Positions 1-52,674 of a stretch of 52,674 bases of DNA are shown in pieces (the first letter of the stretch is position 1; every line of letters begins with the position of its first letter). The notes under the pieces are model-generated. The model had not been told where the DNA came from. It did not search any database and worked only from the letters and a program-made list of their open reading frames with translations. Position numbers and translations under genes: made by a program. The stretch comes from a virus. The DNA lies in the IMG/VR virus record IMGVR_UViG_3300042691_014976, positions 1-52,674 of that record, one strand, 5' to 3'.

Positions 1-69
1 CTCTGCCACCTCTGATTCATCTACCGATATAACTACTGACCGATAGAACGGATTTACTTTTGCTTTCAT
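1..69 (-). CDS. Partial gene, N-terminal 23 residues of an unknown protein
   Basis: The ATG is at 69 and the frame stays open to the left edge, so only the first 23 codons are visible (starting MKAKVNPFYRSVV). The start overlaps the stop of the upstream minus-strand gene as ATGA, which supports a translationally coupled operon reading leftward. Too little is visible to assign a family. It does not join in frame with the helicase fragment at the right edge, so the window is not a closed circle at this point. Confidence 0.6.
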   Translation of the reverse strand, partial: MKAKVNPFYRSVVISVDESEVAE

Positions 70-239
70 TTTATTCTGATTTTAAGGGTTTCTACTAGTT
101 CATCGATTGTTAGCCATCTATTTATGGATCTTTGTGTGCCTTCGTCATCTCGGCCAAAGTTATTGACCATGTCTAGTGCCTCTGTCATTAAATCCTTCTC
201 GAACTCGAGAATCGCTTTTATTATCTCTTCTTTCTCCAT
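66..239 (-). CDS. Small acidic helical protein, unknown function (57 aa)
   Basis: The frame runs from an ATG at 239 to a TGA that overlaps the next ATG. The product begins MEKEEIIKAILEFEKDLM and is rich in Glu, Ile and Lys, so it is probably all-helical. Coupled start/stop overlap with the next gene is the main argument that it is real. No family is recognised. It is the first gene downstream, on the minus strand, of the TGTTGG-repeat region at 245-293, so its transcription could be controlled from there. Confidence 0.6.
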   Translation of the reverse strand: MEKEEIIKAILEFEKDLMTEALDMVNNFGRDDEGTQRSINRWLTIDELVETLKIRIK

Positions 240-542
240 TTTTGTGTTGGTTTTTAGTGATTAGTGTTGGTTTATGTTGGTTTTATGTTGGTTTTTTTTG
301 TCTAAACCCTTGATTTTACTAGGTTAGTGTTAGAATGTTAGTTTTTTTACCCTAATTGAAAAAAAAAAAATTTATATATATATATTAGTAGTTATTACTA
401 GCGTGATTTTATTTCTCCCATTTTTTGTAAAAAAATCAACATTCCAACATTCAAGCTCTCAACTCGTTGTAATTCAGATGGTTAAGCTGTGTTGGTTGAA
501 AATAAAATCAACATTTTTCAACACAGACCAACATTCTCACAA
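240..542. other. Gene-poor interval with TGTTGG / CCAACA motifs
   Basis: No convincing gene lies in these ~300 bases. They contain four close copies of TGTTGGTTT (starting 245, 265, 275 and 286), a TGTTGGTTG at about 490, and inverse-orientation YCAACA motifs near 437, 444, 508, 518 and 529. There is also a long A tract (359-370) followed by alternating TA, giving an easily melted stretch. The interval separates two groups of minus-strand genes, so it may carry an operator or promoter. No clear TAnnTTTG box for the minus strand was seen. Confidence 0.5.
245..293. repeat. Four direct copies of TGTTGGTTT
   Basis: TGTTGGTTT begins at 245, 265, 275 and 286, giving spacings of 20, 10 and 11 bases, close to multiples of a helical turn. 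On the transcribed minus strand the motif reads AAACCAACA, just upstream of the gene starting at 239. Helically phased copies suggest a protein-binding array, but no regulator can be named. Confidence 0.6.
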
Positions 543-890
543 TCATAGCAGGTGTATCGTCTCGTTCGTACTTAAATCAAATACTGATCGATTGCTCATT
601 CGAATTGCCTCTGACTTGGTGCTATATGTTTTAGCTATAGATAGAATTAAATTCCCATCGTCAATTCTTCCCATGATGCTGTTCTCATCTATAGACAGCA
701 ATGAGCCATAGTCCCATATGAATTGCCTCAAGTTTGTCTCTATAGATTCCCTTAGTCCGTTAGTCTGAGTGATTGATGATTCTGATGTACTAGCTAGATA
801 GCCATTATTCTGGCGCATGCCAGTCGCTAGATTGAATGCCGATGCACCATCCTTGATGATGCTGTCAACGAATTGATTTAGATTGTTCAT
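543..890 (-). CDS. Hypothetical early-region protein (115 aa)
   Basis: ATG at 890; the leader reads TAGAACCT immediately before the start, a variant of the TAGAAA motif seen before neighbouring genes. The product begins MNNLNQFVDSIIKDGASAF. The middle is rich in Ser, Thr and Asn, and there is no signal peptide or membrane segment. I recognise no family. It lies a few bases downstream of the 896-1120 gene on the same strand, so the two are very likely cotranscribed. Confidence 0.7.
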   Translation of the reverse strand: MNNLNQFVDSIIKDGASAFNLATGMRQNNGYLASTSESSITQTNGLRESIETNLRQFIWDYGSLLSIDENSIMGRIDDGNLILSIAKTYSTKSEAIRMSNRSVFDLSTNETIHLL

Positions 891-895
891 AGGTT

Positions 896-1120
896 CTAAA
901 ATTTTAGTTTATGAAATTCCGTATACATATCTGAGTACTCTAACGGAAACCTATCCTTTATTGCTTTAACTAAGGTGTCGTTGTCGTACTCCTCATAGCC
1001 ATCTCGCTCTGCATTAACGATTGGTTGGATGACCTCGGCTATTTGGTCGTCATCTAATGTTGTTACTAGGTAGAAATCCTCTTCTGCCCATGCCGTTGTG
1101 TTGATTCTAATTACTCTCAT
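896..1120 (-). CDS. Small acidic hypothetical protein (74 aa)
   Basis: The ATG at 1120 is preceded by CTAGAAACA, the start-site motif shared by several minus-strand genes here. The product (MRVIRINTTAWAEEDFYL...) is acidic and ends in a short basic/aromatic tail. Composition and size are typical of phage early proteins that bind host factors, but no motif supports a specific role. It is flanked closely by 543-890 and 1137-1352 in one operon. Confidence 0.7.
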   Translation of the reverse strand: MRVIRINTTAWAEEDFYLVTTLDDDQIAEVIQPIVNAERDGYEEYDNDTLVKAIKDRFPLEYSDMYTEFHKLKF

Positions 1121-1136
1121 TGTTTCTAGTTATTAA

Positions 1137-1352
1137 TTACATTTCTATTCCGTACTCTATTGCTCGCATCTCGTCTATGTCACCATTGGGCATAATTATC
1201 CCTATGTCTATGAATCGTTGTGCCATTCGTCCGTAGTGACCTTGCAGTGACCATGCTTGCTTTGTCTTGATTAGTTCAGCGAACAAGTACACCATACCTG
1301 CCCCATCTAACATACCACTCTCGTATGCTATAATTTTATCTATGTAGTCCAT
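1137..1352 (-). CDS. DUF7417-like small phage protein (71 aa)
   Basis: The protein starts MDYIDKIIAYESG and carries the segment GAGMVYLFAELIKT followed by AWSLQGHYGRMAQ. I recall this pattern from a widespread uncharacterised phage family (DUF7417); that name is from memory. The ATG at 1352 is preferred over a longer start at 1391 because it overlaps the stop of the upstream 53-aa gene as TAATG, and because the family usually begins at MDYI. Function is unknown; such genes occur in early regions of many phages. Confidence 0.8.
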   Translation of the reverse strand: MDYIDKIIAYESGMLDGAGMVYLFAELIKTKQAWSLQGHYGRMAQRFIDIGIIMPNGDIDEMRAIEYGIEM

Positions 1353-1513
1353 TATATTTGATTGATTAAAAATGATGAGACATCGTTCCATGTTGTTGTG
1401 GCGACTATCTCTTTTGCGTACTTCTCTGCATCGTTGTAGTCAAACTGATGCGTCCACTTGACAAACAGCTCGTTCATGCTGTTGTCGTAGAAAATGATTT
1501 GAAATTGTTTCAT
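1352..1513 (-). CDS. Small hypothetical protein (53 aa)
   Basis: The frame runs from an ATG at 1513 to a TAA that shares its last base with the next ATG (TAATG). The product begins MKQFQIIFYDNSMNELFVKW, a beta-strand-like start followed by an amphipathic helix, then a hydrophobic C-terminus. The coupling to 1137-1352 supports it. No family recognised. Confidence 0.65.
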   Translation of the reverse strand: MKQFQIIFYDNSMNELFVKWTHQFDYNDAEKYAKEIVATTTWNDVSSFLINQI

Positions 1514-1524
1514 GGTTATAAGGT

Positions 1525-1806
1525 TTAGTTGGTTAATCCTGCTACTCTTCTGATTCTTTCATCAGTAAACATTGATGGTGCTAGGTTCATGAAGTGCCAA
1601 TCAAGGCATATGTTCCTCTTATCCATTAGGTAGTTCTGATAGTCTACACTATCAATCATCTCGTTTACTATGTCTGCACACATGTCGTAGAAGTGAGCCA
1701 TACCATATTGGTCTAAGTATTCTTCCTTGTTTTTTTCTGCCCATCCAAATAGCTCTAGAGTTATTGCTGATAGGATAAACATCTTGTCTTTTTCTTTTGT
1801 TGTCAT
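1525..1806 (-). CDS. Hypothetical protein (93 aa)
   Basis: ATG at 1806. The product begins MTTKEKDKMFILSAITLELF and appears mostly helical, with many Asp, Met and Tyr residues and one central Cys (MCADI). No metal-binding or DNA-binding motif is apparent. It lies between short genes on the same strand with gaps of about 10-20 bases, consistent with one early transcript. Function not recognised. Confidence 0.7.
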   Translation of the reverse strand: MTTKEKDKMFILSAITLELFGWAEKNKEEYLDQYGMAHFYDMCADIVNEMIDSVDYQNYLMDKRNICLDWHFMNLAPSMFTDERIRRVAGLTN

Positions 1807-1828
1807 GGTTAATTTATTTTATTGATTA

Positions 1829-2098
1829 TTATTTACCTATATAGTAGCACTCATTGATTAGGTCAGTGTCGTCCGAATCATCATCAAATATCGTTTGTTC
1901 CAATTCCTCGAAGTGCCACGTTAAATGATTGCACTTGGATGCATCAGTTGTTTTTTTATACGACTTTGGAATCCACGACATTATTTCTTCTAATGATTCT
2001 GATTGCTCCATTTGTCCATCAGAGTGCGTGATTCTGTAATAAATTATTTTTGTCGTCACCTCGCGGAGTACTTCCTTTGCTTTTTCTATCTCGTTCAT
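1829..2098 (-). CDS. Acidic hypothetical protein (89 aa)
   Basis: ATG at 2098, two bases after the stop of the 2101-2325 gene. The N-terminus (MNEIEKAKEVLREVTTKIIY) predicts a helix followed by strands. The C-terminal third is strongly acidic, with the run DDDSDDTD. Strong acidity in a small phage early protein can indicate DNA mimicry, but nothing here proves it. No family recognised. Confidence 0.7.
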   Translation of the reverse strand: MNEIEKAKEVLREVTTKIIYYRITHSDGQMEQSESLEEIMSWIPKSYKKTTDASKCNHLTWHFEELEQTIFDDDSDDTDLINECYYIGK

Positions 2099-2100
2099 AA

Positions 2101-2325
2101 TTATAAATTTACTTCTTGAATGTATACTCGCTCCAATCCATGGTCATGTAGAACGTGGTAGTCATCTGATGTGTCATTGTATGTCTCATCTATTGTCTTG
2201 TACTCTTGTATGTTTTTCTTGAGGAATACCAATAGTTTAAACGCCTCATCGAATGAGTTAAAGTAGTAGTGTTCGTTGTAGTCTAGACAATCGAACACGT
2301 GGTGTACTGCAAAAATTGTTTTCAT
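2101..2325 (-). CDS. Hypothetical protein rich in aromatics and acidic residues (74 aa)
   Basis: The ATG at 2325 overlaps the stop of the 41-aa gene upstream as ATGA. The product starts MKTIFAVHHVFDCLDYNEHY and ends DHGLERVYIQEVNL. It has many Tyr, His and Asp residues and no obvious conserved motif. Its size and the coupled start mark it as one unit of the early operon. Function unknown. Confidence 0.7.
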   Translation of the reverse strand: MKTIFAVHHVFDCLDYNEHYYFNSFDEAFKLLVFLKKNIQEYKTIDETYNDTSDDYHVLHDHGLERVYIQEVNL

Positions 2326-2447
2326 GGTATTTGTTTTATTGATATTACTTCATAGCCCTCGTATGACATGAGCCACATTACTTTTCCTTCGTTCCATCCT
2401 TCTACGATGAAACTGCCTTGCTTGGTTATTACCTTGTACTTGTTCAT
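2322..2447 (-). CDS. Very small hypothetical protein (41 aa)
   Basis: A 42-codon frame from an ATG at 2447 to a TGA at 2322-2324 fills the gap between two larger genes. It overlaps both of them by ATGA junctions. The product begins MNKYKVITKQGSFIVEGWN and looks like a small beta-rich fold. The double coupling makes a real gene likely despite its length. No family recognised. Confidence 0.65.
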   Translation of the reverse strand: MNKYKVITKQGSFIVEGWNEGKVMWLMSYEGYEVISIKQIP

Positions 2448-2818
2448 GGTGTGTATATTTTTTTGTTATCAATTAGCATCTCTTCATACTCTACCTTGTC
2501 AACGTTGTTGCCGTTGTTATCAATCCAATGTGGCATCACTCTGGGATTGTACGCAACACTACCTCGCAACCACATGTTGTCCGTTGAGTCCATTAGAATG
2601 TCTTCCGCCATAATCCATGCGCAAACAGTTTTGTTTGAGCCATTGTTAATTTTCTTGGCAGTAGAAGGATGATTGTGAAGCTTGCCGTTGATGATGACAG
2701 CCTTGAAATCTTTGGGCTCAAAAAACACTACGTACTTGGTCGTTATGTCCTCGATTCTCCATTTTCCATAGTTCTCACCTGCTCCTAGGTGGAATCTGAT
2801 TTTGAAATTTCTGCTCAT
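2444..2818 (-). CDS. Conserved-looking phage hypothetical protein (124 aa)
   Basis: ATG at 2818, preceded by CCTAGAAACC. The product has an N-terminal FHLGAGENYGKWRIED segment, a central Lys/Asn-rich part and an NKTVCAWIMAEDI segment. From memory this arrangement resembles a family found in phages of Bacteroidota and others, but I cannot name it and no function is known to me. It is predicted to be a soluble beta-rich protein. Its stop overlaps the next ATG. Confidence 0.75.
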   Translation of the reverse strand: MSRNFKIRFHLGAGENYGKWRIEDITTKYVVFFEPKDFKAVIINGKLHNHPSTAKKINNGSNKTVCAWIMAEDILMDSTDNMWLRGSVAYNPRVMPHWIDNNGNNVDKVEYEEMLIDNKKIYTP

Positions 2819-2829
2819 GGTTTCTAGGT

Positions 2830-3348
2830 TTATTTTAATATTTCTAATATTCGTCTAGCAACGTCTTTATCTTTGAATAATTCTTCAACACTAGTTGCTA
2901 TGGATTCGCTACAAGAACTTGCATAACAAGAAACCCTTATACTATCAGCATACTTAAAGTAATCGCCAATTTTATTATGTTTATAGATTGATTTTGGTGC
3001 TGAAATGCTTATTCTAAGATAATATCCGTGTCCGTTTTGCCCCCTATTTTTTGCGATTTTGATTTCAGAACCATAATCGTCTTCATTTTTTTCAACAAAG
3101 CCAACACCCATCAGTTCTGCACACAATCTATCGTAGGCATCTCTACCTTCTTGAATTGCCATTTCGTGAAAGTATTCATTTTGTTTAGTGAGGACACGAA
3201 TTGTCTCTTCCCATTCCTTCTTCTCATTTAAAAGGAATGGTATATCTATAAGCATCCCTTTAGAATTGCTAGATTGGTTGTTTGATTTGATAAACTCATT
3301 AGTTATGGAGTCAATCAATTTGATTTGATTTTCAGTTAATTTATTCAT
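2830..3348 (-). CDS. Hypothetical protein with MNKLTE start (172 aa)
   Basis: The ATG at 3348 is preceded by CCTAGAAATC. The product begins MNKLTENQIKLIDSITNEF, continues through a probable coiled-coil (residues ~45-75), and has a Ser/Cys-rich segment (YASSCSESIATSVEELF) near the C-terminus. The first codons and the start signal match those of the 82-aa gene just upstream at 3407-3655, so the gene starts appear duplicated. No family recognised. Confidence 0.7.
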   Translation of the reverse strand: MNKLTENQIKLIDSITNEFIKSNNQSSNSKGMLIDIPFLLNEKKEWEETIRVLTKQNEYFHEMAIQEGRDAYDRLCAELMGVGFVEKNEDDYGSEIKIAKNRGQNGHGYYLRISISAPKSIYKHNKIGDYFKYADSIRVSCYASSCSESIATSVEELFKDKDVARRILEILK

Positions 3349-3406
3349 GATTTCTAGGTTTTAATTGTGCGTTACGGATTCGCACCCCATGTTATTTTTA
3401 TTACTA

Positions 3407-3655
3407 TTAATTTTTTTGTAATTGAACCATAAAACAAGCACTTTTCACAACCTCATTTGCGTTAGAGAAATTTGTCAAAACGTTTGCAAGTATGACAAAC
3501 ATTTCTATTTCGCCGTGTTTGTTTTCTTGTTGTGAAATACAATTTTGCGGTAATTTGTTAGCAATTTCATCGTTCCAAAAATTTGGAAGATTTAACATCT
3601 GTTTTGCTAATCCAATTGCTAATGTTTCAATTTGTTTTTCAGTTAATTTATTCAT
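3407..3655 (-). CDS. Hypothetical protein with MNKLTE start (82 aa)
   Basis: ATG at 3655, preceded by AATAGAAACC. The product begins MNKLTEKQIETLAIGLAKQ and ends SACFMVQLQKN. Its first six residues are identical to those of the 172-aa neighbour and the DNA around both starts is nearly identical, while the remainder differs. Predicted largely helical. Function unknown. Confidence 0.65.
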   Translation of the reverse strand: MNKLTEKQIETLAIGLAKQMLNLPNFWNDEIANKLPQNCISQQENKHGEIEMFVILANVLTNFSNANEVVKSACFMVQLQKN

Positions 3656-3678
3656 GGTTTCTATTGTTTATTTGTTAG

Positions 3679-3909
3679 TTAATCGTTTAAGTAGAATACC
3701 TGTATGGTTGCCGATACATATCCGTCACCAATTATGCATCCCCATCCCTGTAACGCCTTGCATACTTGAGCATAGCTCATGCTTGGTGTTTCATCACAGC
3801 TACTGAAGTACTCATGTACCCTTTCGTATGCTCTCTTTACGTTAGTGTATACCCCGAGATTACCATCGTTGCTACCTACTACTACAAATACCTTCTTTGC
3901 TACTATCAT
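3679..3909 (-). CDS. Hypothetical protein (76 aa)
   Basis: ATG at 3909, preceded by CATAGAAAAC. The product starts MIVAKKVFVVVGSNDGNLGV, a strand-turn pattern, followed by a helix (VKRAYERVHEYF) and a Cys-containing C-terminal half with a glycine-rich turn. It may be a compact alpha/beta fold. No family recognised. It belongs to the run of minus-strand genes sharing the TAGAAA start motif. Confidence 0.7.
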   Translation of the reverse strand: MIVAKKVFVVVGSNDGNLGVYTNVKRAYERVHEYFSSCDETPSMSYAQVCKALQGWGCIIGDGYVSATIQVFYLND

Positions 3910-3929
3910 GTTTTCTATGTTTTATTTGG

Positions 3930-4184
3930 TTATGCTTCGTAATTTCCTATGTGTAATTTGCCATTAACAAATGACGGCTGATATTCACCATGCTCTGCTT
4001 CCATGTCATCGGTCTCGAAGAACGTGCTGAAATCAGCTAGTTCTAGCTCGTGACATACACATATCACCTCTGCCTCATCGCCATAGACTGGGTGCTCGTA
4101 AAATTCAATCTCCTGACCTTTGTCGTTCATCATTTTGCCGTAGCTTGTCGGCTCTTGAGCCATTAATTTTTGATAGTTTAACAT
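3930..4184 (-). CDS. Acidic hypothetical protein (84 aa)
   Basis: The ATG at 4184 is preceded by ACTAGAAATC. The product begins MLNYQKLMAQEPTSYGKMMN and contains EVICVCHELELADFS followed by an acidic stretch. An alternative start at MAQEP is possible. The protein is acidic throughout and lacks membrane or export signals. Function unknown. Confidence 0.7.
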   Translation of the reverse strand: MLNYQKLMAQEPTSYGKMMNDKGQEIEFYEHPVYGDEAEVICVCHELELADFSTFFETDDMEAEHGEYQPSFVNGKLHIGNYEA

Positions 4185-4196
4185 GATTTCTAGTTT

Positions 4197-4499
4197 TTAT
4201 TGGTGAAACATTGATTTTTTGAATCTGATGAGATGACCCTCCTCGTACTTTAGCAATTGGTCGAGCTTGTCCCTGTCCACAGGGATGATTCCATGCACAG
4301 GATGTTTGATTTCGTTGATGCCAACGAATTGCTTGTTTCGGATCAATTGCTCTCTGATTTTTAACTCTCGAATGGTTAGTTTACGGCTCTCATCGTACGA
4401 CATAGCTGTGGGGTGATTGGTTAGTGTTAATTCTAATGCAAGGTCTTGAAGTGCCTTAGCTGTATGCAACAATGTTGCGATTGTTTTTTCGTTGTTCAT
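4197..4499 (-). CDS. Helical hypothetical protein (100 aa)
   Basis: I place the start at the ATG at 4499 (MNNEKTIATLLHTAKALQDL). The frame is open further upstream, but that extension would sit on the 35-aa gene at 4511-4618. The protein is mostly helical with a charged middle (ESRKLTIRELKIREQL) and a conserved-looking KHPVHGIIPVDRDKL segment. No family recognised. Confidence 0.65.
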   Translation of the reverse strand: MNNEKTIATLLHTAKALQDLALELTLTNHPTAMSYDESRKLTIRELKIREQLIRNKQFVGINEIKHPVHGIIPVDRDKLDQLLKYEEGHLIRFKKSMFHQ

Positions 4500-4510
4500 G
4501 GTTTTATTTG

Positions 4511-4618
4511 TTATCTCCAATTGCGTACTCGCAATTTGGTGGTTCTTACTAGGACATCGTTGTTGAAAAAGCCCCATATCTCGAAGCCGTTTTCAATCTT
4601 GAGAATTCTACTACTCAT
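4511..4618 (-). CDS. Very small basic hypothetical protein (35 aa)
   Basis: ATG at 4618 to TAA at 4511-4513. The product starts MSSRILKIENGFEIWGFFN and ends in a basic tail (KLRVRNWR). It is supported by tight packing and by explaining why the next gene begins at 4499 rather than further upstream. Too short for family assignment. Confidence 0.5.
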   Translation of the reverse strand: MSSRILKIENGFEIWGFFNNDVLVRTTKLRVRNWR

Positions 4619-4642
4619 GATTATTTGTTTTAATTGGTTAAG

Positions 4643-4663
4643 ACGGCATCTTGAGAATGCCGT
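4643..4663. other. Seven-base-pair stem-loop between two small genes
   Basis: ACGGCAT (4643-4649) and ATGCCGT (4657-4663) form a perfect stem with a seven-base loop. It lies in the 73-base gap between the 38-aa and 35-aa minus-strand genes. Without a long T run in the minus direction it is more likely an mRNA processing, pausing or stability element than a terminator. Confidence 0.5.
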
Positions 4664-4691
4664 TTCGATTATTCAAATCTCGTCAGTTAAC

Positions 4692-4808
4692 CTAGAATGA
4701 ACCTACGCTGTTGGTGATTAGCTTGTACGCCATGAACACGATTGCGTATCCGAACATACCGAACATTACCCCTAGATAGACCTTTGTGAACACATCAATT
4801 GCTTTCAT
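4692..4808 (-). CDS. Small single-pass membrane protein (38 aa)
   Basis: ATG at 4808 to TAG at 4692-4694. The product begins MKAIDVFTKVYLGVMFGMFG and has one hydrophobic helix (about residues 11-28) followed by a short polar tail. A tiny inner-membrane protein at the upstream end of an early operon could act on the host envelope or exclude other phages, but this is only inference. It is the first gene after the structured non-coding region. Confidence 0.55.
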   Translation of the reverse strand: MKAIDVFTKVYLGVMFGMFGYAIVFMAYKLITNSVGSF

Positions 4809-4832
4809 TTTAACTTGTTTTTATTGGTTAGT

Positions 4833-4878
4833 GGTGCAGTAGGTATCGCTCCTATTAATTAGTCTCTCTAACTGCACC
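4833..4878 (-). ncRNA. Possible tRNA-like three-way-junction RNA, no anticodon arm
   Basis: On the minus strand GGTGCAG pairs with CTGCACC (7 bp, ends 4833-4839 and 4872-4878). Inside lie TTAG-AGAGA-CTAA (4859-4871) and TAGG-AGCGATA-CCTA (4840-4854), joined by four bases. All bases of the element are accounted for. The order (seven-pair closing stem, D-arm-like hairpin, T-arm-like hairpin with a 7-nt loop containing CGA) resembles a tRNA that has lost its anticodon arm. It could be a degenerate tRNA or a leader structure of the leftward transcript, which starts its first gene at 4808. Confidence 0.35.
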
Positions 4879-4889
4879 TAAATTCATTT

Positions 4890-4934
4890 GACTTGCACCT
4901 CGCTTATATAGATGGAATCGAACCATCACAAGTC
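4890..4934 (-). other. Hairpin with T-arm-like core
   Basis: On the minus strand GACTTG (4934-4929) can pair with CAAGTC (4895-4890). Between them lies GATGG-TTCGATT-CCATC (4928-4912 region), which matches a canonical tRNA T-arm with a TTCGATT loop. No matching acceptor or anticodon stem could be built around it, so a functional tRNA is not supported. It sits next to the three-way junction at 4833-4878. Confidence 0.35.
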
Positions 4935-5316
4935 GGTTTGACAGCCACGTTCAACCGCTGTCCCTCTGATTATTCCCTACGTTATTCGTGGTGTTGACAT
5001 GCACCATTTGAGAATGCATACATGCCGTAGCTTTGGGGAGTCCTTATACTTACCCACACTACCCTAGGTCTGACCTACCCTGTTAATGTTTATTGTCTTA
5101 CCAATATGTCAAAGAACGTATATATACAACTAGCTTGGAACTTATTACCTTCTGCCTCACCTCCCTTTTTACTTTCACCTTGTCACAATGCAGAGGACAA
5201 AGGGTTGGTCATAGTGGTCACCGATGTGTAGTTGCTGTAGGCTCGATTGCCTTACATCACAAATAACGTAACTATGTTTTGATTCGTAACACAAAAAAAA
5301 CATGTAGATTGAAGAT

Positions 5317-5381
5317 TACGTAGAACTACGTAGAAGAGACTAAGTAGAAATACGTAGAGACATCTAAGTAGAAATACGTAG
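5317..5381. repeat. Iteron array: three pairs of TAMGTAG
   Basis: TACGTAG or TAAGTAG begins at 5317, 5327, 5341, 5351, 5365 and 5375. The six copies form three pairs, 10 bases apart within a pair and 24 bases between pairs. The last two 17-base units are identical (TAAGTAGAAATACGTAG). A looser CATGTAG lies at 5301. Regular helically phased repeats in a non-coding region are typical of replication-initiator or regulator binding sites; which applies here is not shown by the sequence. Confidence 0.75.
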
Positions 5382-5568
5382 TTGACGGATTGAAATCACC
5401 ATGAAAATCGTCTGAAACGTAACGTGGACAAGGGATGTAGAAAACTTACGTTAGGTGTGAAATTAATTACATGAAATTTGTAAGGTATTTGGTGTAACCC
5501 CATGTCTCGATGGATGCACCATGCGGACGGAATGTAACGACAGACAGACCGACATGCCGACAGCAAGT

Positions 5569-5584
5569 GTTAACGAATGTTAAC
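5569..5584. promoter_or_regulatory. Paired GTTAAC palindromes, 10-bp spacing
   Basis: Two GTTAAC hexamers (5569-5574 and 5579-5584), each itself a palindrome and preceded by T, are separated by four bases, placing them one helical turn apart. A related CTTAAC follows at about 5589. This resembles a small operator, lying between the iterons and the first rightward promoter. Confidence 0.35.
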
Positions 5585-5835
5585 TCTACTTAACATAATG
5601 CAAATTATCGTACAACGTCAAAACGAAATATCAGGCGGACAATCGATAGGTAGGTCGGTCGGGAGGTGTGTTACCATTACGATGAATGGTCAGGGGTGAC
5701 GTGGCATCCGCCCATGGAAAAGCTAAAAATCTAGACCGAAAGTTTTGAAATCGACACCCCCCCCACAAAAATAAAATCGTTTTCCTTTCGCCCAGGCCAG
5801 CGTCAAACCCCCCCATTACCCAGAAATTATGTATA

Positions 5836-5865
5836 TTTGACATATAAAAAAAAACCTTAAATTTG
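5836..5865 (+). promoter_or_regulatory. Bacteroidota-type promoter for the rightward genes
   Basis: TTTG at 5836-5839 is followed after 18 bases by TAAATTTG at 5858-5865, a close match to the Bacteroidota consensus TTTG - about 19-21 bases - TAnnTTTG. The first rightward ATG (5874) lies only nine bases beyond the box, so the transcript would be nearly leaderless. Confidence 0.65.
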
Positions 5866-5873
5866 TAGAAGAT

Positions 5874-6011
5874 ATGATTATAGAGATCCACAACATGATA
5901 TCGGTAGGACTTAATGTTGGCTTTGAGTTATATGTAAAGGACGATGATCATGACTTCCATGAGCTGGGTCTTAATTTATTAATTTTTAAAATTGTTTTCA
6001 AATGGCAATGA
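5874..6011 (+). CDS. Small hypothetical protein (45 aa), first rightward gene
   Basis: ATG at 5874 to TGA at 6009-6011, overlapping the start of the next gene. The product begins MIIEIHNMISVGLNVGFELY, with an acidic centre (KDDDHDFHE) and a hydrophobic C-terminus ending FKIVFKWQ. It resembles in plan the 50-aa protein at 16179-16331 (a GL-hydrophobic-acidic-hydrophobic-basic pattern), so the two may be distant paralogues. The promoter just upstream supports expression. Function unknown. Confidence 0.6.
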   Translation: MIIEIHNMISVGLNVGFELYVKDDDHDFHELGLNLLIFKIVFKWQ

Positions 6012-7510
6012 ACAAGTACGGTAGGGCTACCAAAATACCTGGAGATCCACCAACAAAAAATGGATCCGCAACTACACCATCAGCAGCTACTCAGCGACAA
6101 AAACTTATTTCTGAAAAAGAATATAATGATATTATTTCTGAAAATGAAGGCTTGCAAGCGCAATATAACAAGGAATTAGATGCTTATAATAAGACCATGA
6201 ATTTGTACAAAAGTGGTCCAGCTCCAACTAATCAACAAGGTGGTGTCAAATTTGATAGTGGAAAATTACAGAGTGGGCAAAAGGCCACTTTTTCTGGTGG
6301 ATCTGGTTCTGCTGAAAAATGGAATAAAGCAACTGAGGAACAAATAAAGTCTGGAAAAGTTGTTCATATATCACAGTTAGATAAAGGTACTCAAGATTTT
6401 CTTAAGGGTGCTGGAATTGGACCTCATTCAGATGCATATGGTACTGTTAAGGATGTTTATGTGCCAAAAGGCACTACTATAAAAAGCTGGAAAGATCTAT
6501 ATGGGACAGATTTTAATCCTGTTGAGTTTGATGCTGCGGAAAAGGCAGGTAAATTAAAAGAATATGAGATTGCAAAAGGAATTCAAGGTAAAACTTTTAT
6601 GCCAAAAATAGACGCATATGAAAAATATACAATGGCAGATGCTCCAGTAAAGCCTAGATTGAAGCCTCTTCCTGAGAGATACATGCCAAATAAAATAGAA
6701 ATTAAACCTATAACAAAAATAGATCAAAGAGATCAAAGATTAGCTGTCCCAGAGGTTAAAGTGCCTAAGGCAACAGAATGGAGCAATCCAGAGCCAACTA
6801 AGATCAAAAAGGAAAGAAACCTGAAGTTGACAAAAGAGGGGGGGCAAGATGGAAGGGTAATGCTTCAAAGGAAAATTAAGCCTGGTGGTAAAACTTCTCC
6901 AACGGTTGCTTTTGACGAGACAACTGGAGTGTATGCAGGTCGAAAAGGTTATAAATATAACAGGGAGGAGAAACTTGCGAAGGCATTTTACGGAAAAGAA
7001 AATGATGTCCTTGGATATGGTGGATATTCAAAAACAGAGGGTCAAGAGTGGCAAGACACTGGAAGGGCTAAGAGAGATATTAAAAATATTCGTGAAGCCA
7101 AGAGAGAATACAAAAAAGAAAGTATAGCAGATCCTGAAACAAAAAGAGAGGCTATTCAAGAGTACAACGCATCTAAAAAAACAGCTAGACTGGCCAATAG
7201 ATATGTTGAAAAGGCAGACTTGGGACAAGGTGGAGACGACTCATGGAGATCTGGCAATAAGTCTCGTATAAAGTACTTTACTCCAGACTCTACAAAAGAA
7301 GGTGCAGGAGCCATGAGAGGTTATGTCGCTGCGGCCACTTCTAATAGTGATCGTTTAAATGCTCTTAACGCTCAAGAAAAAAGCATATCTGCTCAACAAA
7401 AGATGGCTACAGGCAACTCAGAAAAAAACAAATTAGTTAAAAAGGCTGAAGAGAATGCTGTAAACAGAAACAGTACTTCTGACAGAATGAAGACTTTTTG
7501 GGGATATTAA
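6002..7510 (+). CDS. Lys-rich hypothetical protein, possible virion component (502 aa)
   Basis: ATG at 6002; a second in-frame ATG at 6008 (MNKYGR) is equally possible. The protein is very rich in Lys, Glu, Gly and Asn, low in hydrophobic residues and probably extended or partly disordered. A Pro-rich basic segment runs from about residue 215 to 275 and charged helices from about 360 to 400. No enzymatic motif is seen. It ends before a strong terminator and is followed by the chaperonin genes. It could be an internal virion or DNA-associated protein, but that is inference. Confidence 0.7.
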   Translation: MAMNKYGRATKIPGDPPTKNGSATTPSAATQRQKLISEKEYNDIISENEGLQAQYNKELDAYNKTMNLYKSGPAPTNQQGGVKFDSGKLQSGQKATFSGGSGSAEKWNKATEEQIKSGKVVHISQLDKGTQDFLKGAGIGPHSDAYGTVKDVYVPKGTTIKSWKDLYGTDFNPVEFDAAEKAGKLKEYEIAKGIQGKTFMPKIDAYEKYTMADAPVKPRLKPLPERYMPNKIEIKPITKIDQRDQRLAVPEVKVPKATEWSNPEPTKIKKERNLKLTKEGGQDGRVMLQRKIKPGGKTSPTVAFDETTGVYAGRKGYKYNREEKLAKAFYGKENDVLGYGGYSKTEGQEWQDTGRAKRDIKNIREAKREYKKESIADPETKREAIQEYNASKKTARLANRYVEKADLGQGGDDSWRSGNKSRIKYFTPDSTKEGAGAMRGYVAAATSNSDRLNALNAQEKSISAQQKMATGNSEKNKLVKKAEENAVNRNSTSDRMKTFWGY

Positions 7511-7530
7511 CTAAAAAACATAAAAAATCA

Positions 7531-7551
7531 GGGGCTTCGGCCCCTTTTTTT
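7531..7551 (+). terminator. Rho-independent terminator with TTCG tetraloop
   Basis: GGGGC-TTCG-GCCCC (7531-7544) is followed by seven T (7545-7551). It ends transcription of the first rightward genes 20 bases after the stop of the 502-aa gene. Confidence 0.92.
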
Positions 7552-7581
7552 GTTTTATATCATAAAAAATGATTAGATTTG
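7549..7581 (+). promoter_or_regulatory. Promoter for the chaperonin genes
   Basis: TTTG at 7549-7552 (inside the terminator T run) is followed after 21 bases by TAGATTTG at 7574-7581. This matches the Bacteroidota promoter plan. The groEL ATG lies 17 bases downstream, giving a very short leader. Confidence 0.6.
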
Positions 7582-7598
7582 ACTAAAATTTAATAGAA

Positions 7599-9164
7599 AT
7601 GATAATAAAAGAGATCCATTTTGGCGATGATGGCCAAAAAAAGCTAAGATCTGGCATAAAAAAGATTGCTGGAGCCGTCAAGAGCACTTTAGGTGCAAGG
7701 GGGCGCACTGTATTGATCGAGTCAGAGAACCACATTGGTGGTATTACGGTCACAAAGGACGGTGTAACAGTTGCCAAGGCAATTAACTTATACGATCCGA
7801 CAGAGAACCTAGCCGTTATGATGATGAGACAGGCTGCCGACAAGACAGCCACTGTTGCTGGCGATGGAACCACTACATCTATTGTACTTGCAGAGGCTAT
7901 TATTGATGCATCTGAGAAGTACTTGAGGCCAGAGGACAATGTGACAGAGGTTATCAGGAGAATGAACGACATCACCAAGAAGGTCATCGTTATGTTGGAC
8001 AAGATGTCTAAAAAAGTTAACGGTCGCAAGTTGTATGACGTTGCATCTATCTCTGCCAACAACGACAGAGAGATCGGAAGGATGATCGGTGATGCATTTT
8101 CAGAGGTTAGCCTTGTAACTGTAGAGAACAGCATGAACTCAGAGACAAGGGTTGAGATTATTAATGGAATGCGTATCGAGAGGGGATATACCTCTAGCTA
8201 TTTTATCAATGATGTTAAGAAGCAAGAATGTGTGTTGGAGAATCCATACGTGCTTATCTGCGACCACGAGATCAACAACATCTCTAATTTAGAGAAGATC
8301 TTAGCACCTATTGTTTCTCAAGGAAAGTCTATTCTTATCATTGGGTCTTTGGGTCCAAACGCTTTGCAGACATTAAACGTTAATGTTTACCAAGGTAAGA
8401 TCAAGGCTTGCAATATTATGCCACCATCGTTTGGTTACAGACAGAAGGACTTGCTACATGACTTGGCAGTATCGTTGGGTGGTGTATACTTTAGCGAGGA
8501 CACTGGTGACGATCTGTCTATTGTTACATTGGAGGACTTGGGACGAGCGTCTAAGGTCATCGTTAGCAAGGACATGACGGTGTTCATGCATCGTTCAGAG
8601 GTTAAGGAGAACATCGACAATCACATTGTTGACTTGAAGTCTTTGATGAAGGATACTGACAGGGCAGAGGACCGAGACTTCTTGAAGGAGCGAATTGCCA
8701 ATATTTCTGGTGGAGTTGGAGTTATTTATGTTGGAGCTCAGAGCGACATTGAGCAGAAGGAGAAGAGAGACAGGATCGATGACGCTGTGTGTGCTGTAAC
8801 TGCAGCATTAGAGGAGGGTATACTTCCTGGTGGGGGCATTGCTCTTGCTGAATGTGGAATTGCTCTTAACGACAACGATGACGTTGCCACAGAGATCATG
8901 TATGATGCGCTAATAGCTCCGTTTAATCAGATACTAGTAAACGCAGGCAAGGACCCACGTCAGATCGCTGTAGAGTTAACTGGAAACACTGGATGGGGAT
9001 ATGACGTGAAGAATGAGTGTTTGGGTGACATGATAAAGATGGGGATCATTGATCCGTCTAAGGTTACAAAGAACGCACTATTGAACGCTGTTTCTGTAGC
9101 CACAACGATAATGAGTACTAATGCAATAATCACAAATATCAGAGCAGATGAAAGTCCTAAATAA
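7599..9164 (+). CDS. groEL: Phage GroEL-type chaperonin (Cpn60)
   Basis: A 521-residue group I chaperonin subunit, expected to form ATP-driven rings that fold proteins in the cytoplasm. The N-terminal equatorial domain carries VKSTLGARGRTVLIE (residues 27-41), TKDGVTVAK with Asp54, and AGDGTTTSIVLA with Asp89. The C-terminal equatorial part has the DRIDDAV...LEEGILPGGGIAL segment, which keeps the catalytic Asp (E. coli Asp398 equivalent). The ATPase therefore looks intact. It is shorter than bacterial GroEL (about 548) mainly because it ends IRADESPK without a Gly-Gly-Met tail. It overlaps the GroES gene by 17 bases. Likely clients are phage capsid or fiber proteins (inference). Confidence 0.96.
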   Translation: MIIKEIHFGDDGQKKLRSGIKKIAGAVKSTLGARGRTVLIESENHIGGITVTKDGVTVAKAINLYDPTENLAVMMMRQAADKTATVAGDGTTTSIVLAEAIIDASEKYLRPEDNVTEVIRRMNDITKKVIVMLDKMSKKVNGRKLYDVASISANNDREIGRMIGDAFSEVSLVTVENSMNSETRVEIINGMRIERGYTSSYFINDVKKQECVLENPYVLICDHEINNISNLEKILAPIVSQGKSILIIGSLGPNALQTLNVNVYQGKIKACNIMPPSFGYRQKDLLHDLAVSLGGVYFSEDTGDDLSIVTLEDLGRASKVIVSKDMTVFMHRSEVKENIDNHIVDLKSLMKDTDRAEDRDFLKERIANISGGVGVIYVGAQSDIEQKEKRDRIDDAVCAVTAALEEGILPGGGIALAECGIALNDNDDVATEIMYDALIAPFNQILVNAGKDPRQIAVELTGNTGWGYDVKNECLGDMIKMGIIDPSKVTKNALLNAVSVATTIMSTNAIITNIRADESPK

Positions 9165-9405
9165 GTTTATACTAGTCGACAAGGTTGTCGAGCAGAAGAC
9201 ATCCAAAAGTGGATTGATACTAAGTGGAGAGGAATACAAGGACATGCGCTACCACTACGGTAGCGTTGTTCAACATGGGATGAATGTCATAGGAATAGAA
9301 TCTGGAGACAAGATCATGTATGACAAGGTTCAGTCCTACGAGGTGGTGATCGATGGTAATAGGATGGTCGTCATTCAGGAGAAGGACGTTGTTTGCGTTC
9401 TCTAA
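9148..9405 (+). CDS. groES: GroES-type co-chaperonin (Cpn10)
   Basis: An 85-residue protein that would cap the phage GroEL ring. It has the Cpn10 order of elements: N-terminal strand (MKVLNKFILVDKV), a flexible mobile-loop-like segment with the hydrophobic clamp (KTSKSGLILSG), a GSVVQHG turn, and a C-terminal strand (VVIQEKDVVCVL). It is slightly shorter than bacterial GroES (about 97). The start overlaps the end of groEL, implying coupled translation and stoichiometric production. Its 3' end overlaps the convergent gene at 9371 by 35 bases. Confidence 0.93.
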   Translation: MKVLNKFILVDKVVEQKTSKSGLILSGEEYKDMRYHYGSVVQHGMNVIGIESGDKIMYDKVQSYEVVIDGNRMVVIQEKDVVCVL

Positions 9406-9871
9406 AATCGTTATTTATTCTTTTAATAGCTTGGGCTAGGGTTTTTTCAGAGAAGCTGGCATTTGGTTTAAACACATTATTCCTTCTTGCCGTTTCAGGA
9501 AAAGGCTCTAGCCCTAGCAATTTTCTGTACATACTGGCTATCATCTTTTTTGCAGAGAAAGATAGCTGATAAAGGTTGGACTCTCCGATACCTTTTTTTC
9601 TCCATATGATTACAAAGCCATCTCTAAGTAGTCTGTCGAATCGAGTTTTTTCCCATGGCATAAAGCAAGCATAATCTGCGAACTTAGATCTTGTGAACAG
9701 TTTCTCTGAGTATAGAAACAGCAGCATGTCTAGGTCTGCCGATGACTTAAGGTTATAGTTATATATTGCCCACTTTCTAACAACTGCCCAGTGCTTAAGG
9801 AAGTCATACTTCTCTTCTTTTGCGTGAAGAATTTTATCTTTACGCTTTCCTATTTTTTTTCTAACTAACAT
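9371..9871 (-). CDS. Putative winged-helix DNA-binding protein (166 aa)
   Basis: This is the only gene on the minus strand within the rightward block. The N-terminus is highly basic (MLVRKKIGKRKDKI). Residues ~62-125 (DLDMLLFLYSEKLFTRSKF ... LLRDGFVIIWRKKG ... YQLSFSAKKMIASMYRKLL) fit the helix-turn-helix plus wing plan of MarR-like regulators. The C-terminal tail is basic. ATG at 9871. A minus-strand TAACTTTG box at 9908-9901 faces a plus-strand box at 9882-9889, so this gene could control its own divergent promoter. It could act as a late-gene switch; the fold assignment is by eye. Confidence 0.6.
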   Translation of the reverse strand: MLVRKKIGKRKDKILHAKEEKYDFLKHWAVVRKWAIYNYNLKSSADLDMLLFLYSEKLFTRSKFADYACFMPWEKTRFDRLLRDGFVIIWRKKGIGESNLYQLSFSAKKMIASMYRKLLGLEPFPETARRNNVFKPNASFSEKTLAQAIKRINNDFRERKQRPSPE

Positions 9872-9881
9872 TTTATTTTAT

Positions 9882-9908
9882 TATATTTGTACTTTAAACA
9901 CAAAGTTA
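9882..9908. promoter_or_regulatory. Overlapping divergent promoter boxes
   Basis: TATATTTG (9882-9889) points right towards the ATG at 9908. TAACTTTG read on the minus strand (9908-9901) points left towards the ATG at 9871. The boxes are 11 bases apart, so polymerases would compete. The upstream -33 elements are weak in both directions. Confidence 0.5.
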
Positions 9909-10366
9909 TGAAAAATAGAACTGCAAAAACAACTACAGTAAATCCTAATACTCAAGGAAACAACAAAAAAGTAATCGCTGGATCTCCACGTCCTGTATCA
10001 AAAATGGAAAAAGTTACTGGGCCTCCTAAAGATATGTCTGGCAATAGCTCTAGGATGACTAACTATACAACACCTGGACCTAGCTTACAGGCTATGCAGC
10101 AACAAATTGAGATGGATAGATTGAACTCTATTCCATTTAAGAACAATACCGTTGAATTATTTGACAGACAGCGTTACGGAATCTCTAGAGAGTTTGACGG
10201 ACAAGAGATGGATGGAATGCTTATGGAGAGACCTACAGTTGGAGGTGGAAGAGTTGAGGTAGAGCGTTTTGATATGCCTGGAGGAGGATCTAGTATGTCA
10301 AGAACAAGATACAATAATCAAGGACAACCAGTTAGACGAGTTACAAAAGATAAAAAAATAAACTAA
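9908..10366 (+). CDS. Hypothetical protein, Gly/Pro/Met-rich (152 aa)
   Basis: I start at the ATG at 9908 (MKNRTAKTTTVNPNTQG) because a longer TTG start at 9887 would lie inside the promoter box. The protein is polar and basic, low in hydrophobic residues, with a glycine-rich segment near residues 110-128. Probably flexible. No family recognised. It heads a run of small basic genes. Confidence 0.65.
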   Translation: MKNRTAKTTTVNPNTQGNNKKVIAGSPRPVSKMEKVTGPPKDMSGNSSRMTNYTTPGPSLQAMQQQIEMDRLNSIPFKNNTVELFDRQRYGISREFDGQEMDGMLMERPTVGGGRVEVERFDMPGGGSSMSRTRYNNQGQPVRRVTKDKKIN

Positions 10367-10371
10367 TAGTT

Positions 10372-10521
10372 ATGAAAAAAATGATGACAGAAAAAAAGAC
10401 TGGCGAGAAGTATGCAAACAAGTCTGCTAAGATGAAGCACGAGAAGTCTGAGTCTAAAAAAGAGATGGTTAAAGAGTACGGCATGAAGGCTGCAATGAAA
10501 AAAGTTGCCAAGAAAAAATGA
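10372..10521 (+). CDS. Very basic small protein (49 aa)
   Basis: ATG at 10372 to TGA at 10519-10521, overlapping the next ATG (ATGA). About one third of residues are Lys, and it ends MKKVAKKK. Likely binds nucleic acid or the virion interior by charge. No family recognised. Coupled overlap with the next gene supports it. Confidence 0.65.
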   Translation: MKKMMTEKKTGEKYANKSAKMKHEKSESKKEMVKEYGMKAAMKKVAKKK

Positions 10522-10820
10522 AAGACTCTAGACTAGAGCGAGCTGGTGTTGAGGGGTTCAACAAACCAAAGAAAACCCCTTCTCACCCAACGAAGAGTCA
10601 CATTGTCGTTGCCAAGCAAGGCGATCAGATCAAGACAATTCGTTTTGGTCAGCAAGGAGTAAAGACCAATCAGACAGCTGGTCAGCGTGAGGCATTTAAG
10701 AGCCGTCACGCAAAGAACATTGACAAGGGAAAGATGAGCGCAGCGTATTGGGCCGACAAGGTAAAGTGGAGCCCAAGCAAGACTGCATCTCCAAGTAAGA
10801 AATGGGTTAAGGGATCATAA
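10518..10820 (+). CDS. Small basic conserved phage protein (100 aa)
   Basis: The product begins MKDSRLERAGVEGFNKPKKT and contains PSHPTKSHIVVAKQGD, IKTIRFGQQG and KMSAAYWADKVKW. From memory this set of segments recurs in small proteins of many phages, including marine ones, of unknown function. It is basic, so packaging, virion-interior or DNA-binding roles are possible. ATG at 10518 overlaps the previous stop, and its own stop overlaps the next ATG (TAATG). Confidence 0.75.
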   Translation: MKDSRLERAGVEGFNKPKKTPSHPTKSHIVVAKQGDQIKTIRFGQQGVKTNQTAGQREAFKSRHAKNIDKGKMSAAYWADKVKWSPSKTASPSKKWVKGS

Positions 10821-11209
10821 TGAGCGTAGCTAAGAAAAAAAATCCAGAGCTGTGGAGCAAGATTGTTTCAAGCGTAAAGTCAGGAAGCAAGGGCGGTGAT
10901 CCAGGTCAGTGGTCTGCTAGAAAGGCTCAGTTGGCCGTTGCTAAGTATAAGGATGCAGGCGGCAAGTACGATGGCAAGAAGTCTAGCTCTAACAGTTTGT
11001 CTAAGTGGACAAAGCAGGAGTGGACAACAAAGAGTGGCAAGCCAAGCAAGGAGACTGGGGAGAGATATCTTCCTAAGAAGGCTATAGAGTCTTTAAGCTC
11101 TAAAGAGTATGCAGCTACAACAAGGGCAAAGAGGCAAGGTGGGGGTACTGGCAGCGTAGTTAAGCAACCTGGAAGCATAGCTAAAAAGACAGCAAAATAT
11201 AGATCATGA
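10820..11209 (+). CDS. DUF5872-like basic protein (129 aa)
   Basis: The product carries LWSKIVSSVKSGSKGGDPGQ and WSARKAQLAVAKYKDAGG, then LSKWTKQEWTTKSGKPS and ERYLPKKAIESLS. I recognise this as a family of unknown function found in phages and large viruses (DUF5872 or close to it, name from memory). The C-terminus is strongly basic. It is coupled to both neighbours by start/stop overlaps. Function not known. Confidence 0.75.
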   Translation: MSVAKKKNPELWSKIVSSVKSGSKGGDPGQWSARKAQLAVAKYKDAGGKYDGKKSSSNSLSKWTKQEWTTKSGKPSKETGERYLPKKAIESLSSKEYAATTRAKRQGGGTGSVVKQPGSIAKKTAKYRS

Positions 11210-11424
11210 TAATAATAAAGAATCATTATGGTTTTGGCGATACGGTCAGGGCCATTACAAAGGCAACAGGGATTGACAAGATTGTCGGAGAGGACTGTGG
11301 CTGCAATGAGAGACAAGAAAAGTGGAATAATCCAGACTTACTAATAAACAAGATATTTTATGGGACAGAGCAAGACATCCAAGTACTACGCAAGCAACCC
11401 GAAGGCGGCAGAGAAGAGGCGTGA
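11206..11424 (+). CDS. Small phage protein with CxC motif (72 aa)
   Basis: ATG at 11206 overlaps the previous stop. The product starts MIIIKNHYGFGDTVRAITKA and has ATGIDKIVGEDCGCNERQE. A GFGDT...TGI...CxC...R pattern is familiar from small proteins of Bacteroidota phages, without known role. The two Cys could bind metal with a partner. The last 65 bases overlap the next gene. Confidence 0.65.
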   Translation: MIIIKNHYGFGDTVRAITKATGIDKIVGEDCGCNERQEKWNNPDLLINKIFYGTEQDIQVLRKQPEGGREEA

Positions 11425-11623
11425 ATATCAGAGGGAGCTTAACTCAACTGACTCCGAAAAAAAGTACAGGGCCGAGCACACTAAGGAGCGCAGGTCAAGG
11501 GGTATTGACGGAAAGGGAGGACCAGATATTAGTATGAAAAAAAATGGTAAATTTGTACTTGAGTCTCCTTCTAAGAATAGGGCTAGAAACGGAGCCAACG
11601 GAAAGAGCGCAAAGAAAAATTAG
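11360..11623 (+). CDS. Small highly basic protein (87 aa)
   Basis: Product begins MGQSKTSKYYASNPKAAEKR and is dominated by Lys, Arg, Glu and Ser. The start overlaps the end of the previous gene by 65 bases in a different frame. It ends GANGKSAKKN. A HNH-like reading was considered but there is no conserved His/Asn arrangement. Probably nucleic-acid binding or packaged; function unknown. Confidence 0.65.
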   Translation: MGQSKTSKYYASNPKAAEKRREYQRELNSTDSEKKYRAEHTKERRSRGIDGKGGPDISMKKNGKFVLESPSKNRARNGANGKSAKKN

Positions 11624-11643
11624 TAACTTTACAAAAAAAAGAT

Positions 11644-12267
11644 ATGCCAGTAATAATACCAGCAGGAACAAAGTTTGAGGCCATTAAGTCTACAACTAAT
11701 GTCAACAGACGATCAGCGTTAGTAAACGCTAACGATTTAACGTATACCATCGAGGATATTGCTGCCTCAGCAGGTGGTTCGTTTCCTATAACTAATAACT
11801 ATATACCAAAGGCTAACAATGTTGGTAGTATTGTTGACTCAAGTTTATATGAAGCTGTTGGATTTTATGGTAATAGTTTAAATGGAAATTATGATGGAGG
11901 TATAAGTTTATACTATCAATCTTCAGTTCCTTTACTTAATATTTATGGTAGTAGTGTACTTACTTCTTCTGTTGATATCGGAGATGTATATAGTAGTGCT
12001 GGACCTGCTTGGGGTATTTCTTTAGCTTCAAGTGCATTAACTACTTTTTTAAATATTTATACAAATGGAGTTAATATTTTATCATTCAATTCTAATTCTG
12101 GTCAATATGAATTTGGTGGAGTTACTACTAGGTTTGGCATTACAAATGCTGATGTTTCACAGACTTCATTATTTGTTAGTCCAGATCTTGTAGTTGATAT
12201 TCTTGGTACTAAATATATTAAAGTACTAGTTAATGGAGTTTATTATAATATTGAATTAGTACCTTAA
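11644..12267 (+). CDS. Probable structural or fiber-like protein (207 aa)
   Basis: The product begins MPVIIPAGTKFEAIKSTTNV and is rich in Ser, Asn, Gly and Tyr with alternating hydrophobics, the usual look of beta-rich phage surface proteins. The second half contains repeated short strands separated by NG and SS turns. It is more AT-rich than its neighbours, suggesting recent exchange, as is common for host-recognition proteins. No enzymatic motif. Confidence 0.6.
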   Translation: MPVIIPAGTKFEAIKSTTNVNRRSALVNANDLTYTIEDIAASAGGSFPITNNYIPKANNVGSIVDSSLYEAVGFYGNSLNGNYDGGISLYYQSSVPLLNIYGSSVLTSSVDIGDVYSSAGPAWGISLASSALTTFLNIYTNGVNILSFNSNSGQYEFGGVTTRFGITNADVSQTSLFVSPDLVVDILGTKYIKVLVNGVYYNIELVP

Positions 12268-12271
12268 TAAA

Positions 12272-12397
12272 ATGGAAAAAGAACAGGCAATATCAATAAT
12301 TGAGAGAGCTCTAGACGAGGCTACAAAGAAAGGTGCATACAGCTTGGCTGATATAGTAGCCATTCTAAATGCGTTAAACACTATAAAAAATAACTAA
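12272..12397 (+). CDS. Very small helical protein (41 aa)
   Basis: ATG at 12272 to TAA at 12395-12397, filling the gap between two genes. Product MEKEQAISIIERALDEATKK... is one or two amphipathic helices and may mediate oligomerisation. Spacing fits an operon. No family recognised. Confidence 0.6.
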   Translation: MEKEQAISIIERALDEATKKGAYSLADIVAILNALNTIKNN

Positions 12398-12399
12398 AA

Positions 12400-12660
12400 A
12401 TGGCATATCAAAAACTACAACAAAGCAGAGCAGAGGCTGTAACGCCTAGTGACACAGCAAACATACCATACGTTGGATACCCAACAGAGACTTGGCCATG
12501 TGTATTGTACTCTGGATCTGGAGGAATCATTAGAGTTTTAACAGCTGGAGGAGATGACGTTACATTTGATAATGTTCCTGCTGGAGTTGTTCTACCTATT
12601 CAAGTTATCAGAGTATTTGCATCTACAACTTCTGCAATTGGTATTATAGCACTTTGGTAA
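12400..12660 (+). CDS. Small virion-protein candidate (86 aa)
   Basis: The product starts MAYQKLQQSRAEAVTPSDTA and ends RVFASTTSAIGIIALW. The SRAEAVTPSDTANIP start followed by a glycine-rich strand and a hydrophobic C-terminal strand recalls small beta-sandwich decoration or spike-base proteins of phages. This is by resemblance only. Start 12400 is two bases after the previous stop. Confidence 0.6.
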   Translation: MAYQKLQQSRAEAVTPSDTANIPYVGYPTETWPCVLYSGSGGIIRVLTAGGDDVTFDNVPAGVVLPIQVIRVFASTTSAIGIIALW

Positions 12661-12661
12661 T

Positions 12662-12991
12662 ATGGCTTACATTAGCAATGAGGGATCTGTCGGTCTAACT
12701 TCCACGATACTATACGAGTGCAAGCCTCAGAACGTGTGTGCCATAAACTATGTCAGATTCTCTAATTCAATTAGTAGCTACGAGGTACTTCTACAGAAGT
12801 ATGATGCATCAACATCAACAACAACTGACATATATACGCTATCATTATCAATGGGCGACACTGTGACTGACGACATGGTTTACATACTACACAAGGATGA
12901 CCAGTTAATAGCTACAACGAATGACGCTAACACAACATTTATAATTAGTGGTGAAGAGGGACCTAACTTATCATTCTTACGATGCAAGTAA
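12662..12991 (+). CDS. Small beta-rich structural candidate (109 aa)
   Basis: ATG at 12662, one base after the previous stop. The product begins MAYISNEGSVGLTSTILYEC and shows alternating strands with many Ser, Thr and Asp. It overlaps the following fiber gene by 10 bases. It may be a collar, spike or fiber-attachment protein; no family recognised. Confidence 0.55.
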   Translation: MAYISNEGSVGLTSTILYECKPQNVCAINYVRFSNSISSYEVLLQKYDASTSTTTDIYTLSLSMGDTVTDDMVYILHKDDQLIATTNDANTTFIISGEEGPNLSFLRCK

Positions 12992-14421
12992 CCGACAAGA
13001 ATGGCAATATATTTGGACCTCATGGACTACAGGTAAATGGGGCTGACGGTAAGCCAAAGACTACTGGAGGAGGAGGAGGATCTAGTCCGCTAACAACAAA
13101 GGGCGATTTATTTACTCATAATGCTTCAGCAGATACAAGATTACCAGTTGGATTAAACACTCAAGTTCTACTAGCTGACAGCACAACTTCTACAGGATTA
13201 AAGTGGGGAAGTAATACAACTCCAACTCCAACTGGATACTATGCACAATATCAAGATGACATTAGTCAACCATTAGGTGCTGTTAATGTAGGTCAACCTG
13301 TTAAGTTTAGGACCATGGACTTCAGCAATGGGGTAACAGTTAACAATGATACTGAGATAACCATAGCTAACACAGGTATATATAACCTGCAATTTTCTTT
13401 TCAATATCAGAACACAAGCAGCCAAGACCATGATGTAACAATATGGCTTAGAAAAAATGGCTCGGATGTATTAGGTAGTGCAGGCTTTGTAGCTGTTATC
13501 TCATCTCATGGTGGTACACCTGGTCATTGCCTCCCATCTTGGAACTATTTACTTGATGCAGTAGGTGGAGATTTCTACGAGCTGTATTGGAGTGCAACTA
13601 GCACACAGGTTACCTTGCACTACTATCCTGGTAGCTTACCTCCCCCATCCGCAGCCTCAGCTATCTTTACTGTTACTCAGCAAGCAGGTATCATGGCAGG
13701 CACAGGTATGACTGCATTGAATACATTGACTAGCAGTGTTCAGACCATTAGCACAGGCACTACAGGTAGTGACTTTAATGTGGCTTCTAGTGGTAGCAAT
13801 CATGAGTTTAATTTACCAACAGCATCAGCTACTAACAGAGGTGCATTGAGTACTACTGATTGGAGTACATTCAATGGCAAGCAAGATACTCTAGTAAGTG
13901 GCACCAACATTAAGACAGTTAATGGCAACTCACTACTAGGTAGTGGAAATATAAGTTTACCTAGTAATAAAATAGCTGTAGGCACAAACGTAACAGGTAC
14001 AACTGCTAATACAATTAGTGCAAATGCCTTACTACCTGCTAACACTTTACAATTAGGTAAGCCTTGTATGATACATATTAAGGCAAGAAGTAGAAGAGTA
14101 TCAGGAGGAGCAGGAGTAATTTCTTGTGGTATGTATCGAAATACTAGCGTATCTCTAAGTGGTGCTACATTTCTAGGTCAAATACAATTAACTACATCTA
14201 CTACTTTAGGACAACTTGAAAGGCATTTATTGTGGGATGGGGCAGGTAACATCTCAGGTCAATTTGCAGGTACTTTGGTGTCTGATATGATTAACAATGG
14301 TACATATGCAACAAGTGTTATCAATCCTGCAGTAGATAATTATTTTTTATATTCTGTTACTTGCGCCAATGCAGGAGATACAGGACAAATTCAATATGGC
14401 TTATACATAATTTATGCTTAA
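12982..14421 (+). CDS. Tail fiber-like protein with C1q/TNF-like region (479 aa)
   Basis: Residues 1-30 are a short start with a Gly-rich hinge (TTGGGGGSS). Residues ~85-220 (GYYAQYQDD ... GIYNLQFSFQYQN ... VTIWLRKNGSDVLGS) resemble a C1q/TNF-like jelly roll. Residues ~255-330 carry TASATNRGALSTTDWSTFNG and VNGNSLLGSGNISL, segments typical of fibers in Bacteroidota phages. The C-terminal ~150 residues form a further beta-rich domain. It probably binds the cell surface. Starts at 12982, overlapping the preceding gene. Confidence 0.75.
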   Translation: MQVTDKNGNIFGPHGLQVNGADGKPKTTGGGGGSSPLTTKGDLFTHNASADTRLPVGLNTQVLLADSTTSTGLKWGSNTTPTPTGYYAQYQDDISQPLGAVNVGQPVKFRTMDFSNGVTVNNDTEITIANTGIYNLQFSFQYQNTSSQDHDVTIWLRKNGSDVLGSAGFVAVISSHGGTPGHCLPSWNYLLDAVGGDFYELYWSATSTQVTLHYYPGSLPPPSAASAIFTVTQQAGIMAGTGMTALNTLTSSVQTISTGTTGSDFNVASSGSNHEFNLPTASATNRGALSTTDWSTFNGKQDTLVSGTNIKTVNGNSLLGSGNISLPSNKIAVGTNVTGTTANTISANALLPANTLQLGKPCMIHIKARSRRVSGGAGVISCGMYRNTSVSLSGATFLGQIQLTTSTTLGQLERHLLWDGAGNISGQFAGTLVSDMINNGTYATSVINPAVDNYFLYSVTCANAGDTGQIQYGLYIIYA

Positions 14422-14572
14422 TACATTCACATATAACGGAATTGAGTACACTATCACAGGACCTATTGAGGTGATTAGTGATACACAGCTACACGTAGAA
14501 ACTGATAAGGGAATTATTCTAGTGGATAATACTATGGACATATACGAGGAAATGTTGAAGCTAATAAATTAA
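14414..14572 (+). CDS. Small hypothetical protein (52 aa)
   Basis: ATG at 14414, overlapping the end of the fiber gene by 8 bases, to TAA at 14570-14572. The product (MLNTFTYNGIEYTITGPIEV...) looks like a small beta domain. It sits between the fiber and lysis genes and could be a fiber chaperone or trimerisation helper, by position only. Confidence 0.6.
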   Translation: MLNTFTYNGIEYTITGPIEVISDTQLHVETDKGIILVDNTMDIYEEMLKLIN

Positions 14573-14583
14573 ATAATTATGGC

Positions 14584-14591
14584 TATATTTG
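14584..14591 (+). promoter_or_regulatory. Promoter box in front of the lysis cassette
   Basis: TATATTTG at 14584-14591 fits the TAnnTTTG box and lies five bases before the ATG at 14597. A clear -33 element was not found. The position would make the spanin message nearly leaderless and argues for the 14597 start. Confidence 0.4.
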
Positions 14592-14596
14592 TAGCC

Positions 14597-15085
14597 ATGA
14601 GAACTTTATATTTTATAGCTTTTATATTTCTTATTTCATCGTGTTCTGTAGAGAAAAGACTAGAGAAATATTGCCCATTGTGCACTCAAAAGGATAGCAC
14701 AGTAACTGTAATAGAGTACAGAGATACTACCATAAATATTCCAGGAGAGACTGTATTTATAGAGGACACTCTTTTCTGCGATTCATTAGGAAATGTATAC
14801 GCGAGTAGACTATCTGAAAAAGATGGGACAATAATAAAGTTACAGTCTAGAATAAAAAACAATAAGTACAATGTGACAGCTACTGTGGATACGATATACA
14901 AAGTTGTTAAAGGAAACACAGTTTATAACACTAAGGTTGTAACTAAGACACAGAAGCCAGAGAGGATAAAATACATACCTTGGTGGGTTAACTTTTTCGC
15001 TGTTATTGGTGGTATTGTATTTATTATTTTCATAATCTATTTAATTATAAAAATTGTTAAGAAAAGTATTATACCTATTTCATGA
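14597..15085 (+). CDS. Putative unimolecular spanin (lipoprotein with C-terminal TM)
   Basis: The product (162 aa) begins with a lipoprotein signal, MRTLYFIAFIFLISSCS, with lipobox Cys16, and ends with one membrane helix (about residues 129-154, WWVNFFAVIGGIVFIIF). Between them is a periplasmic stretch rich in Thr, Val and Lys. An outer-membrane lipid anchor plus an inner-membrane helix is the plan of unimolecular spanins, which fuse the two membranes at the last step of lysis. Next to holin and amidase genes. A start at 14579 is possible but would bury the signal peptide behind six extra residues. Confidence 0.65.
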   Translation: MRTLYFIAFIFLISSCSVEKRLEKYCPLCTQKDSTVTVIEYRDTTINIPGETVFIEDTLFCDSLGNVYASRLSEKDGTIIKLQSRIKNNKYNVTATVDTIYKVVKGNTVYNTKVVTKTQKPERIKYIPWWVNFFAVIGGIVFIIFIIYLIIKIVKKSIIPIS

Positions 15086-15573
15086 AAGCTCAAATTAACA
15101 TCTTACTAGCCACCATGCAGAGTAATTGGGTACAATTATTGGCCACTGTATGTACATTTTTAATGCCTATATCAGGATTGCTTTTTTTGGTTGGTTTCGT
15201 GATTTTGTTAGATACTATTTCTGGGGTTTGGAAGTCAATTAAAAACAAAGTGCCTATAACTAGCAGAGGGTTAAGTGCAATAATTAGCAAAATGTTGCTT
15301 TATGAATTAACGGTTATTCTTTTTTACATGATTGATTTTTTCATACTAAACAACATAATCTTAAAATTTTTCTCAGTGCCTTTGCTTCTAACCAAGATAC
15401 TCGCACTGATTTTAATTTCGATAGAACTGATGTCGATTAACGAAAATGTAATTGCAGTTAAAGGCTTTAATATTTGGCAAGCAATGAAAAACCTTTTTGC
15501 AAGGGCAAAAGATATTAAAAAAGAGGTCGATGAAATTAGATATAAAAAAGATAGTACAGGAGAGATTGGATAG
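15082..15573 (+). CDS. Holin (phage holin family 4-like)
   Basis: A 163-residue membrane protein with three or four hydrophobic helices (about residues 17-45, 72-95, 98-118) and a charged cytoplasmic tail. The segment FVILLDTISGVWKSIKNKVP followed by TSRGLSAIISKMLLYE matches the Phage_holin_4 family as I know it. It would permeabilise the inner membrane and time lysis. It overlaps the spanin gene by four bases (ATGA) and the amidase by 44 bases. Confidence 0.82.
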   Translation: MKAQINILLATMQSNWVQLLATVCTFLMPISGLLFLVGFVILLDTISGVWKSIKNKVPITSRGLSAIISKMLLYELTVILFYMIDFFILNNIILKFFSVPLLLTKILALILISIELMSINENVIAVKGFNIWQAMKNLFARAKDIKKEVDEIRYKKDSTGEIG

Positions 15574-16189
15574 TGACCAATACTTTCCAGAAATCACAGA
15601 AAAGTCTCAAATTTATCTTCACCATACAGCAGGAAGTGGTGACGCAGTTGGTGTAAGTAGATTCTGGAATAGCAATGACACTAGAATAGCAACAGCATTT
15701 ATTATTGGAGACAAGGGTACAATTGTTCAGTGCTTCAGCTCTAAACATTGGGCTTGGCACCTAGGTATTGACTCTGCCGACTTTGCCGTTAAAAAATTAC
15801 CTTACAGAAATCTTAACAAGCTATCGGTAGGTATTGAAGTGTGCAACTGGGGTCCGCTAAAGCAAAAGAATGGATTGTTTTACACGTATGTAAATAGCAT
15901 TGTTAAACCTGAAATGGTTACAACGTTAGATGCTCCATTCAAGGGTCATAGACACTGGTACAAATATACTGACAAGCAGATAGAGAGTCTGCGTCAGTTA
16001 ATTGTTTATCTATGTGAGACATACAATATTCCAACAGAGTATCGTTCAGAGATATTCAATATTGACATTGAGGCATTTAATGGAACACCAGGAATTTACA
16101 CACATAATTCTGTTAGAAAAGACAAGAGCGATGTATACCCTTGTCCAAGGATGATCGAGATGTTAAAAAACTTAAGCAATGAAATTTAA
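15530..16189 (+). CDS. N-acetylmuramoyl-L-alanine amidase endolysin (Amidase_2)
   Basis: The product (219 aa) is a zinc amidase that cuts peptidoglycan. It carries YLHHTAGSGD (ligand His31 region), an interior ATAFIIGDKGTIVQCF strand pair, VGIEVCNWG, and THNSVRKDKSDVYPCP, where His192 and Cys205 would complete the zinc site. Start 15530 (MKLDIKKIVQER) is preferred over an in-frame TTG at 15497. It follows the spanin and holin genes. No separate cell-wall binding domain is seen, and no signal peptide, so export depends on the holin. Confidence 0.93.
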   Translation: MKLDIKKIVQERLDSDQYFPEITEKSQIYLHHTAGSGDAVGVSRFWNSNDTRIATAFIIGDKGTIVQCFSSKHWAWHLGIDSADFAVKKLPYRNLNKLSVGIEVCNWGPLKQKNGLFYTYVNSIVKPEMVTTLDAPFKGHRHWYKYTDKQIESLRQLIVYLCETYNIPTEYRSEIFNIDIEAFNGTPGIYTHNSVRKDKSDVYPCPRMIEMLKNLSNEI

Positions 16190-16331
16190 GAGCAACTGGA
16201 ATAAAATGATTTCTAGTGGACTAAGCATTAGAATCATTGTTGGGCCTATAAGATTCTTGATCATAGACCTAAACTTCAATAGCGATTTTTATTCGATTAC
16301 TTTTATTAACTTTACACTTAGAAATAGATGA
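16179..16331 (+). CDS. Small hydrophobic/basic protein (50 aa)
   Basis: ATG at 16179 overlaps the end of the amidase gene, and the stop overlaps the next ATG. Product begins MKFKSNWNKMISSGLSIRII and ends in FTLRNR. Its plan (GL, hydrophobic strands, acidic spot, hydrophobic, basic end) recalls the 45-aa product at 5874-6011. Function unknown. Confidence 0.6.
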   Translation: MKFKSNWNKMISSGLSIRIIVGPIRFLIIDLNFNSDFYSITFINFTLRNR

Positions 16332-16465
16332 GCAAAAAAACAACAGATACAAAGACATTTGAGAAAAAGCATATCTCCAGACCAGGAGTTCATGCCAAAA
16401 CTAAGTCTTCTTCTTTAAAGGCATCTAAGAATTATAAAAAAACATATAAAGGACAAGGACGATGA
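16328..16465 (+). CDS. Very small basic protein (45 aa)
   Basis: ATG at 16328 and TGA at 16463-16465 overlap both neighbours. Product contains ISRPGVHAKTKSSSLKASKN and ends YKKTYKGQGR. I recall RPGxHAKTK...SKNYKK...GQGR from tiny conserved proteins encoded upstream of packaging genes in many phages, role unknown. The coupled overlaps support it. Confidence 0.7.
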   Translation: MSKKTTDTKTFEKKHISRPGVHAKTKSSSLKASKNYKKTYKGQGR

Positions 16466-16866
16466 AAGCAGGTAATTATCAGATAGAGTCACCATCGGTA
16501 GATGATTTGTTGTTTGGAACTAGAAATTCAAACGGAACTACTGTAAACTTTAAGATTCAGAACGTACTGGCATTGGCTCAGGCTCCTAGTATTGTGGCTA
16601 CAAACACATTGATTTCTGCTACTATATCAAATATCAATACATATTTCACTGGTACAGCAGGAGCAAATTTTGCTATTACTCTTCCAACTGCAAGTGCCAA
16701 CATTAATGGCTTGAAGTATGTTATCATGTCAACAGCTGCAAGACCTACGACAACTTGGGTAACGCCTGGTGGATCTATCGTTGGTGCGCCTGCCTCTCTT
16801 ACTGCGTTTACTCCTGTTTGTTTTCAGTATGACAATGCAACATTAACTTGGTATATTTCTCTTTAA
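16462..16866 (+). CDS. Probable small structural protein (134 aa)
   Basis: Starts MKAGNYQIESPSVDDLLFGT. The N-terminal part resembles a short virion-attachment segment, the rest is Ser/Thr/Ala-rich with strands such as FAITLPTASANINGLKYVIM, which is reminiscent of small domains on fibers or capsid surface proteins. No enzymatic motif. It ends just before a promoter box at 16893. Confidence 0.55.
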   Translation: MKAGNYQIESPSVDDLLFGTRNSNGTTVNFKIQNVLALAQAPSIVATNTLISATISNINTYFTGTAGANFAITLPTASANINGLKYVIMSTAARPTTTWVTPGGSIVGAPASLTAFTPVCFQYDNATLTWYISL

Positions 16867-16892
16867 TTTTTTTTTCTGTCTTATATTTTTAT

Positions 16893-16900
16893 TATATTTG
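16893..16900 (+). promoter_or_regulatory. Promoter box before the packaging genes
   Basis: TATATTTG at 16893-16900 matches TAnnTTTG and precedes the ATG at 16924. The T-rich sequence upstream contains no exact TTTG at the expected distance. Confidence 0.45.
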
Positions 16901-16923
16901 TGACGAACTTTAAATAAAATAAA

Positions 16924-17166
16924 ATGAGCGAAAAAAGAATCTCCGAAGAGGAATTAGAAAAACTAAGATCTTTAAATCAAAATTACAGAGACCTTAAGTT
17001 TCAAGTGGCTGATATTGAAATTACATTCGAAAGAATGAAAAGCCAGAAGATCTCCACACTAGCCAATCTAGAAACATCTGCATTTGATCTGTCTCAATTC
17101 CAAGAGGAATTGGTGTCCAAGTATGGAGACATCAAAATTAACTTACAGACAGGTGAATATAATTAG
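16924..17166 (+). CDS. Small coiled-coil protein (80 aa)
   Basis: Begins MSEKRISEEELEKLRSLNQN and is almost entirely predicted coiled coil with a heptad-like pattern to about residue 60, then ends KINLQTGEYN. It is the first gene of the packaging operon. Small coiled-coil proteins at this place may assemble with the terminase or portal, but that is by position. The stop lies inside the next gene. Confidence 0.7.
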   Translation: MSEKRISEEELEKLRSLNQNYRDLKFQVADIEITFERMKSQKISTLANLETSAFDLSQFQEELVSKYGDIKINLQTGEYN

Positions 17167-17377
17167 AAAGATCTCTATTGGTCCAGACTATATGAAGTCT
17201 ATGCATTACGTTGTAGGTCAGGATGTTCTAAGGGGAAATGGTATCATAGATACTATCCGAATGGAGTCTGACCTATCTATATCTATTTACATCATCAATC
17301 AGGACAAAGAGATTGTAAAGTGGAAGAGTTTTTCAAACACTGTTCCAATGTCTATAGAGTATAACATAGATTTTTGA
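17153..17377 (+). CDS. Small hypothetical protein (74 aa), GTG start
   Basis: The frame is open from 17084, but a GTG at 17153 (giving VNIIRKISIGPDYMKSMHYV with initiator Met) gives a sensible 14-base overlap with the previous gene. An ATG at 17192 is a shorter alternative. The product continues with alternating strands and ends VPMSIEYNIDF. It resembles a small conserved beta protein next to terminase genes in Bacteroidota phages. Function unknown. Confidence 0.6.
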   Translation: MNIIRKISIGPDYMKSMHYVVGQDVLRGNGIIDTIRMESDLSISIYIINQDKEIVKWKSFSNTVPMSIEYNIDF

Positions 17378-17937
17378 TGAGGTCTCCATACAATTTTATT
17401 ATACAGCCATACAATGGTCGTAGGTATGACAACATACGTAAGTATGGAGATGTAGACTTTATCATTAGTACATCTCAGGAGGATCATACTGTATCAAATA
17501 GAATGGGCATAGTTGTTTCTGTGCCCATTAACTATAACGGCCCAATAAATAGTGGGGACATTGTAATTGTTCACCACAACGTGTTCAAGTTTTACTACGA
17601 CATGAAGGGCAGACAGAAGAGCAGCTGGCATCACTTGTTTGACGATTATTTTATAATTGATTCAGATCAACTTTTTTTATATAAGCATCCAGAAGGAGAG
17701 TGGCAGGCACCATCTCCATTTTGTTTCGTTAGGCCAATTCAAAACACAGACAAGGTCATATCAAGCACAGGTGTATTTGAGGATCTTTGGGGAGAGATTG
17801 TTTATTTTAATGAAGACCTAAAAGAGGTTTCAAAGGGAGATATTATTTCTTTCTCACCTGATAGTGAGTACGAGTTTAGAATTGACGATGAGATATTATA
17901 TAGAATGTACAACAAGAACATATGTCTAAAAAAATAG
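17377..17937 (+). CDS. Possible GroES-fold protein near the terminase (186 aa)
   Basis: The ATG at 17377 overlaps the previous stop as TGATG. Product segments MGIVVSVPINYNGPINSGDI, VIVHHNVFKFYYDMKG and FRIDDEILYRMYNKNICL have the spacing of Cpn10-like beta barrels (entry strand, G-D-V/I-V turn, final D-E-x-L-Y-R strand). If correct this would be a second co-chaperonin-like protein beside the clear GroES at 9148, as in T4 gp31-type proteins. The match is by eye and weak; it could instead be an unrelated beta-barrel. Confidence 0.4.
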   Translation: MRSPYNFIIQPYNGRRYDNIRKYGDVDFIISTSQEDHTVSNRMGIVVSVPINYNGPINSGDIVIVHHNVFKFYYDMKGRQKSSWHHLFDDYFIIDSDQLFLYKHPEGEWQAPSPFCFVRPIQNTDKVISSTGVFEDLWGEIVYFNEDLKEVSKGDIISFSPDSEYEFRIDDEILYRMYNKNICLKK

Positions 17938-18203
17938 AGTTAATAAATGCAGCAAAGGTAGCGGTAGATGAGCTGATCAAAGTGCTACGTGAGCCAATAA
18001 TAACTCACGCTGAGGACGACATCACTGCTGACAAGCTAAAGAATGCGGCCTCCGCAAAGAGACTGGCGTTTGAGGATGCTGTGTATATGCTTGGAAAGAT
18101 AGAGGAAGAGGAGAACAAACAAAATCCACAGCCAGTTGTACAAGTAGATTTCGGAAGATCTGGATTTGCAGAGGGAAGGGCAAAGGCAAAGAATGGAAAA
18201 TAA
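17922..18203 (+). CDS. Putative small terminase-like protein (93 aa)
   Basis: Begins MSKKIELINAAKVAVDELIK and is helical, with an acidic middle, then EDAVYMLGKIEEEENKQNPQ and a Gly/Arg/Lys tail. It directly precedes and overlaps the large terminase gene, the usual place of the small subunit that recognises DNA for packaging. Length is short for a small terminase and no clear helix-turn-helix is visible, so it could be another packaging helper. Confidence 0.45.
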   Translation: MSKKIELINAAKVAVDELIKVLREPIITHAEDDITADKLKNAASAKRLAFEDAVYMLGKIEEEENKQNPQPVVQVDFGRSGFAEGRAKAKNGK

Positions 18204-20412
18204 TTTATACACAATACTTGAGGATCATATCAGCAAGTCCACTGTTTCTAATAAGAACAAGAGGGCGAACTGGGAGTATGGGTATAACAAGGATCAAGAT
18301 GTAGTTGTAATCTCTAAGGACGGAAGGATAGGAGAGGTTTACAATATAGCTGGACTAAAGGTTGCGTTGCCAGCTGTTCCAGAAAAGGTAGAGGACAGGG
18401 GTGGCAATTGGCAGCCAGAGGAGTATCCAAAGGAGCTTCAAAAGATAAAGACAATATTTGACTGGAACAGAAAGGACAACGTATTCAAGAGTCAGTATGT
18501 TGACTACATAGAGTCAGAGTTTGATCGAAGGGAGAACGGAATGTGGTTCATGAACAATGGTAAGCCTACATACATAACAGGCACTCACTACATGTACTTA
18601 CAGTGGACAAAGATTGATATCGGTCTTCCTGACTTTAGGGAGTCCAACAGAATCTTCTTCATATTCTGGGAGGCGTGCAAGTCAGACAACAGATCATTTG
18701 GAATGTGCTACCTAAAAAATAGACGTTCAGGCTTTTCTTTTATGAGTTCTGCCGAGACGTGCAATACGGCCACAGTAGTTCGTGACTCAAGAATAGGTAT
18801 ATTATCAAAAACAGGTGGAGATGCAAAAAAAATGTTTACAGACAAAGTCGTTCCGATCATTAGGAATTATCCGTTTTTCTTTAAACCTATACAGGATGGT
18901 ATGGATAATCCTAAGACTGAGTTGGCTTTTAGGGTTCCTGCTAGTAAGATTACTAGAAAAAATATGGACGAGGAGAAGACGGACGATATCGAAGGTCTGG
19001 ACACAACCATAGACTGGAAGAATACAGCAGACAACAGCTACGATGGTGAGAAACTATTGTTGTTGGTTCATGACGAAAGCGGTAAATGGGAGAAACCAGA
19101 GAACATATTAAACAACTGGCGTGTAACAAAGACTTGTTTGCGATTAGGTGCTAAGGTTATTGGTAAGTGTATGATGGGTTCAACGTCAAATGCATTACCA
19201 AAGGGTGGAGAGAACTTCAAAAAGCTATACAACGATAGCAACATAAGCACTAGGTCTGCAAATCACCAGACAAAGAGTGGGTTGTATTCTTTGTTTATTC
19301 CAATGGAGTGGAATGTTGAGGGCTACATCGACAAGTACGGTTGGCCTATATTCGAGAACCCAGACAAGCCCATTCTAGGTATAGATGGAGAGATGATACA
19401 CACAGGTGTAATAACTTGGTGGAACAATGAGGTAAACGCATTGAAGTCCGATGCAGACGCATTAAATGAGTTCTACAGACAGTTCCCTAGGACAGAGTCT
19501 CATGCATTTAGAGATGAGTCCAAGCAGTCTGTATTCAATCTAACAAAGATATACCAGCAGATAGACTATAACGACTCCCTTATCAAGGAGAGATTCTTGA
19601 CGAGAGGTTATTTTCACTGGAAGGATGGACAGAAAGACTCAGAGGTTGTATGGACCCCAGACAAGAATGGTAGATTTTTAGTTTCTTGGGTACCTAAGAA
19701 GGATTTAAGAAATAATGTAATAACAAGAAATGGTAAAAAATATCCAGGAAACGAACATATGGGGTCGTTTGGTTGTGACCCTTACGACATATCAGGAGTT
19801 GTTGGGGGAGGTGGCTCTAATGGTGCTCTCCATGGTATGACAAAGTTTCATATGTCTGAGGCACCTACAAATGAATTTTTTCTCGAGTATATCGCAAGAC
19901 CTCAGACGGCTGAGATATTCTTTGAGGATGTTTTAATGGCGTGTGTATTCTATGGCATGCCTATACTTGCAGAGAACAATAAGGCTAGGCTTTTGTATCA
20001 CTTTAAGAATAGAGGTTACAGAGCATTTTCGATAAATAGACCAGACAAGAACTTAAATAAGCTGTCAAAAACAGAGCTGGAGATTGGTGGTCTTCCTAAC
20101 TCAAGCGAAGACATTAGGCAGGCTCATGCGTCATGCATAGAGTCGTATATTGAGGAGTACGTAGGATTTGATACGGAGGGAACGTATCGTGATACTGATA
20201 GTATTGGATCTATGTATTTTAATAAAACCCTAGAAGATTGGGCTAGATTTGATCCAGGAAATAGGACTAAACACGATGCCTCCATAAGCTCAGGATTAGC
20301 AATCATGGCCAATAGAAAACATATGTTCACACCTGAGAGAAAAGAATCAAAAATTAGTATTAAATTTGTGAGATATAATAACCAAGGATCGCAAAGCAAA
20401 ATCATAGAATAG
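18193..20412 (+). CDS. terL: Terminase large subunit
   Basis: Motor and nuclease that packages DNA through the portal. With the start at 18193 (MENNLYTILEDHISK; an upstream ATG at 18166 is possible) the protein is 739 aa. A Walker A-like region lies near residues 175-185 (KNRRSGFSFMSS). Walker B plus catalytic Glu is LLLLVHDESGKW (Asp294-Glu295). The RNase H-like nuclease domain has FGCDPYDISG (Asp529) and a final Asp695 in KHDASISSG. The GCDPYD...GGGGSNGALHG pattern is typical of crAss-like and related phages. It overlaps the preceding gene by 11 bases. Confidence 0.96.
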   Translation: MENNLYTILEDHISKSTVSNKNKRANWEYGYNKDQDVVVISKDGRIGEVYNIAGLKVALPAVPEKVEDRGGNWQPEEYPKELQKIKTIFDWNRKDNVFKSQYVDYIESEFDRRENGMWFMNNGKPTYITGTHYMYLQWTKIDIGLPDFRESNRIFFIFWEACKSDNRSFGMCYLKNRRSGFSFMSSAETCNTATVVRDSRIGILSKTGGDAKKMFTDKVVPIIRNYPFFFKPIQDGMDNPKTELAFRVPASKITRKNMDEEKTDDIEGLDTTIDWKNTADNSYDGEKLLLLVHDESGKWEKPENILNNWRVTKTCLRLGAKVIGKCMMGSTSNALPKGGENFKKLYNDSNISTRSANHQTKSGLYSLFIPMEWNVEGYIDKYGWPIFENPDKPILGIDGEMIHTGVITWWNNEVNALKSDADALNEFYRQFPRTESHAFRDESKQSVFNLTKIYQQIDYNDSLIKERFLTRGYFHWKDGQKDSEVVWTPDKNGRFLVSWVPKKDLRNNVITRNGKKYPGNEHMGSFGCDPYDISGVVGGGGSNGALHGMTKFHMSEAPTNEFFLEYIARPQTAEIFFEDVLMACVFYGMPILAENNKARLLYHFKNRGYRAFSINRPDKNLNKLSKTELEIGGLPNSSEDIRQAHASCIESYIEEYVGFDTEGTYRDTDSIGSMYFNKTLEDWARFDPGNRTKHDASISSGLAIMANRKHMFTPERKESKISIKFVRYNNQGSQSKIIE

Positions 20413-20413
20413 A

Positions 20414-22843
20414 ATGGAAAAACCATCTGTAATAATTTATCAAAACCCTTTCCCAGGACAAATGGTCTCGGACGAGGAAAAGCAAACCATGGAATATGGG
20501 CTTAGAGTTGGTAAAGCCATTGAGGGCGAATGGTTTAAAAGAAAGAACAATACTTGTAGATTTTACGATCAGTGGGGTGAATTTCATAGACTTCGACTTT
20601 ACGCCAGGGGCGAACAACCTATACAGAAGTACAAGAACGAACTCTCTATAAATGGGGATATGTCCATGTTGAACTTGGACTGGACTCCAATTCCTGTTAT
20701 ACCAAAATTTGTAGACGTAGTTGTTAACGGTATGTCTGACAGACTGTTTGAAGTTCGTACAGAGGCTCAAGATGTAATGTCTGCCGAGAAGAAGAATGTA
20801 TTTCAAGAAATGATTGAGGGCGACATGATCGCTAAAGACTTCTTGACAATGACAAAGGAGCAGTTTGGTGTAGATGCGTTTAATGTTAATCCAGAAGAAT
20901 TACCATCTACAGAGGAGGAGCTAGAGCTGTACATGCAGATTAAGTACAAGCCAAGTATTGAGATCGCAAATGAGGTTGCTATTGATACTATCTTTGAGAT
21001 GAACAGGTATGACGACTTGAGAAAACTAATGAACTATGATTTAGTTACGTTAGGAATATCTGTCGTTAAGCATTCATTTCTTGTTAATGATGGTCTTAAA
21101 CTTGAGTACGTAGATCCAGCCAACTGGATTCATAGCTACACAGAGAAGAACGACTTTTCTGACTGCTACTACTTTGGTGAGGTTAAGCAGATGCACTATA
21201 CAGAGCTACTAAAGATAGATCCAAATTTAACTCCAGAGCAATTAAATGAGATCAGGAATTCAAGCTCTGCGTGGTATTCTTATTTTCCTATTATTAGAAA
21301 TTATCAAGATGACTACTTTTTAAATGAGGTTGTAACATTAATATATTTCAACTACAAGTCAAGCCATAAGTTTGTATGGAAAAAGAAAATGTTAGAGAAC
21401 GGAGGGGAGAGAGTAATTAGAAAGGGTGAAGACTTTAATCCACCAATGGAGGACGGAATGCAGTTTGAAAGAGTTGAGGCCGTTAGAGATGTTTGGTATG
21501 AGGGTGTACTTGTAGCAGGTAGCAACATTGTCCTTAAGTGGGAGATGATGAAGAATATGGTTAGACCTAAGTCTGCATCTCAAAGAGCATATCCTAACTA
21601 CATATGTCATGCCCCTAGAATGTACAAGGGTAATGTTGAGTCATTGGTTAGACGAATGATCCCATTTGCCGATCAGATACAGTTAACTCACTTAAAGCTG
21701 CAACAAGTTATGGCCAGAGTTGTGCCTGATGGTGTTTTCATAGACGCTGATGGAATCAATGAGGTTGACTTAGGTACAGGTGGTGCGTACACTCCAGAGG
21801 ACGCTTTAAAGCTATACTTCCAGACAGGTAGTGTTATCGGTAGAAGCTACACTAGAGATGGTGAGTTTAACAATGCTAGAATTCCTATTCAAGAGTTGAG
21901 CACAAATAGTGGGCAGTCAAAAATGAGTGCTCTTATTGGTAGCTATAATCATTACCTAAATATGATTAGAGACGTTACTGGAATAAGCGAGGCAAGAGAT
22001 GGTAGCATGCCACATCCTGACGCATTGGTTGGTATTCAAAAACTAGCTGCGCTTAATTCAAATACTGCTACAAGACATATCTTAGAGTCTAACTTAAACA
22101 TAACAAAAAGATTGGCCGAGTGTGTGTCAATTAGAATTGCAGATATACTAGAGTTCTCCGATTTTGCAGAAGAGTTTTCTATGCAGATCGGTAAATATAA
22201 TATGTCTATACTTGACGAGATTCGTGATCTATATCTATTTGACTTTGGTATTTTTATCGACATGGCTCCAGACGAGGAGGAGAGACAAATGCTTGAGGCT
22301 AATATTCAAGTAGCATTGCAGCAGCAGACAATTGATCTAGAAGATGCCATCGACATCAGAAACATCAAGAACATTAAGTTTGCGAATGAGATGTTGAAGA
22401 TGAAGAGGAAGAAAAGACTTGAGAATCAACAAAAGCAGAAGGAGATGGAATATCAAATGCAGATGCAGACTAATATTCAAACTCAGCAAGCAGCAGCAGA
22501 GTCAAAAGCACAAATGATGCAGATGGAGTCTCAGTCTAAAATGCAGCTTAAAGAGGCAGAAGCTAATTACGAGATAATGAAAATGCAAGCAGAGGCTCAA
22601 CTTAAGAGAGAGCTAATGGATGTAGAGTTTCAGTATAACATGCAGCTAAAAGGTATGGAGGCTGATGCGATTAAGAAGATAGAGAGTGACAAGGAAAAGG
22701 CAAAAGACAAACGAGTTGATCTTCAGGCTTCTAGACAATCGGAGCTAATAAACCAACGAAAAAACAATCTGCCTCCAATTGATTTTGAGAGCACAGAAGA
22801 CACGTTAGACGGATTTGATTTAGATTCATTTGGACCAAGATAA
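20414..22843 (+). CDS. Portal protein
   Basis: An 809-residue protein directly after terL, two bases from its stop. The N-terminal ~600 residues have the large alpha/beta core expected for a portal (YDQWGEFHRLRLYARGEQP; PVIPKFVDVVVNGMSDRLFE; TGISEARDGSMPHPDALVGI). Residues ~650-775 form a long Gln/Met/Glu-rich coiled coil, as in crAss-like and related podoviral portals, where the C-terminus projects into the capsid. It forms the twelve-fold ring for DNA passage. Long for a portal because of the coiled-coil extension. Confidence 0.92.
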   Translation: MEKPSVIIYQNPFPGQMVSDEEKQTMEYGLRVGKAIEGEWFKRKNNTCRFYDQWGEFHRLRLYARGEQPIQKYKNELSINGDMSMLNLDWTPIPVIPKFVDVVVNGMSDRLFEVRTEAQDVMSAEKKNVFQEMIEGDMIAKDFLTMTKEQFGVDAFNVNPEELPSTEEELELYMQIKYKPSIEIANEVAIDTIFEMNRYDDLRKLMNYDLVTLGISVVKHSFLVNDGLKLEYVDPANWIHSYTEKNDFSDCYYFGEVKQMHYTELLKIDPNLTPEQLNEIRNSSSAWYSYFPIIRNYQDDYFLNEVVTLIYFNYKSSHKFVWKKKMLENGGERVIRKGEDFNPPMEDGMQFERVEAVRDVWYEGVLVAGSNIVLKWEMMKNMVRPKSASQRAYPNYICHAPRMYKGNVESLVRRMIPFADQIQLTHLKLQQVMARVVPDGVFIDADGINEVDLGTGGAYTPEDALKLYFQTGSVIGRSYTRDGEFNNARIPIQELSTNSGQSKMSALIGSYNHYLNMIRDVTGISEARDGSMPHPDALVGIQKLAALNSNTATRHILESNLNITKRLAECVSIRIADILEFSDFAEEFSMQIGKYNMSILDEIRDLYLFDFGIFIDMAPDEEERQMLEANIQVALQQQTIDLEDAIDIRNIKNIKFANEMLKMKRKKRLENQQKQKEMEYQMQMQTNIQTQQAAAESKAQMMQMESQSKMQLKEAEANYEIMKMQAEAQLKRELMDVEFQYNMQLKGMEADAIKKIESDKEKAKDKRVDLQASRQSELINQRKNNLPPIDFESTEDTLDGFDLDSFGPR

Positions 22844-22845
22844 TT

Positions 22846-23478
22846 ATGGCATATATAGAACACAATTTTTTTCCTTTAAAAGTATTCGTAAGAAACGAGT
22901 ACATGTATCAATTTACTAAAGGGCATGGCGAGTTTACTCCTGCGGTAATAATGTCAGTAAGATGCATGCCTGGTCAGGCGGCATTGTTTCAAGTATTACT
23001 AGAGAATGGTGTGATGAGAGATAAGCTTCCATCACATGCGTTGCTTCTAGAGCCAAAGACTCCAGATCCAGATCTGCCATTTCATTATCTTCAGATATGG
23101 AACTGTTTCTCTTACAACTTTACTTTGCTTCATTTATCTTATGTATATGAGACTAAAGTTGACGTGTACATGAAGGATCGTAAGTGGTATTCTGGAGAAT
23201 ATTATGCTACAATAAATTGGGGATCAAATGATTTAAACACAGACTTGTCTTTAGCAGAAGATCCGCTAGAACATAAGAGTCATCATATTATTTTACTTGA
23301 TAATGGACAAATAGCTCTTCAACCAAACAATAGGATTAAATGGTCAGAGCCATCTTTTGTTACAAAACCATTTCCAGAAAAGCCAGATTACTTAGTAAAT
23401 AATCAATGTTTTAATTGTGAAAGCTATGAGAAATGGCATACTGAAGATTCTCAAGTAATGTTCTATGAAAATGAATGA
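22846..23478 (+). CDS. Conserved head-gene-cluster protein, unknown (210 aa)
   Basis: Starts MAYIEHNFFPLKVFVRNEYM and is rich in His, Tyr, Trp and Phe. A Cys pair lies near residue 190 (QCFNCESYE). Its position between portal and scaffold matches a gene of unknown role in crAss-like phages. It could be a head-associated or assembly protein; no motif proves that. Followed by a TAACTTTG box. Confidence 0.65.
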   Translation: MAYIEHNFFPLKVFVRNEYMYQFTKGHGEFTPAVIMSVRCMPGQAALFQVLLENGVMRDKLPSHALLLEPKTPDPDLPFHYLQIWNCFSYNFTLLHLSYVYETKVDVYMKDRKWYSGEYYATINWGSNDLNTDLSLAEDPLEHKSHHIILLDNGQIALQPNNRIKWSEPSFVTKPFPEKPDYLVNNQCFNCESYEKWHTEDSQVMFYENE

Positions 23479-23488
23479 AAATTTTTGT

Positions 23489-23496
23489 TAACTTTG
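23489..23496 (+). promoter_or_regulatory. Promoter box before scaffold and capsid genes
   Basis: TAACTTTG at 23489-23496 fits TAnnTTTG and lies 24 bases before the ATG at 23521. It would allow extra expression of the abundant scaffold and capsid proteins. A -33 element is not clear. Confidence 0.45.
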
Positions 23497-23520
23497 TAAA
23501 AAAAATTAAATTAATTAAAA

Positions 23521-24642
23521 ATGGAAGGAGATATTAAAGTTAGACTTATAGATTCAGAAGAAAAATCTGTTGCAGAGGTAGAAGCACAATTATTAAAGCA
23601 ACATGAAGAGAATACAGGTGTGTCGGTTGAGCCTACAGAGACAGTTGATACTGTCATTGTTCAGCCAGACACCGTAGATACAATTGTTACAGAAAACAAT
23701 GACACATCAGTTAGTGATGACATTGATGAAAATAAAGTTCTTTCATATATTGGTAAACGGTACAATAGAGAGATCAGCAACTTGGAAGAGTTGTTTGAGC
23801 AGAGACAACAGAACGAAGATCTTCCAGAAGATGTTTCTGCGTTTCTAAAGTACAAAAAAGAAACAGGACGTGGAATCGAAGACTTTATTCGTTTGAATAA
23901 GGACTACGACACCATGGACGAAGAGTCTTTGCTTTTTGAATATCAAAAAGAACAAAATCCAGACTTAGATGCTGAAGACATTCAGTTTGATATTAAGGAT
24001 AGGTTTTCTTATGATGAAGATTACGATGATGATAAAGAAATCAAAAAGCGTAAATTAGCAAAGAAAAAAGAGCTCTCAAAAGCTAAGAAGCATTTCAACG
24101 ATCTAAAGGATCAATACAAAGTACCACTTGAGTCAAGGGAGACGTTTGTTCCTAAAGAAGAGAGGGATGATTATGATGCTTACAAGAGAAATAAGGAGTC
24201 CTATCGTTCTAGTGAAGAAGAAAATGCAAAGAGGTCTGAATACTTCAGTAATAAAACTAAAGAATTGTTCTCTGACAAATTTGAAGGTTTCAAATTTAAC
24301 ATAGATGACAAGAAAAAATTAGTTTACAAACCTGGAGATCCAAAGTCCTTGGCAAATGATCAAAGTGATTTAAGAAGTTTTGTTTCTCAATTTCTTGATG
24401 ACAATGGTTATCTTTCCGATGCAGAAGCTTTTCACAGGTCTATTTCGATAGCTAAAAACCCTGACAAGTTTGCTAAATTCTTTTATGAAAAGGGGATGGC
24501 AGATGCAGTTGTTGAGGTGTCCAGAGAGTCTAAAAACATTGACATGACTCGACAGGCAACTCAAGTTACTCCAAGTGAGGGCGTACAAGTTAGAGTTCTA
24601 GATCAGGACAGGGGCAACAGGTTAGTGATTAAAAAACGTTAA
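23521..24642 (+). CDS. Putative scaffolding protein (373 aa)
   Basis: A highly charged, helical, acidic protein (MEGDIKVRLIDSEEKSVAEV...) with Asp/Glu-rich stretches near residues 150-175 and coiled-coil segments near residues 175-205. The first ~75 residues are low-complexity Val/Thr/Asp. It sits directly before the major capsid gene, the usual site of scaffold or head-assembly genes. No protease motif is seen. A basic C-terminus (NRLVIKKR) could contact the capsid lattice. Confidence 0.7.
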   Translation: MEGDIKVRLIDSEEKSVAEVEAQLLKQHEENTGVSVEPTETVDTVIVQPDTVDTIVTENNDTSVSDDIDENKVLSYIGKRYNREISNLEELFEQRQQNEDLPEDVSAFLKYKKETGRGIEDFIRLNKDYDTMDEESLLFEYQKEQNPDLDAEDIQFDIKDRFSYDEDYDDDKEIKKRKLAKKKELSKAKKHFNDLKDQYKVPLESRETFVPKEERDDYDAYKRNKESYRSSEEENAKRSEYFSNKTKELFSDKFEGFKFNIDDKKKLVYKPGDPKSLANDQSDLRSFVSQFLDDNGYLSDAEAFHRSISIAKNPDKFAKFFYEKGMADAVVEVSRESKNIDMTRQATQVTPSEGVQVRVLDQDRGNRLVIKKR

Positions 24643-24662
24643 ACTTTTAAAATTTATAAAAA

Positions 24663-26090
24663 ATGGCTGGAACATTATCAGTGAGTCCAGGGGTACAGAT
24701 TACTCCGAGCTCAGTAAAGGCAACATTGCCAACAAACTATATTACAAACTTCGATTTCTTAAATCAGTATCTTCCTGATACTTATGAGCAAGAATTTGAG
24801 CGTTATGGTAATCGATCTATCGCATCTTTCTTACGTATGGTAGGTGCAGAACTTCCTTCAAACTCCGACTTAATCAAGTGGGCAGAGCAAGGACGTTTAC
24901 ATACAAAGTACACTAATGTTATTCCATCATCAGCAGCTGCATCTGATACGGCAATTTTTACAATGCCAACAACAGTCCCTGCTACTGTATGTAACTTTAG
25001 AGTAAATCAAACAGTATTTATTTCATCTCAATCAGTAGCTGCAAACTCTGCAAAAGGTGTTATTAGTGCTGTAGCTGCAAACGGATCTACATTTACTGTT
25101 GAGTTTTATAATGCATCTGGTTCTCCATTTACTCAAACTACTGAACTTGTAACTGTATTTGTTTACGGATCTGAGTTTACTAAAGGTTCTTCTGGAATGA
25201 TTGGATCTTTGGAGGCTAAAGATGACTTCTTTGAGTGTAAGCCTGTAATTATCAAAGATAACTACACTGTATCTGGATCTGATATGGCTCAAATTGGTTG
25301 GGTTGAGGTTACAACTGAGAACGGTGCTACAGGATACCTTTGGTACATGAAGTCTGAGCACGAAACTCGTCTACGTTTTGAGGACTATCTTGAAATGACA
25401 ATGGTTGAAGGAGTTCCTGCACAAGCTGGTTCTGCTGCGAGCACTTTCTTGACTGCTCCGCTTTCTCAAGTACAGCCTGGTGCTGCTGGTACTCAAGGTA
25501 TGTTTGACACTATTGAGACTCGTGGTAATGTTTGGTCTGGTGGTAATCCATCTGCATTGGCTGACTTTGATACTATCATTCAACGACTTGACAAGCAAGG
25601 TGCTATCGCAGAAAACGTATTGTTCTTAAATCGTCAGTTCTCTTTCGATATCGATGATATGTTGGCTGCTCAAAACTCTTACGGAGCTGGTGGTACTTCT
25701 TACGGTTTGTTTGATAACAGCGAGGAAATGGCTCTTAACTTAGGATTCTCTGGATTCAAAAGAGGTTATGAGTTCTACAAGACTGACTGGAAATACTTAA
25801 ACGATGCAACGCTTCGTGGAGGTCTAGTTGGTGGTGTAGTTAACGGAGTGTTAGTTCCTGCTGGTACAACAACTGTTTACGATCAAATTCTTGGTAAAAA
25901 TGCTAAACGACCATTCTTACATGTTCGTTACCGAGCTTCTGAGACTGAGGATCGTAGATACAAAACTTGGATGACAGGTTCTGCTGGTGGTGCTGCAACT
26001 AGTTCTTTAGATGCAATGGAAGTTCACTTCCTATCTGAAAGAGCTCTTTGTACACTCGGTGCAAACAACTTCTTCATCTTCAAGGGATAA
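24663..26090 (+). CDS. Major capsid protein (HK97 fold, crAss-like)
   Basis: A 475-residue protein that begins MAGTLSVSPGVQITPSSVKA and continues LPDTYEQEFERYGNRSIASFL, segments typical of the major head protein in crAss-like phages. The body contains an inserted strand-rich domain (about residues 100-170), and the C-terminal part has RPFLHVRYRASETEDRRYKT. Gene order after portal and scaffold, high Ala/Gly/Thr content, regular codon use and a strong terminator right after the stop all agree with the most abundant virion protein. It is a likely client of the phage chaperonin (inference). Confidence 0.92.
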   Translation: MAGTLSVSPGVQITPSSVKATLPTNYITNFDFLNQYLPDTYEQEFERYGNRSIASFLRMVGAELPSNSDLIKWAEQGRLHTKYTNVIPSSAAASDTAIFTMPTTVPATVCNFRVNQTVFISSQSVAANSAKGVISAVAANGSTFTVEFYNASGSPFTQTTELVTVFVYGSEFTKGSSGMIGSLEAKDDFFECKPVIIKDNYTVSGSDMAQIGWVEVTTENGATGYLWYMKSEHETRLRFEDYLEMTMVEGVPAQAGSAASTFLTAPLSQVQPGAAGTQGMFDTIETRGNVWSGGNPSALADFDTIIQRLDKQGAIAENVLFLNRQFSFDIDDMLAAQNSYGAGGTSYGLFDNSEEMALNLGFSGFKRGYEFYKTDWKYLNDATLRGGLVGGVVNGVLVPAGTTTVYDQILGKNAKRPFLHVRYRASETEDRRYKTWMTGSAGGAATSSLDAMEVHFLSERALCTLGANNFFIFKG

Positions 26091-26102
26091 TTAGAAAAAT
26101 AG

Positions 26103-26131
26103 GGAGGGGCCTTTGTGCCTCTCCTTTTTTT
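26103..26131 (+). terminator. Terminator after the capsid gene
   Basis: GGAGGGGC (26103-26110) pairs with GCCTCTCC (26117-26124) around a six-base loop, with one G-T pair, followed by a run of seven T. It lies 13 bases after the capsid stop. Confidence 0.9.
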
Positions 26132-26157
26132 ATTGTTAATAAATTAAATTATATAAA

Positions 26158-26919
26158 ATGAATACAAAAAAACACGTGCTCGAAGCAAAAGATAGAATTT
26201 ACGTTCTTAAATCCGAAAAAACACCATTAACTTATTTCTTAGCGTCAAAGGACACTCCTAGAAAAAGATTACTTCATTATGATGAAGAAACAAATACTAG
26301 TAGAGCTCTTCGTTATGCTAGAAATTCAAACACACCATTTCAAGATGAGCAAGGCGACAATGTTATTATTGAGCCAGTAATTTTTGAAGATGGAATTTTA
26401 AATGTCCCAAAATCAAACCCTGTATTGCAACAGTTTTTATATTATCATCCTGGACATGGATCTGAATTCTATGAGTTTGATAAAGATAAAGACGCTCAAC
26501 AAGAGATTAAAAGCATGCACGATGAGTTAGATGCACAGTTGATCGCTAGAGAGATGGAATTTGAAGAGTTGGAGCCAATTGCTAGATTGTTGTTGGGTGG
26601 TTCTGTTGACAGCATGAAAACATCTGAAATTAGACGAGATATGATGCTGTACGCTAAGAGATATCCTCAAGATTTTATGGAGGCCATTAATGATCCAACT
26701 GTCAAAGTCACAAGCTATGCTTCAAGAGCATTGACTGATGGATACTTATCATTTAGAAACAATAAGAAGGAGATCTATTACAACTTGAAGGACAACAAGA
26801 AAAAACTTCTTACCGTTCCTTTTGGAGAGGATCCAGTATACTTATTGTCATCTTACTTGCAATCTGATGAAGGATTAGATCTGTACAAATTTCTTGAAAA
26901 TAAGTTCTCTGAAAATTAG
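26158..26919 (+). CDS. Head-cluster hypothetical protein (253 aa)
   Basis: Begins MNTKKHVLEAKDRIYVLKSE and contains KSNPVLQQFLYYHPGHGSEF, a Leu/Glu-rich helix (residues ~130-150), and FRNNKKEIYYNLKDNKKKLL. The NPVLQQFL..HP.....FYEFD pattern looks like a conserved head or vertex-associated protein, but I cannot name the family. It lies between the capsid and connector genes, with its own short intergenic regions. Confidence 0.65.
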   Translation: MNTKKHVLEAKDRIYVLKSEKTPLTYFLASKDTPRKRLLHYDEETNTSRALRYARNSNTPFQDEQGDNVIIEPVIFEDGILNVPKSNPVLQQFLYYHPGHGSEFYEFDKDKDAQQEIKSMHDELDAQLIAREMEFEELEPIARLLLGGSVDSMKTSEIRRDMMLYAKRYPQDFMEAINDPTVKVTSYASRALTDGYLSFRNNKKEIYYNLKDNKKKLLTVPFGEDPVYLLSSYLQSDEGLDLYKFLENKFSEN

Positions 26920-26927
26920 TATATTTG
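26920..26927 (+). promoter_or_regulatory. Promoter box
   Basis: TATATTTG at 26920-26927 directly follows the previous stop codon and precedes the ATG at 26959 by 31 bases. A TTG lies upstream at 26893-26895 with unusually wide spacing. Confidence 0.45.
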
Positions 26928-26958
26928 TGCTATTATTCACCCATTAATTTTTTACAAA

Positions 26959-27243
26959 ATGGAAAAGTTTTTAAGATTCCCTATTTCTGGGAGCACATTT
27001 ATCTTAGTATCTGTTACTAACATTGCTTTAATTAGTCAGCTTACTGGTACTACTACTGCAATTTATTACAAAAGTGGTGGTTCTGCTACTGATGTTGTAA
27101 CAATTACTCACGCATCTTTAGCTAATGATGGATTTCGTGATTTTGTTCAAAATCAAGTTTTATCTGCACTAGAGACATCTTGGACTAATGTTGCTTTAAC
27201 AGTAGATCCTCCAGTAGCTGTATCTGGTATTGCTATTGCTTAA
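26959..27243 (+). CDS. Small virion-protein candidate (94 aa)
   Basis: Product begins MEKFLRFPISGSTFILVSVT and is a Thr/Ser/Ala-rich beta protein ending AVSGIAIA. It has its own promoter box and terminator, so it forms a single-gene unit just after the capsid genes. That arrangement is expected for an abundant capsid decoration or minor head protein, but no family is recognised. Confidence 0.6.
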   Translation: MEKFLRFPISGSTFILVSVTNIALISQLTGTTTAIYYKSGGSATDVVTITHASLANDGFRDFVQNQVLSALETSWTNVALTVDPPVAVSGIAIA

Positions 27244-27264
27244 TAGCAATTGTTTTTTATTAAG

Positions 27265-27293
27265 AAAGGCACTCTCACAAAGTGCCTTTTTTT
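27265..27293 (+). terminator. Rho-independent terminator
   Basis: AAAGGCACT (27265-27273) pairs with AGTGCCTTT (27281-27289) around a seven-base loop, followed by more T. It closes the single-gene unit at 26959-27243. Confidence 0.9.
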
Positions 27294-27296
27294 ATT

Positions 27297-27304
27297 TATC
27301 TTTG
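27297..27304 (+). promoter_or_regulatory. Promoter box for connector and tail genes
   Basis: TATCTTTG at 27297-27304 matches TAnnTTTG and lies 15 bases before the ATG at 27320, immediately after a terminator. That placement supports a new transcription unit. Confidence 0.5.
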
Positions 27305-27319
27305 TAAAAAAGGATTCCA

Positions 27320-28066
27320 ATGATTAATGAGGTTCGAAATAATGTAATGTTCATATTGAACAAGGACAATAGGGGTTACATCACGCCTATGGAGTTCAAT
27401 ACATTTGCAAGACAGGCCCAGCTAGATATATTTACCAAGTATATGAGCGAGTATAGCAACGCTATTATCAAACAAAATGCAAGGTACCATGGTGAGGGAT
27501 ACGCAAACAAGGCTAAGATCATATCAGAGTTTCTTGATCGATTTTCTGAATACAGCACAATGCAATATAACTCTACTAATGCAAACTTATACGTTCCAAC
27601 TGATTGTTATTATATAGAGAAATTGATATACAACAACAACACAGAGATAGACAGAGTTGACCACAGTAAAATATTGAATTTGTTAAATTCAAATTTAACT
27701 GCTCCTAATGTTTCTTATCCATCTTACATACTTACATCTGCTGGATCTTCATATATTCCTGGTACTATTTTAGTTTATCCTAACTCATTAATGAATCCAA
27801 TAGCCCCTCCAGCGACTGCTACCAATGTTCAGATGAGATATATAAGATATCCTAGAGATCCAATGTGGACATGGAACACAATACAAGGGGGAGAGCCATT
27901 GTTTAATCCAACAGATGCATCTTACAAAGATTTTGAGATTCCTTACTCTGAGTTGCCTTCACTGGTTTCAAAGATACTTCAGTATTCAGGAATGTCAATA
28001 AGAGAGTCAGAGGTGGTTCAAGGTGCAAAGGCAGAAGAATTACAGACAGAACAACAAACACAATAG
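27320..28066 (+). CDS. Head-to-tail connector protein candidate (248 aa)
   Basis: Begins MINEVRNNVMFILNKDNRGY with a helical N-terminus (FNTFARQAQLDIFTKYMSEY), then a beta-rich middle (YVPTDCYYIEKLIY) and a helical C-terminus with a Gln/Thr tail. The order helix-beta-helix and the place after the capsid genes match connector or ring proteins that join portal and tail in crAss-like phages. No precise homologue can be named from sequence alone. Confidence 0.65.
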   Translation: MINEVRNNVMFILNKDNRGYITPMEFNTFARQAQLDIFTKYMSEYSNAIIKQNARYHGEGYANKAKIISEFLDRFSEYSTMQYNSTNANLYVPTDCYYIEKLIYNNNTEIDRVDHSKILNLLNSNLTAPNVSYPSYILTSAGSSYIPGTILVYPNSLMNPIAPPATATNVQMRYIRYPRDPMWTWNTIQGGEPLFNPTDASYKDFEIPYSELPSLVSKILQYSGMSIRESEVVQGAKAEELQTEQQTQ

Positions 28067-28069
28067 TAA

Positions 28070-28978
28070 ATGTCATATATAACTAATTATCAGTATTACA
28101 ACAATAGTGGAAACCACCCAGAAGACGCTAACTGGGGTGAGTATCAGTATGTTACTATGAAGGACTTGATTAATAACTTCATGTTAATGTACGTTGGTAA
28201 TGATAAGTTAGTAAACAATGTTGACATATACAACATACGATTTCACGCAAAAAGAGCGATACAAGAGATCAATTATGACGCACTTAGAAACATTAAAGCC
28301 ATAGAGAAGGATCTAGGAGAAGACTTAAAGATGATTCTTCCACATGACTTTGTTAATTACATTAGAATTTCTTTATTAAGAGACGGTGTTTTAATTCCAT
28401 TGGTAGAGAGTCGCACAGCTATAACGGCCAAGGCATACTTACAAGATAATGACTTGAATATTGTTTTTGACTCAAACGGAGAGATTGTTACAGGTACGTC
28501 AAAGCTAGATATTTTAAGACAGAATAAGCAGTTATATACTGGTGCTGGACCATACAACGGTTCATACGGATGGGCATATGATGGTGATTGGTATTTTGGA
28601 TACGGAATTGGCAGACGCTTTGGAATGGAAACTGACAACGCAAACCGAAACCCTCGGTTCACAATCAACAGCGCAGCAGGCGTTATTGATTTTACAAGTG
28701 GAGTTGAGTATGGCAGAATTGTTTTAGAGTACGTGTCTGACGGCATGGAGAACGGTGACGACTCCAAGATAAGCATCAATAAATTAGCAGAGGAATACAT
28801 CTACTCATACTTGAAGTGGGCCGTATTGAATAATAAGACTGGCGTTCAAGAGTATATCATTAGAAGAGCCAAAGATGAGAAGTCTGCCAATCTAAGAAAC
28901 GCTAAAATAAGATTAAGTAACTTACATCCTTCTAGGCTATTGATGAGCATGAGAGGAAAAGATAAATGGATTAAATAG
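28070..28978 (+). CDS. Connector/ring-type virion protein (302 aa)
   Basis: Begins MSYITNYQYYNNSGNHPEDA and contains FHAKRAIQEINYDALRNIKA and LPHDFVNYIRISLLRDGVLI. I recall this set from connector or ring proteins conserved across crAss-like and related Bacteroidota phages. The C-terminal part holds ISINKLAEEYIYSYLKWAVL and a basic end. It starts three bases after the stop of the previous gene, so the two are probably made together and assemble below the portal. Confidence 0.75.
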   Translation: MSYITNYQYYNNSGNHPEDANWGEYQYVTMKDLINNFMLMYVGNDKLVNNVDIYNIRFHAKRAIQEINYDALRNIKAIEKDLGEDLKMILPHDFVNYIRISLLRDGVLIPLVESRTAITAKAYLQDNDLNIVFDSNGEIVTGTSKLDILRQNKQLYTGAGPYNGSYGWAYDGDWYFGYGIGRRFGMETDNANRNPRFTINSAAGVIDFTSGVEYGRIVLEYVSDGMENGDDSKISINKLAEEYIYSYLKWAVLNNKTGVQEYIIRRAKDEKSANLRNAKIRLSNLHPSRLLMSMRGKDKWIK

Positions 28979-28980
28979 GT

Positions 28981-31900
28981 ATGGCTGATATTACAAGAAC
29001 ATTTGAGAAGGCCATAATGAACCAAGATCTCGATGAGAGGTTGTTGCCTAATGGTATGTACAGAGACGCTACGAATGTCACTGTATTTAGTTATGCCTCT
29101 GGTAACATCGGTGCCGTTCAGAATGCTCTAGGGAATACTCTAAAGGGTAATATTGCATCGGCAGTAACAACCCCCATAATAACAAATGCAATAGTTATTG
29201 GAGCTGTTGCCTATGAGCCAAAAAGTTTGATATATTGGCTTGTAACGTGTGATCAATTTGACGGTATATTTGAGTATAATATTCAAACAAATCAGACGAT
29301 TAGAGTTCTTCAGTGTTCCAAGCCTAACCCTGGTAGCCCATTGAATTTCAACAAGGACCATATCGTTACAGGTATAAACTATATAGAGGGACAAGACGAC
29401 AATAATTATTTATTTTGGACCGACAACTATAACCAACCTAGGAAAATTAATATAAACAGGTGCAAGGGATACCTTGCCGATGATCCGTTAATTGCAAAAG
29501 ATATAAACGTTATCTTGGCACCCCCATTAAACTCTCCTTATGTATTAATGTCTCAGGACAACAACCCTGACTCGACAAATTTAAAGGAGAAGTTTGTATA
29601 CTTCAGCTATCGATATAAGTATTCTGACAATGAGTACAGCTCTATGGCACCATTCTCTGCTGTTGGATTTAACGCAGGTTCATTTGGAATCGACTACGAG
29701 ACAGGTGATAACCTAGGAATGGTCAACAAGACAAATAGAGTGGACATTCATTTTGAGACTGGAAATGAATTTGTTACTGAGATTCAGCTATTAGTTAGAG
29801 ATACAAGAAGTTTAAATGTAATGATTATTGAGTCATTCAATAAGAATGATCTAAACATTCCAAATAACTCAACTCACTCATTTACATTTAGAAACAACAA
29901 GATATACGGAACTTTATCTAACGAGCAGGTTACCAGATTGTTTGACAATGTACCACTAAAATCTTTGGCTCAAGACTTTATCGGAAGCAGGCTTATATAT
30001 GGTAATTACTTACAGTTTAGAAATATATCTGACTGTAACGATGTAGACATAAGCATGAACTTTACTGTTCAATATGCATCTGAGATAATAACTGACAATA
30101 ATCCAAAGAGATCTTTTAGAAGCGACAGAGACTATGAGGTGGGTATAGTTTATACTGACGAGTTTGGAAGGATGACAACCGTTCTTACGCCAGCATTGAG
30201 CAACCTAAATAACATACTAAGCAACTCTGTATATATTCCTCCAAGTCAGTCAAATACTGCTAATAGCTTGCAGGTTGAGATAAAGCATGCTCCACCATGC
30301 TGGGCAACAAACTATCGTCTAGTCATAAAACAACCTAAGCACGACTACTATAATATATTTCCTAGAATATATGTGTCTCAAGGATTGTTTAGATATTTTT
30401 TAATTAATGAGTCAGATCGAGATAAGTTTGCTGTTGGAGACTATATAATAGTAAAGGCCGCTGCCAATGGTCCTACACATTCAAACAAACAATATAAGAT
30501 ACTTGAGTTTGAGCTAAAGGCTGCTGGATTTGTTTTAAATGCTCCAGAGGGACTTTACTTTAAGATAAAAATTGATCCCAATGAAACTGGATTATTTCCT
30601 GCATCTGGAACTCAAGTTTTTTCATGGACAACTCAGGCTACTAATCAATTGAATTCGTGTGGTGGAAGTGAAAAAAATTCTATACTTCCTCTTACATATC
30701 CAACGCAAGCACCTAGATATCTTTCAAAACCAGTTTTTTATGGTTCTTCAGGTTCAGATGCAGGTGCCTTATCAACAGTTATAACAAATCAATTTACAAC
30801 TGGATCTCCATCACTTCCAGTAATAGGTGCTGGAGCAATGAGTGGTCAATATTATGGGACAAAAGACTTGAGATATACCATAGAAATAAAACCTGGAAAC
30901 AAGTTTAATTATACCGTAGACTTATATGGAGCATCAAACTGGATTGAGGTAAATGATGTGCCTATTGTTATTGGACAAGTGTACAGAATAAAAGTTCCAG
31001 GAATTTCCGCTTCTTTTGGTGGTTATGGATCTTTTTATCCTACTAATCCTATATTAAATCCAAACGCTTTTGGAGCTGCATTTTTTATACAGTTTAATAG
31101 TTCTTCATATTCAGTTGGAGACAAATGGAAAATAGGCGGAAGATCAACAGCATCTCCAGGTGGTAATTATTTTGGATCTTCAAGTATTACAAATAGCACA
31201 GCATATTCTAATAGCCAAGGTTTAAACGGTGGTATGGCAATATTGAGTGGTCAATTTGCTGGACCTATATACGCAGGAGCGTCTATAAGCATAAGGGTTA
31301 AAAATGATAGATGGAACTCAAGTGCTTACTCAGCTGTTCAGTCATTTACATCTCCTCAAGAATATAAAAATATAGAGGAATGGTTTGTTGAGTCAGGTGC
31401 TTGGGTATCTTTTCAGTCTACAACACCAAATGGTGTGTCTCAAGGGGCAAAGGCCATATGGTTTAGAGAGACATCTGGCCCTGTAACATTAAGTGCTCCA
31501 TCGCAAGGAAATATTACAAATTCTACTGCACTCGTCCCTACTTCGCCAAGGGTGAGTATGCTTATGATGGGATGGGGTAGCAACCAAGGATGCAAACAAA
31601 ATATATTTGAGGTTGAATTTATTGTTAATCAGATAACACCATCTTCAGCAATTATATGTGAAACCGTCCCACTAGAGACTGATGTTGATATATTCCATGA
31701 GCTATCAAAAACATATCCTATTATAAACAAAAAGCATATATCAAGATGGTTCTTTAGTACAATGTCTCTTTCTGGTGGAGGAACTAGGTTGAGGCAGACG
31801 ACAAAAGAATGGGCTCATTACTTTAGTGTTGGTGAAACTGTATACGTAAAAGCAACTGGTGTTGTGCCAAATACACAATTTACAATTGTAAGTATACCAG

Positions 31901-33021
31901 ACAGGTACTCTATAGTTGTCAGTCCAGCTATATCACTACCTCCTAGTTATCCTGGTTCTGTGTCGTACACATTATATGAGCAAGATCAAACATCTGTAAC
32001 AAATGCAGCTAAAATTCAGATAAACTACCCTAAATATCCAAACAGTAATTACAATTCGTTTACATATAAATCAGGATTAGAGAGCTATAGAATTAAGGAT
32101 GCGTTTAATGCTGCAAAAATGGAGTATAGTATTAGAGCTACAACTATTATAGAGGACTACGAAGAAGAGCGAAAGTTTGCTTCGTTGACTTATAGTGGTG
32201 TTTTCCAAGCTACAACATCAACAAACAGATTAAATGAATTCAACCTATCTCTGGCTAATTTTAAGAATTTAGATAAGAGATATGGAGGTGTTCAAAAACT
32301 AAAGGCTAGGGATACAGATCTTTTAACGTTGCATCAAGACAAGGTTACATCTGTTTTGTATGGTAAAAACTTATTATATGATGCAGTAGGTGGAAGCCAG
32401 ATAGCATCTATACCAGAGGTATTGGGTAACCAAGTTGCATATCCAGGAGAATTTGGAATTAGTAATAATCCAGAGAGCTTTGCAACATGGGGAGATGTGT
32501 CTTATTTTGCAGATGAAAAAAGAGGATCTGTATTAAAGCTAGTAGGAACAGAGGTTTCTGAGATATCAAATTTAGGTATGGGATCATTTTGGATTGACAC
32601 GATGAGTCTTAATCCTGCAAACTTTAAGTTTGGTGGATTTGATCCATACAACGGATTATACTTTCTTAGTATTTCATCTAGGGAAAGGCGAGCTTGCGAC
32701 TTAACATTGAGTCCTTCTTTTAGAAATGTTACATCTAGCACATCTCCTGGTCAAGTGTTTATGTTTTCCATAAATAGTACTGCATCATATTGGCAAGTAA
32801 ATTTAGTTGATAATGGTTTTGGAACTAATTGGGTAACATTACAAACAATGACTGGATCTTTTTCTCAATTAGTATACGCATTATACGCATCAAATCCTGG
32901 TATGTCACCAAGAAGTGTTATCTTTAGGGTCAGTTATTGCGACACACTAGTGAAGGATTTCATTTTAACTCAAGGTGGTGCAAGTGCTCCAATTGTTGTA
33001 ATACCAATGGTAAATGGATAA
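28981..33021 (+). CDS. Large tail protein, crAss-like muzzle/stabilization type, with BACON-like end (1346 aa)
   Basis: The start MADITRTFEKAIMNQDLDER and LLPNGMYRDATNVTV match the N-terminus of the large tail proteins called muzzle or stabilization proteins in crAss-like phages. Residues ~20-520 look like that conserved beta-rich body, and ~930-1220 continue it (TTIIEDYEEERKFASLTYSG; LKARDTDLLTLHQDKV). Residues ~540-880 are a Gly/Ser-rich insert with a different look. Residues ~1245-1333 (YWQVNLVDNGFGTNWVTLQT ... VIFRVSYCD ... FILTQGG) resemble a BACON carbohydrate-associated domain. It probably forms the distal tail and contacts glycans. It starts two bases after the connector gene stop. 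Confidence 0.82.
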   Translation: MADITRTFEKAIMNQDLDERLLPNGMYRDATNVTVFSYASGNIGAVQNALGNTLKGNIASAVTTPIITNAIVIGAVAYEPKSLIYWLVTCDQFDGIFEYNIQTNQTIRVLQCSKPNPGSPLNFNKDHIVTGINYIEGQDDNNYLFWTDNYNQPRKININRCKGYLADDPLIAKDINVILAPPLNSPYVLMSQDNNPDSTNLKEKFVYFSYRYKYSDNEYSSMAPFSAVGFNAGSFGIDYETGDNLGMVNKTNRVDIHFETGNEFVTEIQLLVRDTRSLNVMIIESFNKNDLNIPNNSTHSFTFRNNKIYGTLSNEQVTRLFDNVPLKSLAQDFIGSRLIYGNYLQFRNISDCNDVDISMNFTVQYASEIITDNNPKRSFRSDRDYEVGIVYTDEFGRMTTVLTPALSNLNNILSNSVYIPPSQSNTANSLQVEIKHAPPCWATNYRLVIKQPKHDYYNIFPRIYVSQGLFRYFLINESDRDKFAVGDYIIVKAAANGPTHSNKQYKILEFELKAAGFVLNAPEGLYFKIKIDPNETGLFPASGTQVFSWTTQATNQLNSCGGSEKNSILPLTYPTQAPRYLSKPVFYGSSGSDAGALSTVITNQFTTGSPSLPVIGAGAMSGQYYGTKDLRYTIEIKPGNKFNYTVDLYGASNWIEVNDVPIVIGQVYRIKVPGISASFGGYGSFYPTNPILNPNAFGAAFFIQFNSSSYSVGDKWKIGGRSTASPGGNYFGSSSITNSTAYSNSQGLNGGMAILSGQFAGPIYAGASISIRVKNDRWNSSAYSAVQSFTSPQEYKNIEEWFVESGAWVSFQSTTPNGVSQGAKAIWFRETSGPVTLSAPSQGNITNSTALVPTSPRVSMLMMGWGSNQGCKQNIFEVEFIVNQITPSSAIICETVPLETDVDIFHELSKTYPIINKKHISRWFFSTMSLSGGGTRLRQTTKEWAHYFSVGETVYVKATGVVPNTQFTIVSIPDRYSIVVSPAISLPPSYPGSVSYTLYEQDQTSVTNAAKIQINYPKYPNSNYNSFTYKSGLESYRIKDAFNAAKMEYSIRATTIIEDYEEERKFASLTYSGVFQATTSTNRLNEFNLSLANFKNLDKRYGGVQKLKARDTDLLTLHQDKVTSVLYGKNLLYDAVGGSQIASIPEVLGNQVAYPGEFGISNNPESFATWGDVSYFADEKRGSVLKLVGTEVSEISNLGMGSFWIDTMSLNPANFKFGGFDPYNGLYFLSISSRERRACDLTLSPSFRNVTSSTSPGQVFMFSINSTASYWQVNLVDNGFGTNWVTLQTMTGSFSQLVYALYASNPGMSPRSVIFRVSYCDTLVKDFILTQGGASAPIVVIPMVNG

Positions 33022-33024
33022 GAT

Positions 33025-35871
33025 ATGATGACAAAACAATCTTTTGAGTACACTGGCAGTGATGTATATGATATCGACAATGTTGTTATTAGTAACAATA
33101 ATATTGCTGTTTTCGATGCATTAACTGGCGTAGGTGGTGTTGATTATATTCCATATAATGGTTCTACAGTTATTATAAAGGCAGGAGACAATACTGGCGT
33201 ATTTCAAGAGCTTGCCCCAACATTAAATAACAAGCTATACTACTATGTTTCTGATATATTATATTCGTCTGATGATCAAAGCACGATCGCATCTATTGCT
33301 ACTGAGATTCCTGTTACATATTCTTCAGGTGAATTTACTGGTACATTTGTGTTTAGCAATCCAAATAACTATCCATACCTTTATCTATTCTGGGACTACA
33401 ATGACTCAATCGATCAGTCCACAAATGTATCTTACATTGGTGTAACAGATGAGAGGCCGATAAACTGGAATATCGGTAGTGGTATCGGTGTGGCAGGAAT
33501 TAACTACAACTCACTAGATACTCCAACACGATTTCAAATAAAGTGGAGCGATACAATCGTTGCCGACTCAGGGTATGTTGGCTTAAATACACTTACGAAT
33601 TACAATGATTTAATTAGTGCAGGTGTTGATCCTTTAGACATAAACTTATCATTCCCATACAACGGATTAGTAAACAATGGCAATGGTGCATTAAGGTTTA
33701 AGAAAAGCAATGCTGCCGTTACGAGCGCAGAGATAATTGTTTCGTCTCCAATAACTACATCAACGTGGATCGTAAATAAAGTAGACCCATACCTAACTCA
33801 GTTCTATATTGATACTGCTGATGGCATTCCTTCAGATGTATGCTTTCAGTGCCCAGTAAACGCATACTATCACAACGGATTCAATTTAACTCCACTATTT
33901 GGTGACGTGATATACACAGACTCTCTTGGTGCAAATGTGTACAATGGAAACGATGCGTATCATATGATAGGCATTGTGTCTTGTACTGTTCCTAGTCCTA
34001 TAAATAAGTCATATGTATTGGTTGATCAAAATGGTTTAGTCAACGATGTTAGTACATGTAATTGTCCTGATACAAGTGTTCCGATCATAACACAGGGAGA
34101 TGTGTACATAAACATAGGCGAAAACATAAACATACAAATAGCATCTCTGGGAAATGCAAGTTTATTTAACCTCGTTGGGACTTGCTATAACTACACACTA
34201 AGCAGTTTAAACAAGTCAAGCGTATTTAGTTACACTGACTGTAATGATATTGATAGATATATTACTGTAAGCTCATTAACAGACAGGTCTATATGTTCAT
34301 CTACGACACCAGTTTTGGTTAGTGGAACAGGTACATTTGTCACAAGTGGTCAGTGCAACGAGTACTCACTTGCAAGTGGAATTACGTTTGATCAGAGTGG
34401 TTATATATCAGGTTCGGCACAAGAGCTAAAGAATTTTTCTTTCTCTGTAACTGCTACCAATTGCTTTGGTACCAGTTCGCCTGCTACTATTAATGTGTTT
34501 GTATCTAAGGGTGATGCCCTAGCACCTTTCTTGGTAGATGTTCAACAATATAAAGAGAAATCGTCTGATTGTTGTAGCATAACCCCTAGCTTCTCTATTC
34601 TATATTTTAATGGTGCATTTCAGATACCTAATCTAAGAGATAGAATATTTAACGATCAAAATGGAGATCAGTTTTTTAATGGTGGTGACTTCTGGTATTA
34701 CATTGACAAGTCTGACTATGTCATGAGGATAGACAATGATGGTTACGTTGTAGAGCTATCAATATGCCCTGGAAGTACTACTACCACTACCACTACAAGC
34801 ACAACCACAATACCAATTGTAGGAGAGTATTATGAGGCAACATCTTGTTTTGACAACTCTACAACGGCTGTACTATTGGACGTTACTTCATCTTTGATTT
34901 CATTGGGAGATGTTGTTAAGACTGATGACGGAAATTGCTGGACAATTGACAGCAACTCTACTGGTGGATTCCCTTACTTTTACATTGAGAATCCAGTAGT
35001 TATTTACTCTGGATGTTCATCTTGTACAGGGACCACAACAACAACATCTAGCACAACTACAACAACATTGCCTCCGATATCGTCATTTAACATGGACGGA
35101 ACGACATCTTTCTCAGATGATTATACTGCATGCACCACAGGTGGCGTTACTACAACTTTCTATCACTTTGGTGCATACACAATGCCACTTGTTGGAGACA
35201 TTGTATACTCAGACGCACTTTGTACAGTCTTTTTCGATGGTGGTTTTAATTGGTTTATTGCTGACGATGGGGTTAACACGTATGCTGTTCATATAGCAAA
35301 CACTGGACAAGTATTGAACATAAACGCATGCAGCGTTGTTACTACTACTACTACCACTACAATGGTTCCTCTATTTTATTATAATGCAGAGATATGTTCG
35401 TCACCTGGCCCTACGTATCTATTGTTTTATCAAGGCTTCACATCGTTTTCTATTGGAGACATTGTCAAGGGGGACGATGGCGTGTGTTACAGAATTATGT
35501 CTGTCGGAACTCCTGGAACGCCTGTGGCAAATATTTTCTTCTTGTTTCCAAACTGCTCTAGCTGTATTGGAACAACTACCACAACGAGCACTAGTACCAC
35601 CACAACCTCTACCACTACCACTACAACAACAACTACTACTATAAGACCGTTATTCGCTGTGCTGTGTAACTTCGGAGACATTGGAGATGTGTGTTCGTCT
35701 CCTGCCATAACATACTATGTAGATGGTCCGTTGGGTGGCATTGGAAATAATATCTATACGAGCACCAGCTTGAGTGATATTGCTCCAGCAAATTATTATA
35801 AGGTGTTTACATCATCAACAGCACACGAGTGGGACGGACTTTCTTGGACTGGAAATACTAAAGATTGTTAA
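33025..35871 (+). CDS. Modular tail fiber with Thr-rich linkers (948 aa)
   Basis: A beta-rich N-terminal half (about residues 1-340) precedes an Ig-like domain (residues ~430-495, LASGITFDQSGYISGSAQEL ... FSVTATNCFGTSS), followed by Cys-rich modules of 60-85 residues. These are joined by Thr-rich tracts at about residues 585-597, 670-682, 773-779 and 850-872. Modules alternate between two types: one with GDVVKTDDGNCWTI/GDIVKGDDGVCYRI and one with GDIVYSD...FF(D/N)GG. The plan suggests a long flexible receptor-binding fiber. The ACN codon tracts could expand or shrink. The stop overlaps the next ATG (TAATG). Confidence 0.8.
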   Translation: MMTKQSFEYTGSDVYDIDNVVISNNNIAVFDALTGVGGVDYIPYNGSTVIIKAGDNTGVFQELAPTLNNKLYYYVSDILYSSDDQSTIASIATEIPVTYSSGEFTGTFVFSNPNNYPYLYLFWDYNDSIDQSTNVSYIGVTDERPINWNIGSGIGVAGINYNSLDTPTRFQIKWSDTIVADSGYVGLNTLTNYNDLISAGVDPLDINLSFPYNGLVNNGNGALRFKKSNAAVTSAEIIVSSPITTSTWIVNKVDPYLTQFYIDTADGIPSDVCFQCPVNAYYHNGFNLTPLFGDVIYTDSLGANVYNGNDAYHMIGIVSCTVPSPINKSYVLVDQNGLVNDVSTCNCPDTSVPIITQGDVYINIGENINIQIASLGNASLFNLVGTCYNYTLSSLNKSSVFSYTDCNDIDRYITVSSLTDRSICSSTTPVLVSGTGTFVTSGQCNEYSLASGITFDQSGYISGSAQELKNFSFSVTATNCFGTSSPATINVFVSKGDALAPFLVDVQQYKEKSSDCCSITPSFSILYFNGAFQIPNLRDRIFNDQNGDQFFNGGDFWYYIDKSDYVMRIDNDGYVVELSICPGSTTTTTTTSTTTIPIVGEYYEATSCFDNSTTAVLLDVTSSLISLGDVVKTDDGNCWTIDSNSTGGFPYFYIENPVVIYSGCSSCTGTTTTTSSTTTTTLPPISSFNMDGTTSFSDDYTACTTGGVTTTFYHFGAYTMPLVGDIVYSDALCTVFFDGGFNWFIADDGVNTYAVHIANTGQVLNINACSVVTTTTTTTMVPLFYYNAEICSSPGPTYLLFYQGFTSFSIGDIVKGDDGVCYRIMSVGTPGTPVANIFFLFPNCSSCIGTTTTTSTSTTTTSTTTTTTTTTTIRPLFAVLCNFGDIGDVCSSPAITYYVDGPLGGIGNNIYTSTSLSDIAPANYYKVFTSSTAHEWDGLSWTGNTKDC
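35572..35640 (+). repeat. ACN trinucleotide tract encoding the longest Thr linker
   Basis: Twenty-three consecutive codons of the fiber gene encode Thr with a few Ser, using mixed ACA/ACC/ACT. Shorter tracts of the same kind lie near 34777-34815, 35029-35067 and 35341-35361. Such tracts can change length by slippage or recombination between copies. Confidence 0.8.
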
Positions 35872-36785
35872 TGAATAAAATGAAATTTCTATCGGCCCAA
35901 CCAGCTATAGATTATTACGCTTGGCAAGTTGAGGTGCAAATAATGAGCTTCATATTGACTGGATATGAGCCAGAACAGATAAATGTTGTGGCTGGATATC
36001 AGGAGAGTATACCAGAGTCTTGGATCAAGCTAAGAGATACCTTTGAGTCTGTAAATTTTTTCTTTTACGAAGACACTCTTGGAGACTGTAAGTACCTTCC
36101 AGCAATACAGGCACATTTATTAAAGAAGCACTTTAAAGATAATCCAGACGATACACCTTACTTTTTTCACGATGCTGACTTTATATTCACTAGGTACTTA
36201 GATTTTACACCGTACTTAAATGATGACAAGTGGTACTTCTCAGACACGATCTCTTACATAGGCTACGACTATATAGTAAGCAAGGGAGAAGAGGTCTTAG
36301 ATGCGATGTGTGACGTTGTGGGCATATCTAAGGAAATAGTAAAAGATAACCAAAATAATAGTGGTGGTGCTCAGAAGCTAATGAAGAACTTAACTGCCGA
36401 GTACTGGGATCTTGTTGAGAGGTATTCTTTTGAACTATACGAGGTGCTACTGAAACTACAGCACGTAAGAGAGGATGGAAGCGAGCATGGTATACAGGCG
36501 TGGACGGCAAGTATGTGGGCAGAACTTTGGACTGCGTGGAAGATGGGTATAGAGGTTGTTGTTCCTAGGCAGTTTGATTTTTGCTGGGCAACGTGTCACT
36601 CTAAAAAGTGGGACAATGTGTTTTTTTTCCACAATGCTGGGGTGACATCTGACAAGGATGGAATGTTTCACAAGGCCAAGTACATGGATAGTTATCCATA
36701 CGATAGTAATGACGATGTGTCTGAATATAAGTGTTCGTACTACTACTACAAGCTCATAAAGTCTATCGACAGTTGTTTAGTTTAA
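35871..36785 (+). CDS. Putative GT-A glycosyltransferase (304 aa)
   Basis: The start at 35871 (MNKMKFLSAQPAIDY) overlaps the fiber stop as TAATG. The central PYFFHDADFIFTRYLDF contains a DxD-like motif (Asp-Ala-Asp) after hydrophobic residues, the usual metal-nucleotide-sugar site of GT-A enzymes. Conserved-looking segments EHGIQAWTASMWAELWTAWK and WATCHSKKWDNVFFFHNAG follow. The reaction would be transfer of a sugar from a nucleotide donor. Acceptors could be the neighbouring Thr-rich fiber or host glycans; both are inference. The fold call is by motif only. Confidence 0.6.
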   Translation: MNKMKFLSAQPAIDYYAWQVEVQIMSFILTGYEPEQINVVAGYQESIPESWIKLRDTFESVNFFFYEDTLGDCKYLPAIQAHLLKKHFKDNPDDTPYFFHDADFIFTRYLDFTPYLNDDKWYFSDTISYIGYDYIVSKGEEVLDAMCDVVGISKEIVKDNQNNSGGAQKLMKNLTAEYWDLVERYSFELYEVLLKLQHVREDGSEHGIQAWTASMWAELWTAWKMGIEVVVPRQFDFCWATCHSKKWDNVFFFHNAGVTSDKDGMFHKAKYMDSYPYDSNDDVSEYKCSYYYYKLIKSIDSCLV

Positions 36786-36791
36786 ATTCGC

Positions 36792-36799
36792 TAAATTTG
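36792..36799 (+). promoter_or_regulatory. Near-leaderless promoter box
   Basis: TAAATTTG at 36792-36799 lies four bases before the ATG at 36804. A TTG at 36773-36775 could serve as a -33 element with 16-base spacing, shorter than usual. Confidence 0.45.
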
Positions 36800-36803
36800 T
36801 AAA

Positions 36804-37640
36804 ATGAACGCACCGTTAACCATTTCATACTCAGACGATGTTCAAGGATGGACATCCTTTTGGACATTCATGCCAGAGTATATGATATATGCAAATAATA
36901 ATTTTTATAGCTTCAAGGCTGGAAATCTTTATTTACATAATGACGCAGGTGCAGGTAGGACGGTATACTACCCAGGAACTGTGTTTCAAACATCGCCATT
37001 TTGTTCTATATCAACATTGTTTAACGACAATCCTTTTGAAGTTAAAATGTTTAATACTTTAGGAATACAGAGCACAATAGCATGGAACGCAACTGTATCA
37101 ACAGATATTATTGGTGGACAGATAGATGATACTTGGTTCTCATTAAAGGAGGGTGATTATTTTGGCAATATACGTAGAAATCAAAATCCATCTGGTGCAT
37201 TGTTAACAAACATGTCTCAGCTTGACGATACACTGTCCATAAGAATAATTGGTATTGGTGTAGTTTTAAACTCTGGACCAAATACTCCAGGTCCAATTGT
37301 AGGATATGTAAGGATTAATACATTTCCAGATCCAAATCTAATGGTGTTGGACATATCTGCACCAGATCAACTATATATATATAACGCAGCAAATGGTAAC
37401 CTTACATATGTTGGGGATGTGTACTCTGTTGATAATGTTTCTGCAGCAGAGCCTATTATTTACTTGAGCTCTATAGGAACATTGCCAAGTGCAGGTGACA
37501 ACATATTAGCTCTTAAAGGATCTGTCGCAGAGTCATATGGGGCAAGGGGTTATTTCATGGATGTAACCCTAACCCACAACAGCACATCATCTGTTGAATT
37601 ATTTCAGATCAGCTCGTCAGCATTCAAAAGTTTTATGTAA
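36804..37640 (+). CDS. Structural tail protein, crAss-like type (278 aa)
   Basis: Begins MNAPLTISYSDDVQGWTSFW and has FMPEYMIYANNNFYSFKAGN and LYLHNDAGAG. This YS(D/E)DV.GWTSFW...P E.M...NN.FYSFK.G.LY.HN pattern recurs in virion proteins of crAss-like phages and relatives. The remaining ~150 residues are beta-rich. Likely a tail or collar component attached to the muzzle or fibers. A separate promoter box precedes it. Confidence 0.75.
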   Translation: MNAPLTISYSDDVQGWTSFWTFMPEYMIYANNNFYSFKAGNLYLHNDAGAGRTVYYPGTVFQTSPFCSISTLFNDNPFEVKMFNTLGIQSTIAWNATVSTDIIGGQIDDTWFSLKEGDYFGNIRRNQNPSGALLTNMSQLDDTLSIRIIGIGVVLNSGPNTPGPIVGYVRINTFPDPNLMVLDISAPDQLYIYNAANGNLTYVGDVYSVDNVSAAEPIIYLSSIGTLPSAGDNILALKGSVAESYGARGYFMDVTLTHNSTSSVELFQISSSAFKSFM

Positions 37641-37645
37641 ATTTG
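37638..37645 (+). promoter_or_regulatory. Near-leaderless promoter box
   Basis: TAAATTTG at 37638-37645 overlaps the end of the previous gene and lies four bases before the ATG at 37650. No matching -33 element is seen. Confidence 0.4.
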
Positions 37646-37649
37646 TAGT

Positions 37650-38048
37650 ATGGAAGTTAGGCAACTAGTCGATAACGATTATGACAAATTATGTCAGTGG
37701 TGGTCTGATTGGAGATGGTCCCCAATTTCAAGAGACTTTTTACCTGAGAATGGTACTGGTGGACTGATGGTGACTAAGGACGGTGTTGATATATGTGCTG
37801 GATTTGTGTACATGACAAACTCCAAGGTGGCATGGATTGAGTTTGTTGTATCAAACTTCCACTACAGAGAGAGCGACAGAAAGAGTGCCTTAGAGTTTCT
37901 TATACACTCTCTGACAGATATTTGTAAACAAAATGGTTTACTTTACGCATTCTCGACATTAAAGAATGAGTCTTTGATAAAAATGTACGAGGGATGTGGA
38001 TTCCAAAAAGGATCTACAAGAACAACTGAAATGGTAAAAATTTTATAA
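37650..38048 (+). CDS. GNAT-like acetyltransferase (132 aa)
   Basis: Product begins MEVRQLVDNDYDKLCQWWSD, then GGLMVTKDGVDICAGFVYMT, WIEFVVSNFHYRESDRKSAL and ALEFLIHSLTDICKQNG, with a C-terminal MYEGCGFQKGSTRTTEM. This follows the GNAT fold (N-terminal strand, two helices, central strands, a bulge before the cofactor helix, final GF strand). The glycine-rich acetyl-CoA loop is not the classical Q/RxxGxG/A, so activity is uncertain. Genes like this are common between tail and internal-protein genes of podoviruses, substrates unknown. Confidence 0.7.
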   Translation: MEVRQLVDNDYDKLCQWWSDWRWSPISRDFLPENGTGGLMVTKDGVDICAGFVYMTNSKVAWIEFVVSNFHYRESDRKSALEFLIHSLTDICKQNGLLYAFSTLKNESLIKMYEGCGFQKGSTRTTEMVKIL

Positions 38049-38049
38049 T

Positions 38050-38715
38050 ATGGCAGCAATAACAGGAACAATAGTAGCTTTAGGAGGGCTTGGCGTAAGT
38101 GCTGTTCAAGCTGTAAAACAGAACAAAGAAATGAAGAAGGCTGACGCTGCTTCAAAGCAAGCGAGCACAGCACTTCGATCAATAAAAGAGCAGAACGCAT
38201 TCAAGCAGCTTCAGGTACCTACATTGGGAACGGAATTGGCTCAACAGTCTGGGGCACAAAGAGATGCTCAGGCGATAAACATGTTGCAAGGTGCTGGAGC
38301 AGAGGGAGTTATTGGTGGTGTTGGGCAGTTGGCAATGGCTGGTGGCAACACAGATCTTCAGAACGCTGCTAGGCTTGACGATTTGAAGTTTCAGAGAGAT
38401 TCAATGGAGGCCGAGGCAGGACAAGGAATTGAGAGCAGACGATCTGTTAGAGAGTTCAATATTGGCATGGGAGAAAAGGCAGACGCAGAACTAAGAAGAG
38501 CTCAAGCTGAAGCAAATAGAAATGCAGCTATTCAGGGTATGTTTGGTTTTGCAGGTTCGGCACTTGAATCGGCTAGTAAAATTGCACCTTTATATGGTAA
38601 GAAAAAATCTAAAGCCCCAACTGCACCAGAGGCAAATACAGAATGGCAAAATGGTATTTTAGATAATATAGAAACATCTGCATTTAATCCATCTCAATTT
38701 TTTGTTAAAGAATAA
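38050..38715 (+). CDS. Internal virion protein candidate, Ala-rich (221 aa)
   Basis: Begins MAAITGTIVALGGLGVSAVQ, a hydrophobic glycine-rich N-terminus, then a long Ala/Gln-rich helical body (residues ~35-170). The C-terminal part ends SAFNPSQFFVKE. Small, helical, Ala-rich proteins placed just before very large internal proteins are typical ejection-channel components of podoviruses (T7 gp14 analogues by position). One base separates it from the acetyltransferase stop. Confidence 0.6.
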   Translation: MAAITGTIVALGGLGVSAVQAVKQNKEMKKADAASKQASTALRSIKEQNAFKQLQVPTLGTELAQQSGAQRDAQAINMLQGAGAEGVIGGVGQLAMAGGNTDLQNAARLDDLKFQRDSMEAEAGQGIESRRSVREFNIGMGEKADAELRRAQAEANRNAAIQGMFGFAGSALESASKIAPLYGKKKSKAPTAPEANTEWQNGILDNIETSAFNPSQFFVKE

Positions 38716-38728
38716 ATAATAAGTAACA

Positions 38729-40141
38729 ATGGCAAATCAATATTCAACATACGTACCAGTAGATGCAGTAGACTGGGGAACAGCAATCGGTGGTCTATAT
38801 AAAACAATAAACGCTATTGGCGAGTCGAGAAAAGCTGAGAAAGATCAACTAGACAAGCTGATGGGCGATGCCATCTTAGACATAAATAAAACAGAGGCAG
38901 TAAAGACACAGAGCCTTCAAGATTATGTTTTAGAGGGAGCGAATAACGGTAGAGAAGTTCTTAAATCTGCCAATCAAAGACTTAAGGCTGGTGAGATTAA
39001 CCCAAAGGAATATAAGGCAATCGTAAATAATGTAAACACGTACTGGTCTACAATGTCAAACAGCATGAAAAATTTCGATGCTACAAACCAAGAAATGTTA
39101 AAAAGACTTAGTCCAGGAGAGGATGGATCGCTGCCACAAGGATCAGAGTACGAACAATATTTAGCTGAGATACATGCTGGATTGGGAGACATTCGTAATT
39201 CAAAGTTCATATTTAATCCAAATAGTGGAGAGGGATACATGATGAAGATAGACCCTAAAACAGGGACTCCATCTAAAATTATAAGCAGCATGGTTCCAGC
39301 AAACCCAACCAATCTTGTTGATAATAGGGTAGACTTTGATGAACTTGTAACTAAGGCCACTAAAGGGTGGAAGCAGGCATACACTAATGAAGACGGAACA
39401 GTAACTATAAAGGATCCAACACAAAATCCATTTGTTGCAAACTCTATTATATCACTTACTACCAGCCTAACAAATACCCCTAGAAACCAAGCTCAAATTT
39501 TAGCTAGGTATAATGGATATGATTTCTATGAGTCTGAACAAGAAAAGAATAACATGATTCAAAGTGAAATTTCTAAAGAAAATGAATCTAGACAAATACA
39601 AGGCAAAAAGCCAATGACAGAAAGCGAGATAGAGAATTTTACTAATAATTTTGCTGAGACATTGATATATAGCAGTCTAGACGAGAATCAAACGTACCAG
39701 CCTAGGCTAACAGACGACCAACAAAAAATGGCGAAAACAATCATTACAGATCTTATAAAGTCAAAGCTTCCAATATCAAAGACACTAGATGAACCTTGGA
39801 GACCTCGCAAAGGCAGCGATATGTCTGTAGATAAAAAGGCATTGTCATCTGCCTCAGATGTTAGATCAATTTTGAGTGGTGACAATGCACTTCAAAATAT
39901 AAATGAAAGATACAAGTCAAAGGGTCTCAGATTAACTTGGGATAAGAGTAAGAAAAAATTTATAGTTTTTAAATTTGACGCTAACGCTAAAAATAGAAAT
40001 AGCTCAACAGGACAAGGAGCCTATGTTCCTACAGGTGACGAACTAAATTGGGACGCAACAGAATTCTATAAACTTGAAGGATTTGCTGGAGCAACCAGAG
40101 CAAAGTGGGACGAGGCAGTAGAAACTTTAAGAGGACAATAA
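38729..40141 (+). CDS. Internal virion protein candidate (470 aa)
   Basis: Begins MANQYSTYVPVDAVDWGTAI, a short hydrophobic start, followed by helical segments (AIVNNVNTYWSTMSNSMKNF) and a polar, Asn/Lys/Glu-rich body. By position it matches the second of three ejection proteins (T7 gp15 analogue in order only). No enzymatic motif recognised. It ends one base before the giant gene. Confidence 0.6.
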   Translation: MANQYSTYVPVDAVDWGTAIGGLYKTINAIGESRKAEKDQLDKLMGDAILDINKTEAVKTQSLQDYVLEGANNGREVLKSANQRLKAGEINPKEYKAIVNNVNTYWSTMSNSMKNFDATNQEMLKRLSPGEDGSLPQGSEYEQYLAEIHAGLGDIRNSKFIFNPNSGEGYMMKIDPKTGTPSKIISSMVPANPTNLVDNRVDFDELVTKATKGWKQAYTNEDGTVTIKDPTQNPFVANSIISLTTSLTNTPRNQAQILARYNGYDFYESEQEKNNMIQSEISKENESRQIQGKKPMTESEIENFTNNFAETLIYSSLDENQTYQPRLTDDQQKMAKTIITDLIKSKLPISKTLDEPWRPRKGSDMSVDKKALSSASDVRSILSGDNALQNINERYKSKGLRLTWDKSKKKFIVFKFDANAKNRNSSTGQGAYVPTGDELNWDATEFYKLEGFAGATRAKWDEAVETLRGQ

Positions 40142-40142
40142 A

Positions 40143-43100
40143 ATGGCAGAACTAGAGGAAGACTTATCACAATCATTGGACAACCAGTCTCCTGGTAATG
40201 GAGACGGTATCTATACATATCCTGGAAAAAAAAATACATACTACCAAAAGAAGGATGGTAATTGGTATAAGAAAGTTGGAAACTCTGACTATCAAAAGAT
40301 TCAATCTGGAGACGTTGAAAGTAGGGTAGAGCTTCTTGAAAAGAACGCCGTTCCTTTTGAGATAAAATCTAATATAATACCAAAGCTTCCAAAAAACATT
40401 GCTGGTGCAGATCTTAGTGTAAACGAAATCGTTGAAAAAGCTAAAGATGTTAAGCTGCCTCCAAAGATCAAGATAGAGAAGGAAAACGATGTATTTGTAT
40501 GGAAGGAGTACGATCCAGAGTCTCCAGAAGCAGACGACTCTATGTACAAGGTAATTACAAATCCTAAGAGAGTAAACGAGCTAAACAAGAAGTACAAGAA
40601 TAAAGCATCTACGAGTCCACTTGAGATGATTTATACTGGATTTCCTAACAGGGAAGACACAGAGTATAAGGTAAGTAGTGACAATTTATGGCAGAAAAAA
40701 GAGCCAGGTTCTGAATACTTCTATACAGTATCAAATCCAGAGTCAATAAAATATTTGAACAATCAGTTCAAACAAAATGCCAACATACTTGATGAGAAAA
40801 AATCAAAAGAGATTGTTGGACAAAACAACTACATAAGAGACTTTAACGCAAGGCTGACAAATATAAATTCAGATCTAATAGGTAAGGATACAGACGATGT
40901 ATTATCTAACTTACAGTTTTCATTTCCTGAGTTTAAATTTGAGAGAAACGGATCTTCAGGTCTAAGGGTATACAATCCTAAAGATAAAAACGATACAAAC
41001 ATATCACTAGACAACTGGTTTGGTAGTGATGATAAACTAAACGCTGAGAAGTTAAGGGCATTCTTAAAGGAGAACGTGCTGTCTAATACCAGTTCATCAT
41101 ATAATAGTTGGATTCAATCTCAAGCAGTTTTAGAAGGAAAAATATCAAAGGCTGTATTAAAAGAGGACAATGGCGTAGTAACTAAAGATATTGCTGATGC
41201 TACAAATGTTGATCGTACAGTATTAAACGAACAAGTTAGAAGAGACCTAGGGGCAATGTCAAATGTATTGTTCCCTAAAGAGGCAGAGAAAATAAAAACT
41301 GCCGAAAAACAGTTTATTAATTCGTATTCAGACGCAATCAAGAATACTTATTCAAGGGTAAAAGACAAGTCTGAAGACGAGAAGAATGCTGCATTTGCTG
41401 CCATTAAAACAGAGGACATAAATGACAGAATTGTTTTTGCTGTCAATAAATTTGGGGACGAAGTAAAGGACAAGACCAATGACTTTGTTAAGGAACAAAA
41501 AGCATTTAATGCTTACATACAAGACATAAATGAAAAGGTAAAGTCTGGGGAGATTTCTAAGGAAGACTATGATGCAAACTACAAGAAGTATATTAACGGT
41601 AAGGTAGAAGAGCTGAACTTAAAGTCATCAGATCTACAGACAGACTTAAAAACTTTAAACTCTTCACAGTTTGGTGTTAATAAGTCTATAGCTGGAAACT
41701 ATTTGTTAAACGAACAGCAAGGGACATTTGTTGGTGGTTTAACAAGGAGCGTTGTTCAAGGTGTTCTTGACCTTCCGTTCTACGTTGCAGGAGCAACTAA
41801 AAAAGAAAAGAAAGAATTTGTTGATGGAATAATTAATTCTGGTACTACCGAGGAGTACATGAACTCAGACGAAAGATGGGACATAACAAAGGCAGCATTC
41901 CAAATGACAAGATCATTGTCAGCAATGGCAGCAGGGGCAGCGTTGGGCGGACCAGCAGGGACAATTGGTAGATATGCTACATTGTACGCAATGTCTTACA
42001 ATGAGATGAAGGACGACCTTGATGCCGTAGATATAAGCAACGAGGACAAGGTGCTTATGTCATCTGCATATGGACTTGTTGGATCATTTTTAGAGAATTT
42101 CGGTATAGGATATCTTTTGGGCAAGTCTGCACTGAAAGTTGGAGCCACAAACTGGATACTCAAAACAGCCTTCTCTGGTATTCCAAAGGGAGCCAGCAAG
42201 GAATTCATAGAGGCTCAGATAATGAATAGCACAAAGATGTATATTTCCAAGATGGCTGTAACAGGTGCTGGAAGTTCTCTTGTTGAAGGTGCTACAGAGG
42301 CAAGTCAAGCAGCTGTTCAAGTCGGTATCAAAGAGGTATACGATGAAATGAAAAAGACTGACTACTTTAACAATAAAAGTTCTTGGCAAATATTTGGAGA
42401 TATTGCATATGAAGGATACATGGGAGCACTTGGTGCTGGTATCGTTGAGACAGTGCAGCAGTCAGGAGAGGTCCTTAATAGAGGTAAAAACGCATTTGTT
42501 AACAAGGATCAAATGAAGCTGTTGATAAAGTCAGCAAAGCTGAACGGCATTGATCAGGCATTACTTTCAAACTTAAAGGCAAGCATACTGAATGGAAAGA
42601 TTTCAACAGTCGAGGCAAAAGAGATTGTCAGATCGTTCCAAGATATAAAAGGAAAGATAAACTCTATGCCTGATGAAATGTCTGTAGACAAGAAGTCTGT
42701 GGCACTAGACCTAATGGTTGAGAGAGACAACTTAAATAAAAAGATTGAGGGCAAGGAGCCTACCCTTGTTGTAAAAGAAAAGGCCAGGATAGATGAGATT
42801 AATAATCAATTAAAAAATGTAGACAATGCCGTACAAGAGCCAAGCACAGAGGAAATTCTTCAACGCCAACCAGAAACAACTGGAGAAGCAGGGGGTGAAC
42901 GTGGAGGAGTGGAACAAGTCGTCCAAGGGGAAGAAGTTGCCCAAGAAGGTGGCGAGCAAGCCACTGCCCAAAAAGAAATAACTCCTGGATCTACTGCTAA
43001 AATAGCTGGTGTAGATATTGTATATCCTACAGAATCACAGGCCGAAGAAAGAAAAGCATTTAGATCTACAACTGAATACGTTGAGAATGCATCTAAAGAT

Positions 43101-46100
43101 CTTCCATTAGAGGACGTTGAGTCACTATCAAAAGAACTTGAAGGAGATTTTGGCTTACTAACTGCTGATAACCCAATGGCTCAACCTCTTACCGAGGAAG
43201 AGAACAAACAGCTTAGTCAAAAGGCTGAGGAGTGGTTAATATCAAGAGGTTACAAGCCTAGACGTGTTACTGGTAAGTACGAACAGGCAGAGAACTCTTT
43301 CTTTGTTCCAAACCTAACAAGGCAAGATGCGATTGAGTTTGCTAAAGAGTTCAACCAAGACTCTGTAGCACACTCTGACGGCATGGTATACCAGAACGGA
43401 TCAATAAATCCAAGGGTAAAACAAAATGACGACCTAAGCTTTACAGAGGGATATAGCCCTGACTCTAACTTGGTTTCTGTAGTAAATACAAAGGATGGAC
43501 TAAAGACATTCTCTATTGGATATAACTTTGAAGAGAAGGTCAATCCTGAGCCACAACCTACTGTAGTTAAAGAAACTGCTACACCTACATTTGTTCCAGA
43601 GACCAATAATACTCTTGACGAGAGAATAAAAAATGAGCCAGATGTCAAGAGAAAGAAAATATTAAATGCCGTTAAAAAAGTATTGACAGCATTACCAAGT
43701 TCTAGGATTATTCTGCATAACAACACAGAGTCGTTTGTTGACGGTGTAGCAAAGTCTGCAAATATCACTAAAGAGAAAGCTAAAAAGAAAGGTGCTGAAT
43801 CTATAAATGGGGCATACGTAAATGGTGACATCCATATAAATCTTGAGAAGGCCGAAATGGGAACAATATTCCATGAGGCATTTCACTATATATTGGAAAA
43901 GAAAGGTATTGAGTCTGGAACTATTTTACAAATGGCAGAAGGACTAAAATCAATTATATCTGACAAAAAAATAAAGGCTAAACTAGATAAATTTGTAAAA
44001 CAATACAAAGAAAGCGAAATGGCAGAGGAGTATTTGTCAGAGCTTGGGGCTATTATGTCCGAGGCACAGAAAGAACTTACAACAACCAAGTGGCAACAGT
44101 TCAAAACATTGATAAATAACATCGGTAAAAAACTTGGAATTCCTGTTGTTTTTGCTGCTGCTGCGACCGCACAAGACGCTGTTAACTTTATGAACTCAAT
44201 GGCTGGCAATTTAATTGTTGGAGAAGAGATTCAAAACATTGTTACTGATGGATTTCAAACAAATATAGTTTCTGATAAAATAAAAGCTCAGAAATCTGTA
44301 AAAGTAAATGCAGATCAAAAATTAACATTTGTAAAACAATCTGATATAATAGATATAAAATCTTTAATTGATGATATTGTATCAAAAAATCAAAATGTAT
44401 GGTTTTGGGTTGCTGATCAATTAGGTAGAGGTATTTATTTTGATAGTGTAATAAATGGAGAGCATTATCTTGATGCTGGACCTTCCTATGCTCTTGATCC
44501 AGAGAATAGATCAAAAGGTATAATATGGGCATCTGGGGCAAAACCTACTACATTAACTAAGAACATAGACAAGAGTGATTATATTTTTATAGTTAGTGGT
44601 TCTCCGCAGTCATCAAAATTATTTAATAAAAAAGTATCTGGAATAGTTAGATCAAGAATAGAAAGTAAAGTTGATTTTAATAGTTTTAAAAATAACATAT
44701 TAAACTCAAAACCAACAAAATCAATTTTAGATATTTTAAACAAGTACAATTCATATGATGAATTGTTTAATGGTGCAGATAGAAAGGCTTTCATAATTGC
44801 AATAAACGAACAGCAAAACAAAAATACTCCATTAAAAAAATCATTAGAATCATATGATGCATTTGTAGATCTTAATGAATTAAGAGATGGATTCTACAAG
44901 GATAATGACTTTAAACTTGGCGATGTAATGCTAATTTTAAAGCCAGAAAAAGTAGGAGGTAAATCAAAACATTCAACATATGAAACTGATATTATAGGAT
45001 CAGTAGTTGGTGTTCCAGATATGATAATTAATTCTTACGATTTAATGACTGATGAAGTAAGAAATAAATATAAAGACAATTTAGCAAGAGTACAACAGCA
45101 ACAAGTAGTTGCTCCATATGGTATTGGTGTAAAGAAAATTGCACAAATAAAAGCTCAAAAAACAGAGCCTGTTGCTGGAAACAAACTATTTAACGAGCCA
45201 CTAAGAGATGCCGAGACAATAGCCAAGTCGTACATGAAGTCTATCGGAATGGAATACGTCCCTGTGGAAAAGATAACTAAGCTAGACGAAAACCTATCCA
45301 AAAGAATAGCCGATGCATACGACAAAATGAAAAACGATCCTAACGATCCAGATGTCAAGAAGGCATACGAGGCTATGGCCAAGGAGACGTTAGATCAGTA
45401 TGATGCCATTGTATCAAAGGGATACAAAGTAGAGATAAACAATGACGAGCCATACTCTTCTTCTGAGGATATGATAAGTGATCTAAAGGACAACAAGAGA
45501 ATGAAGATATTCTCTACAGAGTCTGGATTTGGAGATGAGCCTATCACAGAGGAGCAGAGAAAAGAAAATGTATTGTTAACAGACTCTGGAAGAAAGGATG
45601 CTAACGGAGAGACTCTATTAGTCAATGATGTGTTTAGATTTGTCCATGACTTCTTTGGTCACGCTAAACTAGGAAATAGTTTTGGTCCAATAGGAGAGGA
45701 AAATGCTTGGAGAGTTCACGCTGTCATGTATTCTCCAGAGGCCAGAAAGGCTATGACATCTGAAACAAGAGGTCAGAACAGTTGGGTTAATTTTAGCGGA
45801 GTTAATGACGCTGTATTTAAGAAGAGAGACAAGGCAAGAGAGCTTCGTAAACAAGGTAAGATAGCAGAGGCAGACCAAATGGTCGGAGAGGTATACGAAG
45901 ATATGAAATTTGCCGATCAAAAGGTAGGATTGCTTCCAGAGTTTGCCGTTGAAGAAGGGTCTCCATCAAAAATTAAGGCACAGAAACAATCCAAGGATGA
46001 TGCTATTCAAAGTGCCAAGGACATACACGAAAAGTCATTTAAAAGATTTAAAGACGAAAAAAGAGCCATAGCAAACGCTATCAATAATCTTGAAAAGTCA

Positions 46101-49100
46101 GACTGGTATAAAAATGCTGACGACACTCAGAGAGAGCAGGCAGTAGTAGAGGTAAAGCAATCTCTTGGCGTAAAAATAAAGAGAGCTCCATCTGTTGCCA
46201 AAGTAATGGGCAATACTAAGCAGACTGCTGTTGTTTCAGATATAGCTGCTGCAATTCGTGATCAGGTAAAGCTACAAGCACGATCATCAAGAGAGACAGC
46301 AAAGACTATTAACGAGAAAAGAAAAGAGCTTGGAGAGGCTATCAAGCAGGTTGTAAATAGCTACAAAGGTAAGATAACTGACAAACAGCTAAACGCCATC
46401 AACAAAAGGATTGCAAACGTGAATCTATTCAACCAAGAGATGGTGGACAGAGTAGTAGACTACGTTGAAAAGGTGATGAACAATGCAGACTACGCAAGAA
46501 AACTAAGCGATGCATTTGCAGAAAGAAAGGCCATCAAAAGAATGATGAAGTCTGGAAACCAAGCCGAAACAGTTGCCATTGCTAGAGAATTCACAATCAT
46601 CGATCCATCAATGGTTGAAGACATTGACGCATACCTAGATATTGCATCAAAGATAAGAGCAAGCGTAAAGACATCTAGAAAATTAAAAGGAGCAGTCTCT
46701 CTAAAGGAGATGGCAAACTTCCAAGATGTGTACGGATACATAAAGCCAGAGATCGATAGACAAGAGCAAATGATGAAAAATATGCTTTTGGCCGAGTATA
46801 AAGATTTAACAGATAATGGAACGATCTCAAATACAATGAGCCTAAGCGATATAAATAAAATCATCAAGCTAGTTGTCGACAATCAAGACGAAGAAAAAGT
46901 TATTGCAAACGAAGAGAAGGCAAGAGACTTTTTAAGTCAAAAACTAGAGTCTATAAAAAGTACTATTTTTCATATTTTAAAATATGGAACACAACCATTT
47001 ACTGGAGAATCTGTGGTCATGAGCGACAGAATTAGGTCAATCGTTAATAATATCTTAAAGTCAGATCTCAACGAGATGTCTACAAAACAAATGATTCAAA
47101 TGGCAGACTCATTAAATAACTTTATTGAGAACGGAGCCATTGGTGGACTTGAAGATGCATTTAAAATAATTGAAGGCCAAAGAAACATTAAGACCCTAGT
47201 TGAAAAAGGAGTAAAGGCCAGACCACTTAAATTGTATTTTTCTAAAGAATTAGGAGAGATTGCTTCGTATGAAGTGACGTTTCTTACAGAACTATTCAAT
47301 AGAATGTTTGTAGGTGTAACAAAAGGTTTAGACGTGCTAGAAAAGTCTGGATTTGCAGATGTAATTCTTGGGGCTAACAAGGCAAGAAGAGCAGTAAAAG
47401 ATATACAAGAAAGATACGTACAGCAATTTAAAAATATAAAAAACTTTTTTGATGTTGAGCAAGCATACGAGAGAAGTACACTCTCATTCTTGTATAGAAA
47501 TGTTATCGGATCAGAATTAGAGATGAGTCAAGAGTTTAATCGCAGGGTAGATATGTTATTAGAGAGTCTTGAGACACTTAAAAATGGCGACTCGAAAGAA
47601 CGAAAGATGGCTAAAGTGTACGAGAGTTTATTTGAAAAGCTAGATATTAAGTCTAGAGACCTTGAAAAAATAACATCCAACGCAACTCCACACAATATGG
47701 AAGCTGTTAACTGGTGGATAAATGAGTGGTCATCTCACTATGACAATCTATCAGAGGTGTCAAAATCTGTGTACAATATGATACTAGGAAAAGACTTCAA
47801 CTTTACTCCAGACAGATATAAATTAACGGCAGAAGGATCTGCAAATAAGACTATATCATCTGATCTTGTTGAAAGAAACTCATCATTTCTAATAAATACA
47901 GATTCGTACTACACAGACAAAAAGGAGTCTGGAGTTATGATCGCATCGGTTAGACCTGAAGTTCTTCCAAAAGGAAGATACGTAAGCCTTGACTTTGATG
48001 TTAATAACATCGAATCACTAACTGGTGCCCTTGTAGATATAGAAACTGCTGGAGCAATTAGACAGGTAGACGCTTTCTTTAATTCTAATGAAATAAAAAA
48101 ATTGATTCCAACGTTTGAGGATAGAAACATACTCATTCCAAGAATAAATAGATACATAAGAAGGGCAAAAAATAAACTTGTAGTTCCTCGTGACGTATTT
48201 AGAAAAATTGACAACGCTGCAAATACAATCGCAGCAGTTGGATCAACATTGGCCATGGGGGGAATCTTCGCGTCAATAAAACAAACACTGCCTGTTGCGA
48301 TTAGTACAGCTATAAATACAGGATCAAACTTTAAACTATATGCTGGTAAATCATTTAACGATTGGTTAAATACTACTGGAGCAACTGTATCAAATCGTGG
48401 CCAAGAATCTGTGACTGCTGTTGAGAGTGCCAACAAGAAAATACAATCGTTCAATGGTAACTTTGACAAGGCAGTTCAAACAGTTAAGGGCTTAACACAG
48501 TGGCAACTAAAAACATTCTTGTCTAGGCCAGATGTCTTGGTGGCTAGGTCAGGATTTAAGTCTTACTACACCCAGTACATGAAGAAGAACACAAGTCTCT
48601 TTAAAAACGAAAGTATTGACTGGTCAACATTAAATGAAAAGATAAAATCATTAGGGCTAGAAGAGGTAAATAAGAAAGCAATAATATATGCAGATGCAAT
48701 GGTATCTAGGCAGCAGAATGGATCTGACGAAAGGCTTGCTGGTGAGCTACTTACGTCTGAAGACTCTTTAAGAAAGTTGCTAAGAAAAGTAGTATTTCCA
48801 TTTGCATCGTTTAGTATAAATCAAAGAGCTAGACTTGTTGCTGACATAAACACACTATATGTAAACTATAAGAATGTGTCTTCAGAAGATAGGGCCATCG
48901 CAATGAAGTCTATCGCAGGAACACTTTCTGAGCAGGCATCATTCCAAATGATTAATTTTGCACTAGGAATGCTACTATACGAAGCGGCTGCTGCACTTTC
49001 AGACAACGATGAAGATGACGAGGAATGGAAAAAAAGAATGCAAAACGCAACCAAGTATCCACTAAAATCATTTGTCGCAGATCTAGCATCTCCAAATCCA

Positions 49101-49880
49101 ATAGCAGATGACGCTGTCATATGGACAGCAGATAAGCTACTTGATATGTTTGGTAAACCTAAAAAGTCTGAGATAGATCAAGCCGTAGCTGATGAAAACG
49201 AAATGTTGTTACTAATGGACAAAGATCCAATGACAGAAAAACAAGAAAGAAATTTCAGAGAAGAGTTTGTAAAAGAAAACACGTATCAACTGTCATATAA
49301 CTTTACAAATGGAGAAGAAGGAAAGTTCGGTATGATTTCAATAGCTCCTGATCAGTATGCTAAAATAATGAAAAACTATGAGATGGTAGAAAATGGCACA
49401 TTTACAAATGAGTACATGGGCAAAGAGACGACTAAGTACTTGACAGATAAGGACAAAGCTATAGCCAAGTCTGTGTTTTATGCACTAGAGATGCCATTTA
49501 CCACTGGAGCTGGTCTAAAAGAGATGGGTCAAGTTGCCAACAAGACATACTCAATCATTAAGAAGAGAGGACTAACAGAAGATCAGTACGAGATATATAA
49601 ATCATTCAAAAAAGAATACAAGAAAGAGCCAAACACTTACGAATTAAAAATGATTAAGTCTGGAAAGTCATATGAAAATATTTCTGACGAAATAAACTTT
49701 ATCGATCAGCAAGGAGGGTTAAATACCAAGCAAGGTATAGAGTACTCAAAGCTATTTGACAAGACAGGATTTGTAACAAAAGATCAGTTCGAAAAAATTT
49801 CTAAGGGAATGAAGTACGAGGACGTAATAAAAACTTCAAAGAAGACAGGTATTACTGAGCCACCATTATTTCAAGACTAA
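40143..49880 (+). CDS. Giant multidomain virion protein with zincin motif (3245 aa)
   Basis: Probably packaged and delivered into the host. N-terminal repeats with Trp-Lys cores lie near residues 23-72, 113-155 and 176-217. Hydrophobic Gly/Ala-rich segments lie at ~593-625. A zincin metallopeptidase motif HEAFH is at 1244-1248. IKAQK occurs at 1380, 1669 and 1944, flanking an AT-rich module and a module with HDFFGHA (1835-1841) and ETRGQN (1874-1879). Long helical regions follow (1950-2500). A C-terminal hydrophobic stretch lies near 2936-2955. The size and multidomain plan match phage polyvalent or internal virion proteins. No RNA polymerase motifs were found. Ends at an overlapping convergent stop. 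Confidence 0.8.
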   Translation: MAELEEDLSQSLDNQSPGNGDGIYTYPGKKNTYYQKKDGNWYKKVGNSDYQKIQSGDVESRVELLEKNAVPFEIKSNIIPKLPKNIAGADLSVNEIVEKAKDVKLPPKIKIEKENDVFVWKEYDPESPEADDSMYKVITNPKRVNELNKKYKNKASTSPLEMIYTGFPNREDTEYKVSSDNLWQKKEPGSEYFYTVSNPESIKYLNNQFKQNANILDEKKSKEIVGQNNYIRDFNARLTNINSDLIGKDTDDVLSNLQFSFPEFKFERNGSSGLRVYNPKDKNDTNISLDNWFGSDDKLNAEKLRAFLKENVLSNTSSSYNSWIQSQAVLEGKISKAVLKEDNGVVTKDIADATNVDRTVLNEQVRRDLGAMSNVLFPKEAEKIKTAEKQFINSYSDAIKNTYSRVKDKSEDEKNAAFAAIKTEDINDRIVFAVNKFGDEVKDKTNDFVKEQKAFNAYIQDINEKVKSGEISKEDYDANYKKYINGKVEELNLKSSDLQTDLKTLNSSQFGVNKSIAGNYLLNEQQGTFVGGLTRSVVQGVLDLPFYVAGATKKEKKEFVDGIINSGTTEEYMNSDERWDITKAAFQMTRSLSAMAAGAALGGPAGTIGRYATLYAMSYNEMKDDLDAVDISNEDKVLMSSAYGLVGSFLENFGIGYLLGKSALKVGATNWILKTAFSGIPKGASKEFIEAQIMNSTKMYISKMAVTGAGSSLVEGATEASQAAVQVGIKEVYDEMKKTDYFNNKSSWQIFGDIAYEGYMGALGAGIVETVQQSGEVLNRGKNAFVNKDQMKLLIKSAKLNGIDQALLSNLKASILNGKISTVEAKEIVRSFQDIKGKINSMPDEMSVDKKSVALDLMVERDNLNKKIEGKEPTLVVKEKARIDEINNQLKNVDNAVQEPSTEEILQRQPETTGEAGGERGGVEQVVQGEEVAQEGGEQATAQKEITPGSTAKIAGVDIVYPTESQAEERKAFRSTTEYVENASKDLPLEDVESLSKELEGDFGLLTADNPMAQPLTEEENKQLSQKAEEWLISRGYKPRRVTGKYEQAENSFFVPNLTRQDAIEFAKEFNQDSVAHSDGMVYQNGSINPRVKQNDDLSFTEGYSPDSNLVSVVNTKDGLKTFSIGYNFEEKVNPEPQPTVVKETATPTFVPETNNTLDERIKNEPDVKRKKILNAVKKVLTALPSSRIILHNNTESFVDGVAKSANITKEKAKKKGAESINGAYVNGDIHINLEKAEMGTIFHEAFHYILEKKGIESGTILQMAEGLKSIISDKKIKAKLDKFVKQYKESEMAEEYLSELGAIMSEAQKELTTTKWQQFKTLINNIGKKLGIPVVFAAAATAQDAVNFMNSMAGNLIVGEEIQNIVTDGFQTNIVSDKIKAQKSVKVNADQKLTFVKQSDIIDIKSLIDDIVSKNQNVWFWVADQLGRGIYFDSVINGEHYLDAGPSYALDPENRSKGIIWASGAKPTTLTKNIDKSDYIFIVSGSPQSSKLFNKKVSGIVRSRIESKVDFNSFKNNILNSKPTKSILDILNKYNSYDELFNGADRKAFIIAINEQQNKNTPLKKSLESYDAFVDLNELRDGFYKDNDFKLGDVMLILKPEKVGGKSKHSTYETDIIGSVVGVPDMIINSYDLMTDEVRNKYKDNLARVQQQQVVAPYGIGVKKIAQIKAQKTEPVAGNKLFNEPLRDAETIAKSYMKSIGMEYVPVEKITKLDENLSKRIADAYDKMKNDPNDPDVKKAYEAMAKETLDQYDAIVSKGYKVEINNDEPYSSSEDMISDLKDNKRMKIFSTESGFGDEPITEEQRKENVLLTDSGRKDANGETLLVNDVFRFVHDFFGHAKLGNSFGPIGEENAWRVHAVMYSPEARKAMTSETRGQNSWVNFSGVNDAVFKKRDKARELRKQGKIAEADQMVGEVYEDMKFADQKVGLLPEFAVEEGSPSKIKAQKQSKDDAIQSAKDIHEKSFKRFKDEKRAIANAINNLEKSDWYKNADDTQREQAVVEVKQSLGVKIKRAPSVAKVMGNTKQTAVVSDIAAAIRDQVKLQARSSRETAKTINEKRKELGEAIKQVVNSYKGKITDKQLNAINKRIANVNLFNQEMVDRVVDYVEKVMNNADYARKLSDAFAERKAIKRMMKSGNQAETVAIAREFTIIDPSMVEDIDAYLDIASKIRASVKTSRKLKGAVSLKEMANFQDVYGYIKPEIDRQEQMMKNMLLAEYKDLTDNGTISNTMSLSDINKIIKLVVDNQDEEKVIANEEKARDFLSQKLESIKSTIFHILKYGTQPFTGESVVMSDRIRSIVNNILKSDLNEMSTKQMIQMADSLNNFIENGAIGGLEDAFKIIEGQRNIKTLVEKGVKARPLKLYFSKELGEIASYEVTFLTELFNRMFVGVTKGLDVLEKSGFADVILGANKARRAVKDIQERYVQQFKNIKNFFDVEQAYERSTLSFLYRNVIGSELEMSQEFNRRVDMLLESLETLKNGDSKERKMAKVYESLFEKLDIKSRDLEKITSNATPHNMEAVNWWINEWSSHYDNLSEVSKSVYNMILGKDFNFTPDRYKLTAEGSANKTISSDLVERNSSFLINTDSYYTDKKESGVMIASVRPEVLPKGRYVSLDFDVNNIESLTGALVDIETAGAIRQVDAFFNSNEIKKLIPTFEDRNILIPRINRYIRRAKNKLVVPRDVFRKIDNAANTIAAVGSTLAMGGIFASIKQTLPVAISTAINTGSNFKLYAGKSFNDWLNTTGATVSNRGQESVTAVESANKKIQSFNGNFDKAVQTVKGLTQWQLKTFLSRPDVLVARSGFKSYYTQYMKKNTSLFKNESIDWSTLNEKIKSLGLEEVNKKAIIYADAMVSRQQNGSDERLAGELLTSEDSLRKLLRKVVFPFASFSINQRARLVADINTLYVNYKNVSSEDRAIAMKSIAGTLSEQASFQMINFALGMLLYEAAAALSDNDEDDEEWKKRMQNATKYPLKSFVADLASPNPIADDAVIWTADKLLDMFGKPKKSEIDQAVADENEMLLLMDKDPMTEKQERNFREEFVKENTYQLSYNFTNGEEGKFGMISIAPDQYAKIMKNYEMVENGTFTNEYMGKETTKYLTDKDKAIAKSVFYALEMPFTTGAGLKEMGQVANKTYSIIKKRGLTEDQYEIYKSFKKEYKKEPNTYELKMIKSGKSYENISDEINFIDQQGGLNTKQGIEYSKLFDKTGFVTKDQFEKISKGMKYEDVIKTSKKTGITEPPLFQD

Positions 49881-50986
49881 AATATGTGTGTCAGCCTTGC
49901 CACCTGACCATTTAATGGGTGGTGAATAAAGCCCTCTACAGCTTTAGGTGAATGCTGATATCCATTCCTGTGATGCCATCCGTCAGCAGACGATGGGCTT
50001 CTAAGTGTCTCAATATTTACAGACATTATGTCTTTGGATGACTTGTGATGGATATGGTGTCCGTATATATATCTGTGAGTACATTCATGCCACTCACTAG
50101 ATGCCTCGTGTGCCATTAGCAGTGGAAGGTTATCAATCTTAGCACCGTCCATGTGTGTTGATCCTATTAGATTTCTTCCGTACACTGTGTACTTTCGATG
50201 CTTCATGTCATTGTCAAATGTAACATTTTTGCACCTGCTGAACCATGCCTCTACGCACTGTAACAACATAAATCCAGACATGAAATCATGATTGCTTGGA
50301 TTAAAAACAACGTGAACATCTGCCAGCGACATCAGTGTCTCAATTATATCAATCAAAAGTTTCTTGGCAGTTACAAAGTTATCGTACCACATGCCATCTG
50401 TATCTTGTGGAGTGCCAGATGTTGTCTGTCTGCGAGGATTATCGATGTGAAGTATGTCGTTGCCAGCTATAAATATTATCTGATTTATGTTGTATCCGTT
50501 GGTCCTGTTAACGATGCCATGCATGCCGTCTAAGACTCTTTTTACAGCGATCTGCTGGTTGTATTCCTCTCCAGTCTCAAAAGACGATGAGAGCTTACCA
50601 ATGTGGATATCTGCTGGATCAAATACTAGGCAGTGTGGATCGTCAGCAATAGCTCTGTTAATCTTTTTGTATGACGGAGCCCATGTCTTAATCTCAGATA
50701 TTAGCTCAGACTTGAACTCCTCTAGATTTACATCGTTACCGCCTGCAACGTTGATGCTGTAGTGCTTGCCCTTGTACCAGTAGTTTTTAATTTTTGATGC
50801 GTCTATGCCAACACTCTCACACTCATCCAGAACACCTGAGTTAAGGTCGTACTTTCTTATAGCCCTTCTTATTGTTCCTCTGTGTCTTTCTATGTCGGCA
50901 GACTCTCCAAAAATTTTTCTAGCTATTTCAGTTTTGTTTTTTACTCCAGACTTATAGAGACTTATGATTTCATTGTAATGACTCAT
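49877..50986 (-). CDS. Calcineurin-like metallophosphoesterase with N-terminal HTH (369 aa)
   Basis: The first ~45 residues form a helix-turn-helix (ISLYKSGVKNKTEIARKIF...RRAIRKYDL). The catalytic domain carries the metallophosphoesterase motifs in order: DPADIHIGK (D-x-H), FIAGNDILH (GND), NPSNHD (replacing GNHD) and YGHHIHH (GHxH). It may act as a phosphodiesterase or nuclease on DNA or nucleotides in replication or repair. The start overlaps the 55-aa upstream gene. Its stop overlaps that of the giant gene on the other strand. A TTTG-N19-TATTTTTG promoter lies 200 bases upstream. Confidence 0.88.
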   Translation of the reverse strand: MSHYNEIISLYKSGVKNKTEIARKIFGESADIERHRGTIRRAIRKYDLNSGVLDECESVGIDASKIKNYWYKGKHYSINVAGGNDVNLEEFKSELISEIKTWAPSYKKINRAIADDPHCLVFDPADIHIGKLSSSFETGEEYNQQIAVKRVLDGMHGIVNRTNGYNINQIIFIAGNDILHIDNPRRQTTSGTPQDTDGMWYDNFVTAKKLLIDIIETLMSLADVHVVFNPSNHDFMSGFMLLQCVEAWFSRCKNVTFDNDMKHRKYTVYGRNLIGSTHMDGAKIDNLPLLMAHEASSEWHECTHRYIYGHHIHHKSSKDIMSVNIETLRSPSSADGWHHRNGYQHSPKAVEGFIHHPLNGQVARLTHIF

Positions 50987-51137
50987 GATCTTTAGGGATA
51001 TCCTTAAGGATTTTTATTAAATTTAAGACGCTTTTATTTAATTCTTCGGTGTCGTTGTCCATTAACGACTCGTAGATAGAGTCGGTCAGATCATTTATAT
51101 CTGCCATTAATATATTTATATAGTTAACCTTGCTCAT
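50970..51137 (-). CDS. Small acidic helical protein (55 aa)
   Basis: ATG at 51137 to TGA at 50970-50972, overlapping the first 17 bases of the phosphoesterase gene. Product begins MSKVNYINILMADINDLTDS and is acidic and helical. It follows a good promoter by about 50 bases and is coupled to the phosphoesterase, so it may be a partner of that enzyme. No family recognised. Confidence 0.65.
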   Translation of the reverse strand: MSKVNYINILMADINDLTDSIYESLMDNDTEELNKSVLNLIKILKDIPKDHESLQ

Positions 51138-51185
51138 AAATTATTAATTCAATGCGAGGCGAAGTTATATAATTATTATTAAAAA

Positions 51186-51216
51186 CAAAAATAATAAAGA
51201 TATTTTTTTGAACAAA
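51186..51216 (-). promoter_or_regulatory. Leftward Bacteroidota-type promoter
   Basis: On the minus strand TTTG (51216-51213) is followed after 19 bases by TATTTTTG (51193-51186), an exact match to the consensus TTTG-N19-TAnnTTTG. It would transcribe the 55-aa gene (ATG at 51137) and the phosphoesterase. Confidence 0.75.
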
Positions 51217-51225
51217 GTGGTGTTA

Positions 51226-51507
51226 CTAAAGATCAGCCAGCCATTCGTTGAACACGTTGCCCATGTTCACAACCTCTGTGTAGAAGTCAATTACATCCTC
51301 ATCGTTCTCAGATGCAACCTTGCTATACACACTGTCCGTCATTCTAGACACCTCATCAATGAAGTCGTTTCCAGATTTCTTTATCCCTCTCTTGTAAAGG
51401 TTTGGATAGTCATGCTTCACGTCCTCCATGAAGTCCATTAACACTGGTAAAATACCTACCAAGCAGGCCAGTTTTTTCTCTCTCGAGATAGATTTGTTGT
51501 TCGTCAT
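51226..51507 (-). CDS. Helical hypothetical protein (93 aa)
   Basis: Starts MTNNKSISREKKLACLVGIL and continues PVLMDFMEDVKHDYPNLYKR; predicted all-helical. It overlaps the C-terminal part of the preceding 119-aa gene by 98 bases in a different frame, which is unusual. A later start at MDFMED would remove most of the overlap. Located in the nucleic-acid gene block; function unknown. Confidence 0.6.
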   Translation of the reverse strand: MTNNKSISREKKLACLVGILPVLMDFMEDVKHDYPNLYKRGIKKSGNDFIDEVSRMTDSVYSKVASENDEDVIDFYTEVVNMGNVFNEWLADL

Positions 51508-51769
51508 AACTTAGATCATTAAAATTAAAATTAAAATTACTATTTAAAAGTTCTTCCTCACTGTAGTAAGGTTCAGTTTTTTGTCCAAATATCGCAACGC
51601 TAGGCTTGTTTTTAAAGAACATGTGGAGCCTATACTTCTCAACGTTCATTATCTGCTCTATATCGTAAAGGCTCAATCCATCAGACAACAACTTGTTTAT
51701 CAATTCATAGTTGTCGTATATGTACAATGCCCTACTAACAGATTTCTTGTATCTCAGCTTTAACTCCAT
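51410..51769 (-). CDS. Possible DNA-binding protein (119 aa)
   Basis: Begins MELKLRYKKSVSRALYIYDN and has YELINKLLSDGLSLYDIEQI followed by MNVEKYRLHMFFKNKPS, a helix-turn-helix-like arrangement. The middle is AT-rich and encodes FNFNFNDLSYDEQQ. The start overlaps the VRR-NUC gene by 35 bases. It may bind DNA together with the neighbouring nuclease, by position. Fold call is tentative. Confidence 0.6.
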   Translation of the reverse strand: MELKLRYKKSVSRALYIYDNYELINKLLSDGLSLYDIEQIMNVEKYRLHMFFKNKPSVAIFGQKTEPYYSEEELLNSNFNFNFNDLSYDEQQIYLEREKTGLLGRYFTSVNGLHGGREA

Positions 51770-51977
51770 GATTATTTAATTCTTTTATTCTGTACAACTG
51801 TAGCGGTGATGCCTTACCACCTGGCCTCTTTACCTCTATGAACTCAACGTCAGAGTCCTTGGGTATCGCAATAAGGTCAGGTATGCCTGGCTTGTTAGTC
51901 TGGATCAACTTAATAACATAGTATCCTTGAGACTCAAGCTTCTTTATTATCTTCGTTTGTATCTGTTGCTCTGTCAT
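51735..51977 (-). CDS. VRR-NUC domain nuclease (80 aa)
   Basis: A minimal PD-(D/E)XK nuclease. Product starts MTEQQIQTKIIKKLESQGYY and carries GIPDLIAIPKDSDVEFIEVK, with catalytic PD (residues ~32-33), Glu and Lys in EVKRPGG, then an SPLQLYRIKELNNHG helix. VRR-NUC proteins act in phage recombination and repair, often as Holliday-junction or flap nucleases. It overlaps the next gene downstream, and upstream 44 bases overlap the 89-aa gene. Full length for a stand-alone phage VRR-NUC. Confidence 0.92.
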   Translation of the reverse strand: MTEQQIQTKIIKKLESQGYYVIKLIQTNKPGIPDLIAIPKDSDVEFIEVKRPGGKASPLQLYRIKELNNHGVKAEIQEIC

Positions 51978-52203
51978 TAAAGTTGCAGTAATACTTGTTT
52001 AGGTAATTAACTACCTTACCAAGGTCTGCAAATCTAACGAAATTTAATTCAGAATCCAACACCCTAACCTCTTTTATCTTAATAACACCATCCTCAAAGA
52101 AGTACTTGCTTATCTCAAGAACGCTCTTCTCTGGTGTCTCTAGATCAAATGTATCGACAAGTAACCTAATCATTGGGTCGTTTAATACCTTCAAACTAGA
52201 CAA
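51934..52203 (-). CDS. Hypothetical replication-block protein (89 aa)
   Basis: I use a TTG start at 52203 (SSLKVLNDPMIRLLVDTFDL) because it overlaps the stop of the 38-aa gene by eight bases, which suggests coupling. An ATG at 52176 would shorten it by nine residues. The product has a FEDGVIKIKEVRVLDSELNF strand-rich middle and an acidic tail. No family recognised. Confidence 0.6.
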   Translation of the reverse strand: MSSLKVLNDPMIRLLVDTFDLETPEKSVLEISKYFFEDGVIKIKEVRVLDSELNFVRFADLGKVVNYLNKYYCNFNDRATDTNEDNKEA

Positions 52204-52312
52204 ACTTAATTATGACGATACGCTTGAACCAACCGATGAACATATACTTGCCAGTGTCGGTCTTGTTGATACCAATAAATGGTGTTAAAAAAAACATTTC
52301 ATTCTCTTTCAT
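52196..52312 (-). CDS. Very small hypothetical protein (38 aa)
   Basis: ATG at 52312 to TAG at 52196-52198, filling the gap between the helicase stop and the next gene. Product MKENEMFFLTPFIGINKTDT... ends with a basic hydrophobic stretch (FKRIVIIKFV) that could contact a membrane. Supported mainly by tight packing on the minus strand. Confidence 0.5.
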   Translation of the reverse strand: MKENEMFFLTPFIGINKTDTGKYMFIGWFKRIVIIKFV

Positions 52313-52315
52313 AGC

Positions 52316-52674
52316 TTACTTATTTATTTGTTTATAATCCTTTTTAAATACATTTAACGTATAACTTTTCTTACTCTTTACAGCCTTGTATATCTTGTCC
52401 TCTATGCTGTCAACACTAAAGATCCAGTATATCTTGTTGTTCAAACGATTGATCGTTGTCATCCTATCTCTTGCCTGCCAGTAGCTTACGGCACTGAAGT
52501 CTATCGTATAGAACACAAGGTAGTCAGCATTTTTCAACGATATACCCTCACGACCAGACACGATTTGTAAGGCAATAGCCTTAAAATTACCAGAGTCAAA
52601 TTCATCTAACTCTGTAGTAAGATCATCACCAAAGACCTGAGTCAGTGCGTTTAGCTCCTCCTTGAACTTGTAGA
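52316..52674 (-). CDS. C-terminal part of a DEAD/SNF2-type helicase (partial)
   Basis: The frame is open at the right edge; 118 codons are visible. VSGREGISLKNADYLVFYTI and DFSAVSYWQARDRMTT correspond to helicase motifs V and VI (Q..R..R with GREG). The product ends FKKDYKQINK. It is the last piece of a superfamily 2 DNA helicase used in phage replication or recombination. It directly precedes the 38-aa gene (four bases). Confidence 0.88.
   Translation of the reverse strand, partial: YKFKEELNALTQVFGDDLTTELDEFDSGNFKAIALQIVSGREGISLKNADYLVFYTIDFSAVSYWQARDRMTTINRLNNKIYWIFSVDSIEDKIYKAVKSKKSYTLNVFKKDYKQINK

Follow-up and report, generated by a model that had tools for sequence, protein, structure and literature searches.

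A giant phage protein carries exchangeable putative effector modules on a conserved chassis, with a recurring peptide at module borders

The window analysed here spans an entire IMG/VR record (IMGVR_UViG_3300042691_014976; 52,674 bp) from a phage whose hosts are Flavobacteria-like bacteria. Its terminase and portal proteins match phage families, and the portal matches phages of Flavobacterium (Elemovirus), Cellulophaga, Maribacter and Tenacibaculum. The final gene of the structural block (P0001; 40143..49880, plus strand) begins with ATG and encodes 3245 amino acids without an internal stop, in agreement with the single frame that had been described when only the letters of the genome and its open reading frames were inspected (hereafter, the sequence-only reading). 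It is preceded by a 221-aa gene (38050..38715, +), which matches phrog_13764 (virion structural protein), and then by a 470-aa gene (38729..40141, +), for which no family match above cut-off was found; we refer to these genes as candidate cargo 1 and candidate cargo 2. On its other side, a minus-strand gene for a phage DNA repair exonuclease (phrog_704; 49877-50986) overlaps the last 4 bp of the giant gene.

An equal gene order is present in Elemovirus (gp20, gp19 and gp18, the last of 3694 aa) and in Cellulophaga phage phi40:1 (gp099, gp100 and gp101), wherein the 221-aa and 470-aa genes are syntenic with gp099 and gp100, respectively. According to GenBank notes, all three phi40:1 proteins were detected in virions by MS/MS. 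The two upstream genes had been proposed to encode ejected proteins, and their order does match the pair that precedes the last structural gene in the Cellulophaga and Elemovirus relatives. The phi40:1 protein gp101 (Pervagoviridae, Callevirus) occupies the same slot as the giant protein, at the end of the structural block, and carries a virion MS/MS note, but it is only 1691 aa long, lacks both an HExxH motif and the junction motif described below, and has no detectable sequence similarity to the giant protein. Because this similarity is lacking, the virion location of the giant protein rests on slot evidence, not on homology. The earlier suggestion that the protein is packaged thus gains support from synteny with an MS/MS-detected protein, but not from detectable homology to that protein. 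For this phage itself virion proteomics is lacking, and no virion mass spectrometry for Elemovirus was found in a related paper. Homology of the chassis regions to phi40:1 gp101, to the giant protein of a Manatee Spring phage and to Panino gp69 was sought and not detected.

The Elemovirus protein gp18 (Flavobacterium phage elemoE_6-9C, YP_010109083) lies in the same slot; residues 946 to 1378 of the giant protein are shared with it at 44% identity, and weak, remote, collinear profile signals connect it to both chassis ends. It differs in carrying another payload and in missing IKAQK at the corresponding borders. These comparisons bear on the possibility that the giant protein is a late intracellular protein that is encoded beside structural genes without ever being packaged. 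The existence of one of its modules (module C) as solo genes fits such a role, yet the slot is collinear with that of a protein detected in phi40:1 virions, and gp18, which is annotated as a structural protein, holds the same slot with the same DUF3293-zincin stretch. We therefore regard an unpackaged protein as improbable.

The slot also resembles that of crAss001 gp45-gp50, which are large virion cargo proteins encoded just after the muzzle gene and are in part related to RNA polymerases (PMC10172136). On the basis of this position, a virion RNA polymerase of the N4 or crAss type could be envisioned. The giant protein lacks a polymerase signature, however, and neither an RNA polymerase family nor any other single known fold was matched across the protein in Pfam, PHROGs or NCBIfam; a match of that kind was what the sequence-only reading had named as a way in which its proposal could fail. 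The polymerase explanation is therefore largely refuted and retains only a very slight chance of being correct. The protein encoded at positions 36804-37640, upstream of the two candidate cargo genes, is 278 aa long and scores 31 bits (cut-off 27) for the C-terminal domain of the crAss muzzle.

Scans of viral contigs yielded more than 20 relatives of the giant protein. An N-terminal chassis (aa 1-905; 40143..42857, +), for which conservation is strongest at about residues 450-905, and a C-terminal chassis (aa 1944-3245; 45972..49877, +), which is conserved to about residue 3234, are common to most relatives of sufficient length. Identities range from 19 to 99% for the former (in L008, L010-L013, L027 and others) and from 30 to 97% for the latter, and the region between them varies among relatives. 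The giant protein is a polyvalent protein built from modules, with a conserved chassis that comprises residues 1-905 and 1944-3234. Its payload consists, in order, of a DUF3293 module (946-1150), a zincin (1160-1364), module B (1385-1668) and module C (1674-1943), such that several biochemically unrelated domains are combined in one polypeptide. Other payloads found in relatives include DUF7178 (L008, L019, L025 and L027), LPD23 (L011) and ddrB-ParB (L024 and L028), of which the latter two are Pfam domains named for polyvalent proteins. The giant protein itself contains no domain of the kinds named for polyvalent proteins (such as LPD, ddrB-ParB, ART or MuF), but such domains are present on the same chassis in its relatives. 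The proposal of a multi-effector protein is supported by this collection of domains and by those of the relatives; the swapping of modules, the IKAQK junctions and the SAM-lyase-like and HDxFGH modules had gone unnoticed. An LPD38-type C-terminus was also considered and rejected, as 14 chassis sequences gave no Pfam match; the C-terminal chassis belongs to no Pfam family. The two hydrophobic patches that had been reported are present but weak, wherein the best 19-residue Kyte-Doolittle means are 1.36 at residue 2934 and 0.99 near residue 591, both below the mean of 1.6 that is usual for membrane segments.

The first payload module (aa 946-1150; 42978..43592, +) matches DUF3293 (PF11697) with 48.7 bits. 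When this domain is scanned in isolation, it also matches the S-AdoMet_lyase family (PF23780) with 28.5 bits, just above the cut-off of 28, although this second match is unreported in a scan of the whole protein at E values up to 1. Both profiles are matched by seven of seven members. The phage SAM lyases T3 SAMase and Svi3-3 share a conserved Gly-x-Tyr, a Glu and a Gln, of which the first two can be matched by G1044-x-Y1046 and E1050 of the module, whereas the placement of the Gln is uncertain and the Gly-x-Tyr and the Glu stand closer together than they do in T3 and Svi3-3. Because both profiles match, but the spacing is shorter and the Gln is uncertain, a SAM-lyase-like role predicted on these grounds is likely but not proven. 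The module resembles the known enzymes in exceeding the Pfam cut-off, and differs from them in its spacing, in its better match to DUF3293 and in its residence within a giant and probably virion-borne protein, where theirs is a free early protein. An hhalign comparison with T3 SAMase aligns 13 columns only. SAM lyases have a trimeric PII-like ferredoxin fold; the model of the DUF3293 region is of low confidence, and the fold search with it returned no match. Only chance matches to designed repeat proteins were obtained when the DUF3293 profile was compared with the PDB, and the term DUF3293 was not found in the literature searched.

The zincin metallopeptidase domain (aa 1160-1364; 43620..44234, +) is conserved in about 20 relatives. 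The sequence-only reading placed HEAFH at residues 1244-1248 (43872..43886, +), which is exact; this is the sole HExxH in the protein, where about 0.005 would be expected from composition. Residues H1244, E1245, H1248, E1296 and E1300 are invariant in an alignment of 20 sequences (A6), and thus fit an HExxH motif with a downstream Glu ligand that is kept in the aligned zincin-bearing relatives. A fold search with a model of the DUF3293-zincin-B region, in which the zincin portion is of moderate quality, did not recognise a zincin and gave no meaningful solved counterpart. The fold is therefore assigned from the motif and its conservation.

Module B (aa 1385-1668; 44295..45146, +) is of unknown function. 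Module C (aa 1674-1943; 45162..45971, +), an HDxFGH domain, corresponds to phrog_3170 and was found at 448 viral loci. At the loci examined, the proteins that host it almost always exceed 1,200 aa, and many carry HExxH. Its motif HDFFGH (aa 1835-1840; 45645..45662, +) forms a candidate metal site with E1874, and H1835, D1836, H1840 and E1874 are invariant in 52 sequences. A first combined alignment of modules B and C (A5) was discarded because the rows with module B only were misaligned. AlphaFold2 predicts a structure for module C with a mean pLDDT of 89.6, for which the matches in a viral structure library are large polyvalent proteins, ART-PolyVal-like proteins and proteins with head-morphogenesis domains. 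The list of PDB matches is dominated by Trp, Phe and Tyr hydroxylases, but with E values of at least 0.18 and TM scores of about 0.15 (best 0.18). Module C shares with the hydroxylases of PF00351 a helix that carries H-[DE]-x-x-G-H and, further on, a T-x-E, and its residues H1835, H1840 and E1874 conform to the HxxxxH...E pattern of iron ligands in an alignment with bacterial PheH (A9). With bacterial PheH, however, hhalign aligns only the 11 columns of the HDFFGH helix, and no PF00351 match exists in the genome or in the module C family. The reading that module C belongs to the aromatic amino acid hydroxylases was rejected, as the likeness is at the level of motif only and the profile and fold tests were not met. 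Module C is probably a metal-binding enzyme domain whose reaction is unknown.

Some bacterial genomes carry module C as a solo gene (283-294 aa) situated between a gene for an SAH-hydrolase-like NAD-binding protein and a DUF3293 gene. This operon was observed in Aquimarina and in another genome from its family, as well as in an Ulvibacter MAG and in Enterovibrio. A bacterium of the BD1-7 clade has a single 430-aa ORF that joins module C to DUF3293, behind the same SAH-hydrolase-like first gene (operon loci L142, L143:4820-7154, L144:4805-7141, L148/L149 and L154). Because these bacterial operons and the fusion pair module C with DUF3293, the two payload modules belong together elsewhere as well, and the operon setting suggests SAM or adenosyl metabolism. 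The phage relatives do not always carry both. Module C is rare in the bacterial groups concerned (2/251 and 1/248 genomes searched), and the operon, the function of which is unknown, possibly represents a SAM-related pathway or a mobile accessory system. A separate solo copy of module C, in Actinomadura, immediately precedes a gene for a class V aminotransferase (L151:5881-7978), which is not the DUF3293-operon context.

Payloads are swapped between near-identical phages. DNA of the relative L008 is 94.7% identical to the window over positions 38047-44209 and 98.2% identical over 45145-52674, and the stretch from 44210 to 45144 (+) lacks any DNA similarity between flanks that are otherwise 95-98% identical. 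L008 carries a different module B in this place, and the right break lies at residue 1668, adjoining the IKAQK at 1669. A more extensive exchange distinguishes L012 from L028, whose chassis regions are 94.7% and 90.5% identical but whose entire payloads differ, wherein L028 has a ddrB-ParB payload and no zincin motif. The copies of module C in L022 and L023 reach 85-86% identity despite chassis regions that are only 36-37% identical, and in L114 and L115 the module precedes the zincin instead of following module B. Within L008 aa 1150-1300, the zincin is 91% identical to that of L011 but 73% identical to that of the window, even though the gene on its flanks matches the window at about 95%, which places a recombination break within or next to the zincin.

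These exchanges also bear on whether the giant protein might be a structural protein of the inner core, a channel or a tape-measure-like protein, in which the enzymatic domains are mere relics. Such an explanation would accommodate the fact that the chassis makes up two thirds of the protein, the mild hydrophobic stretches and the crAss-muzzle-like part in the genome. It is difficult to reconcile with the invariance, over many sequences, of residues that are putatively catalytic in the zincin and in module C, and with the exchange of payload modules on a chassis that is retained. We consider it quite improbable.

The peptide IKAQK occurs three times in the giant protein, at the borders of modules B and C (junction 1, aa 1380-1384, 44280..44294; junction 2, aa 1669-1673, 45147..45161; junction 3, aa 1944-1948, 45972..45986; all +), where 0.008 occurrences would be expected, and it is the sole 5-mer present in triplicate. 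None lies between DUF3293 and the zincin. Across 26 family members, the pattern [ILVF]KxQK was found 44 times versus 8.4 expected, and 31 of the 44 fall within junction zones, drawn from landmarks, that constitute about 3% of the length. Several of those remaining are located at further borders (for example, L025:2100 and L045:2521). Both pattern and zones were defined only once the motif had been noticed at such places, so this count is descriptive and not an independent test, and the 26 sequences are mutually related. No instance was found in 12 other proteins of the window that were checked. The junction motif is present in 18 of the 22 members that bear a zincin and in none of the three that do not (Fisher p 0.015, uncorrected for kinship). 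In both predicted structures, the motifs are located within or next to segments of low confidence, which judging from these models are probably disordered. Whether the variable residue of IKxQK has co-evolved with the zincin is confounded by kinship, in that an effect of the zincin could not be separated from one of lineage.

Two uses of this peptide are compatible with an ejected polyvalent protein. It may be cleaved by the protein's own zincin, an inference to which we assign a little less than an even chance. Alternatively, IKxQK may be a neutral hinge or a recombination seam, with the zincin attacking host proteins, and this remains a possibility to be taken seriously even though we hold it with limited confidence. 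Modules do recombine at or near IKxQK seams, four zincin-bearing relatives (L014, L043, L075 and L114) lack the motif, and some zincin-bearing polyvalent proteins of plasmids are transferred at full length (PMC5512222). A seam that acts at the DNA level, however, predicts neither the different 15-bp codings of the three copies nor the unrelated flanks of different junctions. Within one protein, moreover, the variable third residue (A, K or F) is mostly identical among the copies, and the absence of the motif from the three relatives without a zincin likewise speaks against the hinge or seam.

The explanation that we favour overall, with somewhat better than even confidence, is that of an ejected polyvalent effector that releases modules B and C through its zincin and lowers SAM. 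The part of this explanation that holds the protein to be an ejected multi-effector protein is quite likely correct, although packaging and delivery to the host are inferred from synteny only. The giant protein would be loaded into the virion and would enter the host with the DNA, where the conserved N- and C-terminal chassis regions would serve packaging and ejection and the central payload would be a series of interchangeable cassettes (the SAM-lyase-like DUF3293, the zincin, module B and module C). In the head or in the host, the zincin may cut the IKAQK peptides near residues 1380, 1669 and 1944, which would free B and C as proteins of about 31-32 kDa and leave the N-terminal chassis, the SAM lyase and the zincin joined. 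The SAM-lyase-like domain would lower host SAM at entry, as SAM lyases do by cleaving it to MTA and homoserine lactone, and SAM-dependent restriction would be blunted. Neither this reaction nor the depletion itself has been demonstrated, and SAM depletion remains a tentative inference that could nearly as well be right as wrong. Module C probably works in the same SAM or adenosyl chemistry, given its link to DUF3293 in bacterial operons; this role is also inferred. A more specific version is doubtful when all of its parts are taken jointly, namely that of a virion-borne, self-cleaving polyprotein in which [ILVF]KxQK is both the zincin cut site and the border for effector exchange, SAM is destroyed before phage genes are expressed, and DUF3293 and module C constitute a two-part system that also exists in bacterial operons.

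The ejected polyvalent effector that we favour shares many characteristics with the polyvalent proteins described by Iyer et al. 2017 (PMC5512222), including its huge multidomain form, its location beside virion genes, its zincin hub, its unrelated effectors and its mosaic composition. It differs in having a fixed chassis with payload slots, IKxQK borders and a module C that has no Pfam family; SAMase, DUF3293 and hydroxylase are absent from the text of PMC5512222. Processing of polyvalent proteins by their own zincins was proposed there, and the passages of that paper concerned with cleavage and processing do not name a cleavage site. As far as could be checked against those passages, the candidate cleavage sites are new. 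Because the peptide marks the borders and is absent there in three members without a zincin, the zincin-processing idea can now be tested simply with mutants. Our analysis suggests a form of anti-restriction by SAM removal that is delivered in the virion, and, by way of bacterial operons, connects module C, a very common but unnamed phage domain, with DUF3293 and with SAM chemistry.

Two further features of the genome were observed. A gene matching phrog_3704 ('ferredoxin', 214 bits) is located at positions 22846-23478, between the portal gene and the next structural genes, in a slot that is empty in Elemovirus and in the Manatee Spring relative. Adjacent ORFs of 521 and 85 aa (7599-9164 and 9148-9405) have the relative position of GroEL and GroES in MW202828, a correspondence of position only.
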